This document shows, piece by piece, positions 1 through 49,491 of a stretch of 49,491 bases of DNA. The translations under genes and the position numbers were made by a program. This stretch comes from Gemmatimonadota bacterium. GTDB lineage: Bacteria; Gemmatimonadota; Gemmatimonadetes; Gemmatimonadales; Gemmatimonadaceae. The number at the start of each line of letters is the position of its first letter. The stretch's first letter is position 1. The notes under the pieces are model-generated. The model made no database searches and had not been told where the DNA came from. It saw only the letters and a list, made by a program, of their open reading frames with translations. Location of the stretch: positions 1 through 49,491 of the forward strand of contig JAJPIM010000012.1 in the NCBI GenBank assembly GCA_021324775.1, read 5' to 3'.

Positions 1-279
1 ACCGACGCGGGGTATCTCGAGACCGGGACGTTCTGGAAGTGGCGTGAGTTGTCCGTCCGCGCCTCGGCGCCGGACGCGTGGCTGACGCATCTGAAGGTGA
101 CGGCGCTCAGCTTCACGATCGCAGGCCGTAACCTCCGGACGTGGACGAAGTACCAGGGTGTCGATCCGGAGATCAACGCCGCGCCGGCCGTGGCCGGATC
201 GGCGGCCACGGCGCAGGAGGAGTTCTTCACGCAGGGTCTGGTCCGCTACTGGACCGGCCGCATCGACCTCACCTTCTGA
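1..279 (+). CDS. SusC/RagA-family TonB-dependent outer membrane receptor, C-terminal end (partial)
   Basis: The reading frame is open from the first base and ends in TGA at 277-279, so only about 92 C-terminal residues are visible. They contain the pattern usual at the end of SusC-like barrels: GYLETGTFWKWRELSVRAS, then a strand with LSFTIAGRNLRTWTKYQGVDPE, and a last aromatic strand ending RIDLTF, where the terminal Phe suits BAM recognition. SusC-type receptors form the TonB-powered pore that takes up oligomers captured by SusD. The susD-like gene starts 2 bases after this stop, which supports the call and implies translational coupling. The start, signal peptide and plug domain lie outside the window, so the substrate cannot be inferred. 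Confidence 0.85.
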   Translation, partial: TDAGYLETGTFWKWRELSVRASAPDAWLTHLKVTALSFTIAGRNLRTWTKYQGVDPEINAAPAVAGSAATAQEEFFTQGLVRYWTGRIDLTF

Positions 280-281
280 CC

Positions 282-1664
282 ATGCCTCCCATGCGCATAT
301 CATCCATCGCACTGCGGGGGCGGTCTCTTCTGGTTGGAGGGACGCTCACCGCGGCCGTGTTTGCGGGACTCGAAGGCTGCAATCCGGGCAACGCGCTCAA
401 GATTCTGCAGCCTGACAACCTGAACGCGGCCACGATCAATTCGGCCGCCGCGCTGCCGGCGTTGCTCGCCGGTACGTACAGCGCGTTCCAGATCGCCTAC
501 AGTGGCGCGGGCGACGAAGGCAACGGCGGCCACGAGGGCTTCATCAATTTCACCGGGTTGTTCACCGATGAACTGTCGGACATGGAGACCTTTCCGACGC
601 GCATTCTGGTCGATGAGCGAATCGCATCGGCCTCGAACGCAAGTTTGAAGGCGTATTACATCGACATCAACCAGGCCCGGGCGCTCGCGGACAAAGCGGA
701 TGCCAAATACAACCAATTTGGCACCGATTCCACGGGACACGACCAGGTGCTGGCGCTCGGCGGATTCACGTACGTGATGTTCGCCGAGATGTACTGTGAG
801 GGTGTACCGGTCAGTACGCTCAACGACAACGGCTCGATCACATATGGCCAGCCGTTGACGCGGAACCAGCTCCTCACGATAGCGATCCAGCGGTTCGACT
901 CGGCGGAGACATTTGCCAAGAACGCCGGTGATTCGGCGACGCTCAACCTTGCCCGAGTCGGGCTGGGGCGGGCGTTCCTCGACAGCAACGACGACGCGAG
1001 TGCCGCGGCGGCGGTTGCCGGGGTGCCGGAGCCCTACGTCGACATCATCGGGGCATCCACCAACAGTGCGGTCGAGAACAACGGGATCTGGGACTATACC
1101 TTCAACGAGCTGGGGTTCAGCGTCTCCGACAAGGAGGGGACGAACGGGTTGCCGTTCGTGAGCGCCAGTGATCCGCGCGTTCCCACATTCAACATCACCG
1201 ATTCTCCGGGCCCTGATTCGGGCAAGGTCGGCACCAGCGGCCTGGGACCGTTCATCCAGCAGCAGCTCTACCCGACGCAATCCGCGCCGATCCCCTTGGC
1301 GACGGGCGTCGAAGCCCAGCTGATCATCGCTGAGCACCAGCAGCGGACCGGTGGTCCGTGGCTGGCGACGTTGAACGCGCTTCGGGCCACCGAGCCTGGC
1401 TTGGCCCCGCTCGTCGATCCGGGGACACCCGCCGCCGAGCAGAACCTGCTCTTCAGCGAACGGGCGTTCTGGATGTTCCTCACGGGTCACCGCATCGGGG
1501 ATCTGCGCCGGCTGGTCCGGCAGTACAACCGCGATCCGGCCACCGTGTTCCCGGTCGGGAAGGCCGTCAATGGCATCCCGTACGGAACCGATGTCAACTT
1601 CGACATTTCGGAGGACGAGGCGAACAACCCGAACTTCCACGGCTGTCTGAATCGCAAGGCGTAG
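282..1664 (+). CDS. SusD/RagB-family outer membrane lipoprotein
   Basis: This is a 460-residue surface lipoprotein that would cap the SusC-like receptor and bind its substrate. The N-terminus has a hydrophobic stretch followed by a lipobox, LEGC, with the lipidated Cys at residue 33. Early in the mature part there is the SusD-like LLAGTYSAFQIAY segment. Near the C-terminus, ERAFWMFLTGHRIGDLRRL matches the family's usual E-R-x-F-x-x-x-x-GHR-x-x-DLRR signature. ATG 282 is chosen because it lies 2 bases after the susC stop; ATG 291 is an alternative. The length is near the family norm. A hairpin terminator follows at 1712-1743, so these two genes probably end a transcript. The ligand is unknown; a peptide or glycan is possible. 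Confidence 0.88.
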   Translation: MPPMRISSIALRGRSLLVGGTLTAAVFAGLEGCNPGNALKILQPDNLNAATINSAAALPALLAGTYSAFQIAYSGAGDEGNGGHEGFINFTGLFTDELSDMETFPTRILVDERIASASNASLKAYYIDINQARALADKADAKYNQFGTDSTGHDQVLALGGFTYVMFAEMYCEGVPVSTLNDNGSITYGQPLTRNQLLTIAIQRFDSAETFAKNAGDSATLNLARVGLGRAFLDSNDDASAAAAVAGVPEPYVDIIGASTNSAVENNGIWDYTFNELGFSVSDKEGTNGLPFVSASDPRVPTFNITDSPGPDSGKVGTSGLGPFIQQQLYPTQSAPIPLATGVEAQLIIAEHQQRTGGPWLATLNALRATEPGLAPLVDPGTPAAEQNLLFSERAFWMFLTGHRIGDLRRLVRQYNRDPATVFPVGKAVNGIPYGTDVNFDISEDEANNPNFHGCLNRKA

Positions 1665-1711
1665 GACCGTGGGGTAGGGTGAGTGGCAGTGAGATCGAAG
1701 CCGAATGCGAC

Positions 1712-1743
1712 GGGGCCGCCTGCAGGATACCGCAGGCGGCCCC
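1712..1743 (+). terminator. Strong stem-loop after susD, probable intrinsic terminator
   Basis: A perfect 12-bp inverted repeat, GGGGCCGCCTGC at 1712-1723 and GCAGGCGGCCCC at 1732-1743, encloses an 8-base loop. It lies 47 bases after the SusD stop. The following bases (GTTCGTTGCTTCC) are only moderately T-rich, so termination efficiency is uncertain, but stem strength and position fit the end of the SusCD transcript. Confidence 0.7.
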
Positions 1744-1785
1744 GTTCGTTGCTTCCACCATGACGGGGATTGGCAGGTACCCGAA

Positions 1786-2634
1786 ATGTTAGAGAACTGT
1801 GTGTCCCGTGCTGCGACGGGGCGCCAGCTGCCTGATGGGGTGTCTAATGGAATAGTGTCCGTACTCCACGCGCTCATCGCCGGCCGCGGGCTGATCACGA
1901 CTGAGGAGGTCAACGCATTCCTTGGAACGCGTGGCACGTATTCCACTCGCACCCGAGACCGTGCGCTGGCAGCTCTCTGCGCGACGGGACAATTGGTGCG
2001 CATCCAGCGCGGCCTCTACGCCCGGGGAAGTCCCCAAGGCGGCGAGTCTGAATCGTATCTCCTCGCGTCGTATCTCTCGCGCGACGCAGTCTTGGGCCTG
2101 CGGACAGCGCTCGAGATCCGGGGCATCGTCGCGCCGGACCCCACTCAGTGCACCTACTTCGCGCGCCTCACCAAGGCCGGCCGTGGCCGGATGTGGCGCG
2201 GGACGAGGATGTGCCGGGCTGCGCACCCGGTTGCACTCGTTCGCGCTCGAAGGGAGTTCGTCGAAACCGCACTCGTTGAAGGTCGCGAAGGCGCTCAGAT
2301 GCGGGTGGCGACGATCGAACGCTCTTTTGTGGACCTGCTGGACCGGCCTCGGTTGACGGGGGGGTGGCCGGCGGTGATACAGGTGCTGGATGCCATCCCC
2401 GCCCTCGATCTGGATCGCGTGGTTGAATACGTCGCGTGCCTCGACAACGCGACGACGGCCGCCAAAGCGGGATGGATTCTCGAGCGGTATCAGGAGCATC
2501 TGGGGGTCACCGCCGACGTACTCTGCCGGCTGGAACGCATGCGCCCACGTGGTCCGCATTACTTATCGCGCTCCCAGCGTGTCAGTGGCCGATACTTGAC
2601 GCGGTGGAACCTCGTGGTTCCTCCCGTGCTTTGA
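1786..2634 (+). CDS. AbiEi-type antitoxin / transcriptional regulator-like protein, no toxin partner seen
   Basis: A 282-residue protein (from ATG 1786) with the layout of the AbiEi family, the antitoxin and repressor of type IV toxin-antitoxin systems. The N-terminus reads as a winged helix: VLHALIAGRGLITTEEVNAF, then LAALCATGQLVRIQRGLYAR, the usual 'G-x-L-x-x-x-x-R-G-x-Y' wing. A middle part (SYLLASYLSRDAVLGLRTAL and VRVATIERSFVDLLDRP-like segment) and a C-terminal helical part match the family order. GTG 1801 is an alternative start. In normal systems the nucleotidyltransferase toxin AbiEii follows directly; here the next gene is an M1 peptidase, so this is an orphan. It could be a solitary regulator or a relic. 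The family call is by eye; the function is inferred. Confidence 0.65.
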   Translation: MLENCVSRAATGRQLPDGVSNGIVSVLHALIAGRGLITTEEVNAFLGTRGTYSTRTRDRALAALCATGQLVRIQRGLYARGSPQGGESESYLLASYLSRDAVLGLRTALEIRGIVAPDPTQCTYFARLTKAGRGRMWRGTRMCRAAHPVALVRARREFVETALVEGREGAQMRVATIERSFVDLLDRPRLTGGWPAVIQVLDAIPALDLDRVVEYVACLDNATTAAKAGWILERYQEHLGVTADVLCRLERMRPRGPHYLSRSQRVSGRYLTRWNLVVPPVL

Positions 2635-2797
2635 CGCCGGTCCGTTACAACAGTGTCGCCAATCGTCCGAGGACTGCAATTGCACCGTTAAAGACCTTAG
2701 CCATGCCGCGCTCGCGTCTTATGATTGAGCGCGGAACGACGGCGCGCCGGCGAAGTGTGAGTTGTTGAGGCGCCGAGTCTCTTTCGGAGATACCCTA

Positions 2798-4816
2798 GTG
2801 TCTCGTCAGTGCTATATCGGGAAGCAGTACTCGTGGCTATGGATTGTCCACGTCACGAGTCTCACGATGTCAGTCGTCGCCTCGGCACAGGGAGCCCCAC
2901 AGCCGGGACCCCATGACCGCGGCCGGGGCACGTTCGATCGAACCGGAGTGGGCGACACGTCGATGTTCGCGCCGCTCGCTTTGACGCCTCCGACGCCGTA
3001 TCGGGCGGCCTCCGGAGCGCCCGGCCCCAAGTACTGGCAGAACCACGCGGACTACGAGATCAAAGCCACGCTCGACACAACGACCCTGACACTCACCGGG
3101 TCGCTCCGGATGCGCTACTCGAACAACTCGCCGGACACACTCTCCTTTATCTGGCTCCAGCTCGAGCAGAATGCTTTTCGGGACAGCTCGCTGAACTCCT
3201 ACGTTTTTCCACAGGACACGCGGTTTGGGTCGCGATCCTTCCAGGGCGGCGATGTGATCGACCACATCGAGCAACACTCGACTGGACAGGCAGGGACCAT
3301 GGGGCGTGCGGTCAAGACCCGCGTGCTTGGAACAGAGCTCAAAGTCGACCTGGCAAAGCCGTTGCCACCTGGAGGCTCGACGATTCTCGACGTCGCCTGG
3401 CATTTTCGCATCCCCGAGCACGGTGCGGATCGCATGGGACGCGACGGGTCACTCTACGAGCTTGCCCAATGGTATCCGCGGGTGGTCGTCTACGATGACC
3501 TCCACGGCTGGAACACCGAACCGTACCTGGGCCAAGGGGAGTTTTATCTCGAGTACGGCGATTTCACGTACGCGATCACGCTGCCAGCTGGCTACATCGT
3601 ATGCGGCACCGGGACGATCACGAACCCGACGGAGGTGCTGACCGTCACCGAGCGTGAGCGGCTCGCGCGAGCGGCGCGCTCAGAGACGCCGATCGCCATC
3701 GTGACGCCGGGCGAACTGACCAGTGGCGCCGCGCGCCCTACGCAACACGGGATGCTCACCTGGCGTTTCGCCGCGCGCAACGTCCGGGATGTGGCGTGGG
3801 CAGCAGCGCCCAATTACCTCTGGGACGCCAGTAGTTGGCGGGGCATTCTGTCGCATGCGTGCTATCGGCCAAGTGCCGCCGACACGTGGAAGGATGGTGC
3901 GGATATGGGACGGATGTCCATCGAGGAATACTCGACACGATGGTTCCCCTACCCCTATCCACAGATCACGGTCGTCGAGGGGCCGATCAGCGGGATGGAG
4001 TACCCGATGCTTGCCATGGAGGACCACAGTCCCGACAAGTACGCGCTCTATAACGTCATCACGCACGAGGTCGGTCACAACTGGTTCCCGATGATCGTCG
4101 GTTCGAACGAGCGCGTACACTTCTGGCAGGATGAGGGGCTCAACACCTTCATCAACACTTTTTCCGAAGCCCGCCGATTCCCGGAACGGGGAAATCAAAT
4201 GGAGCGGGCGGCGGACGAGCGGGAGACAATCGTCCAGGCAGAGTCGCTTGGGACCGATGTGCCGACGGAGTTGGGGGCTGACCGTGTACCGGGCGACCGG
4301 TTGGGAACGGACGACTACACCAAGCCATCGGTCGCGTTGCAACTCCTCCGCCAGGAAATCCTAGGCCCCGAGGCGTTTGACGACGCGTTCCGAACCTATA
4401 TCCGGCGCTGGGCATACAAGCATCCCGCGCCCGCTGATTTCTTCCGCACCATGGAGGACGTCAGTGGCAAGCGGCTCGATTGGTTCTGGCGGGAGTTGTT
4501 CCTCGAGAATCCGAATTTCGATCAAGCGATCGACAGTGTTGCAGTTCGACAGGTAGGAGCCGTCGATTCGGTTACTGTTGTCTACGCGAATCGGGCGCGT
4601 GGGATCCTGCCCATCCGTGCTCGCTTCACATTCAGTGACGGGACGACCGAAGACTTCAACTATCCCGCCGAGGTGTGGAGTACGAACACCACCCGGTACG
4701 TACGGCGGTACGGTTTCACGGGCAAGCAGGTGACGCGCATCGAGCTGGACCCCGACCACCGCCTGATCGACGTGGACCGTGCGAACAACATTTGGGCCGG
4801 TCCACCTGCGACCTGA
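2798..4816 (+). CDS. Secreted M1-family metallopeptidase
   Basis: This is a zinc aminopeptidase-like protein of 672 residues. HEVGH starts at residue 423 and is followed after exactly 18 residues by the Glu of QDEGLNTF, the gluzincin HExxH-x18-E signature. The substrate-anchoring GxMEN motif appears as GMEYPM from residue 399. An N-terminal beta-sandwich domain (YEIKATLDTTTLTLTGSLRM) is typical of M1. GTG 2798 is chosen because GGAGA lies about 8 bases upstream and because the resulting N-terminus has a hydrophobic signal segment ending near ASAQG. Earlier TTG codons at 2762 are possible but less likely. It probably acts in the periplasm or outside the cell, trimming peptides. It stands alone between the AbiEi-like gene and the permease. 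Confidence 0.88.
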   Translation: MSRQCYIGKQYSWLWIVHVTSLTMSVVASAQGAPQPGPHDRGRGTFDRTGVGDTSMFAPLALTPPTPYRAASGAPGPKYWQNHADYEIKATLDTTTLTLTGSLRMRYSNNSPDTLSFIWLQLEQNAFRDSSLNSYVFPQDTRFGSRSFQGGDVIDHIEQHSTGQAGTMGRAVKTRVLGTELKVDLAKPLPPGGSTILDVAWHFRIPEHGADRMGRDGSLYELAQWYPRVVVYDDLHGWNTEPYLGQGEFYLEYGDFTYAITLPAGYIVCGTGTITNPTEVLTVTERERLARAARSETPIAIVTPGELTSGAARPTQHGMLTWRFAARNVRDVAWAAAPNYLWDASSWRGILSHACYRPSAADTWKDGADMGRMSIEEYSTRWFPYPYPQITVVEGPISGMEYPMLAMEDHSPDKYALYNVITHEVGHNWFPMIVGSNERVHFWQDEGLNTFINTFSEARRFPERGNQMERAADERETIVQAESLGTDVPTELGADRVPGDRLGTDDYTKPSVALQLLRQEILGPEAFDDAFRTYIRRWAYKHPAPADFFRTMEDVSGKRLDWFWRELFLENPNFDQAIDSVAVRQVGAVDSVTVVYANRARGILPIRARFTFSDGTTEDFNYPAEVWSTNTTRYVRRYGFTGKQVTRIELDPDHRLIDVDRANNIWAGPPAT

Positions 4817-4946
4817 CCTGACTCGAGGGTAGGCGACGAGGCGGAGCTTTGAGCGTGCGCCCACATTGGCCGTCACACGCAACCAATCATAAATTGGGCT
4901 GGCAGGGCACCGATGGGCGTATCCGAGACTGGCGAGAGGTGACGGG

Positions 4947-7397
4947 ATGAACTGGAACATACGTGACGCACTCGACCGCCTGCGGCAGGACGCGCGGTTG
5001 GGTGTACGGCAGATGCTGGCCGCGCGGTCGTTTGCGATTGCCGCGATCGTGACGTTGGCGATCGGCATTGGCGCGACGACGGCCGTGTTCAGCGTCGTGG
5101 AGGCGGTCGTTCTGCGGCCCTTCCCCTTTCCCCACGCCGACCGGGTGGTCGATCTGCATCCGGTGCGGGACGGCGTGCCAGTGGTGACGGCGTCCAATCT
5201 CGAGTTCGCGACCTGGCGCGCGCTGCCGCACGTTTTCGATGGCGTGGTGGCCACGCAGCCGGGGCTATCGTTTACGCTGACCCGCGGTGACGCGCCCGAA
5301 GTCGTCACGGGTACCCGGTCCACCTCGGCGCTTACGCGAGTACTCGGTGTAGCGCCCGATCTCGGCCGCGGCTTCGACAGCGCTGATGACCAGCCCGGGG
5401 CGCCACATGTCGTGATCATCAGCCATCGGCTATGGGTCCGCGAGTATAACGCCGACCGGACGGTGCTCGGTCAGCAATTGCGACTCGACGGCGATGTCTA
5501 CGCCATCATCGGGGTCATGCCCGCGTCGCTCGACGCCGTCAGCTTCGGCGCCGAGCTATGGCTGCCGCTCGCGCTCTCGCCTGCCGACCTGCTCGATTTC
5601 AAATCTCGCGGGCTTCTGCTGATCGCACGACTCGCTCCAGGTGTGCCGGCGTCCCAGGCGACGGCCTCGGTGGACGCGTCTGAGCAGATGCTCGCCAAGC
5701 AGTACCCGATGTGGGGGAGCGGATACACGGGTTTGGTGACTCTCTACTCTTCCGATGTCGTCGGAAATCTGCGGGGCCGGCTTTTCCTGCTTCTCGGCGC
5801 CGTATCGTTGGTCTTTCTCATCGCCTGCGTGAACGTCGCCAACCTCTTGCTGGCACGGGCGACGGCGCGTGTGCGTGAAATGGGTATCCGCACGGCCCTG
5901 GGAGCGGGCCGGGGACGCCTGGTGCAGCAGTTGGTGACCGAGAGTGGTGTCCTGTGCGCCGTGGCTGGTACGGCCGGCATCGCCCTGGCATTTGGACTGG
6001 TAAAGGGCATCGTGGCCACGAGCCCACCTGGTGTGCCTCGCCTCGATGAGGCGCGCATCGATGGGCCGGTGTTGCTCGGCGCATTCGTCGCGGCCGTGTT
6101 CTGCAGTCTCGTCGTCGGGGTGCTGACGGGGATGCGAGTCGCTGATTCGGCTGTAGAGGCGACTTTGCGCGAGGGCAGTCGTGGCACTAGCCAGAGTAGA
6201 GGCCGCGACAGGGCGCGCCGAGTGCTCGTGGTGACGGAACTCGCGCTGGCCATGGCGCTGTTGACTGGGGCTGGGCTGCTCATCCGCTCTGCGTGGGAGG
6301 TCAGCCACGTCGATCCCGGCTTTGCCAGCGACCACATCCTCACGGCGCAGGTCGTGCTGCCGCCCGGCAGGTACCCTGATATTACGTCGGGCCTCGAGGC
6401 GTATCGTGCAATTCGGGAGGGATTGGATCGGACCGGCGGGGTGCAGTCTGCCGCGCTCACGTCCGCGCTGCCGCTCGCGTTCAGCCCTCGAGCCGGCATT
6501 GGTCCCGAAGGCCGGCCGATGATCGATGGTGAGCGTTTTCTTGCCGCGGTGCGACCGGTCACGCCCAACTATTTCGCCACCATGAAGATCCACTTCCGTG
6601 CCGGACGCGATTTCGCAGAGACAGACAAGGCGGGCGTGCCTAACGTCGCCATTATCAATGAAGCGCTTGCCAAGCGATTCTGGCCCGGCGAGCAGGCCAT
6701 CGGCAAGCGCATGGAAGGGATGGATCCGAGCCACCAACACTTCATGGAAGTGGTCGGCGTGATAGCCGATGCGAGAGACGTAGCATTGGACCAGCAGCCG
6801 GACCCCGAGTTTTACATTCCAATCGAGCAAACGCCGCCAACTCTGTGGACCGGCATCCAAGGCTCGATCACAATCGTCGCCCGAACGGTGTCTGATCCGG
6901 CGACGATGGAGGCGTCGATCCGGCGAGCGGTCGACGACGTCGACCCGAGCCTGCCGATCGCAAGCGTGGCAACGATGGAGAGCCTGGTGAAGACCTCGAG
7001 GGCAACGGCCCGCTTCAACACGCTCTTGTTGTCCGTACTCGGCGCGATTGCGCTCGTATTGGCCAGCGTGGGCGTGTACGGTGTGATCGCCTATTCGGCC
7101 GGGCAGCGCACGCGTGAGATCGGCCTCCGTATGGCGCTCGGCGCATCGCCGGCGGCAATCGCTTCGCTCGTCGGGCGTGACGCGCTCGCACCGATCGCGG
7201 TCGGTGCAGCCTTCGGTGCCGTCCTGTCGGTGCTCACCACTCGCCTGCTCCGCGAGCAGCTCTACGGCGTGTCACCAGGCGACCCGCTGACCATCCTCGC
7301 GATCGCCGGGTTGCTCATCGCTGTCTCGTCGCTGGCGGCCTCCATCCCGACGTGGCGCGCGGTCCGGATCTCGCCAGTGATCGCGCTCGCGGCGTAG
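4947..7397 (+). CDS. ADOP-type (duplicated orphan) ABC transporter permease, MacB/FtsX superfamily
   Basis: An 816-residue membrane protein with two copies of the MacB/FtsX permease layout. The N-terminus RLGVRQMLAARSFAIAAIVTL carries the first membrane helix, followed by a MacB-like periplasmic core. Then LFLLLGAVSLVFLIACVNVAN and AREMGIRTALGAGRGRL-like segments form the first FtsX unit, and a second set ends with SVGVYGVIAYSAGQRTREIGLRMALGASP. This matches the permeases known as ADOP in Acidobacteria and Gemmatimonadetes. ATG 4947 is preceded by GAGAGGTGACGGG, a good ribosome site. No ATPase gene is nearby, as usual for this group. The substrate is unknown; relatives are thought to be envelope exporters or mechanotransmission-type proteins. 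A short inverted repeat, CCAAT-5-ATTGG, lies at 4883-4897 upstream. Confidence 0.9.
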   Translation: MNWNIRDALDRLRQDARLGVRQMLAARSFAIAAIVTLAIGIGATTAVFSVVEAVVLRPFPFPHADRVVDLHPVRDGVPVVTASNLEFATWRALPHVFDGVVATQPGLSFTLTRGDAPEVVTGTRSTSALTRVLGVAPDLGRGFDSADDQPGAPHVVIISHRLWVREYNADRTVLGQQLRLDGDVYAIIGVMPASLDAVSFGAELWLPLALSPADLLDFKSRGLLLIARLAPGVPASQATASVDASEQMLAKQYPMWGSGYTGLVTLYSSDVVGNLRGRLFLLLGAVSLVFLIACVNVANLLLARATARVREMGIRTALGAGRGRLVQQLVTESGVLCAVAGTAGIALAFGLVKGIVATSPPGVPRLDEARIDGPVLLGAFVAAVFCSLVVGVLTGMRVADSAVEATLREGSRGTSQSRGRDRARRVLVVTELALAMALLTGAGLLIRSAWEVSHVDPGFASDHILTAQVVLPPGRYPDITSGLEAYRAIREGLDRTGGVQSAALTSALPLAFSPRAGIGPEGRPMIDGERFLAAVRPVTPNYFATMKIHFRAGRDFAETDKAGVPNVAIINEALAKRFWPGEQAIGKRMEGMDPSHQHFMEVVGVIADARDVALDQQPDPEFYIPIEQTPPTLWTGIQGSITIVARTVSDPATMEASIRRAVDDVDPSLPIASVATMESLVKTSRATARFNTLLLSVLGAIALVLASVGVYGVIAYSAGQRTREIGLRMALGASPAAIASLVGRDALAPIAVGAAFGAVLSVLTTRLLREQLYGVSPGDPLTILAIAGLLIAVSSLAASIPTWRAVRISPVIALAA

Positions 7398-7444
7398 CGG
7401 CGTCCGGCCCGCTGACGGTGCCGATCGCGTCGCCTTGATATCCC

Positions 7445-8296
7445 CTAACCTCCATCGACGAACCGCAGCACCGCGTTCGCGTAACCGGCGGGATCCTGCA
7501 GGGCCGCGTAGTGGCTCACGTTCTGCAGGATCACGATCCGTGCCCCCGGAATCGTATGCGCGATGTACCGGGCGTGCGCCGGCTTGATCCACTCGTCGTG
7601 ATCGCTCATCACGACCGCCGTCGGTGTGTGGATACCCGCGAGCTGGGCGGCCGTGAAATTGGGCTCGGCGTCCCACATCTTCCCGAGGGCCGAGTGCAGG
7701 GCGTCGTACTGGTTGGGGGTCTCGGACATCCGCCGATAGTCCGCGGCCCAGAGCGCCGCGGCGGCCTTGCTCGCGGCCGGGTCGGCCGCTTTCGCGAAGA
7801 TCCCGTCGAGCGTCACGTTGGCGCCCTGCGCGAAGAGCTTCGTGAGCCGCTCCGGATGGTGCATCGCGATGTCGAGTCCGATGATCGCCCCATCGCTCGC
7901 GCCCACGAGCGCAACACGCTCGATGCCCAGATAGTCCAGCAGCGCCAGATAGTCGGATGACAGCAGATCGTACGTGAATGGCTGATCGGTCCGCGTCGAT
8001 CGCCCATGGCCGCGGCTGTCCGCGATGACCACCGTATGGTGCGTCGATAGAATGGGGATCACCGCTGACCACATATCTGCGTCCGCCGCACCGATCGGAA
8101 TCAGAAGGATCGGATCGCCCCGGCCATACTCGGCGTAGAACATCTTGATGCCATTCACCGGCGCAAACCCGGTCCGCGTGGCCGCCGGCAAAGGCGGAGG
8201 CGTCGGAATGGTCTGCCACCGCGCGAGGCCCTGAGCCATGTGGCCCCCGGCCGCCGCCAATACCATCGTCGCGAACACCCTCACACCGCTCTTCAT
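7445..8296 (-). CDS. Secreted alpha/beta-fold hydrolase
   Basis: A 283-residue alpha/beta hydrolase with an N-terminal signal-like segment (VFATMVLAAAGGHMAQG). The fold is recognisable from DPILLIPIGAADADMW, the ADSRGHGRS loop and the nucleophile elbow GASDG with Ser at residue 134. The acid is probably in SDHDEW and the His in NVSHYA near the C-terminus. The substrate cannot be told; esterase, lactonase and haloalkane-type relatives share these motifs. It is divergent from an AraC-type regulator at 8458 with 161 bases between them, so that regulator may control it. It converges on the ADOP permease with 47 bases between the stops. Confidence 0.85.
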   Translation of the reverse strand: MKSGVRVFATMVLAAAGGHMAQGLARWQTIPTPPPLPAATRTGFAPVNGIKMFYAEYGRGDPILLIPIGAADADMWSAVIPILSTHHTVVIADSRGHGRSTRTDQPFTYDLLSSDYLALLDYLGIERVALVGASDGAIIGLDIAMHHPERLTKLFAQGANVTLDGIFAKAADPAASKAAAALWAADYRRMSETPNQYDALHSALGKMWDAEPNFTAAQLAGIHTPTAVVMSDHDEWIKPAHARYIAHTIPGARIVILQNVSHYAALQDPAGYANAVLRFVDGG

Positions 8297-8457
8297 GGTC
8301 CGGCGTCCTCCCCACTGCGAGTAGGCTTCGGGGCACCTTATCGCCAGTCGCGGTGCCCAACTTGGTGCAGTCCCAGGGAAGGTATTAGCGGACGGATCTG
8401 CGACTGGTACGTACGCAACATCGTCGCTCGCCGACGTTCGCGATGTGAGGTGGCGCC

Positions 8458-9249
8458 GTGCTACTGCTGGGTCACGGAGAGTTTCTGGGCCGGGAGATCA
8501 CCCGGGTGTCGGCACCCGGCTTCATCATCACCTTTCGGCGTTCCGGCAGCGGGCGGACGGACGACAAGCCGCACGCCCATGCAACCCCGCACCTGCTGCT
8601 CCCGCTGGATACCGGATACTGGTCCGAAGCCGATGGTTTCGACGGAACCAGTCCGTCGCAACTGATCTACACCCCGGCCGGGGTCTCCCACAGGGATTCC
8701 ATGGCTCGCCTCGGCGGCCGATACCTGTCGATCTCCATCGAAGACCGGATCATCGAGCACTCGGGGGCGCGGCTCTACCACCCCATCGCAATCACTCGGC
8801 CCCTCGCCTGGCGGATCGGGCACGGCATCGCGTGGCGTACGATGGGCGGCGAATTGAGCGAACCCTACGTGGAGGATGCGTGCCTCACCCTGGTGGGGGA
8901 GCTGTCGCGGACCGCACCGGGCACCCGACGCCCACCCTGGCTGCGGCGGCTCGTGGACCTGTGTCATGGCTCCGGCGACCGCTTTCCGGTTATCTCAGGG
9001 ATGGCGGGCACGGTCGGCGTGCATCCGGTCCACGCGGCGCGGGTCTTCCGGAGTCACTACGGGGTCTCGCTCAGCCACTACATCCTGTCGGTGAGGGTCC
9101 AACGAGCCGCGGCCGCGCTTCGCACGGGGAAGGCATCGGCTGCGATGGCTGCGATCGAGAACGGCTTCACTGACCAGAGCCACCTGTATCGCGCCTTCAA
9201 AGCGGTTCTGGGAACCACACCCAGATCGTACCGGAGGCTCTTCCGCTAG
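8458..9249 (+). CDS. AraC-family transcriptional regulator
   Basis: A 263-residue regulator. The N-terminal half looks like a cupin-type sensor (HAHATPHLLLPLDTGYW, TPAGVSHRDSM). The C-terminal about 100 residues form the double helix-turn-helix, ending in the family signature GFTDQSHLYRAFKAVLGTTP. The first helix-turn-helix is visible as AGTVGVHPVHAARVFRSHYG. GTG 8458 is the start: an in-frame stop lies just upstream at 8446, and GAGGTGG is 4 bases before the start. The cupin and divergent arrangement suggest it senses a small molecule and controls itself and/or the hydrolase at 7445-8296. No effector can be named. Confidence 0.9.
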   Translation: MLLLGHGEFLGREITRVSAPGFIITFRRSGSGRTDDKPHAHATPHLLLPLDTGYWSEADGFDGTSPSQLIYTPAGVSHRDSMARLGGRYLSISIEDRIIEHSGARLYHPIAITRPLAWRIGHGIAWRTMGGELSEPYVEDACLTLVGELSRTAPGTRRPPWLRRLVDLCHGSGDRFPVISGMAGTVGVHPVHAARVFRSHYGVSLSHYILSVRVQRAAAALRTGKASAAMAAIENGFTDQSHLYRAFKAVLGTTPRSYRRLFR

Positions 9250-9306
9250 GGCGCTTGGGGCCGGTCGATGCGGGGAGGGCGGGCCGAAACAGGTTATCGG
9301 CAGCAA

Positions 9307-9325
9307 ATGTCAAGTCACTTGACAT
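9307..9325. promoter_or_regulatory. 19-bp perfect palindrome, candidate operator
   Basis: ATGTCAAGTCACTTGACAT is a perfect inverted repeat with 9-bp arms around a central C. It lies in the 162-base gap between the AraC gene and the NTF2-like lipoprotein gene, 87 bases before the chosen GTG 9412. Its right arm contains TTGACA, so a bound dimeric repressor could cover a -35 element, but I see no well-spaced -10 box. It is more AT-rich than its surroundings. The binding protein is unknown. Confidence 0.5.
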
Positions 9326-9411
9326 GTAAACGCTATAGCAGCGGATTGTGTCCAAGGCTTGGGGATCGCACAGCCTTCGTCGCGTTGTCGCAAGCCAATG
9401 GGGGCACACAG

Positions 9412-10341
9412 GTGCGAACAGGATCTAGCGTGGGATCGAGCGTGGGACTCGGTTCCACGCTGTGTGTCACGTTAGGTGTCGCGCTGTGCGTCACGATGTT
9501 CGCCTGTCGCCCGGCGCGAGAGACGCATGCGAGTACACCCACCCTCCCTGACGCCATCGTCGATCGCCAGATGGCCGCCTACAATCGGCATGACGTCAAC
9601 GGCCTTCTCGCTGGTTTTGACGACAGTTCGGGCTTGTTTTTGTTTGGTGAGCCGGGCGTCCTCCGGACGCGGGCGGCGATGCGGTCAACGTTTGCGCCGA
9701 TGTTTCAGACGTATCCGAACGTCCACACAGAGACCTCACGGCGCATCATCGTTGGGCCGTTCGTCGTTGATCAAGAGCAGTTGACCGGCATCGCCAATGG
9801 ACGGCCCACCGCCGCGCTGGCAGTGTATGAGGTCCGCAATGAGCACTTAGTCAACTATTGGCAGACCCTCGTGGAAGGGCACGCTCGATCTGTGCCTTAC
9901 CCGGCTCCAGAACCGGGCGCGGCATCGACAATGGCACGATCGATAGCAGCCTTGAACCAGCACGATGCGGCCGCGGCCGCGGCCGCGTACGGCGATACCG
10001 TCGTGGAGCACTCGTTCTCGTCGGACACAGCGGTCACTGTGCTCACGCGGGACGGGATGCGCGCCAAGTTCGAGAGCATGTTTCAGCGCGGCGGGCGCAT
10101 GCACGTCACCGTCGAGAACCAGTTGGTGGTCGGATCGTACGTCGCGAGCGAGGAGCACATCACGGGACTGCCGGACGGCGGACCGGTCGATCGGCTGGTG
10201 GTTGTCCACGTCGCTGACAACCACATCGTCGCCGACTGGCACGGTCAAGAGGATGATGCCTATGGGTCAGTTGCCGGCGGGACGGGGACGATCATCGAAA
10301 GCCAGGATGATCGTGAGATTCTGCATGCGGCCCCTCCGTGA
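9412..10341 (+). CDS. Lipoprotein with two tandem NTF2/SnoaL-like domains
   Basis: A 309-residue protein from GTG 9412, which has a G-run 8 bases upstream. A signal segment (STLCVTLGVALCVTMFAC) ends in a lipobox with Cys at residue 32. The mature protein seems to hold two NTF2-like cone folds. The first begins DAIVDRQMAAYNRHDVNGLLAGFDD, the second STMARSIAALNQHDAAAAAAAYGD; each then runs through a similar order (RAAMRSTFAPMF / RDGMRAKFESMF, then VVDQEQLTGIANG / VASEEHITGLPDG), a clear internal duplication. NTF2-like domains bind small ligands or act as isomerases or hydrolases; none of these roles can be assigned here. An upstream extension to 9268 is open but lacks a signal peptide in the right place. 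Confidence 0.72.
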   Translation: MRTGSSVGSSVGLGSTLCVTLGVALCVTMFACRPARETHASTPTLPDAIVDRQMAAYNRHDVNGLLAGFDDSSGLFLFGEPGVLRTRAAMRSTFAPMFQTYPNVHTETSRRIIVGPFVVDQEQLTGIANGRPTAALAVYEVRNEHLVNYWQTLVEGHARSVPYPAPEPGAASTMARSIAALNQHDAAAAAAAYGDTVVEHSFSSDTAVTVLTRDGMRAKFESMFQRGGRMHVTVENQLVVGSYVASEEHITGLPDGGPVDRLVVVHVADNHIVADWHGQEDDAYGSVAGGTGTIIESQDDREILHAAPP

Positions 10342-10488
10342 TGCCGTCACCCAGCTACCGAGCGATGAACCCGTCACCACTATCTTGGCTTGCCGCCGCA
10401 GCATGCTTCCGCTGAATGACCGTGCTAGGGAGGCATCCTTTGAGCTTCCGTCCACCTCCGCTGGTCGTCGTGCGGCGTCCTCTTCGCC

Positions 10489-12378
10489 TTGGCTGCCTCG
10501 TTGGTGAACTCATTGCAGCAGTTCCTGGCGCCCCAGCGCCGATTGCGGTTCTTCATCGTGCTGACCGTTGTGTTCGCGGGCGCCTTTGGTGTCAGTGTGT
10601 GGCGAGCCGAGCGCGTCGAACGGGAGCGCGTATCGACCGGCACGTGCCTATTTGCGAGCGAGGCGGCGCGCATTCTCCAGGTACGATCGCGACACTATCT
10701 CGATGCGATTGCGGCGCCGGTCTTCGCGGCGGTAGGGGGTGGCTCCGTCATCGACGCTGGAACGCCGCTCCGTGACCCTGCCGCGCTCCGCGCGGCGGAG
10801 GCGGGAGTCATCCAGTGCCATTGCGCGCCCGGAATCACGATCCAGGGGTACTTCCGCCTCGACTTTGATCCCGACGGATCCACTGGCGCTTTGATCATGA
10901 GAGGATCAGAGGTGGACGGCGCAACGCCACGCACCAATGCCGCGGCCGCCCTGACCGCTGGCTCGCGTGCGATGCCCGCTGTCCTCCGCGTCGACTCGGT
11001 TCGGATCGACTCCGTTCGCCTCGTGGAGGCGGTGACGCGCTTCGTCCCTCGCTTTCAAAATAGCGGGACCGTCGCGATCGCGATTACCAACTCTGCCGCG
11101 GACACGGACGCGCTCCAGGCGGTCGCCGTCCTCAGTCCGACCTACCGGCCAGATGGCACGTTGCGAGCGGTTTACGGCTTCCTGTCGGCACCCGCCGTAT
11201 TCGCGACTGAAGTGATTGCTCCGGTGTTCGAGCGTGAGCCACTCTTCCCGGCGACCCTCGCGTTACGGGGCACGGGGCGGCCACCGAGCTCGCAGGTCAC
11301 GCCGGTGCCCAACGATGAATTGGCGAGCCTGGCGGTACTGGACTCTCACTGGACAACGTTGTACCAGACTGGGCCCATGGCTGACACCGCCCGCTCAGCA
11401 CCCGGTTGTATCGCCATGGCGCGGCGGGACCCTGCGCTAGCGATGCTCATGCTGCACATTAGCCCGCCGCTTCAAGTGTATGCCCGGTGGGTACAGGGTA
11501 GTCTGGTCGAGTCTTATCTGCCTTTCGTCGCCGCGATCGCGCTCGCGATGCTGGTCTCTGTTGCCGCCGCGGCGTTCGGAGCACAGCGCGAAACCGAGCT
11601 GGCACGACTTCGATCCGACTTCGTCAGCAGTGTGTCGCATGAGTTGCGGACGCCACTCGCTCAGATCCTCATGTCTGGCGAATCGTTGCGCTTTGGACGT
11701 ATTCGCTCACACGCCGATCACGATCGCGAAGCCGATTCCATCTTGCGAGCAGCACATCATCTCACAGCACTCGTTGACAACGCGTTAGTCTTCTCACGCA
11801 TCGAGCACCACAACCTACGCATCGTGTCGCGCCTGACCGACGTGCAAGCCGTGGTCGAGGAGGCCATTGGCAGTATTGCACTGCTGGCTGATGGGGCGGA
11901 TACCACGATCACGAGCACGGTGCCGCGTGATCTCTACGCTGTCGTCGATCCCACCGCGTACCGGCAGGTTCTTGTGAACTTGCTCGATAACGCCATCAAG
12001 TACGGACAGCCCGGACAGGAGATCCTGATCGGGGCCGTCCGCAGCGGCGCTGGGCCGGGACTCGTGTCGCTCTGGGTCGATGACCAGGGGCCCGGGGTGC
12101 CGCCGAGCGAAGCGTCGAGCATCTTCGAGCCGTTCGTCCGCCTCGAGCGGGACCGCAATGTGGGGATCGCCGGGAGCGGACTCGGATTGTCGGTGGCTCA
12201 CCATCTCGTCGAGCAGCATGGTGGGTCCATTCGGGTCGAGCGCAGTGTCCGCGGCGCAGGTAGCCGGTTCATCGTGGAATTGCCTGCCCCGAGCGGATCG
12301 GACAGTGATGCGCCCGTGCACCCGCCACGTCCGGGGCAGAAGCGCCCAGTGAGCGGCCGCGCCCCGAGAAGCGTCTGA
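10489..12378 (+). CDS. Membrane sensor histidine kinase
   Basis: A 629-residue kinase. An N-terminal helix (RFFIVLTVVFAGAFGVSVW, about 20-38) and a second (LPFVAAIALAMLVSVAAAAFG, about 343-363) enclose a periplasmic sensor of about 300 residues with no recognised fold. HisKA follows with SVSHELRTPL, phospho-acceptor His at residue 384. The HATPase domain has the N box NLLDNAIKYG, the G1 box DDQGPGVP, the F box IFEPFVRLE and the G2 box GSGLGLSV. The start is uncertain: the frame opens at 10444 and offers only TTG 10489, TTG 10501 or GTG 10504, none with a good ribosome site. No response regulator is adjacent; the OmpR-type regulators at 15893 and 16959 are the nearest candidates. Confidence 0.9.
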   Translation: MAASLVNSLQQFLAPQRRLRFFIVLTVVFAGAFGVSVWRAERVERERVSTGTCLFASEAARILQVRSRHYLDAIAAPVFAAVGGGSVIDAGTPLRDPAALRAAEAGVIQCHCAPGITIQGYFRLDFDPDGSTGALIMRGSEVDGATPRTNAAAALTAGSRAMPAVLRVDSVRIDSVRLVEAVTRFVPRFQNSGTVAIAITNSAADTDALQAVAVLSPTYRPDGTLRAVYGFLSAPAVFATEVIAPVFEREPLFPATLALRGTGRPPSSQVTPVPNDELASLAVLDSHWTTLYQTGPMADTARSAPGCIAMARRDPALAMLMLHISPPLQVYARWVQGSLVESYLPFVAAIALAMLVSVAAAAFGAQRETELARLRSDFVSSVSHELRTPLAQILMSGESLRFGRIRSHADHDREADSILRAAHHLTALVDNALVFSRIEHHNLRIVSRLTDVQAVVEEAIGSIALLADGADTTITSTVPRDLYAVVDPTAYRQVLVNLLDNAIKYGQPGQEILIGAVRSGAGPGLVSLWVDDQGPGVPPSEASSIFEPFVRLERDRNVGIAGSGLGLSVAHHLVEQHGGSIRVERSVRGAGSRFIVELPAPSGSDSDAPVHPPRPGQKRPVSGRAPRSV

Positions 12379-12477
12379 ATCGGTACTCCCTGCAACGGCG
12401 AGTTGCGCCGTGCTATTCGGCGTCGGAGGCCGCAAATGCGCTGTCAATTGACGGGTACCAGGGCAGCGCCCGCCTGG

Positions 12478-13539
12478 TTAGTGAACCGTGCGGACGACCG
12501 CTAGGGCGAGCGCACGGGCCGTGTCGAGCGCAGCGGCCGCCGGCACCGCGATATTGGGGATGACTCCAGTTCCTTCCCAGTTCGCGCCGGTCACGGGGCT
12601 CACGGCTCGCGCATCGGGAACAAATATCACGTAGTCCGTGTCGACCGCGTAAAAGTCGCCCGGATTCGCTCCGCCGCGCGTTGTATCCCCAACAACAATC
12701 GCGTGCCGCTGGGCCTGAAGGAAATAGGCGACGGCCTCCGCTGCCGAGAACGTGGTGTGGCTCGTGAGGACAAAGATCGGCTTCGTCCCTCCGTACCGAC
12801 GGCCAGGGACGTACGCTGCAGTCCACGATTGCTCTACGTGACCGGGGTCGCGCGATCGCATCTCGCCAAATTCGACTGCCCCGTCGAACAGGTAGCTCAA
12901 GAGAAGGTTGACCTGGTCGGCGTCCCCGCCCCCGTTGTCGCGCACGTCGATGATCAGAGCATCGCTGTGTGCGAGGAACGTCATCGCGGCAGCCAGCGTC
13001 TCACCGGCGATGGAGGGCGCCTGCATGGAGGTCAGCCGCAAGTAGCCAACGCCGTCGGCTACGATCCGTGCCTCCGGCACACCGTAGTTCCCCCGTTCCA
13101 GTTCCCGTTTGACGGCATCGATTCGCCGATGACGAGTGGCCGAGTCGACGCCGGGCCCGGCGTGAATCGACTGTGGTTCGTAGGTGACGTGCAGGTGCTG
13201 ATCGTGGGACGCGGAGCGGAGATCTGCGGTTAATTCTGTGGCAAAGGCGTTCGCCCGCAGGGGTCGATCGTAGGCTCCGTGGCGCATTCGGCCGCGCAGA
13301 TAGACACCGATCGAATCCGCGACCGCAGGAAAGACGTATGTCTCGCGGACTCGGCGGATCACGCCCTCGATGACTCGGGTACGCGTCGGTCCGTCCACGA
13401 GCGGACTGGCGTCAGCCTTCCCCGGTGAATCCTGTGCCCTGGCTGCTGGTGCGCCCGCGACAACGCAAGCGAGGAGGCTCAGCCGACGCACACCAGGGCC
13501 CCAAAGCGTGCACCACGGAGAAACGGTACGCGCGTCCAT
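12478..13539 (-). CDS. Secreted S41-family (C-terminal processing-type) serine peptidase without PDZ domain
   Basis: A 353-residue protein with a signal peptide (RRLSLLACVVAGAPAARAQ). An N-terminal helical domain (VIEGVIRRVRETYVFP) is followed by the S41 core: ADGVGYLRLTSM, ALIIDVRDNGGGDADQV and TSHTTFSAAEAVAYFL. Ser 265 in TFSAAE is the predicted nucleophile. The short region between the N-terminal domain and the core leaves no room for the PDZ domain found in CtpA/Tsp proteins; it belongs to the PDZ-less group. ATG 13539 starts 29 bases after the stop of a gene that codes for a lone PDZ protein, so the two may work together. It is the last gene of the sigma/anti-sigma operon. Confidence 0.87.
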   Translation of the reverse strand: MDARTVSPWCTLWGPGVRRLSLLACVVAGAPAARAQDSPGKADASPLVDGPTRTRVIEGVIRRVRETYVFPAVADSIGVYLRGRMRHGAYDRPLRANAFATELTADLRSASHDQHLHVTYEPQSIHAGPGVDSATRHRRIDAVKRELERGNYGVPEARIVADGVGYLRLTSMQAPSIAGETLAAAMTFLAHSDALIIDVRDNGGGDADQVNLLLSYLFDGAVEFGEMRSRDPGHVEQSWTAAYVPGRRYGGTKPIFVLTSHTTFSAAEAVAYFLQAQRHAIVVGDTTRGGANPGDFYAVDTDYVIFVPDARAVSPVTGANWEGTGVIPNIAVPAAAALDTARALALAVVRTVH

Positions 13540-13568
13540 ATGACGGCCGTCGCTGGGCGTCTGGCCGA

Positions 13569-14054
13569 TCACGGGTCCGCCGGCGCCCGCGGTGGTACCG
13601 GGAATCGGCGCCGGTCGGGCGTCACCATGATGTAGGGCATGTTGCACCCCAACCGGGGCGTCACGCGCACCTCAAGGTCCTTCCCCGCACGTCGTACTCG
13701 GAGCGAAACCGGTTGGCCAGGTATGAGGTTTGCTAGACGGTCCCCGGCTTCGACCGTCGTAATTAGCAGCCCATCGACGGCGACGAGAACGTCCCCGTCG
13801 CGAAGCAGGCTGGCCGCAGGGCCAGTGCTGTCGACATCGAGAATGTAGGGCTCAGCGGAGAACGAATGGTGATACCGGCCGCCACTGAGACCGTTGACGG
13901 CGCATCCCGCCGCCACGCACTGAAAGCCTCCGATCCCGATGTCGCCAGTCAATTGCTTCCCCTCGCGGCAGTGCGCTCTCGGTTGTGCGACCGCCAGCCT
14001 GGCAAGGGCACCGATTAACGCGCATGGGACGCTTCCGCGCGCAAACCTGATCAT
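13569..14054 (-). CDS. Small secreted PDZ-domain protein
   Basis: A 161-residue protein with an N-terminal signal segment (ALIGALARLAVAQ). The middle reads as a PDZ domain: EPYILDVDSTGPAASLLRDGDVLVAVDG, then LANLIPGQPVSLRVRRAGKDLEVRV, the GPA-x-x-x-L-x-x-GD pattern seen in protease PDZ domains. Two Cys in GGFQCVAAGCAV could form a disulfide in the periplasm. Its start overlaps the stop of the anti-sigma gene by 4 bases (ATGA at 14051-14054). An S41 peptidase lacking a PDZ domain is encoded just downstream. It could act as a substrate-presenting adaptor for that protease; this is inference. Confidence 0.75.
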   Translation of the reverse strand: MIRFARGSVPCALIGALARLAVAQPRAHCREGKQLTGDIGIGGFQCVAAGCAVNGLSGGRYHHSFSAEPYILDVDSTGPAASLLRDGDVLVAVDGLLITTVEAGDRLANLIPGQPVSLRVRRAGKDLEVRVTPRLGCNMPYIMVTPDRRRFPVPPRAPADP

Positions 14055-14836
14055 GGCGCACCTCCACTCGACGTATCACGTGTCTTCCTTTCCGGCCCGC
14101 TGGATGGCGGCTGCAATACCGATGGCGCCCGACCATCCGTGGCATCTCCGGTGCTTCGCATCGTGCTGAGCAACGCAGCGAGTTGCGCAATGTGCCGATC
14201 GGCCGGATTTGTCTGTGCCAGTTCTAGCGCGGCACCTTGCATGACGGCCACCGCCGCCTGTTTGCCCTGATACGCATTCGAGGATCGAGGGTCAGGCGCG
14301 CGCGCCAGAGACGCAATGGCGCTGAGGTAGGCTGTCCCCGTCTCTTGCACGGCAAGCGCCCAGGTCAGGGAATCCGGATACGCGTGCGCTGACGTGCCGG
14401 CGACCGTGTACACGGCCTTGCGCTCTGACGCACGTGAAGGCACGAGGCCCCTATATGTCGATAGGCGACCCAATCCGAACGACGCGACCATCGCCGCAGC
14501 GAGCGCAACGGCCGGTAGCGCCCGGTGGTGCCAGCTCGATCCCGGCTCCCACCAGGACTTGAGCGGGCGACGGGTTCCGCTCTCGGAGTCTGCTGCCCCC
14601 GCCGAGCGTCCTGGGGCGTCCGCGATCCGTCGCTCGATTGATGGCCACAGATCGCGTGGCGGAGCACCCGCCAGCGGTAATGCGCTTACGCGTTCGCGCA
14701 GCGTCGTCGCACGCGCCGCATACTCTCGACAGCGGTCACAGATGACGACATGGCGACTGACCGACGTGTCTCGATCCTCCGCGCGGAGGCATGACACCCA
14801 CGCGTGAAGCTGCTCGGACGAAGGGTGTGATCTCAT
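14051..14836 (-). CDS. Membrane anti-sigma factor with zinc-type HxxxCxxC motif
   Basis: A 261-residue single-pass protein. Residues 1-50 form an anti-sigma domain with the ZAS motif H29-x3-C33-x2-C36 (SRHVVICDRCREY). A membrane helix follows at about 106-124 (LPAVALAAAMVASFGLGRL), and the rest lies in the periplasm. It would hold the ECF sigma factor encoded upstream until a periplasmic signal or proteolysis frees it. ATG 14836 is fixed by the 4-base ATGA overlap with the sigma stop; the longer upstream open frame only shadows the sigma gene. The low-complexity, Pro/Ser-rich C-terminus is unlike a folded sensor. A downstream PDZ protein and S41 peptidase in the same operon suggest regulated cleavage. 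Confidence 0.85.
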   Translation of the reverse strand: MRSHPSSEQLHAWVSCLRAEDRDTSVSRHVVICDRCREYAARATTLRERVSALPLAGAPPRDLWPSIERRIADAPGRSAGAADSESGTRRPLKSWWEPGSSWHHRALPAVALAAAMVASFGLGRLSTYRGLVPSRASERKAVYTVAGTSAHAYPDSLTWALAVQETGTAYLSAIASLARAPDPRSSNAYQGKQAAVAVMQGAALELAQTNPADRHIAQLAALLSTMRSTGDATDGRAPSVLQPPSSGPERKTRDTSSGGAP

Positions 14837-15375
14837 CGCGTTAGGTACTCCATCAGGAGGCGTCTGGCTCGGTGGAGTTGAGTCTTCACGGTACCGAGCG
14901 CGATGCCCATGTGCATTGCAACGTCCTGCGTGGAGTAATCCTCGACCTGACGAAGGAGAAAGACCATCCGCGCACGAGGGGGCAGGCTGGCGATCGCGCG
15001 CTCGAGATCGATATCCGTGGTCGGCGCGGCGCTCTGAACAGCACATATGAAATCATCATGGTCGCCGATCGGGACGAAGCGCCGATCGTAGCGCCCAACT
15101 CCCCTGATGTGCCGGAGAGCGCAACGCACGGCGATCCGGTGGATCCAGGTAGCTGGGGCACATTCGTGCCGAAACATGGCCCGATTCGTCCACGCTTGAA
15201 CGAACGACTCCTGCAGAATGTCCTCGGCGGCGGCGGCGTTTCGCGTCATCCGGAGAGCCAGCATGTAGATCCGGCGGTGCTCGGCGCGGTATAAGGCCTC
15301 CAGGTCGATGTCGCTCACCCAGCAGCCCGAGTGAGGCGCTCGAGGCCAGTCGCATGGTTGGATGGTTGCGGACAT
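14833..15375 (-). CDS. ECF-type sigma-70 family RNA polymerase sigma factor
   Basis: A sigma factor of 180 residues from ATG 15375, or 161 from GTG 15318; neither has a clear ribosome site. Region 2 is LYRAEHRRIYMLALRMTRN then AAAAEDILQESFVQAW. Region 4 is LERAIASLPPRARMVFLLRQ then DYSTQDVAMHMGIALGTVKTQLHRARRLL, with the helix-turn-helix for the -35 element. There are no regions 1 or 3, as in group IV sigmas. It heads a minus-strand operon with its anti-sigma factor (4-base overlap), a PDZ protein and an S41 peptidase. Such units usually respond to envelope or oxidative stress; the actual signal is unknown. A (CT)9 tract lies about 140 bases upstream. Confidence 0.9.
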   Translation of the reverse strand: MSATIQPCDWPRAPHSGCWVSDIDLEALYRAEHRRIYMLALRMTRNAAAAEDILQESFVQAWTNRAMFRHECAPATWIHRIAVRCALRHIRGVGRYDRRFVPIGDHDDFICAVQSAAPTTDIDLERAIASLPPRARMVFLLRQVEDYSTQDVAMHMGIALGTVKTQLHRARRLLMEYLTR

Positions 15376-15892
15376 CGCGCGGTGGATTCCAGGTGTGACG
15401 TGTGCACTCGTTCGATCCGTGGGCAGACGATGGCTCGCTCTGATAGAGCCCGTGACCGGACGCAGGGTTTGTACGGAACCCAGCCACGCTCGCCGGCAAC
15501 AGGCACAGGTGGCCGGCTCTCTCTCTCTCTCTCTAATGAAGGGAGGTGGCCCGAACATTTCCCGAAACATCATGCAAGGTGCCGGTCGGGACGATCCGCC
15601 GAGAACCCTCTCGCGTGCCACTCGCTCCAACAGGCGGAGGTATGGCGTTGGGGGCAGCGAGCTTACCCTCGTCACTGCGTGATTTCGCGATCAACTCGCC
15701 CAGAGGAGCGAACGGTCGCCGACCATGCAAGTGTCAAAACTTCGACAACATCCCTGACGTCGCGCGGTCCATGTCGTAGGATCGAATTTGCTCGCGATGC
15801 TGCCAGAGAACGATCGCAGGGCGGTGCGCAATACGCTCGCCCGACGTCAGAGCCACGTTTTCGAGCGTTCGATTCACTGGCCAGGAGGCCAA
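15376..15892. other. 517-base divergent intergenic region without a convincing gene
   Basis: This gap separates the ECF sigma gene (minus) from the response regulator (plus) and should hold both promoters. It contains the (CT)9 dinucleotide tract at 15517-15534. Several open frames cross it, but all are Arg/Ser-rich without recognisable motifs or good starts. I found no promoter boxes I would defend. Confidence 0.5.
15517..15534. repeat. (CT)9 dinucleotide microsatellite
   Basis: Nine CT units in a row, 18 bases, read as (GA)9 on the strand of the sigma operon. The tract lies 142 bases upstream of ATG 15375. Dinucleotide tracts of this length are uncommon in bacterial genomes outside phase-variable loci. 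The tract is not inside any gene I accept. Confidence 0.85.
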
Positions 15893-16750
15893 ATGGTACG
15901 GGTCGACGCCGTCGAGTTGATGGATCAGCCCACGCTGGTCGCGCGCGATGGCCCGAAGGCGTGGAGTCTGGCGGGCCAGACCTCACCGGACTCGGCAGTT
16001 TCGCAAGCATCCGACGAGGCGACGCAAGCCGGCAGCGCGCTGCGCATCCTGGTCATCGAAGACAACCTGCACTTCGCGGCGACACTCCGGAACAACCTGG
16101 AGATCGAGGGATTCATCGTCGATCTCGCAACGACCGCGATTCAGGGACACCGGTTGATCCGCGCCGAGCCTCCCGCTCTCATCATTCTCGACGTCATGCT
16201 CTTCGGTCGCGACGGCTACGAGTTGCTCCGGGATCTTCGCACGGAGGGCAGCGACGTGCCGGTGGTCTTTCTGACCGCCCGCCGGGACGAGGAAGACAAA
16301 CTGCGCGGCTTCGCACTCGGCGCCGACGACTTTGTGACAAAGCCAGTGAGCTTCGCGGAGCTGCTCGCCCGGATCCGGGCCGTGCTGCGGCGCGCGCACC
16401 ATGGTGTTGAAGAAACGGCTCCTCAGTGGATACGGTTCGGGGACATCGCCGTTTACCCTCCGACCCGAACCGTGCAGCGCGACGGTGTGGTCGTCGGCCT
16501 CCGGCCTAAGGAGTACGATCTCTTGCTGGCGCTGATGCGGCAGCACGACCGCATTGTGTCGCGGGCGGACTTACTGCGTGATGTCTGGGGCTATCGCGCT
16601 GGCACGGTCAGCCGCACCGTGGACACACACATGGCCGGCCTCCGGCAGAAGCTCGAAATCGACCCGCTCAACCCGTGCTACCTGATGACGGTGCGCACCG
16701 CCGGCTACATGCTGCGTTGGCGGCCTGATGGCGTTTCGTCGAGCCTGTAA
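15893..16750 (+). CDS. OmpR/PhoB-family response regulator
   Basis: A 285-residue two-component regulator. The receiver begins at ALRILVIEDN, has the phospho-acceptor Asp at residue 100 (LIILDVML) and the conserved Lys at 150 (VTKPVS). The winged-helix effector follows: VVGLRPKEYDLLLALM, RADLLRDVWGY and VDTHMAGLRQKLE, ending in the wing VRTAGYMLRW. ATG 15893 is chosen because AGGAGG sits 4 bases upstream. This start still leaves about 48 residues of non-conserved sequence before the receiver; the frame stays open further up to TTG 15788. No kinase is adjacent; the kinase at 10489 is a possible partner. It is divergent from the ECF operon and followed by a second regulator. Confidence 0.9.
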   Translation: MVRVDAVELMDQPTLVARDGPKAWSLAGQTSPDSAVSQASDEATQAGSALRILVIEDNLHFAATLRNNLEIEGFIVDLATTAIQGHRLIRAEPPALIILDVMLFGRDGYELLRDLRTEGSDVPVVFLTARRDEEDKLRGFALGADDFVTKPVSFAELLARIRAVLRRAHHGVEETAPQWIRFGDIAVYPPTRTVQRDGVVVGLRPKEYDLLLALMRQHDRIVSRADLLRDVWGYRAGTVSRTVDTHMAGLRQKLEIDPLNPCYLMTVRTAGYMLRWRPDGVSSSL

Positions 16751-16958
16751 GCACTGGGGAGGCCAGCTTGGCGCCCGGCGCCGACACCTTGCACAGGGAG
16801 ACTGCTGCGGGCTCATACACCAACGGGTGAGCCAGCCGATGGCGTGATGTCATGCGCACCCGGCGATTTGTGAGAACTAGGTCGCCATGGCGTGCAGTGT
16901 TTGTGGGATAATGGTCGCTCGTCTCTCGTCCGGCGACGCCTGGCCATAATGTGTGTGT

Positions 16959-17735
16959 ATGGAGACCACTCGTCGCACCTTAGAAGCGGGCGCGCGCCCG
17001 CGGCGCGCCGGCCCTAGCCTCACCCGCGGCCCCACGCTCCGGCCCGGGACGTCAGAACAGGTGCTCATCGTTGCTGCGGACCGCATCGTCACACAAGCGT
17101 GGCGCACAGAGCTTGCGCGGAGCGGCTTCGCGGTCGACGAAGTGTCGTCTCTGGATCAAGCGTCCGCCCGTGCGAGCCAATCTGGTGTCGCCCTCATCGT
17201 GGTGGACGTCATGACGGACGAGAACGGCAGCATCGGCTTGATCCAGACGTTGCGCGACGCCGGAAATCCGGCGACGATCTTAGCCGTCACCCGAGCTGGC
17301 AACTCCGAGAGCGTGATCGACGCGCTCGAGGCCGGAGCCGATGGCTGCATCGGGCATACTTCCAGCGCGCGCGAGTTTGTCGCGCGGTTGCGGGCACTCG
17401 TCCGTCGCCGGCGACCGGGGCCTCGCTCAGACACTGTGTCATGGGTCGTCTATGATCTTCGCATCGACCCGACCGCTCGATGCGTCTTCCGCAATGCGCA
17501 GCCAATTGCCCTGGCGAGACGCGAGTTTGCGGTGTTGCTTGCGTTACTCCGCCGCCGCGGTCGTGCCGTGTCCCGGGAGGCAGTCCTCCGGGATGTCTGG
17601 CGCCGTCCACCGCGGCCCACACCACACTCGGTGGATGCCATCATCCGCGACCTGCGTCGCAAGCTCGAACCCAACCAACGGAGTCCTCGCTACATCCTCA
17701 CGGTGCGATCCGCCGGGTACCTCATCCCGGCCTGA
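16959..17735 (+). CDS. OmpR-like transcriptional regulator with degenerate receiver domain
   Basis: A 258-residue protein with the receiver plus winged-helix layout. The receiver keeps the Asp at residue 83 (IVVDVMTDENG), but the acidic pair after strand 1 is replaced (VLIVAADR) and the essential Lys position reads His 133 (DGCIGHTSSAREF). Phosphorylation is therefore doubtful. The DNA-binding half is intact: ALARREFAVLLALLRRRGR, REAVLRDVWRRPP, VDAIIRDLRRKLE and the wing VRSAGYLIPA. ATG 16959 or the GTG two codons earlier may be the start; neither has a clear ribosome site. It lies 208 bases after the first regulator and could bind related sites without phosphorylation, or respond to another ligand. 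Confidence 0.82.
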   Translation: METTRRTLEAGARPRRAGPSLTRGPTLRPGTSEQVLIVAADRIVTQAWRTELARSGFAVDEVSSLDQASARASQSGVALIVVDVMTDENGSIGLIQTLRDAGNPATILAVTRAGNSESVIDALEAGADGCIGHTSSAREFVARLRALVRRRRPGPRSDTVSWVVYDLRIDPTARCVFRNAQPIALARREFAVLLALLRRRGRAVSREAVLRDVWRRPPRPTPHSVDAIIRDLRRKLEPNQRSPRYILTVRSAGYLIPA

Positions 17736-17784
17736 CATCGGGCGCCGAATTGGCCGCTCGGCCTGCGGCGGGAACTGGTACCGG

Positions 17785-19452
17785 TCAATGAGCGTGCGCG
17801 TTGGCCGTCACGACCCAGCCGTCCGGGTCGAGTGCGACGGCCGTCACAGAGTCCGGCGTATCAAAGGCCATGTGTTGCGCACGGGCGCTGTCCCATGCGA
17901 CACGAACGACGACACCTGAGCGGGTGGTCAAGGCGACATCGAGTGGCATCCGGAATACACCGGAATCCTGACACTGGCGGACGTCGAACGCGACGCGATA
18001 GCCGGAGCGACTCGGCGTCACGCTCAAGCCGGACACGCTATACTCGGGCGCGCCGCCCCGATACACCCACTCTCTGAAGAACCAATCCAGGGGCCGCCTG
18101 TAGGATGTTTCTGCCGCTCGCTCGAAATCGGCGGTGGTGACGGTGCGATAGAGATTGCCGGCGACGTAGGAGTGGAGCGCCCGAAAGAACGCGGAGTCGC
18201 CCATGACGTGCCGAAGCATATGGAGCACGAGGGCTCCCTTCTGAAACGTGACTCTCGTGAACATCTGAGCGACGTTCGCCGAGTCGGCGACGTACAAGAC
18301 GCCGTTATATGTCTCGGGCACCATCTGTCGGCGCGCTGCCGCCAGATAGTCCGCTTTGCCAACCGATTGCTCGCGCCACAGCAGGGCGGCATACGTGGCG
18401 AAGCCCTCGTTCAGCCACGCGTGCGACCAGTTCCGGACTGTCAGTGCGTCCCCAAACCACTGGTGCGCCAGCTCGTGAGCCAGAATCCAGTCATTCGTGT
18501 GATCGCCGGTGATGAGGTGTGAGCCATAGCCTGGCAGCGTCTGGTGCTCTCTGAAGCTTTCCTGGGCCATCTCAACGACCCCGTACTTTTCCCGCATGAA
18601 CGGGTAAGGCCCGAACCGGGCGACGTGATGCGCCAGCATGGCTGGCAGCACGGCGAAGTCTACACGCGCCTTCTCGAGGTCTTCGGGAAAGACGTAAAAC
18701 GGCATCGGCAGACTGTCGCCGCCTGGACTACGATACGCGAGGGTCAACAGCGCGTAGTTGCTGACCGCCACGGCTATCACGTCCGGGTAGATGGGATACC
18801 GGACGCTCCACTGCGTGGTTGCAGTGCCATCGGCATTCTCACGCCTGGCGACCAAACGCCCGTTTGATGCCGCCACGAGTGCACTCGGCGCGGTGATTTC
18901 GATGTCGGCGGAGTCTGCTTTGGCTCGCGGCGCGTCGATCGACGGCCACCAGCTCCGAGCAGAATACGGTAGGCCGTAGGAGGAAATGACCGGTGCGTCC
19001 CCGTGCCGTCCGAATACCAGCGCGTCCCCAGCAGGCGTGCCATGGTAGTAGACATCGACCAGTCGCAGATCGCCTGCCGCGATCGCCATCGGCACGATGA
19101 CTGCCTGTCCTTGCCGGGTCTCCGCGACTCGTGTTCCCGCGACGACCACGGAATCGATGGTCATCGTTGTGTCCAAGTCCAGCGTCAGCGGCGCCGGTCC
19201 CCGCGCAGCGATTCGGTTGGGGCCGCGCATGCCGATGACGACGTCGCCTCGCACGGAGTGGTGTTCTGGCTCGAACCGAAGGCGGAGGCCGTAGTATGTG
19301 ATGGAGTAGGCCGGCCGCGCGGCTGGCGATTGCGGCGCCGTGCGATCGGTGACAGTTGGAGGAACCATACCGCGCCGCACGGCAGGTGCCGCGAGCGCCA
19401 CGGCGGCGAGAGCCGCGACGGATGTCGAGAGGCGTGTCCACCGCGATGTCAT
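17785..19452 (-). CDS. Secreted M1-family aminopeptidase
   Basis: A 555-residue M1 peptidase with a signal segment (LSTSVAALAAVALAAPAV). HELAH starts at residue 326 and the third zinc ligand Glu follows after 18 residues in WLNEGFATY. The beta-sandwich domain precedes (YSITYYGLRLRFEPEHHSV), and a C-terminal domain of about 100 residues follows. The GxMEN anchor is not standard: the region before the zinc site reads YGVVEMAQESFREHQTLPGYG. ATG 19452 is chosen because GGGGAG lies 6 bases upstream; an open extension continues back over the CPBP gene and is not used. It is the third gene of a probable transcript with the DPP-IV and CPBP genes. It differs clearly from the M1 protein at 2798. Confidence 0.88.
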   Translation of the reverse strand: MTSRWTRLSTSVAALAAVALAAPAVRRGMVPPTVTDRTAPQSPAARPAYSITYYGLRLRFEPEHHSVRGDVVIGMRGPNRIAARGPAPLTLDLDTTMTIDSVVVAGTRVAETRQGQAVIVPMAIAAGDLRLVDVYYHGTPAGDALVFGRHGDAPVISSYGLPYSARSWWPSIDAPRAKADSADIEITAPSALVAASNGRLVARRENADGTATTQWSVRYPIYPDVIAVAVSNYALLTLAYRSPGGDSLPMPFYVFPEDLEKARVDFAVLPAMLAHHVARFGPYPFMREKYGVVEMAQESFREHQTLPGYGSHLITGDHTNDWILAHELAHQWFGDALTVRNWSHAWLNEGFATYAALLWREQSVGKADYLAAARRQMVPETYNGVLYVADSANVAQMFTRVTFQKGALVLHMLRHVMGDSAFFRALHSYVAGNLYRTVTTADFERAAETSYRRPLDWFFREWVYRGGAPEYSVSGLSVTPSRSGYRVAFDVRQCQDSGVFRMPLDVALTTRSGVVVRVAWDSARAQHMAFDTPDSVTAVALDPDGWVVTANAHAH

Positions 19453-19519
19453 CACGCGCTCCCCGGCGCGAGTCCGCGTCCGCCACATAGTGAGCATCGG
19501 TTCGCGCGCAGGGTGCCGT

Positions 19520-20257
19520 CTAATGCGACGCCTGGCGCAGCGTGAGGAACAGGAGGATGAGCGAGACGGTGTCAAATAGCCCGTGCGCAATAATAGTGCG
19601 CCATAAGCTGCGGCTGCCAATGACCAGACCTGTCGCGAACACCGCGCCAACCACGCCCGACGCGATTCCGCCCCCCGGTCCCTGATAAGAGTGTGCGAGT
19701 CCAAAGAGGGCCGACGACAGAACGATGCCGACAGCCCATCCGGCGCGGCCGAGGCGCCTGACTGGCGACATGTGTGGAAGCAGATAGCCGCGGAAGACGA
19801 TCTCCTCACCGAATGCGGCGGTCGTCCACGCTATGGCAATCCACCCAGCCAGCTCGGCAGGATGCTCTCGCATGCTCATGAAGGGACGCAGATCGGGTGC
19901 CCCGAATTTGGCCGTGACGATTCCCCCGACGAGCGCCAGCACGACACCAGCAGCAATGGCCAGCAACGCGCCCTCGATTGCAACTCGCAGCCATGATGCT
20001 GGGCGAGCGAGGCCCAGTCCAGACCACCCCGTCGCTTGGCCGCCCTCCAGCCACCACGCGACCCCGGCGCTCGCCACGACGCCGATGGGCCCAAACAGCG
20101 TGTGGTGCGTCAACCGTGCCAGCTCGAGAGAAGCGACAAGCGGCAGAAGAACGAGTAGCCAGGACGCGAGAATCCTGGTGGCCGGAGTCCTGGGCGGAAC
20201 GTCCTGCACTGATCTGTCCTCGGTGGGCATGGGATCTGGTCTGACGGTGGACGACAT
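19520..20257 (-). CDS. CPBP-family intramembrane metalloprotease (CAAX/Abi type)
   Basis: A 245-residue polytopic membrane protein with about six to eight hydrophobic segments. The family motifs are all present: E151-E152-x3-R156 in FGEEIVFRGYL, His 189 in ALFGLAHSYQG and His 225 in IIAHGLFDT. These place it with Rce1-like glutamate/metal proteases of the inner membrane. Its start is 12 bases after the DPP-IV stop and its stop is 67 bases before the M1 start, which suggests a three-gene transcript. The family includes bacteriocin-immunity and protein-maturation roles; neither can be assigned here. ATG 20230 is an alternative start. Confidence 0.88.
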   Translation of the reverse strand: MSSTVRPDPMPTEDRSVQDVPPRTPATRILASWLLVLLPLVASLELARLTHHTLFGPIGVVASAGVAWWLEGGQATGWSGLGLARPASWLRVAIEGALLAIAAGVVLALVGGIVTAKFGAPDLRPFMSMREHPAELAGWIAIAWTTAAFGEEIVFRGYLLPHMSPVRRLGRAGWAVGIVLSSALFGLAHSYQGPGGGIASGVVGAVFATGLVIGSRSLWRTIIAHGLFDTVSLILLFLTLRQASH

Positions 20258-20269
20258 GTCGCAGACGGA

Positions 20270-22639
20270 TCAGCCGTGTACCGCGGCTCGGCCGCCGGAC
20301 GGGAGATGTTCTAGCGTGTACCGCGTGAGTAGCTCGATGAGGTGACGGCTTGTATTCTGGCCCTCGCAGATACAGTGCGTCCGGTTAGGATAGACCATGA
20401 GATCGAAGGGCTTGTCCGCAGCGACGAGCGCGTTGACAACCATCTCGGAGTTCTGGTAGTGGACGTTGTCGTCGCCGGACCCGTGCACGAGCAGGAGACT
20501 GCCTCGGAGGCCGTCCACGTATGTGAGGGGTGAGGCTCGCCGATACGCGCTGGAGTCGTCCTGCGGGAGCCCCAAGTACCGCTCCGTATAGATCGTATCG
20601 TAGAAACGCTGGTCGCTCACGGGAGCCACGGCCATCCCCATCCGGTACAGGTCAGGAGCTCGAAAGAGCAAGTTGAGGGTCATCGTGCCGCCGCCACTCC
20701 AGCCCCAGATGCCGACCCGGGTCGCATCGGCATATGGACGCCGGAGTAACGCACGCGCCGCGTCGATCTGATCCTGGACATCCACCTCGCCCAGGTGTTT
20801 GTAGATCGCCTTGCGAAACGCACTCCCTCGCGAGGCGGGCGTCCCCCGATTGTCGATGCTCGCAATGATGTAGCCCTGCTGCGCGAGCCCAGCGTGAAAC
20901 AGGTAGTAGTAGGCGTTCCAGCTATCGAGCACGGTCTGCTCGGCCGGCCCTCCATACACGAAGAACAGAACCGGATACTGCTTCGACGGGTCGAAGTGGG
21001 GTGGCGTCATGATCCAGGCATCGAACTGCACGCCGTTTGCGGCACCGAGGCGGGTGAACTCCACACTTGGCCGATTCAGACCGGCGAGCGACGCACGTAG
21101 TTGAGCGTTATCAGCTAGCGTGCGGACGGTGCGGTGGCTGGGAAGCTGCACCAGCTCGGTCACCGGGGGCGTGTCGAAGGTGGACCACTTGTCGATGGCC
21201 CAGCGTCCGCCGGGCGAGATCTGATAACGATGCAACCCCGATTCTCCCGCCGGCGTCAGGCGCTCGGCGGGCCGGCCATCCAGATAGCCGCGGTACAAGT
21301 AGAGGCGCGTTGCGTCATCGGGGGACGCATAGAAATAGAATCTGCCATGAGCGGAATCGACGGACTGAATGAGCGGCGGTCCACTCCCGATGTCCGGCTC
21401 GGCGATCTCGTAGGCGCCGGGCGTGACCAGCCGAGATGTTGTCCCGTCACGAGAGAATACATAGGCCCGCCGCCATCCGTCGCGCTCGCTGATCCAGATG
21501 AAGCTCTTGCCGCCGTCCAGCCATGTGAGGTCAGCAGGCTCGACCCAGGCACTGTCGCGCTCCGTCACGATCGTGCGCACCGCGCCGGTGCTCACGTCAG
21601 CCTGGAAGAGCGTGTTGCGCTGCTGCGCCCGGTCCATCTGCTGTACCGTGAGTGCAACCGAGTCATTCGGTACCCACTCGAGGTGTGTCAGATAGTGATT
21701 TCGCGGGTCGCCCGGGATGTGCAGCCACTGCGTCGGCCCACCGTCCGCCCGCACGACACCGATGCGTGCCGCCGAGTTGGTCTCGCCAGCCTTGGGGTAC
21801 TGGACAGGCTTGACGAAGGAGTACAGCGAGTCGGTGTCGTTCATGAGGTCGTAATCCCGAACACCTGATGCGTCCAGTTGCCAGAACGCGATGCGCCGCC
21901 CGTCAGGACTCCACCGCAGTCCATTGCGGAGATTCAACTCCTCTTCGTACACCCAGTCGAACGTGCCATTGATGATCGTGGGTGAACCATCGGAAGTGAG
22001 CTGGATGGGGTGACCGCCGGCCAGCTCCTCGACGAAGATGTTGTTCGCTCGAACGTAGGCGACTCGCCGCCCATCCGGTGAAAACGTCGCAAACATGAGG
22101 CTCGACGCGGGACTGCCCGCACCCAACTGCCTCAACACACCCGTCGAAGGCTCGTAGATCCAGTAATCACCACGGGTGTGTTGGCGCCACACCGGCTGTG
22201 AATGCGTGAACAGCAGTACGTGGGACGCATCAGCCGACCACTGATACGCCTCTATGGCGATCGGAATCGACTGGCCAGCGACGATGAGCTTGGCGGCTGC
22301 CACCAGAACTGTCCGGTTACCTGTCGCAGCGTCATAGCGGACGATGTCTGTTCCGCCGCCGTTGGCGGACTCCTCGAGAACGGTATACGCGTCCGGCCCC
22401 AGCCACTGCGGCGCATTCAACTCACCCGAAGATGTTCTCGACATCGCCAACAATTGATCGAGCGTCGCCAGCGGCGTCGCCTGCGGCGTCGCCTGCCGGG
22501 TCGCCGGACCTTGCGCGCGTGCCGCATTCGGCGCGAGCGACAGGACCGCGAGCATCGAGGTTGTCAGGGCGCGTACGATCGCAGGGACGCGCGCACATAC
22601 GGCCGTGCGGCGCGCGCTGGCAGAGAGGATTATGGCCAT
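20270..22639 (-). CDS. Secreted dipeptidyl-peptidase IV-like serine peptidase (S9B)
   Basis: A 789-residue prolyl dipeptidase. A signal segment (SMLAVLSLAPNAARAQ) is followed by a short QATPQATPLAT linker. The beta-propeller carries the exopeptidase Glu pair in DWVYEEELNLRNG. The catalytic domain has WGWSGGG with Ser 648, the Asp in GSGDDNVHYQ (723-724) and His 755 in NRTHCICEG. It would cut Xaa-Pro or Xaa-Ala dipeptides from peptide N-termini in the periplasm. ATG 22639 is chosen for the signal peptide; no strong ribosome site is visible. It leads the DPP-IV/CPBP/M1 run. The Cys after the catalytic His, where Gly is usual, is a minor oddity. Confidence 0.92.
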   Translation of the reverse strand: MAIILSASARRTAVCARVPAIVRALTTSMLAVLSLAPNAARAQGPATRQATPQATPLATLDQLLAMSRTSSGELNAPQWLGPDAYTVLEESANGGGTDIVRYDAATGNRTVLVAAAKLIVAGQSIPIAIEAYQWSADASHVLLFTHSQPVWRQHTRGDYWIYEPSTGVLRQLGAGSPASSLMFATFSPDGRRVAYVRANNIFVEELAGGHPIQLTSDGSPTIINGTFDWVYEEELNLRNGLRWSPDGRRIAFWQLDASGVRDYDLMNDTDSLYSFVKPVQYPKAGETNSAARIGVVRADGGPTQWLHIPGDPRNHYLTHLEWVPNDSVALTVQQMDRAQQRNTLFQADVSTGAVRTIVTERDSAWVEPADLTWLDGGKSFIWISERDGWRRAYVFSRDGTTSRLVTPGAYEIAEPDIGSGPPLIQSVDSAHGRFYFYASPDDATRLYLYRGYLDGRPAERLTPAGESGLHRYQISPGGRWAIDKWSTFDTPPVTELVQLPSHRTVRTLADNAQLRASLAGLNRPSVEFTRLGAANGVQFDAWIMTPPHFDPSKQYPVLFFVYGGPAEQTVLDSWNAYYYLFHAGLAQQGYIIASIDNRGTPASRGSAFRKAIYKHLGEVDVQDQIDAARALLRRPYADATRVGIWGWSGGGTMTLNLLFRAPDLYRMGMAVAPVSDQRFYDTIYTERYLGLPQDDSSAYRRASPLTYVDGLRGSLLLVHGSGDDNVHYQNSEMVVNALVAADKPFDLMVYPNRTHCICEGQNTSRHLIELLTRYTLEHLPSGGRAAVHG
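22462..22497. repeat. Three 12-bp tandem units in the DPP-IV gene
   Basis: Three near-identical units, GCGTCGCCAGCG, GCGTCGCCTGCG and GCGTCGCCTGCC, followed by a partial GGGTCGCC, lie just after the signal-peptide codons. On the coding strand they give the QATPQATPLAT linker. Units are in frame, so copy-number change would lengthen the linker without breaking the gene. Confidence 0.8.
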
Positions 22640-22855
22640 CGCAGTGTTAGCGTACCAGGTTGGGTGATCGGACTCACAGCACCGTTCGAGCGCGGCCGAC
22701 AAGCCGAGTCTGGTGCACGAAAGTCAACGGTAGCTATCGCGAGGGCCGGAGCAGTAGGCAATGGCATCAACTAGTTCGAACATTCCTCGCACGTATTGCA
22801 CGAACGAACGCGGCGGCCATCTCCCTCGGGACCTGGCTGGTGGGCTGTCGTGCGA

Positions 22856-23983
22856 TCAACGGTGCTCGGTGCCCACTCGCTGCAGCGCCTCGACCGTCGC
22901 GACCGATGCCGGAGCAAGCGGGGTGATGTCACGATCATCCGGGTGTGCGCTGGCGAGCGCGATGTAGTCGGCGACGAGTTGCGCTGGTGGCATCGTCACG
23001 AGCGTGCGCAGGCGGGCCCGGCCATCGTAGTGATCGATCGTCTTGGCCATACGATAGCCGACGTAATAGCCGGTTTGGTCCCATGAGCCCCCGAAGCCAA
23101 TTCGGAGGAGCGTCGCAAGCGGCGCGTCCGGATCATGACTGGCCCGAAACAGGATCGTGTCGAACAGGCCGAATATCTCTCCCGCGCGGGCGAGTTCTCG
23201 CTGGAGTTCGCGCTGGTCGTGCACGAGGTGGGGACCGGTTGCCTCGTACAGTGAGGCGTCGCCGACGTAGCTCGCCGTACCCTCGAGCAGGAGGTTCAGG
23301 AGCACTGCGCGAGCACGGTGACGCTCGCGGGCATCGACGGGCAGTTCTGGGTGGTCCGTGAGTGCGGAATCAATATTCGGCTGTACCCTACCCTGGATCA
23401 CGTGATAGAGCTCGTGCGCGGAGATATTGACGACGCTTTCGACCTCCTCGCCGTGAAAGCCGAGGTCGATGTAGAAGTCCGGGCGGCTCTGGTCAGGTGC
23501 CCAGCCGTTTTGATGGGCTGCGCCGACGAGGACAAACAGGTGGGCGTGGATGTCGAGACCATCGGGTGTGAAGGATTGCAATCGCTCGGCGATGCGGCGC
23601 GAGATGATGTCGCTCTCGTTTGCCAGCCGGGCGAGCATCCGGCGAGTCGGAGCGGGATCCTTGCGTAAGCGCGCGAGGTCGAAAGGATCGCCCGATCCGC
23701 CGTTGGCGAGGGCGATCACCGCCGCCTTAAACGCCTGCGGCGTCACGGTGGTGTCGTAGATCGCCATCTTGGCAATCATGGCGCGGACGGCGCTGTTGCC
23801 GAGTGCGGCGTCCGCTGCCTGTGCTGCATGCGCGGGATCGGCGAGTGCGGCGGTCAGGACTGCGCTTGCGCCGCTCGTATCGATAGACACGGTGACCTGT
23901 GCCGGTGAAGCCGCCGGACTCGTTCCCGTAAGGCCGAGCAAGACTCTGGCCAGGCCGGCGGCAGCAAACGTTGCGGCGGTCAT
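22856..23983 (-). CDS. Secreted HExxH putative zinc-dependent peptidase (DUF5700-like)
   Basis: A 375-residue protein with a signal-like N-terminus (TFAAAGLARVLLGL). The likely zinc site is HELYH at 190-194 (NISAHELYHVIQG), with a possible third ligand Glu 234 in LLLEGTASYVGD. The C-terminal part has QTGYYVGYRMAKTI. This order resembles the putative Zn-dependent peptidases filed as DUF5700/DUF2268-like; I recognise the layout, not a characterised member. ATG 23983 is chosen with GAGG about 10 bases upstream; a GTG at 24016 is an alternative. A second protein in this window (48048-48998) shows the same order of motifs. The activity is unproven. Confidence 0.72.
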   Translation of the reverse strand: MTAATFAAAGLARVLLGLTGTSPAASPAQVTVSIDTSGASAVLTAALADPAHAAQAADAALGNSAVRAMIAKMAIYDTTVTPQAFKAAVIALANGGSGDPFDLARLRKDPAPTRRMLARLANESDIISRRIAERLQSFTPDGLDIHAHLFVLVGAAHQNGWAPDQSRPDFYIDLGFHGEEVESVVNISAHELYHVIQGRVQPNIDSALTDHPELPVDARERHRARAVLLNLLLEGTASYVGDASLYEATGPHLVHDQRELQRELARAGEIFGLFDTILFRASHDPDAPLATLLRIGFGGSWDQTGYYVGYRMAKTIDHYDGRARLRTLVTMPPAQLVADYIALASAHPDDRDITPLAPASVATVEALQRVGTEHR

Positions 23984-24229
23984 GCGGAGGACACCTCGCG
24001 AAGCTGGTGAAGACACAAGGAGCCGAGCGATGGACAGGTCATGGGGCTCACCGGTGTTAACGGGAGTGGCTCAATCGGCGCGGCACGGGCCGTCGTCCGC
24101 CCGGCTCTATCGGATTCTTGCTGAATGTTAGGAATTGCTCCCTTTGTCGTTCGAGCCACGTCTGACGTACACGATCTGGCTCGTCCGGTGCTACCAAGGA
24201 CTACGGATTAACGGACATTACCTGATGAT

Positions 24230-24248
24230 GAGATTCCGTGAGATTCCG
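24230..24248. repeat. Short direct repeat upstream of a lipoprotein gene
   Basis: GAGATTCCG occurs twice with a 10-base period (24230-24238 and 24240-24248), 44 bases before ATG 24293. One helical turn between the copies would put a bound regulator on the same DNA face. No protein is known to bind it. Confidence 0.45.
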
Positions 24249-24292
24249 GATGATCCCTGACGTCGCCGTGCCGCAATGAGCGAGGAACTGTC

Positions 24293-24736
24293 ATGACTCT
24301 CCGTCGGTCAACATGGACGATCCCTTCCTTGGTCGTCGTCGCGAGCGCCGTTGGACTCGCCTGTTCCAGCACGGGCCCGAAGCTGAGTCCTGGCTCGCTG
24401 GCAGGCTCGTATACGCTGGCAATGGTGGCCTTCGTCAACTCCAGTGGCAGCTTCAGCTCGTCACCGCCGCAAGCCAGTGGCGTGTTAAAGTTGACCAAAT
24501 CGACCTACAAGGTGCTCGCTGAAAGTGATACAGGCCTCAAAGGCGTCCCGGATACCCTCGCTTCGGATAGCGGGACCTATGTGGTCAGGGGCTCGATCCT
24601 CGTCGAGACCTCGGCGACGGGACAATCTGCCGACACGGCGACGGCCTCGCTGCGCGCCAACAACGACACCTTGGACTTGAACGTTACGGCGCCCGCGAGT
24701 GCGGTGGCGAGTTACGTCTGGGTTAGAACCCAATGA
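24293..24736 (+). CDS. Small hypothetical lipoprotein, beta-rich
   Basis: A 147-residue protein with a lipobox (VGLACSS, Cys 24) and a good ribosome site (GAGGAA, 5 bases before ATG). The mature part is Ser/Thr/Gly-rich and alternates short strands: GSYTLAMVAFVNSSG, SGVLKLTKSTYKVL, SGTYVVRGSILVE and DTLDLNVTAPASAV. The pattern (GxYxL ... G ... L ... D ... G-x-Y ... I ... DTLxL) is like lipocalin-like small barrel lipoproteins seen in these phyla. The function is unknown. It stands alone between two minus-strand peptidase genes, converging on the M28 gene with 72 bases between stops. Confidence 0.75.
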   Translation: MTLRRSTWTIPSLVVVASAVGLACSSTGPKLSPGSLAGSYTLAMVAFVNSSGSFSSSPPQASGVLKLTKSTYKVLAESDTGLKGVPDTLASDSGTYVVRGSILVETSATGQSADTATASLRANNDTLDLNVTAPASAVASYVWVRTQ

Positions 24737-24808
24737 CTACGCCACCGAGCCAAACAGCCATCGGGCGGCGCTGAACAACTTGGGCGGCCGCGGTGGCCAC
24801 CCGGCGAC

Positions 24809-26542
24809 TCATTGGACACAGGCCGCGTGCGGGTCACGCGGTTTCGCGTGATCGACGACGGGCCGGTGGCTCATGTTCGCGACGGCGACAGCCAGGTCTC
24901 TCACGTATCTGACCACGCGGGCGTAGTGCGCGTAGTCGATCAACTGGGGCTCATCGGTGATCTGGTGGTAGTCGGGGTGGCCGCCGGTCGAGAAGAACGC
25001 GATCGGGATGCCATACCGGGCGTATTCCCAGTGATCGCTGCGGCAGTAGTACTGGTGGGGATCGCCGTCGGCGTCGAACTGGTAGTTGAAGGCGAAGGGC
25101 ATGGGCTGGCGCTTGTTGACTGACTCCACACTGTCGCCAAGCTCCGTCGAGAGCCGGCGCGCGCCGATGACCTCGAGGTAGCGAGGTCCGCCACCCGGGA
25201 GATCGGCCGAATCGCCGCGTCCGATCATGTCGATATTCAACTCGGTCACGAGCGAGTCGCGAGCGACCGTGGGGTGGTCGGTGAACCAATCGGAGCCGAG
25301 GGTGCCGAGCTCCTCGCCGGTGTGCCAGATGAAGAGGATGGATCGTTTGGGGCGTGGGTGAGCCGCTGCGAGGGCTTGCGCGATCTCGAGGAGTGCCACC
25401 GATCCCGTACCATCGTCATCCGCGCCGTTGTTGACCGAGTCCGGGCGTGGGCTACGGAGACGGCGGACGCTGTCCCGAGCCGCGGCGTAGGCCGCGGCGA
25501 TAGCCGGCGTGATCGAGTCGGGCGGCCCTTCGACGCCCTCGCGGCGGGCGATCCGGTTGAACACGAGGACCGAGTCGTGATCGACCGGGTGATCGATCAT
25601 CCCGATGTGATCGTTGTGGGCACCGATCACGACGAACTCGCCCGCGAGTGTGGGGTCGCTGCCGGGGAGAATGCCGATCACGTTGCGCGCGGGGTACGGG
25701 GTGGGCCGATCCTCGACGCTGGCGCGCAGCGTGACCATGCCGCCCGTGGCGCCGATGGAGAGCGCGTCCGGGCTACCGTGAAAGATGCGAGTCGCCACGG
25801 CTGTCGTGACGTAGAGATACGCGGGGACGGCAGCGACAGACGAACTGGCCGGGACGTCCGGCTTCAGCGTCAAGCTCGACCCCGTCTTGAACACATCGAG
25901 CAGGCCCTGCGGAATATCATCCAAGCGGGTGACCATGAGCGCGGCCGCCCCAGCGTACCGACTGGTAACCCCTGCGCGGGAGAAGGCGCCGGGCCATTGG
26001 TCTGGTGGTGCGGCGGTGAACACCACGACCTTGCCGACCGTCCGATCCGGGGCGATGAGCGCCGACGAGTCGCGGCCGAGCGTGCCGCCGTAGACCGCAG
26101 TGGCGTGCACATCGGCCGGCGCGCCGGGGCCTTGATCACGGATCGCGAAGTCGCGCCACGGCGTGAGCGGTGCGCCATCGACCGCCGCGGCCAGAGACGC
26201 GTCAAATTGGCGCCGAACGAGGGGGATCGTCTGGAAATACGTGCCGCCGTCGCCAGACGGCCGGAGGCCGATCTGTCGCGCTTGGGCCGCGATATAGTCG
26301 GTGCCTTTGACATTGCCGATGGTACCGGCCGCGCGCCCTTGCATCGAGTCATCGGCAAAGACATACAGGCGGCTCATGAGATTGCCCTCCGTGATCCCTG
26401 CGGAGGTGGGTTGAGCCGCGTATTTGAGCGGCAGCTCGCCTCGCGTGGCGCCGGCCGCCGGTGCCGGTCCTTCCGAACCCGACTGGCGGCAGGCTGCGAC
26501 GAGCCACAATACGGCGACGGCACTGACGATCCGGACCGCCAT
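24809..26542 (-). CDS. M28-family zinc metallopeptidase, lipoprotein
   Basis: A 577-residue protein with a lipobox (LWLVAACRQ, Cys 18) and GAGG about 9 bases before ATG 26542. A PA-like insert domain lies in the middle (GKVVVFTAAPPDQWPGAFSRAG). The M28 metal ligands appear in order: VIGAHNDHIG, NNGADDDGTGSVALLE, WHTGEELGTLGSDWF with the catalytic Glu, ELNIDMIGRG, and the final His in GGHPDYHQITDEP. This layout fits aminopeptidases and Q-type peptidases of the family that act on peptides in the periplasm. It is anchored to a membrane by its lipid. It is divergent from an alpha/beta hydrolase gene at 26908. Confidence 0.9.
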   Translation of the reverse strand: MAVRIVSAVAVLWLVAACRQSGSEGPAPAAGATRGELPLKYAAQPTSAGITEGNLMSRLYVFADDSMQGRAAGTIGNVKGTDYIAAQARQIGLRPSGDGGTYFQTIPLVRRQFDASLAAAVDGAPLTPWRDFAIRDQGPGAPADVHATAVYGGTLGRDSSALIAPDRTVGKVVVFTAAPPDQWPGAFSRAGVTSRYAGAAALMVTRLDDIPQGLLDVFKTGSSLTLKPDVPASSSVAAVPAYLYVTTAVATRIFHGSPDALSIGATGGMVTLRASVEDRPTPYPARNVIGILPGSDPTLAGEFVVIGAHNDHIGMIDHPVDHDSVLVFNRIARREGVEGPPDSITPAIAAAYAAARDSVRRLRSPRPDSVNNGADDDGTGSVALLEIAQALAAAHPRPKRSILFIWHTGEELGTLGSDWFTDHPTVARDSLVTELNIDMIGRGDSADLPGGGPRYLEVIGARRLSTELGDSVESVNKRQPMPFAFNYQFDADGDPHQYYCRSDHWEYARYGIPIAFFSTGGHPDYHQITDEPQLIDYAHYARVVRYVRDLAVAVANMSHRPVVDHAKPRDPHAACVQ

Positions 26543-26907
26543 GGGAGTAACCTCGCGCAACACGTGATGCGCCCAGACAACGTCCATCGGCGCGGTGCTG
26601 TCCACTGCGCCGTGTGCGACGGCGGTATAAATAGCCGCCGTGCGACGTGGCCGTCAGCCGTCGAAGCAGCTACACGCTGTACGTTTGCACAACACTGACG
26701 TTGCCGGTTGTTGCACGTCGTCACCACAGGGATCCGCCCAACCTCCACGACGGCAACACTTCATTTTGCCGGCCGCGGACCCGCGCCCGTGTTGGTTTCA
26801 TGCAAGACCACATGACGGCGGGCGGGCATCATCAGCGATCAGAATGCCGGGCCACTCCGGCGGCGGCAGTTGTCACCCCAGATCTGGCCAGCACCCGGCC
26901 CTCCCTC
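26543..26907. other. 365-base divergent intergenic region
   Basis: The gap between the M28 gene (minus) and the alpha/beta hydrolase (plus). An open frame continues upstream of ATG 26908 as far as 26647, but it is Arg/His-rich and lacks a signal peptide, so I treat it as non-coding. I saw no clear promoter boxes or repeats here. Confidence 0.45.
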
Positions 26908-27882
26908 ATGGCACACGCGGCACAGTACGTCGTGCGCCTGGCGCTCGTGATGAGCAGCCTGGTGCCACTCACCAGTCAACCGCAGAGCGTCCACCATCCA
27001 GCGGGCGCGTTCGTCACGATATCGGGAAAGCGGATCTGGTACGAGAGTGAGGGGACCGGCGATCCGCTGATCCTGCTGCCCGGGGGGCCGGGCGGCTCAC
27101 ACGACTACTTCCATCCGTTCTTCTCGCGTCTCCGCGGGGCCTTTCGCGTGATCTACTTCGACCCCTTTGGTACGGGGCGGTCCGGCCGGTCAACGAACAT
27201 CAAGGACTACAGCTTGGCGGGTGAGATCGAGGAGATCGAGGGGCTGCGCAATGCGCTGGCGCTCGGCCGGATCAATCTCCTGGGACATTCCTACGGCGGT
27301 GTACTAGCGCAGGCCTATGTGGAGCGCTACCCGGGGTCCGTCAAGCGACTGATTCTGTCCAACGCCCTGGTGACGGCCGCCGCGTGGAACGAGACGAACG
27401 CGCACGCGAATGCCGAGACCAAAGAGTTCTTTCCGGAAAACACCGACCAGATGGCCCAACTGCAGGCGCAGGGTGCCGGATCGATGTCCCCGGAGATGGC
27501 CAAGGCATCGCCTGATCCGGCGAAGGTGACCGCGCACTTTTTCTTCTACGACCGCAGCAACGCGCACTATATCGTTTTCAACGACACCACCTTCAATCCG
27601 GAGGTTTCGAGCGCAATCGGCGGCGACAACATGGACGTGACGGTCGGCGGCGACCTGGCGCATTTCGACTTCCGGAATACGCTTCGATCCCTCCGTGTGC
27701 CGATCCTCATCATGGCAGGGCGAGAAGACGGGGTCGTCCTCCCGCGTCTCGCGCAGGAACTGCGGCGGGCGGCGCCCCAGGCGGAATTCGTGATGTTCGA
27801 GCGCAGCGGCCACTATCCGTTCATCGAGGAGACCGGCAAGGTGATGCATGTGATCACCAATTTCCTGCGAGGTCCTGGCTAG
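26908..27882 (+). CDS. Secreted alpha/beta hydrolase, proline iminopeptidase-like
   Basis: A 324-residue protein. The N-terminus from ATG 26908 is a signal peptide (YVVRLALVMSSLVPLTSQPQS). The oxyanion segment LLPGGPGGSHDYF and FDPFGTGRSGR are as in proline iminopeptidases (S33). The nucleophile elbow is GHSYGG with Ser 128, the Asp is in AGREDGVV and the His in RSGHYPFIEE. It probably removes N-terminal Pro or acts on small esters or amides. ATG 26800 and 26812 and an open frame back to 26647 exist upstream but would bury the signal peptide. Its context among exopeptidases supports a peptide role. Confidence 0.85.
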   Translation: MAHAAQYVVRLALVMSSLVPLTSQPQSVHHPAGAFVTISGKRIWYESEGTGDPLILLPGGPGGSHDYFHPFFSRLRGAFRVIYFDPFGTGRSGRSTNIKDYSLAGEIEEIEGLRNALALGRINLLGHSYGGVLAQAYVERYPGSVKRLILSNALVTAAAWNETNAHANAETKEFFPENTDQMAQLQAQGAGSMSPEMAKASPDPAKVTAHFFFYDRSNAHYIVFNDTTFNPEVSSAIGGDNMDVTVGGDLAHFDFRNTLRSLRVPILIMAGREDGVVLPRLAQELRRAAPQAEFVMFERSGHYPFIEETGKVMHVITNFLRGPG

Positions 27883-27912
27883 GCGGGCGTGCTGGTTGTA
27901 CGTGTCGGTCCC

Positions 27913-27935
27913 CCGCCCGCGACGAAACCGGGCGG
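27913..27935. terminator. GC-rich stem-loop, possible terminator
   Basis: CCGCCCG (27913-27919) and CGGGCGG (27929-27935) form a 7-bp stem with a 9-base loop, 30 bases after the iminopeptidase-like stop. There is no T-run on the plus side, so this is a weak call. Confidence 0.35.
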
Positions 27936-28071
27936 CCGGCCCTAACGACCTCGCACATAACTCTGACATAGTGGGAAACCACTTCCGGGTAGCACAGGGT
28001 CGAAACAGCAGGGCAAATTGGTGAGGGATCGAGGGGTCGTGGTCATGCGGGTCACCGAACGGAGCGTACCA

Positions 28072-29415
28072 ATGCACATGTCGAGAGCGTGGCACCCGGG
28101 CCATCTCGTCCGCGTGGCTTCACGGCTCAGTGGCGGGATCGTCCTGGTCGCGTGCGTCGCCGCACAGGCGTGGGCGCAGCCACATCCCGCGCAGGGTCCC
28201 ATGCCCGGGGGGCGTGAAGAGTTGCTGTCCATCACGCACGTGCCCATCGCCTCAAAGGCGTTCCACACGGTTCACGACGTGTCGGTGTGGCTTCCGAGCC
28301 AGAGAGCACCGGGAGTGCGGTACCCCGTGTTGGTGTTTCCGGACGCCGAAGAGTTAGGGCAGTTCCGTTCGGCGCTCGCGAACGTGCAGTTCCTGATCGA
28401 CCGGCAGCTCATCCCGCCGATGATGGTGGTGGGTATCCCCTACCTCAAGAATCGGCGCCACGAGTTGACCCCGGCAGCGACCGGCTCCACCGCGCAGGTC
28501 TATCCCATGGCGGGTGGTGCCGACGTGACGTTGCAGTTCATCTCGGATGAGGTGCTGCCCTGGGTCGACGCGCACTACCCGACCCTGCCGGTGCGCATCC
28601 TCGCGGGGCATTCTCTGGGCGGGTTGTTCGCGCTGTATGTGATGGCCACGCATCCGGACGTCTTCCGTATCGTGATCGCAATGAGTCCGGTTCTCAGGTG
28701 GAACGACGGCACGTTGAGTACACAGGTGGCGGCGAGCATCGCGGGAGACACGAGCCGTGAGCGCACGCTGTTCGTCACGAGTGGGGGGCGAGAGCCCAGC
28801 ATCGACGAACCGACTACGGTGTTTGCGACGCGGTTGCAGGCGCTGCTCGACAGCGCGCCGAACGCGCGCCTGCGGTTCGAGCGACGGAGGTACCCGCTCG
28901 ACATCCACGAGATGACCCCGCTGGACGGCCTTGTGGACGGGCTCCGAATGGCCTACGACCCGATCGTCGTACCGATCGACTCGGTGGTGACCGCGCTCTC
29001 GGATCACCACGTGGAGGATACGGCGACCATCAGTGAGAGCGTGCGGACGCTCGAATCGCGCTATACGGCGAACGCAGCCTCGCTGGGCGTCCCGGCGCCG
29101 TTTCCCGAGACGCCGCTCGATATCCTCGGCAGCTACAGTTTCCAGGTCAAGCACCCTGACCTTGCGGTGCGGCTGTTCCGCGAGAACTGCGACCGGTACC
29201 CGCACTCATCGAACGCGCACGAGAGTCTGGGCGAAGGACTCGTCGCGGTGGGGGACACCGTGGCAGGAGTCGCGCAGTTGCGGCAGAGTATCGCGATCGC
29301 CAAAGTCGCAATGGGCGCCGCGAAATCAATCCTGGTCATGGCGCATGAGCGCGACGTCAGGGATGCGGCGGTCGCACAACTCCACGCGTTGCATCAGGAT
29401 GTGCCGGGAGCGTAA
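28072..29415 (+). CDS. Secreted esterase of the enterochelin-esterase/IroE type with helical-repeat C-terminus
   Basis: A 447-residue protein. GGAG lies 7 bases before ATG 28072, and a signal peptide follows (GGIVLVACVAAQAWAQ). The alpha/beta fold includes VRYPVLVFPDAEE, PPMMVVGIPY and the nucleophile elbow AGHSLGG with Ser 181; the His may lie in LDIHEMTP. After the catalytic domain, residues from about 355 on (KHPDLAVRLFRENCDRYPHS and ESLGEGLVAVGDT) look like TPR-like helices. This combination occurs in esterases related to Fes/IroE. The substrate is unknown; a carbohydrate or siderophore ester is possible. It converges on the lectin-like gene at 29429 with only 13 bases between the stops. 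Confidence 0.83.
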   Translation: MHMSRAWHPGHLVRVASRLSGGIVLVACVAAQAWAQPHPAQGPMPGGREELLSITHVPIASKAFHTVHDVSVWLPSQRAPGVRYPVLVFPDAEELGQFRSALANVQFLIDRQLIPPMMVVGIPYLKNRRHELTPAATGSTAQVYPMAGGADVTLQFISDEVLPWVDAHYPTLPVRILAGHSLGGLFALYVMATHPDVFRIVIAMSPVLRWNDGTLSTQVAASIAGDTSRERTLFVTSGGREPSIDEPTTVFATRLQALLDSAPNARLRFERRRYPLDIHEMTPLDGLVDGLRMAYDPIVVPIDSVVTALSDHHVEDTATISESVRTLESRYTANAASLGVPAPFPETPLDILGSYSFQVKHPDLAVRLFRENCDRYPHSSNAHESLGEGLVAVGDTVAGVAQLRQSIAIAKVAMGAAKSILVMAHERDVRDAAVAQLHALHQDVPGA

Positions 29416-29428
29416 CTGACGTGGACCG

Positions 29429-30634
29429 CTATGGATCGAGGCGGCAGGTAAATCCCCACCCGGCAGTGGATTCGGTGACGGCGAGGAGAAGTTCGTTCTT
29501 TCCTTTCTTCAGTGGCAAGAACACCGCGTCCGCGAACGGATAGATGTATCCGAGATCGTGGGGATCGCGGAACCCCATGCTGTTCCGGCCCTCGTACAGC
29601 GGATGGCCGTTGAGATAGACGACCACATCGTCGCTATATCCGATCCACATCCTGCGGACTTCGTCCCGATCGGCCACCACCGTGGTCCGCGCAAATACAA
29701 CCTGGCTTTCGGGAGACCACCCGACGGCTCGATCCGGCGCGGGGTGCTCGGGCTCGACATTCGGATCCTGGCGATACCGTCCGATCAGCACCAACCCTTC
29801 TCGCTCAGCGTGAACCGGATCCCAGTGCAGCGCACGCCCACTGGGGTAGACATCGGGGGTGGCGTCAGCGACCGGGAGTGCCTGTGACAGCGACCAGCCT
29901 TCGGTTATGGCTCCCTTGGCAAATGTGTGAACGCGGGTGAGCTGGTAGGTTGCCGAATCGGGCCGGTAATGGATGTTGCTGATGTAGCCACCTCCGCCGC
30001 GCCCCCAGAATCCGATCGTGCCTGAGTCGCTGCCCAACGGCAAATCGTGCACTTCGATCACCGGGGCCGATACGGTATCGAAGTACAACGACGCGACGAG
30101 TCCTTTGATGACGACTCGCAAATGCACCCAGCGATCCTGTGGAAAATCCGGTGCGGCGTTGTACTCCGGACCTGGAAAGAGCTGCCAGGCGTTCATCTGC
30201 AGGAAAGAGGGCGCGTATTGGACGGTGGCGTCGGGGTTATGCGGGCGAAAGAAGATGACCTCGTATGCATCCGGAGACGCGACGTGAAATGCGAGACCGA
30301 AGAAAGCACCCTGAGAATCCGCCGCGACATCAGCCTCCAGCGTACCGTTCCGGAGAGCGACCCCAGTGGCGTACGAGAACCCATCGGTTACGCGCAGGCT
30401 CGGACGACCGAGGTGGGTCACGAAACGGGCGCTGTCGTGTTTGGCGCGCCGAAGGCGGCTCTGCTGCCAGATCCATCGTGCCGGCAGAAGCGGGACAGCG
30501 CTGTCCTCCGCCGCCAGGCCTGTTGGCTCAGTGCCCTGGGCGGCTTGAGCGGCGCACGGTCGCTCACCACCAATGGCCAGGAGGCCAATCAGGCACGCTT
30601 GCAGCGCACCCGTCAGTCGTCGCATTAACGGCAT
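29429..30634 (-). CDS. Secreted concanavalin-A-like protein, type A, copy 2
   Basis: A 401-residue secreted protein with a signal segment (ACLIGLLAIGGERPCAAQ). The N-terminal two thirds read as a ConA-like jelly roll: GTLEADVAADSQGAFFGLAF, YEVIFFRPHNPD, DRWVHLRVVIKGLVASLYFD and GTIGFWGRGGGGYISNI. The last about 100 residues are a second beta-sandwich with YSDDVVVYLNGHPLYEGRN and LKKGKNELLLAVTES, like sugar-binding jelly rolls attached to glycosidases. No catalytic domain is visible. It is closely similar along its length to the gene at 31496. It lies 28 bases after the type B gene at 30663, so each A gene follows a B gene. Probable roles are carbohydrate binding or surface adhesion. Confidence 0.75.
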   Translation of the reverse strand: MPLMRRLTGALQACLIGLLAIGGERPCAAQAAQGTEPTGLAAEDSAVPLLPARWIWQQSRLRRAKHDSARFVTHLGRPSLRVTDGFSYATGVALRNGTLEADVAADSQGAFFGLAFHVASPDAYEVIFFRPHNPDATVQYAPSFLQMNAWQLFPGPEYNAAPDFPQDRWVHLRVVIKGLVASLYFDTVSAPVIEVHDLPLGSDSGTIGFWGRGGGGYISNIHYRPDSATYQLTRVHTFAKGAITEGWSLSQALPVADATPDVYPSGRALHWDPVHAEREGLVLIGRYRQDPNVEPEHPAPDRAVGWSPESQVVFARTTVVADRDEVRRMWIGYSDDVVVYLNGHPLYEGRNSMGFRDPHDLGYIYPFADAVFLPLKKGKNELLLAVTESTAGWGFTCRLDP

Positions 30635-30662
30635 CTCCGGATGTTATGGGACGCGGCTACCA

Positions 30663-31427
30663 CTACGCGGTGCCCGCGGGTGTCACGACCATGTGCGAGA
30701 AATATCCTTTCGTGCCTGAGCCAATCCAGAGTCCGATCTTCCCTCGTGATGCACCGGACTTGAGGTCGTCGATCACGAGACAGGGCTGCAGCGCATCGTT
30801 CACAAACAGACGGGCGTGCCGTCCGCTGACCACGACGCGCAGGTGTGTCCACGCACCGGCTGAGAGGTCGACGTATGATTCGTACTGACCCGGCGACTCC
30901 TTGCGTAGCCGATACCACGGATAATCCGGTTCGGCTTCGTACTGGGTCGAGTGATTGCGGCGGAGCTGGTCGTCCGCTCGCCCGTTGGTCGGACGAAGAT
31001 ACACGTTGTCAAATCGAGACCCATCGGCGGAGCTCCTGAATACCAACCCGATGAAGGCGCGGTCGGAAGAATCGGCGTCTGGCGCGAGCGTACCCGCGAC
31101 CCAGAGCTCAATCGTGCCATCGGCGAACGTCAGCGAGTCCAGGAGAGCGACCGACTCGAGCGCATTCGGATCGGTGCCCGGTGGCTGGGTGAGTTCAACC
31201 GCTTTCCGCCCCCGATAGACCGCAGCACGAGCGCGGGTGCCGATCAGTGTCAGGCCCTGTATCCCTTCCAGCGGTACAACGATCGGCGGCGTCGGGATCA
31301 GACGAAATGATTGCTCGCCGGCGCCGCGGCCGGGGAGTGTGCGGCCCGCAAGTGTCAGCGACAGTACCACGCAGGTCGCGGCGTTCAATGATCGCCGCGT
31401 GTACATGAATTCAGACGGTGACAACAC
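30663..31427 (-). CDS. Secreted concanavalin-A-like protein, type B, copy 2
   Basis: A protein of about 254 residues with a single ConA-like domain: DGTIELWVAG, FIGLVFRSS, NVYLRPTNGRADDQLRRN, QYESYVDLSAGAWTHLRVVV, ARLFVNDALQPCLVIDDL and GKIGLWIGSG. The start is unclear: GTG 31427, TTG 31424 (AGGAG at suitable spacing) or ATG 31406. The N-terminus is a signal segment (NAATCVVLSLTLAGRTLPG). It matches the gene at 32852 block by block, including DDQL-x-RN-x-x-TQYE and SRGKI-x-LW. It sits 68 bases after the type A gene at 31496 and 28 bases before the next type A gene. No catalytic residues are evident. Confidence 0.73.
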   Translation of the reverse strand: MLSPSEFMYTRRSLNAATCVVLSLTLAGRTLPGRGAGEQSFRLIPTPPIVVPLEGIQGLTLIGTRARAAVYRGRKAVELTQPPGTDPNALESVALLDSLTFADGTIELWVAGTLAPDADSSDRAFIGLVFRSSADGSRFDNVYLRPTNGRADDQLRRNHSTQYEAEPDYPWYRLRKESPGQYESYVDLSAGAWTHLRVVVSGRHARLFVNDALQPCLVIDDLKSGASRGKIGLWIGSGTKGYFSHMVVTPAGTA

Positions 31428-31495
31428 TCCTCCGGTGCCGAGGCAGGTTCAGGATCGTCGGGCCCGCCGGACAGACGGGAAGTTTTCTCGCGCGA

Positions 31496-32662
31496 TTACG
31501 GCGGGTCGAGCCGGCAAAAGAATCCCCAACCGGCCGTTGCTTCACTCACTGCCAACATCAGTTCGTTCTTGCCCTTCTTGAGGGGCAGATAGACCGCGTC
31601 CGCGTACGAATTCACATATGCCGACCCGCCCAGCTCGCGAAACTGCATGGTATTCCGTCCAGCGTACAGCGGCCGGCCATTGAGGTACACGACGACGTCG
31701 TCGCTGTATCCGATCCACATTTTACGGACCACATCGCGGTCGGAGGTGAGTGTCGTCCGGGCGAACACGACTTGCATGCCTGGTGACTCCGGCACAGGCC
31801 GGTCGGGGAGTGGCTGCGGCCCTTCCACGTTAGGATCGCGGCGATATCGCCCGATGAGCACTATCCCCTCGCGCTCTGCGTGCACGGGTTGCCAATGCAG
31901 TGCATGCACATCGGGATAAGTCGCCGGATCCCGCTCGGACACCAGTGCGGCGTCCGATATCGACCATCCCTGAGTGATGGCGCCGGGCAGGAAGGAAGTC
32001 TCCGGCGTCGACGAGTAGGATGTCGTATCCGGGCGATACTGAATGTTGGAGATGTATCCGCCACCGGCGCGGGCCCAAAAGCCGATGCTCCCGGCGACGC
32101 TGCCCAGCGGCAGATCGTGCACCTCGATCGTCGGCGTCGTCGCCGTGTCGACATATACGGATGCCACCAGTCCTTTGATCACGATCCGCAGGTGGACCCA
32201 CCGGTCCTGTGGAAAGCGGAGCGACGCGATGTAGTCGCCTGTGGAATAGAACTGCCACGCGTTCATCTGAAAGAAGGAGGGTGCGTATTGTACGGCGTAG
32301 GTGGGATCGTTAGGCCGAAAGAATACGACCTCGTATTGATCGGGCGGCGTGGCCGCGTGGAATGCCAGGCCGAAGAAATTGCCGCCTTTGTACGCGGCAA
32401 CGTCGGCTTCGAGTGTGCCGTTCTTGAGTGTGACACCCTTGGCTAACGCAAAGCCATTGGGGAGGAAGAGGCTCGGCCGGCCGAGATGAGATTCGAACCG
32501 CGGGTTGGTGTCGGCCGTGTGGTCTCGGCGATACAACCGTTCAATCGTCCAGCGATCGGGTGTCAACGGGACGCTAATCGTTCCGGCAGTTGTGGTGTCC
32601 TGTGCAGCAGCGTGGTACCCGGGCCATAGGAGGCCGGCAAGAAGGCAGCGCGTGAGCCTCAT
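31496..32662 (-). CDS. Secreted concanavalin-A-like protein, type A, copy 1
   Basis: A 388-residue protein with a short signal peptide (LLAGLLWPGYHAAAQ). The domain order equals that of the copy at 29429: a ConA-like part (GTLEADVAAYKGGNFFGLAF, YEVVFFRPNDPT, DRWVHLRIVIKGLVASVYVD, GSIGFWARAGGGYISNI) and a C-terminal sugar-binding-type sandwich (YSDDVVVYLNGRPLYAGRN, LKKGKNELMLAVSEATAGWG). The two copies differ mostly in the N-terminus and in the linker of about 40 residues between domains. It lies 189 bases after the type B gene at 32852 and 68 bases before the next B gene. The role is probably binding of an extracellular glycan, inferred only from the fold. Confidence 0.75.
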   Translation of the reverse strand: MRLTRCLLAGLLWPGYHAAAQDTTTAGTISVPLTPDRWTIERLYRRDHTADTNPRFESHLGRPSLFLPNGFALAKGVTLKNGTLEADVAAYKGGNFFGLAFHAATPPDQYEVVFFRPNDPTYAVQYAPSFFQMNAWQFYSTGDYIASLRFPQDRWVHLRIVIKGLVASVYVDTATTPTIEVHDLPLGSVAGSIGFWARAGGGYISNIQYRPDTTSYSSTPETSFLPGAITQGWSISDAALVSERDPATYPDVHALHWQPVHAEREGIVLIGRYRRDPNVEGPQPLPDRPVPESPGMQVVFARTTLTSDRDVVRKMWIGYSDDVVVYLNGRPLYAGRNTMQFRELGGSAYVNSYADAVYLPLKKGKNELMLAVSEATAGWGFFCRLDPP

Positions 32663-32851
32663 GGTTGGACCTGGTAGTGGGGCAGTCGCAAGTGTGTGTG
32701 CCGTGGTCGCGGTGATGGGTCACTGTACATTCGCAGACGGTTGCTGTCCGAGGATGAGGCCAGTCCTCGCCTAACCGTCTTGGAAGTTTTGCCCCGTTCC
32801 GCGATCGCATACATCATGGCGGGTTCCTGGTGTGGGCGCGTTACTGGTCGC

Positions 32852-33664
32852 TCACTGTGTGGCGCGGACAGCCAGGTTGGAGAAGTACGCGTCGCTGCTC
32901 ACGTGGGTCCACAGCGCGATCTTGCCCCGGCTAATCCCGTGTTTCAGATCGGTCACCACCAGGCAGGGTTGCGCGGCACGATTGACGTATAAACGCGCGG
33001 TCGTCCCCGACACTTCGATCTTGAGGTGTGTCCAGGCGCCAGGTGCCAGATCTACGTAGGACTCGTAGACGCCGGGGCTCTCGGCGCGCAGACGCCGCCA
33101 AGCGAAGTCCGGATCCGACTCATACTGGGTGGCGCGATTCCGGAACAGCTGATCGTCCACACGCGAGTTTTCAGGGCGGATGTAGAAGCGTTCGGCGTTC
33201 TTGTCCTGGATACGAAACGATATCCCGACAAACCCCTTGAACCCGCTGGTATCGATGACTGTCGAATACCCGGGCCGCCGAGCGCCTGCAACATCGACCT
33301 CGATGGTGCCGTCCTGGAAATCCGACTCATCCAACACCGCCACCATTTCCTCGTTGTGTCCATTCTCATGGCCTGCGGGGGGCGTCAGGTGCAGGGCGCG
33401 ACGCCCGCGGTAGTCGGTCCATCGTGCGTCGGTGTTGATCAGCGTGAGTTTCGTCTTCGCGTCGAGGGTAAGCCTCGAACCCGAGTTCCCAGCGCCCTGC
33501 CCCGAAACCGTCGCGAGCGGCAGCCACAGGACGAGAGCACACGCGAACTGCGCGGACACTCTGATAGCCCGGCGTGCGCCCAGCTCCAACAGCTCTGTCG
33601 CGACAGTGTGCGGTATTGGCATGGCAGCGGGGAATGGCGGTAGCAGTCGATGGGTGATTGGCAT
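32852..33664 (-). CDS. Secreted concanavalin-A-like protein, type B, copy 1
   Basis: A 270-residue protein from ATG 33664, which has GGAG 6 bases upstream. The signal segment is about residues 35-57 (FACALVLWLPLATVSGQ). The single ConA-like domain reads DGTIEVDVAG, FVGISFRIQD, RFYIRPENSRVDDQLFRN, VYESYVDLAPGAWTHLKIEV, ARLYVNRAAQPCLVVTDL and GKIALWTHVS. The same blocks occur in the copy at 30663. It is the first gene of the four-gene lectin-like run and is divergent from the CocE-type hydrolase at 33964. The spacing suggests one transcript for all four genes, with a possible extra promoter in the 189-base gap after it. Confidence 0.75.
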   Translation of the reverse strand: MPITHRLLPPFPAAMPIPHTVATELLELGARRAIRVSAQFACALVLWLPLATVSGQGAGNSGSRLTLDAKTKLTLINTDARWTDYRGRRALHLTPPAGHENGHNEEMVAVLDESDFQDGTIEVDVAGARRPGYSTVIDTSGFKGFVGISFRIQDKNAERFYIRPENSRVDDQLFRNRATQYESDPDFAWRRLRAESPGVYESYVDLAPGAWTHLKIEVSGTTARLYVNRAAQPCLVVTDLKHGISRGKIALWTHVSSDAYFSNLAVRATQ

Positions 33665-33705
33665 CCGAGTCTCCGGCGTCCGTGCGTAGGCCCACCGACT
33701 GTACA

Positions 33706-33780
33706 CAGCCCCTGTGGGCTGGGGTATCCTTCAGCCCACCAATGACACGGTTCTAACGTACTGCCGGTGTCACGCCGGCA
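33706..33780. promoter_or_regulatory. Two small hairpins in the divergent B1/CocE intergenic region
   Basis: CAGCCC-4-GGGCTG at 33706-33721 and TGCCGG-7-CCGGCA at 33762-33780 lie in the 299-base gap between the lectin-like run and the CocE-type gene. They could be operators for either direction or leader hairpins. Short GC-rich stems occur by chance in DNA of this composition, so confidence is low. Confidence 0.25.
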
Positions 33781-33963
33781 GACCGGGCGCGGCGTACCGC
33801 TGCGCTTTGCCGGGGGGAGCCTGATGTGGGCCGGCGATGCCTGCCCCGGCATGCGTTTCGTGCGGCTGCCGTGTCCGCACCGTGTGAAATATGGCACGCA
33901 AGGGGTGACGCGAACGTTGACGCCGCAAGAAATTGGTGGGCGCCTCCCCACTATCCCCTTCGA

Positions 33964-35793
33964 ATGCCTCGTCAGCCGTCGTTTTACACGTTGTGTGCGC
34001 TGGCCATGGCGCTGATCGCGCCCGGCCCGCGGAGCGCGGCCCAGGATTCCGCCGCTGCCCCCTACCCGCGACCGCCGGGAGCGTACGAGGTCGAGGTCGA
34101 ACGCAACATCATGGTGCCGATGCGGGATGGTACTCAGCTGGCCACTGATATCTACCGGCCAAAGGATGTCGCTGGCCGTCTGCCGACCATCCTCATTCGC
34201 CTTCCCTACAACAAGTCCGCCTATCGCTTCGGGGCCATCGACCCGGCGCAATTCTTCGCCTCGCATGGGTATGCAGTCGTGGTGCAGGACGTCCGGGGCA
34301 AGTTCGCGTCTGAGGGCGAGTTTCGCGTGTATCAGGGCGAGATGACGGATTGGACGGATATGTTCGAGTGGGCCGCTGGGCAGCCGTGGTCCACTGGGCA
34401 GATCGGGACGTACGGTTGTTCGTATCTGGGCGAAGGCCAACTGATCGCCGCCCAGCAGCGGAACGCCCATCACATCGCCGCTATCCCGCAGGCGGCGGGC
34501 GGGAATCTCGGACGTGTCGGGCGGCTCCGAGAGTTCTGGGGCTCCGTTGAAGGCGGGGCGTTCTCGCTCTCGCTCAACTTCAATTGGATGCCGGTTTTTG
34601 CTTCGGTAGACAAAGGGGCACGTCCGGCGCCGAAGGTCGACCTCGCGTCGTTTCTTCGGACCCTGCCGCTCATCGACATGGCGGACCGCGCTGGCTCCCC
34701 CTCATGGGACTGGCGGAATTTCCTGGAGCGGCCGCCCAATGACCCATGGTGGGATGCACAGGGCTATTTGACAGAAGCGGACAGCACCGGCGTCGCTGCA
34801 CTGCAGGTGACGTCCTGGTTCGACTTCGCTGAGGAGGCGCTGATCGCGGCCAATATCTTCCGGACGAATGCGATCAATGACCGTGCACGCACGGGACAGT
34901 ATGTCATCATCTCTCCGACAACACACTGCATCTCAGAACGGGCGTCTCGTGAAACCGTCGTTGGGGACCTGCCAGTCGGCGACGCCCGCCTCCACTACTG
35001 GGACATCTATCTTGCCTGGTTTGATCGCTGGCTACGCGGTAACGTCCACGCGATCGACTCTCTCGCGCACTTCCAGTACTACACGATCGGCCGCGACCGG
35101 TGGCAGTCGTCAGACACCTGGCCAGTCAAGGGCATGCACGAGACATCGTTCTATCTCCAGAGCAACGGGCATGCGGCCACGGCGACGGGGGACGGGCGTA
35201 TCAGTTTGACCCCTCCAACGCGCGACCACCCCGATTCGTTCACCTACGATCCGGCTGATCCCGTGCCGTCGCGCGGAAGCGCGGTCTGCTGCACCGGTAA
35301 CCCGAAGGATCAGCCAGGTTCGTTCGACAACGCCGACATCGAGCAACGGCCCGACGTGCTTGTGTATACGAGCGACCCGTTGGCCGATGGAATGGAACTG
35401 ACGGGTTCAATGCGCGCCGAGGTGTATCTCAGCTCCGATGTGCTCGATACCGATGTGACGGTGAAGTTGCTCGACGTGTTTCCGGATGGGCGAGCCATGA
35501 ACATGCAGGACGGCATCACGCGCGCGCGGTGGCGGGACGGCTTTGACACGCCGCACATGATGGAGCGGGGCAAGGTGTACGAGGTCCCGGTTACCCTACG
35601 CGCGACGTCGTGGTACCTTCGCCCTCAGCACCGGCTGCGAGTTGAGATCTCGAGCTCAAACTTTCCGCGATTCGACCGGAATCTCAACACGGGGGGCCAC
35701 AACTACGACGAGACCACGTGGCGGACGGCGCACAACGTGATCCATCATGCGCCTGGCAGCCTGTCGCGGGTGATTCTCCCTGTCGTACGTTGA
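33964..35793 (+). CDS. Secreted CocE/NonD-family (S15-like) hydrolase
   Basis: A 609-residue protein. A signal peptide (FYTLCALAMALIAPGPRSAAQ) fixes ATG 33964; the open frame runs back to 33826 without a better start. The catalytic alpha/beta domain includes MVPMRDGTQLATDIYRP, VVVQDVRGKFASEGEF and the nucleophile GCSYLGE with Ser 153. The Asp is probably in SWFDFAEE and the His in SPTTHCIS. The C-terminal jelly roll typical of X-Pro dipeptidyl-peptidases and CocE is present (GSMRAEVYLSSDVLDTDVTV, LRPQHRLRVEISSSNFPRFD). It may be an acyl-peptidase or ester hydrolase. A gene for an S41 peptidase begins 19 bases after its stop, suggesting one transcript. Confidence 0.88.
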   Translation: MPRQPSFYTLCALAMALIAPGPRSAAQDSAAAPYPRPPGAYEVEVERNIMVPMRDGTQLATDIYRPKDVAGRLPTILIRLPYNKSAYRFGAIDPAQFFASHGYAVVVQDVRGKFASEGEFRVYQGEMTDWTDMFEWAAGQPWSTGQIGTYGCSYLGEGQLIAAQQRNAHHIAAIPQAAGGNLGRVGRLREFWGSVEGGAFSLSLNFNWMPVFASVDKGARPAPKVDLASFLRTLPLIDMADRAGSPSWDWRNFLERPPNDPWWDAQGYLTEADSTGVAALQVTSWFDFAEEALIAANIFRTNAINDRARTGQYVIISPTTHCISERASRETVVGDLPVGDARLHYWDIYLAWFDRWLRGNVHAIDSLAHFQYYTIGRDRWQSSDTWPVKGMHETSFYLQSNGHAATATGDGRISLTPPTRDHPDSFTYDPADPVPSRGSAVCCTGNPKDQPGSFDNADIEQRPDVLVYTSDPLADGMELTGSMRAEVYLSSDVLDTDVTVKLLDVFPDGRAMNMQDGITRARWRDGFDTPHMMERGKVYEVPVTLRATSWYLRPQHRLRVEISSSNFPRFDRNLNTGGHNYDETTWRTAHNVIHHAPGSLSRVILPVVR

Positions 35794-35812
35794 CCGTCTT
35801 ACTACCTCGGTG

Positions 35813-37204
35813 ATGCGAGCGACAGCGCGAAGGTCAATCAGGTTGGTTGCGACTCGTATACGTCTCGTAGCCTTCGTTCTTGTTGCCGGTCCAGCGGCCG
35901 CTCAGTCTGCCGCGACGGCACGGTGGTCACCGGATCCCCAGACGCACCGTGTGGTCGTCGATACGATTGCGGCGCAGTTGCGCCGCCATTATGTCGACGC
36001 CGACACGGGCCAACTCATTGCCGAGTACATACTGCGGCGAGCGGCGGCCGGCACCTACGACACGATAACCGATCCGTATCGTTTGGCGGCCCGCTTGACC
36101 GCCGACCTTGGCACCGTCAATCACGACGGGCACCTGTCGGTCCACTATGCTCCTGATATGCCGACGTATCCGGTCGGACCAGAGGGGCTCAAACTCGGCG
36201 GCCCTCCAGGGCCGCTGCCACCAGAGGTTGTGGAGGAGGAGCGCTCGGCGCATTACGGGATTGCTCGCCTCGATGTCCTGCCCGGCAATGTTGGTTACAT
36301 GGACCTGCGCAGCTTCCCAGAGTCCCCAGCGGCGTACGATGCCATAGTAAACGCCTTGCGATATCTCGAGCCGACCGACGCAATCATCATCGACCTCCGT
36401 CGCAACGGAGGTGGATCGGGCGAGATGTCCAACTTTCTCATCAGTCATTTCGTGGGACCCGACTCGACCCTGTCGCTGCGCGTGATCAACCGGTCGGGCC
36501 ACGAGCAGATCGATCGCTGGACGCTCGGGAAGGTGCCGGGACCGCGCCGGCCGACGGTGCCGCTCTTTCTCCTCACCTGCCGGGCGACGGGGTCGGCCGC
36601 CGAAGATTTTGCCTTTGTCCTGTCGAACCTCGGCCGGGCGACGGTCGTCGGGGACCGTACGTATGGCGCGGGCCACAACAACGCGTTCCTCGCCTCCGGG
36701 TACGGATTCGTGACGTCGATCTCATTTACGCGGGTCATGGACCCGCGAACCGGTAAAGAATGGGAGGGGGTGGGTGTCCGCCCGACCCTCCCTGCCGAAC
36801 CGGAGCAGGCGCTTCTCGTTGCACACGCGACGGCGGTCGAGCGACTTGCCGCCTCGGCGACCGGGCCGCGGCGCAAGGAATACATGGCAATCCACGAGGC
36901 ACTCGAAGCGGAGCTGCATCCGCGAGTTGTGCCACCGCTGATGCTCGAGCGCTATGCCGGCCGCTATAGCGGTGGCCAGTCCATCGCGTTCGTCGATGGC
37001 CGGCTGGCCTTTCGGCCACGTGCTGGGTTCCTGTCCGAGCCTCTCGTCGCGATCGGAGACTCCGTCTTTGCCCGTCACGCGAGCGATCGGATCATCTTTG
37101 CCCACGACGCCGCTGGCGCAGTCGTGATGAGCGTCGTGACGCTGAACCGGGGCACCCTCTCGTTTCGGCGGATCGACGGGGAGGCCGAGACGCCAGCGGG
37201 GTAG
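35813..37204 (+). CDS. Secreted S41-family serine peptidase
   Basis: A 463-residue protein with a signal segment (RLVAFVLVAGPAAAQ). An N-terminal helical part (VVVDTIAAQLRRHYVD) precedes the S41 core: NVGYMDLRSFPES, AIIIDLRRNGGGSGEMSN and TCRATGSAAEDFAFVL with Ser 261 as nucleophile. The core ends at GVGVRPTLP. About 80 C-terminal residues (MLERYAGRYSGGQSIAFVDG) form a small beta domain like those attached to other secreted hydrolases. No PDZ domain is seen. ATG 35813 is preceded directly by an in-frame GTG. It follows the CocE-type gene by 19 bases. It has the same core as the peptidase at 12478 but is longer and not part of a sigma operon. Confidence 0.87.
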   Translation: MRATARRSIRLVATRIRLVAFVLVAGPAAAQSAATARWSPDPQTHRVVVDTIAAQLRRHYVDADTGQLIAEYILRRAAAGTYDTITDPYRLAARLTADLGTVNHDGHLSVHYAPDMPTYPVGPEGLKLGGPPGPLPPEVVEEERSAHYGIARLDVLPGNVGYMDLRSFPESPAAYDAIVNALRYLEPTDAIIIDLRRNGGGSGEMSNFLISHFVGPDSTLSLRVINRSGHEQIDRWTLGKVPGPRRPTVPLFLLTCRATGSAAEDFAFVLSNLGRATVVGDRTYGAGHNNAFLASGYGFVTSISFTRVMDPRTGKEWEGVGVRPTLPAEPEQALLVAHATAVERLAASATGPRRKEYMAIHEALEAELHPRVVPPLMLERYAGRYSGGQSIAFVDGRLAFRPRAGFLSEPLVAIGDSVFARHASDRIIFAHDAAGAVVMSVVTLNRGTLSFRRIDGEAETPAG

Positions 37205-37291
37205 TCTGCCAAACTCTCTTCACGACGGCGTCACACTGGTCCGGGCATGCTTGCCTATCCAGGCGCGCGAGGCCGAGTTCCGGGGCGGCCG

Positions 37292-38698
37292 CTAAGGCTC
37301 AGCGGAGTCTTGGATATGGGCGATCGAATCGAGTTGCGTACGGAGCGCCGACGTATCTCCGGCGATTGCGATCGTGAGGTGGCCGCGCGACAGATAGGCT
37401 GCTGCCAACCGTTGTACCTCAGCTGGGGTGACGCCAGCCCCTGCTACCGCGTCTGGGCCAGCGGCCGGCCCGCCACGATGGAGCGCATCGTCAAGCTCTA
37501 TCTCATTGAGCCGTCCGGATCGGCTCGCGCGCGCCAACAGCGTGCGGCCTGCGACATAGCGCTCAGTCGCCTCGACTTCGTCGGCTGTGGGAGGCGTTGT
37601 GGCAAGCCGTTCGATTTCCCGGACAATCTCTCGTAAAGCGGGCCATGCCACGTTCGACGCCACGTCGGCAGACTCCGCCCAGTACGCATTACCCGAGGGA
37701 GTTGCCGTCAGTGTGCTGCCAGGTCCGTACGCATAGCCTTTAGCCTCCCGGATATTCTTCGTAATGCGGGAGCTGAGACCACCACCCAGCAAGACGTCCA
37801 CAATACGAAAGGATTCAAAGTCGGGGGTGCCCGCGGCTGGCCCGCGCGCCCCGACCACGATGGCCACCTGCTTCGCGCCAGGCCGATGGATGATGCGCAG
37901 CATCGACGGGACCGGCGCTGCGGGCGGTTGGTCATGCTCTCTGGGGGCGCCGGCGCGCCAATCGGCGAATGCCGCGGTCGTGGCGCGGCGCACGTTGCCG
38001 TAGTCGTATCGGCCCACGACGTAAACGGTGAGTGGAGCCGTACGCACTCGCGTGTCATAGTATCGCTGCATCGCGGCGACGCTCGCCGTCTGGCTATCCC
38101 CGGCCGCGCACTCGCTCCGAAACTCGTTACCCGGGAATAGCATCGACTCGAAGGCATGGATGGCGGCGGAGTCCACGCCAGCCTCCGCAGCGACTGTTGC
38201 CTGCGCCGCATCGCGGGCCGCTTGTTGGACGCCTGGCGGGTCCAGTGGTGGGTGCGTCACGACGCTCCCAAGCAGCGCCACCGCTGCCGGCACGAACGAT
38301 TGGAGAACGGCAGTTGATAGCTCGATGCGCTCCGGCGCCAAGGTGACCGTGACTGCTCCGCCCATGTGCGCGAGCGAGTCAGTGTATCTGACACCGCGGA
38401 GGGAGGCGGAGCCCTGCCCAAGCAGGCTGGCCATCACGTTGGCGCGTAGGCAGTCTGCGGATCCGTCGGCGCCCGTCCTGATGACCACTCGCACCAGTGC
38501 CTGTGGCGAGCCACTGAACGGCAGGACGATGAGGTGAACGCCATCTGCGATCCGGGCGTCGCCGGGGCGTGCGACCGCTGGCATCGCGATCGGCCCGACA
38601 ACGGGGCGATCTCGTGTCTCGCCAGCCTGGGCGCGAAGGCCCGGCGCCCATAGGCTCGCCGCGATGGCGAACGCTGCGAGCATGAGTGGCCGGATCAT
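37292..38698 (-). CDS. M16-family peptidase-like protein lacking the metal site (non-catalytic partner)
   Basis: A 468-residue secreted protein (signal MLAAFAIAASLWAPGLRAQ) with two M16 half-domains. The position of the HxxEH site reads LRANVMASLLGQGSASLRG, with no His or Glu ligands. The C-terminal half keeps the substrate-binding Arg/Tyr segment SSRITKNIREAKGYAYGPGS. This is the pattern of the non-catalytic subunit in two-protein M16 peptidases. Its ATG overlaps the stop of the active-looking M16 gene (TGATG at 38696-38700), so the two are translationally coupled and probably form a dimer. Confidence 0.86.
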   Translation of the reverse strand: MIRPLMLAAFAIAASLWAPGLRAQAGETRDRPVVGPIAMPAVARPGDARIADGVHLIVLPFSGSPQALVRVVIRTGADGSADCLRANVMASLLGQGSASLRGVRYTDSLAHMGGAVTVTLAPERIELSTAVLQSFVPAAVALLGSVVTHPPLDPPGVQQAARDAAQATVAAEAGVDSAAIHAFESMLFPGNEFRSECAAGDSQTASVAAMQRYYDTRVRTAPLTVYVVGRYDYGNVRRATTAAFADWRAGAPREHDQPPAAPVPSMLRIIHRPGAKQVAIVVGARGPAAGTPDFESFRIVDVLLGGGLSSRITKNIREAKGYAYGPGSTLTATPSGNAYWAESADVASNVAWPALREIVREIERLATTPPTADEVEATERYVAGRTLLARASRSGRLNEIELDDALHRGGPAAGPDAVAGAGVTPAEVQRLAAAYLSRGHLTIAIAGDTSALRTQLDSIAHIQDSAEP

Positions 38699-40212
38699 CA
38701 GTGAGAGTCCGCCGGTGCGGGGGTGTGAGCTGCGGGCGGGCGGCGGATATAGACGGTCCGTTGTGCGCGGCTCAGGAAAGCCCGCGCCGTTTCCTGGATA
38801 TCGGCTGCGGTGATGTTATCCAGGGCAGCTTCGACGCCGTTGAGTTTGCCCGGATCATCATCGAATAGGGCGTACGACGCCAACAGATCTGCCTTGCCGA
38901 ATCCCGAGAGGTAGTCGAGGTCACTGTACAGCGAGACCTTGGCTTTGCGCCGCGCGAGTTCAAGATCGCGATCGCTCAGGGCCGTCGATGCCAGGCCGTC
39001 GACCGCGCGCTGCACCGAATCGACGATGGCATGGGCGCGATCGGACTGGCTGTAGGCGACACCGACGGTCCAGAGCATCGGACCGTTGTAATTGAAGAAA
39101 TTGCCCTGCAGGTTGGTGCCGCCGAACACGGCGTCGGCCAATCCCCCATCGCGGACCAGGCTGCGTCCGAGCCGGCTGTCGCCTCCCTGCAAGACGATTT
39201 GATCGATGATCGCCATGGTATAGAATGCTTTGCTGCCACGCGGGGGCATGTGGAACGCGACGGCCAGGACCGGGCTCTTTGCCAACGAGTCGATGCGCTC
39301 GCCCGTGCGCTCCTCAGTCTGCGCCGGCTCAGAGAAGTCGGGCCGTGCTGGTTCCGGACCGCGAGGAATGGGTCCGAAATATGTTTGAATCCAGCGCCGG
39401 GCCTCTGCTGGCCGGAAATTGCCGGAGAGGACAAGCACCGCGTTGTTGGGGGTGTAATAGGCGGCGTGAAAGCTCCTGACATCTTCCAGTGATGCCGCCT
39501 CCAGTCCGTCAGGCAGTCCGCGGAAGTTGTGCGCATTCTGCCAATTGCGGTTGGCGAATTGGGGGACATCGAGCCATGGAAACCCGCCGTCCGGTTGATT
39601 GATATAGGAGAACCTGATCTCGGCCTCGACGATGTTCTTTTGCCGCCGTAGTGCGGAGTCGTCGACCACGAGCCCGCCCATCCGGTCCCCCTCGGCCCAC
39701 AACATGAGCTGGAGCGCCGGCGATGGGACAATCTCGAAATAATCCGTGAAGTCGAATCGGGTATTGCCGTTGAGCGTCCCTCCGTTGGACTCGATCAAGT
39801 GCAACAATTCGCCCGGGCGCAAATGGGTCGACCCCTCGAACATCAAGTGCTCGAAGAGGTGCGCGAATCCCTCATGGCCTGGCGGCTCCAATCGCTGGCC
39901 GATCCCGTAGTAGACCCCGACGACGACAACCGGCGTTGACGTGTCGGGCGCGAGCACGATCTTGAGGCCGTTCGATAGCCGATAGTAGTCGATCGCGATC
40001 GTGGGATAGCGACCGGGGGACGCACTTGGCAGCCGTAGATCGCCCGGCCGGCCAATCGGCCCTTGACCGTGCACTGGCACTGTCCCGAGCAGAAGGAGGC
40101 ACGTCGAGGCTCGTATCACGTGCGCGGTGCGGCGCCTCAGGGTTGGGGCGCGCCGGCGTCCGGGATGGCTGTACCGCAACAAGCGCCGGGATGAGCGAGC
40201 GGAACGCTGCAT
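38698..40212 (-). CDS. M16-family zinc metallopeptidase (catalytic subunit)
   Basis: A 504-residue protein from ATG 40212, which has GAGG 6 bases upstream; an earlier ATG at 40245 is possible. The signal segment is VIRASTCLLLLGTVPVHGQ. The inverted zinc motif HLFEH lies at 118-122 and its third ligand Glu at about 198 (NIVEAEIRF), giving HxxEH-x75-E. The C-terminal half has SRLGRSLVRDGGLADAV, the partner of the Arg/Tyr pocket, though without the usual Tyr. It would degrade short peptides in the periplasm together with the coupled non-catalytic protein at 37292-38698. The N-terminus before the signal segment is Arg-rich and long, which is odd. Confidence 0.9.
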   Translation of the reverse strand: MQRSARSSRRLLRYSHPGRRRAPTLRRRTAHVIRASTCLLLLGTVPVHGQGPIGRPGDLRLPSASPGRYPTIAIDYYRLSNGLKIVLAPDTSTPVVVVGVYYGIGQRLEPPGHEGFAHLFEHLMFEGSTHLRPGELLHLIESNGGTLNGNTRFDFTDYFEIVPSPALQLMLWAEGDRMGGLVVDDSALRRQKNIVEAEIRFSYINQPDGGFPWLDVPQFANRNWQNAHNFRGLPDGLEAASLEDVRSFHAAYYTPNNAVLVLSGNFRPAEARRWIQTYFGPIPRGPEPARPDFSEPAQTEERTGERIDSLAKSPVLAVAFHMPPRGSKAFYTMAIIDQIVLQGGDSRLGRSLVRDGGLADAVFGGTNLQGNFFNYNGPMLWTVGVAYSQSDRAHAIVDSVQRAVDGLASTALSDRDLELARRKAKVSLYSDLDYLSGFGKADLLASYALFDDDPGKLNGVEAALDNITAADIQETARAFLSRAQRTVYIRRPPAAHTPAPADSH

Positions 40213-40418
40213 CGCGTTCCTCGCCGCGGTCATGATGGGAATCATAGATGTGTGCTACGGTGCGAGTTGCGGACAGGCGGCGGGGCCGCCTCACACGCCC
40301 GTTCTATGAGTAGTAACCCCTGGTGGGCTTGGAGCCGGGGTCCCTGATGTTTCACACAATCTGAACACAAAACGCCCCAGGCGCGAGGAACGCGCACACA
40401 GTTGAGAATCCCGTATCA

Positions 40419-41516
40419 CTAATCGTCTAACTGGGCGTCGAGCGACTGCTTCATCGCCTGCCTCGCCATGCCCCGAACCCACCGGTGAAATGCCTCGCTG
40501 GGCGCCTTCCCGGGAGTGTACATCGCCCCGATCGAGTCGACCTGCACGCTTGCTTGCACGTCAGCGAGACTCCCCGCTCCGCGTTCGAGCGCCGCTTGCA
40601 CTTGACCGATGACTGAGGCATACAACCTGGCGGTCAGGTCCAGGTAGGTTTTGTCGTGCATGGCCGGACCCTGACCAGGGACAATCACGGCGACGTCGAG
40701 GGCGTCGAGACGACGCAAGGTCTGGAGCCACGCCGAAAGCCCGTACGCCCCGGCGCCCCACGGTGGAGGCCCGTGACCGTCCTCCGGGCTGACGAGGACA
40801 TCGCCCGTCACCAGCAGTCGCTCGGCGGGCAGATACAGGACCGTCGAACCAAGCGCATCCCCGGTTGCGCTCACGAGGCGAAACTCGCGGCGACCGCTCC
40901 ACAGGATGAGGGAGTCGCGAAATGCGATGGTCGGCAGGACGCGTCGCACCGACCGCATTTCCGCCACCCATCGGGCTAACTCGTCGACGTTTCCCTGCAG
41001 CGCACGCTGGTACTCCGGCCTCAGCGGCGACCCATCGGGCTCTTTGCCCGTACGCGTCGCCGTCTCCAGCCTAGTCTGGGCACCACGCATCACGGATGTG
41101 AACGCATCCTCAAAGAGCGGCTGGCTGCGCTTCATGTAGTCACGGGTCTCGGTCGTGGCGACGATCTGAACTCCTGGGAAAGCTTTTACGTATTCGTCGT
41201 TTCCAGACCAATGATCCATGTGAAAATGCGAATTGATCAGAATCCGAACTGGCTTGTTCGTGATCTTGCGGATCTCCGCAATGACCTTACGCGTTGTGGA
41301 GGGCCGCGTATTCGCATCGAACACCGTGACGTCCTCATCGTTGACGATCACGACCGTGTTGGAAGACGTCCAAACGTCTAGTTCAGTGGGCGCGCGGAAG
41401 AGGTAGATGCCATCGCCGAGCACCTCTTTATGAAGCACCGTGTCAGGCGCTGTTTGGCCAGCGAGAGGCCTGGCGAGGAGCGCTAGCACACCGAGACAAT
41501 GGACCAAGCGGTTCAT
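40419..41516 (-). CDS. Secreted metallo-beta-lactamase-fold hydrolase
   Basis: A 365-residue protein with a signal peptide (CLGVLALLARPLAGQ). ATG 41516 has GAGG 6 bases upstream. The MBL motif HFHMDH lies at 97-102 (INSHFHMDHWSGN), and further metal residues appear in SATGDALGSTVLYLPAERLLVTGDVL, although the usual His before this Asp segment is replaced. Close relatives are annotated as MBL-fold hydrolases of unknown substrate; the second half (ALDVAVIVPGQGP) carries the usual C-terminal His-like position as Gly-Pro. Activity against beta-lactams is not implied. It is divergent from the NTF2/DoxX operon with 459 bases between. Confidence 0.82.
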   Translation of the reverse strand: MNRLVHCLGVLALLARPLAGQTAPDTVLHKEVLGDGIYLFRAPTELDVWTSSNTVVIVNDEDVTVFDANTRPSTTRKVIAEIRKITNKPVRILINSHFHMDHWSGNDEYVKAFPGVQIVATTETRDYMKRSQPLFEDAFTSVMRGAQTRLETATRTGKEPDGSPLRPEYQRALQGNVDELARWVAEMRSVRRVLPTIAFRDSLILWSGRREFRLVSATGDALGSTVLYLPAERLLVTGDVLVSPEDGHGPPPWGAGAYGLSAWLQTLRRLDALDVAVIVPGQGPAMHDKTYLDLTARLYASVIGQVQAALERGAGSLADVQASVQVDSIGAMYTPGKAPSEAFHRWVRGMARQAMKQSLDAQLDD

Positions 41517-41975
41517 TCGTGACCTCGATCGAGGATGAGATCCCAAGGCTGAAATCCCACGAGCGGGACGTTCCTGGGACGAAACCAGACCTTCGCGAGA
41601 ATGGCACCAGGCTCCCTAGCCCCGCATGAGACCAGAAAACGGCTAGACAGGTTCGCCAGCGGCATCTCCCGGCCTCGTGCGCTAACTGATCGTTAACGAC
41701 ACCGCGAGAGTGGCTTAACAACAAGAAACTGGCCGGCAGTCACCCTCGGGATCCTACGTCCGCGCGTTGAGCTCCGGGCCGTGGATGGTACGCGTGAGGA
41801 GTGTTGACACGAAGCGCCATTTTGCGATGGTGTGACGTATCGCTGCTCCTGATCCGCCATGTGCGGGGCTTAATTAGGCTTAATTAACGGTGGCGGTCAT
41901 CGACCCTGGCGGGATTACAACCGGCCTGTGCGTGCCGTGTCTCTCGTCCGCTGTCTCTGGTGGGAGGAGGAGTAG
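41517..41975. other. 459-base divergent intergenic region
   Basis: The gap between the MBL gene (minus) and the NTF2-like gene (plus). It holds TTGACA at 41804-41809, with no good -10 box at 17 bases, and the AT-rich direct repeat at 41869-41887. I see no gene in it. Confidence 0.45.
41869..41887. repeat. AT-rich direct repeat upstream of the NTF2/DoxX operon
   Basis: GCTTAATTA occurs at 41869-41877 and again at 41879-41887, a 10-base period, 89 bases before ATG 41976. TTAATTAA-type sequence is rare in this GC-rich DNA, so it may be an operator or UP-like promoter element. Confidence 0.45.
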
Positions 41976-42461
41976 ATGCGTGGTGCTCTGTACACCCTGG
42001 CCTGGGTAGTCAGCAGCTTGGTGCCACTGGCCGCGCAATCCCAAACGCCTGCGGCACCGCCGGCGCCGTCGCCGGAAGTACAAGAAGCCATGAGCCGGAT
42101 CGACAGTAGCCACGCGGCATATATCAAAGCATTTGGTGATGGGAACGCCGACGAAGTCGTCGCCGTGTACGACTCGGGCGCGACGGAACTCCTCGCGAAG
42201 GGCCGAGCGGTCCATGGGCTGAGCGCACTCCATGAATACTGGGGCGGGTGGATCAAGTCCGTTGGCCGGATCAAGTTGTCATTGGTGCGTGACGAGTTCT
42301 GGCTGCTCGGTGATCGCGCGTTCGAGACGGGCCGGTATACGACCGGCTATAAGAAGAAGGATGGTACGGACGGCACGGTGGGCGGCAACTTCGCGATTCA
42401 GTGGAAGCGGCAGGGCGACGGCAGTTGGAAGATTCTGAATCCCTTTGACACGCCCAAGTGA
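41976..42461 (+). CDS. Secreted NTF2/DUF4440-like protein
   Basis: A 161-residue protein with a signal peptide (LYTLAWVVSSLVPLAAQSQ). The ribosome site GGAGGAGG sits 5 bases before ATG 41976. The mature part is one NTF2-like domain: MSRIDSSHAAYIKAFGDGN, VVAVYDSGATELLAKG, LVRDEFWLLGDRAFETGRYT and the last strand FAIQWKRQGDGSWKILNP. Such proteins are common near stress genes and may bind or convert small molecules. It is followed after 64 bases by two DoxX genes that overlap each other, so the three probably form one operon. Confidence 0.82.
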   Translation: MRGALYTLAWVVSSLVPLAAQSQTPAAPPAPSPEVQEAMSRIDSSHAAYIKAFGDGNADEVVAVYDSGATELLAKGRAVHGLSALHEYWGGWIKSVGRIKLSLVRDEFWLLGDRAFETGRYTTGYKKKDGTDGTVGGNFAIQWKRQGDGSWKILNPFDTPK

Positions 42462-42525
42462 TCTCGTGAATTCCCCGTCGTCAGTTGTTTCATCGCCAAA
42501 CCGGGGCAATGGCGTACGGCTCTCG

Positions 42526-43017
42526 ATGGCCGGGGCCTTCGAACAGGTTCCTCGATGGGTTCTTGTCATACCACGCCTCTACGTGGGCGTGGTCTTTTGG
42601 GCCGCAGGCGCCGGGCAGCTCGCTGGGTCTGAAGAGTGGACTCTCCCCGGCCAGGGCTGGCCAGCATCGATGCACGCCCAGATCGTGGCGTGGATACCGC
42701 AGAGCGCATCCTGGTACAGTGCGTTCGAGACAAATTCGGTGCTTCCGCACACGGACGTCCTGGCTCCCGCGCTCGCGATGGCGCATCTGGTAATAGGACT
42801 CGCGCTGGTCCTCGGAGTCTGGACGCGACTCGTGGCTGTGATGGCCGCGTTGCTCCTCCTGAACTATGCGGCGGCGGAAGGGACCGCGCTGTACGGCGCC
42901 GGCGAGCCATCCGCCTATCTCGCGTTGCTCCTGGTGGTGTGGCTCGGACGCGGCGGGGAAACGTTGGGAGTCGATGCCATCCTTGCGAGCCGCCGGACCA
43001 AGGGGGGGTCGAGTTGA
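42526..43017 (+). CDS. DoxX-family membrane protein (first copy)
   Basis: A 163-residue protein from ATG 42526 with four hydrophobic segments, about VLVIPRLYVGVVFWAAGAGQL, ALAMAHLVIGLALVLGVW, LVAVMAALLLLNYAAAEG and AYLALLLVVWLGRGGETLG. The order, with the GVWTRLVAV turn between helices, is that of DoxX/DoxD-like proteins. The ribosome site is weak, and the frame is open back to 42445, which overlaps the upstream gene. The second DoxX gene begins inside its stop codon (TTGA at 43014-43017). Members act in redox chemistry of sulfur or quinones, or in membrane stress; the role here is not determined. Confidence 0.8.
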   Translation: MAGAFEQVPRWVLVIPRLYVGVVFWAAGAGQLAGSEEWTLPGQGWPASMHAQIVAWIPQSASWYSAFETNSVLPHTDVLAPALAMAHLVIGLALVLGVWTRLVAVMAALLLLNYAAAEGTALYGAGEPSAYLALLLVVWLGRGGETLGVDAILASRRTKGGSS

Positions 43018-43553
43018 GCGCGACGGTCGCCGATGCGGCCGGCTCGAGCAGCACCGTCATGTCGCCACTGAGCAGCGTGATGGCGATGCATGGCACCGTG
43101 CCCAGAATTGTGGCACTTCCCCTGCGGCTCTATCTCGCCTCGGCGTTCCTCATGGAGGTGAGGCACAAAGTTGCGCCGGGCAAGTGGACGGGGTGGATTC
43201 AGTGGATGCCGACCCACATTCTCCACCATGTGCAGCATAACACCGGTCTCTATAGTGATTTCCTCGCCTCGATCGTGGTGCCGCACGGCGCTCTGTTCGC
43301 GGCGCTGGTCGCGCTGGGTGAGCTTGGGGTCACCATCTCGCTTCTCCTCGGGCTCACGACGCGGCTCGGCGCGGCAGTGGGAATATTGCTGACGATGAAC
43401 TACGCACTCTTGAACGGCACGAGTCTGCCATCCGTGAGCAACGACCGCGCATTGCTGGTGGGATTCATCGTGGTACTGCTCGCGGCGCCGGGTCGTGTAT
43501 TGGGCCTCGACGCCTACCTGGCCCGCCGGTGGCCGCGTGTGATCCTCTGGTGA
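43014..43553 (+). CDS. DoxX-family membrane protein (second copy)
   Basis: A 179-residue protein starting with TTG 43014 that overlaps the previous stop by 4 bases, with a G-run just upstream; ATG 43059 is an alternative. Four membrane segments are visible: VALPLRLYLASAFLMEVRHK, ALFAALVALGELGVTISLLLG, AAVGILLTMNYALLNG and ALLVGFIVVLLAAPGRVLG. The fold is the same as that of the preceding gene but the sequences differ clearly, so this is an old tandem duplication. It converges on the P-loop gene with 43 bases between stops. The two DoxX proteins may form a complex with the NTF2-like protein; this is inference. Confidence 0.8.
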   Translation: MSATVADAAGSSSTVMSPLSSVMAMHGTVPRIVALPLRLYLASAFLMEVRHKVAPGKWTGWIQWMPTHILHHVQHNTGLYSDFLASIVVPHGALFAALVALGELGVTISLLLGLTTRLGAAVGILLTMNYALLNGTSLPSVSNDRALLVGFIVVLLAAPGRVLGLDAYLARRWPRVILW

Positions 43554-43596
43554 GTCACAGACACTGGCCGCAGCTTCGAGCAGATGCCGCCTTGCC

Positions 43597-44145
43597 CTAC
43601 ATCGCCGTAGGCAACTCCATTGCCACGGCGTCTCGGAACACGCGCAATTCAGACGGCGAGTGTAAGATGATCACGCGATCGCGAAGCTCCGGCTCGGCAA
43701 GGAGCCGGAGCAATTGCGGCCGCGTCGACACGTGCAGGTCGCGCATGCGCCGAAGGAGCCGCAGAGTGATCGGCAGGGCGCGACAGCCGGGGGGCGGCCA
43801 ACCGTCGCGGAATCCCAGCGTCACGCGGAGTTGCCGCTTCAACGCCCAGTAATAGTGGATGCGCAACGGAAAATCGACGAGGACGATCGAGTCCGCGGCG
43901 CGGAGGCGCGTACGCACGAGGTCCCAGGCGCCCCATCCATCAATGATCCATCGCGGTTGGGCTAGCCACGCTGCATGCGCCGCGGCGACCTTGTCGAGCG
44001 CGGCCGGCTGCCAGCCCGCTTCCCACTGCACGTCGTCGACCGAGAACACGGGAATAGCCAGCACCTGAGCGAGCCTGCGGGCGAGTGTGGATTTCCCACC
44101 GCCGGCATTCCCGATGATCGCGACGCGGCGCATGGGCGGCGTCAC
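43597..44145 (-). CDS. P-loop NTPase, adenylate-kinase-like (FlaR-type)
   Basis: A 182-residue cytoplasmic protein with Walker A GNAGGGKS at 12-19. It has the features of the small kinases annotated as topology modulation protein FlaR: PVFSVDDVQWEAGW after the first helix, PRWIIDGWGAW, ADSIVLVDFPLRIHYYW, and the C-terminal VIILHSPSELRVF. The substrate is not known for this group. ATG 44133 (fifth codon) is an alternative start. It starts 12 bases after the stop of the SGNH gene and probably shares its transcript, although the functions seem unrelated. Confidence 0.83.
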   Translation of the reverse strand: MTPPMRRVAIIGNAGGGKSTLARRLAQVLAIPVFSVDDVQWEAGWQPAALDKVAAAHAAWLAQPRWIIDGWGAWDLVRTRLRAADSIVLVDFPLRIHYYWALKRQLRVTLGFRDGWPPPGCRALPITLRLLRRMRDLHVSTRPQLLRLLAEPELRDRVIILHSPSELRVFRDAVAMELPTAM

Positions 44146-44157
44146 CGTCTGTTGGCG

Positions 44158-44940
44158 CTAGGGATTGCGAGCCGCCGACGGCACTGGGGCATTCGTTACA
44201 TCGTCCGCATCGGCAGCTGCCTGTTGGAGGACAGTGGCCATCCCAGAAGGTACCGAAACCGAAGTGCCGGATGGGAGCACCAGCGCGGCTGGCATGCCGA
44301 CCGGCGAGTGATGGAGGAGCTGCGCCGTAATGACCAGCGCGGCGAGATACGAGCCGGCGACGGACGGGTGGAGGCCGTCCGCGGCGAAGAGTGCGAGCGA
44401 TGAGTCTCGCCGCCACGCGGCTTGCCACGCATCACCAACCGGCAGCAGCACGCCGTGCACGTCCAGTGCGGCGACCCGGTACGACTCGCTCGACCGAGGA
44501 AAATCAGTCAACCGATCCCGCGCCGGCCATACCATGTAGAGTGCCGGGGTGGCCCCAGCCGCGCGCGCCAATGTGCTGAACCGTCGCGTGTATTCGACTA
44601 GAAGCGTCCGGCTCTCGTCCAGTGCAGACGGACCCTGCTGGAGAACAACAACATCCCAGCACGCGCCGGTGATCGCCTGGCGCGCCGGTCCGTGGTCCCA
44701 GTGGTCCTGCAGGCTGTAATCCGGGAAGGCGATCGTCACGACGCTCACCGACTCCTGCACCGCCGAAGCCAGGGCGGTCACCATGGCGGGCAGGTCGTTG
44801 GCGTAGGTCAGACTATTGCCGATGAAGAGAACGCGTTTACTCGGCGCGGGTTGGCAGGCAGCGGCGGTACCGGCCGGCGCGGCGTGAGCCGTTGAAGCCC
44901 ACGCGATCACAGCAACCCCGGTGATAGTTATCGCGCGCAA
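44158..44940 (-). CDS. Secreted SGNH/GDSL-family hydrolase
   Basis: A 260-residue protein with a signal peptide (ITGVAVIAWASTAHA). Block I is LFIGNSLTYANDLP with the nucleophile Ser 43; block V is DGLHPS with Asp 188 and His 191. Block III is the GPS region in VVVLQQGPSALD. This is the pattern of SGNH esterases. The substrate is uncertain; acetylated sugars or lipids are usual. It lies between a LolA-like secreted protein gene (56 bases upstream) and the P-loop gene. The C-terminal about 40 residues are Ala/Val-rich and not conserved. Confidence 0.85.
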   Translation of the reverse strand: MRAITITGVAVIAWASTAHAAPAGTAAACQPAPSKRVLFIGNSLTYANDLPAMVTALASAVQESVSVVTIAFPDYSLQDHWDHGPARQAITGACWDVVVLQQGPSALDESRTLLVEYTRRFSTLARAAGATPALYMVWPARDRLTDFPRSSESYRVAALDVHGVLLPVGDAWQAAWRRDSSLALFAADGLHPSVAGSYLAALVITAQLLHHSPVGMPAALVLPSGTSVSVPSGMATVLQQAAADADDVTNAPVPSAARNP

Positions 44941-44996
44941 ACCGGCCGCTGCTCGAGCGGATCTTGGCGTCGCCGCTCTACGGGACGAGTGGGCTC

Positions 44997-45752
44997 CTAC
45001 TGGTGAGACCAGTGTTTGGCGACCGACCAGCGATCCGGGTCGAACAGGTCGCCATCGAGCGCGATATCAGCCTGAATATTGAAGTATTCCTCGAGCTGGC
45101 TGCGAACGCCACCTGTGTAGAAAACGCACTCCGCGGACACCCATCCACCACCGATGCGCCGGTACTTGTTGAACCTCATGTCCCAGATCTTCGTAGATCC
45201 TGGCGTCAGTGGCCCCCGCATCCGGACGACCACGAGCCGCTCGTTATCGACCCAGAGCTGCGCCGTCGTGGAATCGCCGGCGCCGGCACCGATGACCGTG
45301 GTCGGCCGGCCCTCCCACGCTTCCTGATGGGTCTTGCTGAGATCGAAGCCGGCGGCGCGCAACGCAGTCACGGTTTCATCGACCGGTACGAGATAGACCG
45401 TGAACAGGAACGTAAGGAGCGGGTTGCCACCGGGCCGGCGCTGCGCCACGGTACCGTGGGCAATGAGGTATGTCGAATCGTGGTGCATGAGCACGCCGTT
45501 GCCATCAGCGATGTGTCCCTGGTCGATGCGCAAATCGGCCGGAGCGCGGGCGGCTTCGTGCCACTCCTCGCTCGTGTCCTGGCCAGCGGGGGTGCGACGA
45601 GTCGTGCGCTGATCGAAGACCAGTGTGTGGTACCAGGTGGCCGCGTACCGGTCGTGCATTTTGCGCAGCACCGCGGTGCCCGGCTGGTCCTGGCCCCGCA
45701 GCGTGCCGCCAACGATCATCAGCACCAAGGTGCCGACAGCAAACGCTCGCAC
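44997..45752 (-). CDS. Secreted LolA-like protein of unknown function
   Basis: A 251-residue protein starting with GTG 45752, which has GGAG 6 bases upstream and gives a signal peptide (RAFAVGTLVLMIVGGTLRGQ). The mature sequence alternates strands in the order seen in LolA/LolB-like lipoprotein carriers: YHTLVFDQRTTRRTP, WHEAARAPADLRIDQG, NGVLMHHDSTYLIAHG, RPTTVIGAGAGD, AQLWVDNERLVVVRM and KIWDMRFNKYRRIGGGWV. It resembles outer-membrane lipoprotein-sorting-like proteins, but is not a recognised member. Residues before the GTG, from 45797, are unlikely to be translated. It heads the LolA-like/SGNH/P-loop run. Confidence 0.68.
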   Translation of the reverse strand: MRAFAVGTLVLMIVGGTLRGQDQPGTAVLRKMHDRYAATWYHTLVFDQRTTRRTPAGQDTSEEWHEAARAPADLRIDQGHIADGNGVLMHHDSTYLIAHGTVAQRRPGGNPLLTFLFTVYLVPVDETVTALRAAGFDLSKTHQEAWEGRPTTVIGAGAGDSTTAQLWVDNERLVVVRMRGPLTPGSTKIWDMRFNKYRRIGGGWVSAECVFYTGGVRSQLEEYFNIQADIALDGDLFDPDRWSVAKHWSHQ

Positions 45753-45929
45753 GATGCACTCCGGCTGTGGAGGGTTGGGTGCCTGGGGCGCCGGCACCTT
45801 TTGGTGCGCCTCGCGTCGCCCAGCCGCGCAGTATGTGATCGTCGATCAGCCGGAACCAGTGTTCATGGAACGCTTAACAATGCCGTAACCAACCGACCCC
45901 GCGGCCTTTCGGACGCACGAGGGGTGGTC

Positions 45930-47825
45930 TTACCGGCATTCCGGGGCATCGGGGCGCCGCAGCACACCGTATTCAGCCGCGCGGCGGATCGCAGGCAATT
46001 GATCCAACGGCACCGGCAATTCCTGGGGGATGCCGCCGGCCCCCAAGAACACAAATCCAGTACCTGGAGGGCCGCCGTAGTTATGCACCCATGCGGCCGC
46101 GCGCCCGGCCTGCGTCAGCTCGAGGACCTCGCTCACAGCCGCTGTATCCAGTGAGAGCCCGGCGAGAATGCCTGTACGTAACCCCCACGCGCGCCCACGC
46201 GCGGTCGGCGTGGCGGGCCACTCATCGGCTTGCATCGTCGCGAACCGCGCGCCAAGGACCTTTCCAGACCGGCCGATAGTCACCTCGTTGGGGTACCCGG
46301 AACTATCGCGCGCTACGCCGCCCACGGAATCCCTCGGCAAGGCGAGCGGCGGATTGCCCAGCCAGACCACTTTCCCCCCGCTCTCGAGATAGCGGCGAAA
46401 GAGTACCGTGTCTGACGCGTCGGATGCGACGGCCGGAGGGAGAACATCCTGGGCAAACACGACGACGCTCGGTCGCCGATCTTCGAGCCGAGTCGCGAAG
46501 AAGGCCGCCAACTGTCGCGAGTCGAGAGGCTGATAGCCGAATGCGGCGAGATAGTCACGAAGGGCGGCACCACCCGGGACCAAGTCTTTCGTGAAGACCG
46601 GGTCCCAGTATACCGCGAGCGCGGGATACGCCGATCCTCCCTGCGCGAGCGCGAATACGCGACCACCATCGGAGCCGAAGTAGAGCATCCCGTCGCGCAC
46701 CGCGGCAGTCCCTTGAATGGGATCCCCAGCCTCTAATCGCCATTGCACGCGGCCGGTGGACGCCTCGAGCGAGACTATCTGTCCGCCATCGGTCCCGATG
46801 AGCGCCGCGCCGCCAACGAGGTTGACGGCAGGAAAGATTCGTGCGCCCACCGAAGTCCTCCACAGCTCTCGGCCCGTCCGCGCATCGAGCGCCGCGACGA
46901 CCTTCGCGTCGGATGTCGTGACAAATGCCGTATCACTGCGGATCGTCGGCGACCCAGAAGTCCACGATGGCGCGTACGATACGCGCCACCGCTCCCGGCC
47001 TGTCGCTGTATCGACACCGTAGACCGTGCCGTCACGCGAACCGAAAATGATCACGTTGGCGGCGATCGACGGCGTCGATTGGATGGACCGGCGATCGTAC
47101 CCCTCTTTCTTGAGATCCATCGTCGCGCCATCGGTCACAAACTGCCACCGGCGAGTGCCGGTGCGGCGGTCGAGTGCATACAGGCGACCATCGTTGGCTG
47201 CGACGTAGATGACGTGCTCCGCCACGGCCGGCGCCGTCCAGGTCGATGCGCCGAGGGCGGTCTTCCACCGCTCAGCGCCAGTGCGCCGATCCAACGCGTA
47301 GACCACGCCGTCCGGCCCACCCACGTACACCGTCGTATCCGCGACGACGGGCGACGCGATCATATAGTTCAGATTCCCCTGCGGCGGCTCGAGCGCGATC
47401 GCTACGCCAGACCTGTGCCGCCAGCCGAGCGCGCCGTCAGAAGCCCTAACGGCGAACACCGTACCGTTTCTCGCGGTGACATAGACCATTGCTCCAGACA
47501 CCGCCGGCGATCCATCAACCGGACTCCCCGCCGCGAATCGCCACTGGCGAGCACCGGTTCGCCGGTTGAGGGCATAGAGCCCGCCGTCTCCGCTCCCGAC
47601 ATAGACCGTCGTCGCGGTGACCGCGGGCGTCGATCGCACGTCGGCGCCGATGTCCGTCTCCCAGCAGACGGCCGGCGACCGTTTGGCCGGCGGCTCCTCG
47701 TTGTGCGTCCTGTCGGCCGTTGGCCCGTGGAGCAGAACGGTGCCGAGCAGCGCCAGGACAAGAGGACGCCTGACTGGCATCACCGCGACGGCAAGCAATG
47801 ACGACGCTCGGATAGAGATGGGCAT
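45930..47825 (-). CDS. PQQ-repeat beta-propeller protein fused to an extra C-terminal alpha/beta domain
   Basis: A 631-residue protein with a signal segment (RRPLVLALLGTVLLHGP). From about residue 60 to 385 there are eight PQQ/BamB-type blades, each with the pattern VYVGSGDGGLYALNRRTGA then W (for example VYVGGPDGVVYALDRRTGAERW). The eighth is degenerate (LYFGSDGGRVFALAQGG). The remaining 240 residues are another domain: DYLAAFGYQPLDSRQLAAFF, SVVVFAQDVLPP, YLESGGKVVWLGNPPLALP and GTGFVFLGAGG, resembling glutamine-amidotransferase-like or DUF4350-type folds. The start is ATG 47825 or 47780. The C-terminal domain is uncommon on a propeller. The function is unknown; the propeller may bind partners rather than PQQ. 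Confidence 0.78.
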   Translation of the reverse strand: MPISIRASSLLAVAVMPVRRPLVLALLGTVLLHGPTADRTHNEEPPAKRSPAVCWETDIGADVRSTPAVTATTVYVGSGDGGLYALNRRTGARQWRFAAGSPVDGSPAVSGAMVYVTARNGTVFAVRASDGALGWRHRSGVAIALEPPQGNLNYMIASPVVADTTVYVGGPDGVVYALDRRTGAERWKTALGASTWTAPAVAEHVIYVAANDGRLYALDRRTGTRRWQFVTDGATMDLKKEGYDRRSIQSTPSIAANVIIFGSRDGTVYGVDTATGRERWRVSYAPSWTSGSPTIRSDTAFVTTSDAKVVAALDARTGRELWRTSVGARIFPAVNLVGGAALIGTDGGQIVSLEASTGRVQWRLEAGDPIQGTAAVRDGMLYFGSDGGRVFALAQGGSAYPALAVYWDPVFTKDLVPGGAALRDYLAAFGYQPLDSRQLAAFFATRLEDRRPSVVVFAQDVLPPAVASDASDTVLFRRYLESGGKVVWLGNPPLALPRDSVGGVARDSSGYPNEVTIGRSGKVLGARFATMQADEWPATPTARGRAWGLRTGILAGLSLDTAAVSEVLELTQAGRAAAWVHNYGGPPGTGFVFLGAGGIPQELPVPLDQLPAIRRAAEYGVLRRPDAPECR

Positions 47826-48047
47826 CGGGGCAGTATCCAGTGAGGAGTTACGTATAGCGCCGCGTGTTCGGTGTGCGCTCCGGACCTTCGCGGCGATTGA
47901 TCGGGAAAACTGCCGGCTGCCCGGTCCGCAGAGTAGATACGCCGTACCCGCTTACCCAACTCTGACATGTGAGCCGCAGCCCATCGGCGGAACGAAGGTC
48001 GTGCCCGTTGCGGCAGCACAATGACGCCGATCGGAACGACCGGAGGC

Positions 48048-48998
48048 CTAGTGAAAGCGCTGGGCGTACTGGCTCTGGGCGATGATCGCTTTGGGGTCCT
48101 GCATGGCGATGATCGATTGCAACGCCGCCGCCTTATCCGTGGAGATCTCGTACAGCGACTGACAGACCTTATAGCCCAGGTAATAACCCAAGTCCGGCGG
48201 GCCGACGCGATCCGTTGCCGTACCGTTGTACAGCCAGGGCGCGAAGGAATTCGTCCGGGCATCATGCTGGAACGCAGTCCAGAGTGCCTGTTCGTGAGAG
48301 TCGCCGTAGGCTTTGGTATCTTCGTCGATGTCGCGACCCGTGATGAGCTCAGAAATGAAATCTGCCGCTCCCTCGTTCATGACACTCGTTGTCAGGTCCT
48401 GGATATGTGTTTGTTGCTGATAGTGAATCAACTCGTGAATGACGATCGAGGTGACGTCGCTCAGGTGGAGGCGCGATGCACTGTCGGCAAACATCTCGGC
48501 ACCGATGATGAGCGCATGCTCGGTGTCGGTGCCTCCAGAGTTCCTTCGGCCGATCACAAAATACACCGGTGGGAACACGGCTGCCGGATACATCGCCTGG
48601 AGACGCATGAAGCCTTGGCGTATCTCGGGCACGAACGTTTGCAGCTTCAGCGTGTTCGCCCGGACAGCCCGATAGTATGCCGGATCTTCCAGGATCCGTT
48701 TGGCGAAGGCGTCGGCGCTGATGATGCGATTGGGAATGAAGTCCTGGACGCCTTGCGAGGCCCTGCTCAAATAATCCCTCTCCAGGATGCCCGCGAGTTT
48801 CTCGGGCGCCGAATGGAATTGCGTCTGCCATTCATCGAAGGCTAGCCAGAACAGTGTAACGTCCGCCGTTGAGATGACTGCGGTCGCCGGATCAGCCGGC
48901 AATCCCGAGACGCTGGCAGGTTCTTGGCCTCCCGCACTGGCGATCGTGGTGCAGAGCAGCATCACGGTGGTCAAGGTGTTCAGCCGTATTCTTGTCAT
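48048..48998 (-). CDS. Secreted HExxH putative zinc-dependent protease, related to the protein at 22856
   Basis: A 316-residue protein with a signal peptide (NTLTTVMLLCTTIASAGGQ). HELIH lies at 188-192 (IVIHELIHYQQQ), with a possible third ligand Glu 209 in MNEGAADF. The segment before it, PPVYFVIGRRNSGGT, and DLGYYLGYKVCQSL near the end match DUF2268-like and GldB-like putative proteases. The same order, with QTGYYVGYRMAKTI, is found in the protein at 22856, so they are likely distant paralogues. ATG 48998 is chosen for the signal peptide; the frame is open to 49049. It lies alone, 222 bases before the propeller gene. Activity is inferred from the motif only. Confidence 0.75.
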   Translation of the reverse strand: MTRIRLNTLTTVMLLCTTIASAGGQEPASVSGLPADPATAVISTADVTLFWLAFDEWQTQFHSAPEKLAGILERDYLSRASQGVQDFIPNRIISADAFAKRILEDPAYYRAVRANTLKLQTFVPEIRQGFMRLQAMYPAAVFPPVYFVIGRRNSGGTDTEHALIIGAEMFADSASRLHLSDVTSIVIHELIHYQQQTHIQDLTTSVMNEGAADFISELITGRDIDEDTKAYGDSHEQALWTAFQHDARTNSFAPWLYNGTATDRVGPPDLGYYLGYKVCQSLYEISTDKAAALQSIIAMQDPKAIIAQSQYAQRFH

Positions 48999-49360
48999 TT
49001 GTCTGTCGAGGTCTTCGAAGGGCCGGGATCGTAGCGAACGGGTAGCCACTTCGCTTTACGAATGGTCGAGAATGGAAGCTTGGACATGTGACGCGGAGAC
49101 TTCGTTTGAAAAGGCGCGTTCCAGACGCGGATGGCTTTCGGGCCACCTGACGACCGGCCAGGCCATTGCGGCCATCGCCATGTCGAGGGATTTTGCTGGC
49201 CAAAGCCACTTCGCGTAAGCAATTACGCGAGAAGACGGTATGAATCCGGGAGCGTGTCGTCGGCCCTATCGTGTCGTACCGCCGCCCGTGACCACACGCT
49301 CGGTGTACGGGCATCTAGGTCGTCCGAAGCATACGGCCTCTGACGGTCTCTAGCACCTCG
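48999..49360. other. 362-base intergenic region with a hairpin and a direct repeat
   Basis: This gap lies between two minus-strand genes. TCGCGTAA-4-TTACGCGA at 49211-49230 is a perfect 8-bp hairpin about 130 bases after the stop of the gene cut by the right edge; it might end that transcript. The 11-mer AGCCACTTCGC occurs at 49044-49054 and 49204-49214. No gene is evident. Confidence 0.45.
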
Positions 49361-49491
49361 TCAGTGCCGTTCCAGCGAGAGGTCGGCATGAGTCAAGTTT
49401 AGTGGCTCCCACGGACAGCCCAGCTGCGCTGCAGCCGCCCTATCGCCCCGGACGTAAGCGTCCAAGAACCACGCCGTGTACTGCGCCACCG
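49361..49491 (-). CDS. C-terminal end of a gene cut by the window edge, possibly alpha/beta hydrolase
   Basis: The minus-strand frame from 49489 to TGA at 49361-49363 is open and codes for 42 residues, beginning VAQYTAWFLDAYVRGDRAA and ending LSLERH. The FLDAYVRGD-A-A pattern resembles the last helices of dienelactone-hydrolase-type or other alpha/beta hydrolases, where 'FFDAYLKGD' is common. It is too short for a firm call, and the start is beyond the window. Confidence 0.5.
   Translation of the reverse strand, partial: VAQYTAWFLDAYVRGDRAAAAQLGCPWEPLNLTHADLSLERH

Follow-up and report, generated by a model that had tools for sequence, protein, structure and literature searches.

The described systems closest to the locus analysed here are DegS-RseA and AlgW-MucA (sigmaE and AlgU), which share with it an ECF sigma factor, a one-pass membrane anti-sigma factor and a periplasmic PDZ fold of the DegS/AlgW kind. 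DegS and AlgW use their PDZ domains to bind the C-termini YQF and WVF, which are aromatic at positions 0 and -2, and a similar logic of aromatic C-terminal peptides is seen in relatives of our locus (PMC8545111). For the Gemmatimonadota and other little-studied phyla, it is largely unknown how envelope stress is signalled to ECF sigma factors. A further point of comparison is Prc, a Ser-Lys enzyme carrying an internal PDZ domain. In Pseudomonas putida, this periplasmic S41-family peptidase makes the site-1 cut in the IutY anti-sigma domain before RseP (PMC5411451; reviewed in PMC7593790). The more interesting content of the present analysis is a phylum-wide module of sigma factor, anti-sigma factor and secreted PDZ protein with an aromatic anti-sigma tail; the locus at hand is an unusual member of it, in which the tail is absent and an IRBP-type S41 peptidase has been added.

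The window (the whole stretch of 49,491 nucleotides of Gemmatimonadota DNA that was analysed) is part of contig C41 in a genome of 4.19 Mb, and the features of its operon are collected in Table 1. An earlier reading made from the letters alone (the sequence-only reading) had given the gene order as sigma factor, ZAS-motif anti-sigma factor, PDZ protein and S41 peptidase, with two four-base ATGA overlaps and then a gap of 29 bases. The order is borne out by the open reading frames together with Pfam and the ZAS motif, and the coordinates agree with the spacing: on the minus strand, the sigma and anti-sigma genes overlap at 14836-14833, the anti-sigma and PDZ genes at 14054-14051, and the gap before the S41 gene runs from 13568 to 13540. 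A Pfam search with the window's anti-sigma factor gave no match; the protein has one hydrophobic segment at about residues 106-123, followed by a C-terminal part of about 135 residues. Both the PDZ protein and the peptidase have a signal-peptide-like N-terminus. The four-gene arrangement is not a chance one, because the same genes in the same order occur in a second genome of the family (locus L089, genome G104), where the order is sigma factor, a one-pass protein without ZAS motif, a two-PDZ protein and an S41 peptidase; the PDZ and S41 proteins of the two loci are 38-43% identical.

Table 1. Features of the operon within the window, with the evidence for each.
Feature	Position	Strand	Basis
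ECF sigma factor gene, regions 2 and 4	14833..15318 (stop at 14833; start GTG 15318, possible earlier ATG 15375, the start taken in the sequence-only reading)	-	Pfam (Sigma70_r2 1.6e-14, r4_2 3.2e-18) and ORF list
Membrane anti-sigma factor gene, C-terminus ...SSGGAP	14051..14836	-	ZAS motif, one hydrophobic segment, position, homology to anti-sigma factors of other modules
Anti-sigma ZAS motif HVVICDRC	14729..14752	-	Sequence
Anti-sigma predicted transmembrane segment	14468..14521	-	Hydrophobic stretch read from sequence
Secreted single-PDZ protein with four conserved Cys (C29, C46, C51, C137)	13569..14054	-	Pfam PDZ_2 9.2e-8, alignment of 32 relatives, AlphaFold model
Secreted IRBP-type S41 serine peptidase without PDZ	12478..13539	-	Pfam (Peptidase_S41 2.9e-24, Peptidase_S41_N 3.1e-7); IRBP nearest by sequence and fold
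S41 predicted nucleophile, Ser265 codon	12745..12747	-	Kept in 41/41 relatives
S41 predicted catalytic His115 codon	13195..13197	-	Kept in 41/41 relatives, absent from CtpA-type
S41 predicted catalytic Glu322 codon	12574..12576	-	Kept in 39/41 relatives

A central claim of the sequence-only reading was that the PDZ protein and the peptidase are one CtpA-type protease split into two genes. It was right that the peptidase has no PDZ domain (Pfam shows only Peptidase_S41_N and Peptidase_S41), but the split fails: the peptidase is full length for a different family, IRBP-type, without the CtpA lysine, and its PDZ neighbour belongs to a family that nearly always occurs without an S41 gene. IRBP-type S41 proteins comprise the repeats of retinol-binding protein 3 (IRBP) and bacterial proteins with S41_N and S41 domains, and the window's peptidase is like them in domain make-up, sequence and fold. 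Its sequence matches the IRBP repeats far better than any CtpA (phmmer 9.5e-110 to 9frx, four repeats), and its AlphaFold model (pLDDT 81) has IRBP at Foldseek ranks 1-6 (7jti, 4lur), followed by Bacteroidales S41 proteins, with CtpA lower. All nine S41 relatives searched with Pfam have Peptidase_S41_N and then Peptidase_S41 with no PDZ domain. His115, part of a DxH motif, and Ser265 are invariant in 41 relatives, with Glu322 kept in all but two, and the column that holds the lysine of the CtpA Ser-Lys dyad has G or A in every one of the 41 IRBP-type sequences; it has K in all three CtpA-type proteins of the window's genome. The window's peptidase is thus IRBP-type, from a lineage lacking PDZ: the internal PDZ and the dyad lysine of CtpA and Prc are both missing. 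Since this lineage functions without a PDZ domain, no PDZ part was split off, and a split-CtpA origin is ruled out by domain make-up, catalytic residues and fold. From its residues we predict a peptidase of the Ser-His-Glu type. The IRBP fold by itself is no proof of peptidase activity, since vertebrate IRBP is a carrier of retinoids; the window's protein differs from it in being bacterial and secreted and in belonging to a sigma operon, and it retains Ser, His and Glu.

The PDZ protein, for its part, is nearest in predicted fold to proteins of HtrA type. The solved structures closest to its AlphaFold model (pLDDT 86) are DegS complexed with YQF-type peptides and AlgW complexed with peptides of its own, and CtpA-type structures come after those of HtrA type. 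The four cysteines listed in Table 1 are kept in at least 90% of 32 PDZ sequences, as would suit a secreted protein with two disulfides. There is one PDZ domain in the window's protein against the usual two in its module relatives. Unlike DegS and AlgW, in which PDZ and S1 protease domains go together, the module has its PDZ as a separate secreted protein with no S1 protease domain, and where a peptidase is present it is an S41; the window's operon accordingly holds a bare PDZ protein and an S41 peptidase, and no S1 protease of the DegS/AlgW type.

How widely this PDZ family occurs was followed with a profile built from three relatives, which gave strong matches in about 39 of 395 Gemmatimonadota genomes. 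Forty neighbourhoods were then scanned with profiles for sigma factors, anti-sigma factors, PDZ proteins, IRBP-type S41 peptidases and CtpA. Of 45 PDZ loci, 42 come with at least 1.2 kb of upstream sequence, and a same-strand ECF sigma gene is found at 39 of these 42, in nearly all cases with a membrane protein gene in between, and two of the three loci without a sigma gene have runs of N upstream. Loci were selected by their PDZ gene, and these counts link the PDZ family to sigma operons without giving the proportion of sigma operons that include a PDZ gene. The PDZ gene therefore belongs to a module of ECF sigma factor, membrane anti-sigma factor and secreted PDZ protein found across the Gemmatimonadota, and the window has all three genes in this order on one strand, the PDZ protein with a signal-peptide-like start. 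An S41 gene, by contrast, is present at just 2 of the 36 PDZ loci with at least 1.2 kb downstream, the window and L089, which tells us that the PDZ module works without it. The expectation that all four genes would recur together in homologous sigma operons thus held for the PDZ gene and not for the peptidase, which is missing from 34 of 36. The closest three-gene relative (L090, genome G034) has no S41. No PDZ relative was found in two sampled genomes of the same genus, where the profile search gave weak matches only, and a scan of named genomes with strict patterns from the PDZ alignment returned two matches, both Gemmatimonadota MAGs. We found no paper describing the module in the open-access literature; most subscription journals lay outside this search.

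Two side observations concern the make-up of these modules. Many of the anti-sigma-like proteins (L089:7232-7690 and those of most modules) have no ZAS motif yet share a periplasmic part with the pattern VQxAGxxYxxAL. The window's genome also has a further set of sigma, anti-sigma-like and PDZ genes (L235:1666-4207, on G000:C5), in which the PDZ protein is a distant one and the anti-sigma-like protein ends in GGQY.

Inspection of the anti-sigma factors of the module (the proteins encoded between the sigma and PDZ genes) reveals a common ending: VVWF, VLWF, TVWF, LVEF, TIWF, HWF, VRF and EASF are among their C-termini. Phenylalanine is the last residue in 31 of 39 (30 of 39 by automatic pick, before the ORF at L171 was replaced), for example at L142, L152 and L164, and the roughly 20 residues preceding the tail are variable. 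When the proteins are clustered at 60% identity, F is the last residue in 20 of the 27 clusters and Y in one more; in the background, 590 other genes from the fetched regions, 6.4% have F in this place and 9.1% have F, Y or W. The binomial probability for this enrichment of F ends in clusters is 8e-19, a figure that ignores deeper relatedness. More distant PDZ modules show the same tendency, with F, Y or W at the end of 8 of 10 anti-sigma factors and VWR or LWR in the remaining two, and among about 16 anti-sigma-like proteins of the window's genome that have no PDZ gene just one ends in F. The conserved aromatic tail resembles the peptide ligands of the DegS and AlgW PDZ domains and could itself be a PDZ ligand. 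The likeness has its bounds: the ligands of DegS and AlgW have aromatics at 0 and -2, whereas in module relatives it is the anti-sigma factor that bears the tail, and the aromatic residues lie at 0 and -1.

The window's own anti-sigma factor ends in SSGGAP, so the tail model is not directly applicable to it, and the aromatic tail is common in these modules and not universal. Non-aromatic ends are also found at L090 (PERMP) and L141 (GGLR, from an uncertain ORF pick), and the PDZ proteins of these three loci have only the first type of PDZ domain, or a degenerate second one. This coincidence suggests that the second PDZ domain, absent in the window, is the putative reader of the tail.

As the best explanation of the whole we tentatively favour, at a little short of even chances, a Gemmatimonadota ECF module with a PDZ-watched anti-sigma factor, plus one branch in which an S41 peptidase trims that anti-sigma factor. 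The one-pass membrane anti-sigma factor would hold the sigma factor, and the secreted PDZ protein would watch its periplasmic part. The carboxylate of the aromatic C-terminus is, in most relatives, the probable binding site of the PDZ protein, which in this way may control the access of a periplasmic protease. Misfolded outer-membrane proteins, through their free C-termini, could compete for this PDZ pocket and so act as the inducing signal. In the branch of the window and L089, a gene for an IRBP-type S41 has been added after the PDZ gene; its product most likely acts on the anti-sigma factor, trimming the periplasmic part, and a protease of the RseP type would then complete the cleavage. An RseP-type site-2 protease is encoded in the window's genome (Peptidase_M50 at G000:C13:5143-6219, E 1.1e-62). 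An S41 enzyme in the site-1 role would not be new in kind, as Prc and RseP act on IutY; Prc differs from the window's enzyme, which is IRBP-type, PDZ-less and encoded in the operon. A more specific form of the proposal, in which an outer-membrane-protein-like tail on the anti-sigma factor is held by its dedicated PDZ and relieved by misfolded proteins, with the Ser-His-Glu S41 of one branch replacing DegS as site-1 protease, we consider unlikely as a complete package. Of the sequence-only reading, what stands is the operon and a likely link to control of the anti-sigma factor; the split protease does not. The pairing of an anti-sigma factor bearing a likely C-terminal PDZ ligand with a neighbouring secreted PDZ protein makes this switch directly and cheaply testable, and the S41 branch, if the favoured reading is true, would offer a candidate physiological substrate for the bacterial IRBP-type S41s, proteins about whose role little is known.

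In the main rival reading the sigma factor drives the peptidase gene, whose product would be a secreted stress enzyme for clean-up or nutrient release with no part in sigma control; this we regard as a real possibility, behind the favoured reading. It fits with most PDZ modules having no S41, with most IRBP-type S41s of the phylum standing alone, and with the 29-base gap, without overlap, between the PDZ and S41 genes. The gene neighbours of related peptidases bear against it. A tree of 41 IRBP-type S41s pairs the peptidases of the window and L089 as sisters (support 99/91), so that the four-gene form, a rare one limited to these two genomes, has a single origin within the sample. They fall in a group of eight (support 81/91) that also includes L210, L211, L212 and L218, where the S41 gene lies directly ahead of another ECF sigma gene. 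This second type of operon, found in four genomes of two families (L210:1896-4569; L211:3807-6702; L212:3996-6889; L218:324-3157), has the order IRBP-type S41, ECF sigma factor, small anti-sigma-like membrane protein and lipoprotein-like protein. Such a recurrence is more than would be expected of random cargo. On the tree, the label of lying next to a sigma gene needs to change only twice, compared with 5.7 times after shuffling, none of 500 shuffles being as low, and the other S41s examined stand alone with no sigma neighbour; this subclade of S41 peptidases accompanies ECF sigma factors in two different arrangements. Furthermore, the PDZ module is present in 7 of 8 genomes with the S41 subclade and in 32 of 387 others (Fisher 4e-7, for a grouping made after viewing the tree and with genome size and shared ancestry uncontrolled).

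Somewhat less probable again, and on balance doubtful, is a role for the PDZ protein as a protector of the anti-sigma factor, in the manner of RseB or MucB, unrelated to the S41 gene. The module is complete without an S41 in most genomes, and the aromatic tails would be natural ligands for such a PDZ; the same data, however, fit equally well a PDZ that promotes cleavage, and in the window there is no tail to protect by. That the two proteins form a two-chain CtpA-type protease, the PDZ protein delivering C-termini to the S41 as the sequence-only reading had it, is improbable: both are secreted and keep the same neighbours and order in two diverged genomes, but the S41 belongs to the IRBP type, brings an N-terminal domain of its own and lacks the lysine, the PDZ family occurs without it, and the nearest folds of the PDZ are HtrA-type ahead of CtpA-type.

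Several smaller observations concern the peptidases and the operon. The window has a second IRBP-type S41 gene (35813-37204), from a different subclade and with no adjoining sigma gene, and at L224:2-193 (G041:C105) a contig edge leaves just the end of an S41 gene (57% identity to the L089 S41) and cuts off the genes upstream, so that a third four-gene operon is possible there. The lipoprotein-like protein of the second operon type has no Pfam match and by eye resembles a secretin N-domain. The genes of the window's operon have GC of 0.62-0.66 and GC3 of 0.67-0.74 (mean GC3 of window genes 0.76, sd 0.03); a clearly low value is confined to the anti-sigma gene, and composition gives no firm sign of recent acquisition. 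A scan for sigma-70 promoters and terminators found nothing exceeding chance, and a search of viral contigs found no relatives. The operon runs on the strand opposite to that of its neighbours, with a gene for a histidine kinase on one side and two for response regulators on the other (10504-12378; 15893-17735).

Follow-up and report, generated by a model that had tools for sequence, protein, structure and literature searches.

An alternating cluster of four genes for putative exported CBM66-like proteins in a Gemmatimonadota bacterium

Four consecutive genes of two types, here called B and A, alternate on one strand of a Gemmatimonadota contig, which raises the questions of what the two proteins do, whether they do it together and how the alternating order arose. 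The window, by which we mean the whole analysed stretch of 49,491 nucleotides, carries them all on the minus strand in the order B1-A1-B2-A2, from position 33664 to 29429 in its list of open reading frames. The first-pass annotation had described such a B-A-B-A series and read it as a duplicated two-gene unit; the open reading frames bear out the description, and the motifs on which it drew (DDQL-x-RN, GAWTHL, SRGKI-x-LW and YSDDVVVYLNG) are present in the translations. The genes and their domains are as follows.

32852..33664, minus strand: B1, 270 aa, putative exported single-domain CBM66-like protein with a signal-like N-terminus in its translation
32855..33487, minus strand: CBM66-like domain of B1, residues about 60-270 (model range 65-270 aligned to 4azz)
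31496..32662, minus strand: A1, 388 aa, putative exported two-domain protein, from the open reading frame and the structure model
32021..32578, minus strand: N-terminal CBM66-like domain of A1, residues about 29-214, from the 4azz match and homology to B
31499..31966, minus strand: C-terminal beta-sandwich of A1, residues about 233-388 (strands 233-385 in the model)
30663..31427, minus strand: B2, 254 aa, GTG start, putative exported single-domain CBM66-like protein
29429..30634, minus strand: A2, 401 aa, putative exported two-domain protein, recent paralogue of A1

The start codon of B1 is uncertain, the same frame opening also at 33706. The genes are separated by 189 (B1 to A1), 68 (A1 to B2) and 28 (B2 to A2) nucleotides and are probably co-transcribed. 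Signal-like N-terminal stretches, recognised by eye in the translations, are found in all four proteins and suggest that A and B are exported; nothing resembling a surface anchor was found in either. The cluster appears to be the only one of its kind in the 4.19 Mb genome, as searches with A1 and with B2 gave four matches each, all of them the genes listed above. The host is a soil-type bacterium, and the surroundings of the cluster in the window are rich in secreted hydrolases, which may be chance.

The two genes of each type are clearly related, with 245 of 396 aligned columns identical between A1 and A2 (62%, E 2e-169) and 121 of 245 between B1 and B2 (49%, E 1e-69). The identity of A1 and A2 is 0.33–0.40 in the first two 40-column blocks and 0.55–0.78 thereafter, with no sharp plateau. 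A and B had been taken for two separate families, a view that does not hold: BLASTP aligns A with B at 27–31% identity (E 3e-11 and 1e-14), and hhalign matches the N-terminal half of A to B over nearly the whole domain with a probability of 99.95 (E 6e-38). Near-invariant positions common to both include an R-P ending one strand, a Q-Y on the next strand and a tryptophan; the arginine, glutamine and tyrosine are R116, Q125 and Y126 in A1 and R163, Q180 and Y181 in B1. B and the N-terminal half of A are thus homologues, and the four genes represent one domain family in which A has an extra C-terminal beta-sandwich. This sandwich carries the YSDDVVVYLNG...GGWGF pattern and gave no Pfam match in A1 or in six of the seven relatives scanned, and a chance-level match in the seventh. 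Scans of the four proteins returned only subthreshold Laminin_G_3 and PF06439 matches from Pfam and no match from NCBIfam, and a recognised catalytic domain was found in none of them. The earlier description of secreted, lectin-like (ConA-like) proteins with no recognised catalytic domain is consistent with these data, the export being read from the N-termini. The Laminin_G_3/ConA-like superfamily (PF13385) matches all four proteins weakly and has the general fold in common with them, but the matches lie below the cut-off and the family is too broad for naming a function.

To place the fold, we predicted structures from custom alignments of 24 sequences for A and 31 for B. The models of A1 (pLDDT 85.4, pTM 0.83) and B1 (pLDDT 85.7, pTM 0.76) both have as their best solved counterpart 4azz, the CBM66 of the Bacillus subtilis levanase SacC (4azz, 4b1l, 4b1m), with Z 20.6 and rmsd 1.8 for A1 and Z 20.0 and rmsd 2.0 for B1, each over 156 aligned residues. 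The next different entries reached Z 17.1 for A1 and, with a poor rmsd of 19.5, Z 18.1 for B1. Foldseek likewise linked A with 4azz (E 1.4e-7) and B with 4b1l (E 3.1e-7). CBM66 is noncatalytic, and some relatives of A and B are, as CBM66 is, appended to hydrolases; however, the identity is only 14–17%, and the window's proteins are encoded by stand-alone genes and putatively exported, whereas CBM66 forms part of a fructanase or xanthanase. Among all PDB sequences, the A and B profiles found no CBM66 chain at E<=1, and we therefore speak of a CBM66-like fold rather than of proven membership. Known ligands of CBM66 are fructan ends, and one CBM66 binds lyase-treated xanthan (excerpts of PMC11002231). 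Across both domains of A (25–388, 264 residues) the putative glycosyl hydrolase BT3469 of Bacteroides thetaiotaomicron (4jqt), a protein of unknown function, aligns with Z 15.8, but the rmsd of 9.2 indicates that the domain arrangement differs. The lists of structural matches also include lectin-like parts of unrelated proteins, toxins among them, reflecting the common fold. A and B are an unnamed CBM66-like family, here in an unusual gene order.

The contexts of related domains elsewhere suggest what such proteins may serve. Fusions join B to a metallo-beta-lactamase-fold hydrolase (PF00753) in L094 and in L093, where two B domains follow, and to DUF2911 in L112; in L281 B comes after a serine beta-lactamase domain (PF00144, 173.6 bits), and L092 has a B-B fusion. 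A stands after a polysaccharide deacetylase (PF01522) in L276 and occurs with an SGL-type propeller above the cut-off in L075 and L203 and just below it in L262, about a dozen more A proteins having extensions of SGL-propeller length. Genes in these loci were called by a simple custom script, and the long N-terminal extensions of L285, L287, L288 and L289 may not be coding; those of L285, L287 and L289 have no Pfam match. From the fold, and from the fusion of relatives to metallo- and serine-beta-lactamase-fold hydrolases and to a polysaccharide deacetylase, we favour, with moderate confidence, the reading that A and B are putative exported, noncatalytic CBM66-like binding accessories that serve extracytoplasmic hydrolases in trans. 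B would be a lone CBM66-like ConA-type beta-sandwich and A the same domain with a C-terminal beta-sandwich that belongs to no named family; the CBM66-like domain would bind a ligand outside the cytoplasm, most likely a carbohydrate and probably a glycan end, and would serve secreted hydrolases in trans, by analogy with what the fused relatives do in cis.

Some observations count against this reading. ConA-like folds include enzymes, among them 3-keto-glycoside enzymes at Z about 15, A and B have no sequence match to CBM66, and the neighbours of A and B show no clear excess of hydrolases: genes next to A or B (129 of 187 scanned) were compared with genes three to five away (130 of 346 scanned), the families listed for the latter being the 25 commonest. 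In the window itself, a metallo-beta-lactamase-fold gene at 40419–41546 resembles the B-fused ones (36 and 34%), but among three strong relatives in the genome it ranks only second and is therefore a lead only.

That no glycan-degrading neighbour is consistent could also mean that A and B are adhesion or scaffold modules whose target is a protein or the envelope of the cell itself and not a food glycan. ConA-like folds do include non-sugar binders, and thrombospondin and baseplate proteins are among the structural matches to A1 and B1; DUF2911, which adjoins A and is fused to B, would also fit. The closest folds are nevertheless carbohydrate-binding modules, and with nothing positive to indicate a protein partner we regard this alternative as unlikely. 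DUF2911 genes occupy 9 of the 201 slots at distance one from A or B and none of the 771 slots further out. Eight of the nine are in Flavobacteriaceae, with DUF2911 directly following A, and may represent one event; the ninth, in G043, is convergent. Four DUF2911 matches occur in the window's genome, none of them on this contig, and in the open-licence literature covered DUF2911 turned up in one paper, as an entry in a table of a secretome. A broader proposal, which we put forward only tentatively, is that A, B and DUF2911 form one uncharacterised extracytoplasmic module across many phyla, whose binders would act together or alongside DUF2911 and also fuse to secreted hydrolases, the C-terminal sandwich of A being a new interaction domain.

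The similarity to PF06439 (3keto-disac_hyd, formerly DUF1080; BT2157 3osd, 8tda and 9fbe) raises the possibility that A and B are divergent 3-keto-glycoside hydrolases or eliminases with oxidised glycosides in the periplasm as their substrates. The two groups have a fold class in common and weak HMM similarity. No other family turns up as often among the weak Pfam matches as PF06439, seen at E<=0.01 in 26 of the 31 B rows and in 12 of the 24 A rows, and four relatives, L092, L093, L285 and L287, pass its cut-off. An experimental link of PF06439 proteins to 3-keto sugars is given in excerpts of PMC9007349. The window's proteins, however, all fall below the gathering score of 26.8 bits (A2 12.4, A1 14.8, B2 18.0 and B1 19.8), and the 3-keto-glycoside eliminase/hydratase 9fbe aligns with the models at Z 15.5 (A1) and 15.2 (B1), about 5 Z units below CBM66. 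The genome has one clear PF06439 protein, C27 (156.8 bits), which gave no profile alignment with B (probability 0.2) and one covering only part of the domain with A (79.7%, single sequence). The domain of A and B is moreover appended to other catalytic domains, and nothing points to catalysis by the window's proteins; altogether, an enzymatic role seems improbable.

If the cluster arose by duplication of a B-A unit, as the first-pass annotation concluded, the two A genes and the two B genes should have split at the same node. They did not. A1 and A2 are sisters with support 100/99 in a 25-row tree, while two B trees place B1 with B proteins from other genomes of the phylum (100/99 and 100/100). 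Many of these partners come first in a tandem or fused B-B (L091, L092 and L093) or in a convergent pair (L089). A sister relationship of B1 and B2 was rejected by AU tests with 34 rows (p 0.00065) and with 54 rows (p 0.00123). Placements of B2 with the second members of the B tandems (p 0.103), with Acidobacteriota B proteins (p 0.364) or with both groups (p 0.261) were not rejected, and B2 is, on these trees and tests, a fast-evolving B paralogue that is not the sister of B1. The first-set A tree omits L084, L087 and L118, which have long branches, and the first-set B tree omits L086; the larger A tree additionally omits L119, then L176, L198, L202 and L208, which repeat G genomes, and L219–L241 except L225 and L226, and the larger B tree additionally omits L112. 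The DNA of the two cluster halves is alike inside the genes only (68.6% over 1001 nt for A and 69% over 143 nt for B), with no intergenic similarity. As B1 and B2 are not sisters either, B-A-B-A is not a single copying of one unit; the trees and AU tests reject duplication of a B-A unit. Gene conversion between A1 and A2 after a unit duplication would leave the grouping of B1 with foreign B proteins unexplained.

The same duplication had been taken to imply that A and B work together, with conserved adjacency in other genomes as the expected sign and homologues lying mostly apart as the sign against. Of the 395 genomes of the phylum, 49 match the A1 query and 50 the B1 query at E<=1e-5, where A and B cross-match weakly; the genus mates G104 and G107 carry neither. 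Among the 179 genomes of the family, A is found in 9, B in 16 and both in 5, compared with 0.8 expected (hypergeometric p 3e-4, ignoring relatedness and genome size); these counts were sorted by hand from coordinates, G363 and G244 in the B2 search being A genes only. In four of these five, all but the window's genome, A and B are on separate contigs. More widely, A occurs in Acidobacteriota, Myxococcota, Bacteroidota, Ignavibacteriota, Verrucomicrobiota, Pseudomonadota and others (67 named loci), and the 120 loci outside the window include 92 with A and 31 with B (each flank spanning 2 kb or more in 74 of the 92 A loci and 22 of the 28 B-only loci).

Only three of these loci have both, out of 92 for A and 31 for B, so A and B are indeed mostly apart. 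In all three, the genes are direct same-strand neighbours, with B then A in L175 and L226, both from Acidobacteriota, and A then B in L070 (genome G003), whose B is split over two frames. About 0.01 such adjacencies would be expected by a rough estimate (two slots at each of 92 loci, with B in at most 15% of genomes and about 4000 genes per genome), and the three direct pairs thus indicate that the pairing is real but a minority arrangement. The A proteins of L175 and L226 are the nearest to the window's A outside its genome in the A tree, placing the excess of adjacency in one A subclade, and the remaining neighbours of the two loci are unrelated to each other. Among the listed coordinates of 272 Acidobacteriota genomes, A-B adjacency occurs only in G455, the genome of L226. 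No A-B fusion was seen in the loci examined, and no published work on the gene pair was found in open-licence papers, although the queries were not phrased for the pair as such. An obligate heteromeric glycan-binding surface complex encoded by a pair duplicated as a unit would account for the repeated B-then-A order, in the window and beside the nearest A proteins, and for the family co-occurrence, but with rejected B1-B2 sisters alongside supported A1-A2 sisters, rare adjacency, separate contigs, no fusion and no anchor it is the least probable of the readings considered.

For accessory binders of the kind we favour, the history would be one in which B1 and B2 are old paralogues and A1 and A2 a later duplication, the B1-A1-B2-A2 order having been assembled in this lineage, with a B-A pair like that in the two Acidobacteriota as its probable start. 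An alternating order does not imply copying of a B-A unit, and the attractive inference drawn from it is corrected here. For an unnamed, widespread family of putative exported CBM66-like proteins, this reading would provide a role that can be tested, and the fusions name concrete partners: a metallo-beta-lactamase-fold hydrolase, a serine hydrolase, a polysaccharide deacetylase and DUF2911.

Homologues of B, the predicted exported CBM66-like protein, are fused to metallo-beta-lactamase-fold hydrolases at two loci (L093 and L094), and three strong relatives of these hydrolases were found in the window's genome. One of the three lies in the window itself; it belongs to the subfamily of the fused hydrolases, with 36 and 34% identity, respectively, to them:

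40419-41546, minus strand, metallo-beta-lactamase-fold hydrolase

The B1-A1-B2-A2 cluster is flanked by a run of secreted-hydrolase-type genes (window 22856-41546), comprising DUF5700, M28, two alpha/beta hydrolases or esterases, S15 with PepX_C, S41, an M16 pair and the metallo-beta-lactamase fold.

DUF2911 (PF11138) directly adjoins A, the putative CBM66-like protein with a C-terminal beta-sandwich, at eight loci from Flavobacteriaceae as well as in a single genome of Gemmatimonadota, the latter also carrying a fusion of a B domain with DUF2911; in the loci examined, none was found beyond the direct neighbors of A or B.

L221, L222, L223, L230, L233, L234, L236, L237, about 7.0-8.2 kb, DUF2911 beside A, Flavobacteriaceae
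L067:8882-9775, DUF2911, Gemmatimonadota
L112:7296-9104, DUF2911 fused to a B domain, same genome

The only clear PF06439 protein of the window's genome, a candidate 3-keto-glycoside enzyme, showed no close relationship to A or B when compared with both:

G000:C27:92850-93434, PF06439 protein (L302), 156.8 bits

Four loci have an A or B gene divided between two frames (L086:2456-3656, L070:9069-9756, L238:5770-6986 and L213:991-2095); these are broken genes or sequencing errors.

Some A-type proteins also carry additional sequence. One, from an Acidobacteriota genome, is fused to a polysaccharide deacetylase:

L276:328-2484, plus strand, polysaccharide deacetylase and A-type protein

Those of 15 loci (L199, L203, L205, L259, L261, L262, L264, L266-L268 and L270-L274) have an additional C-terminal stretch of about 257-294 residues, which resembles an SGL/NHL propeller in the two scanned, L203 and L262.
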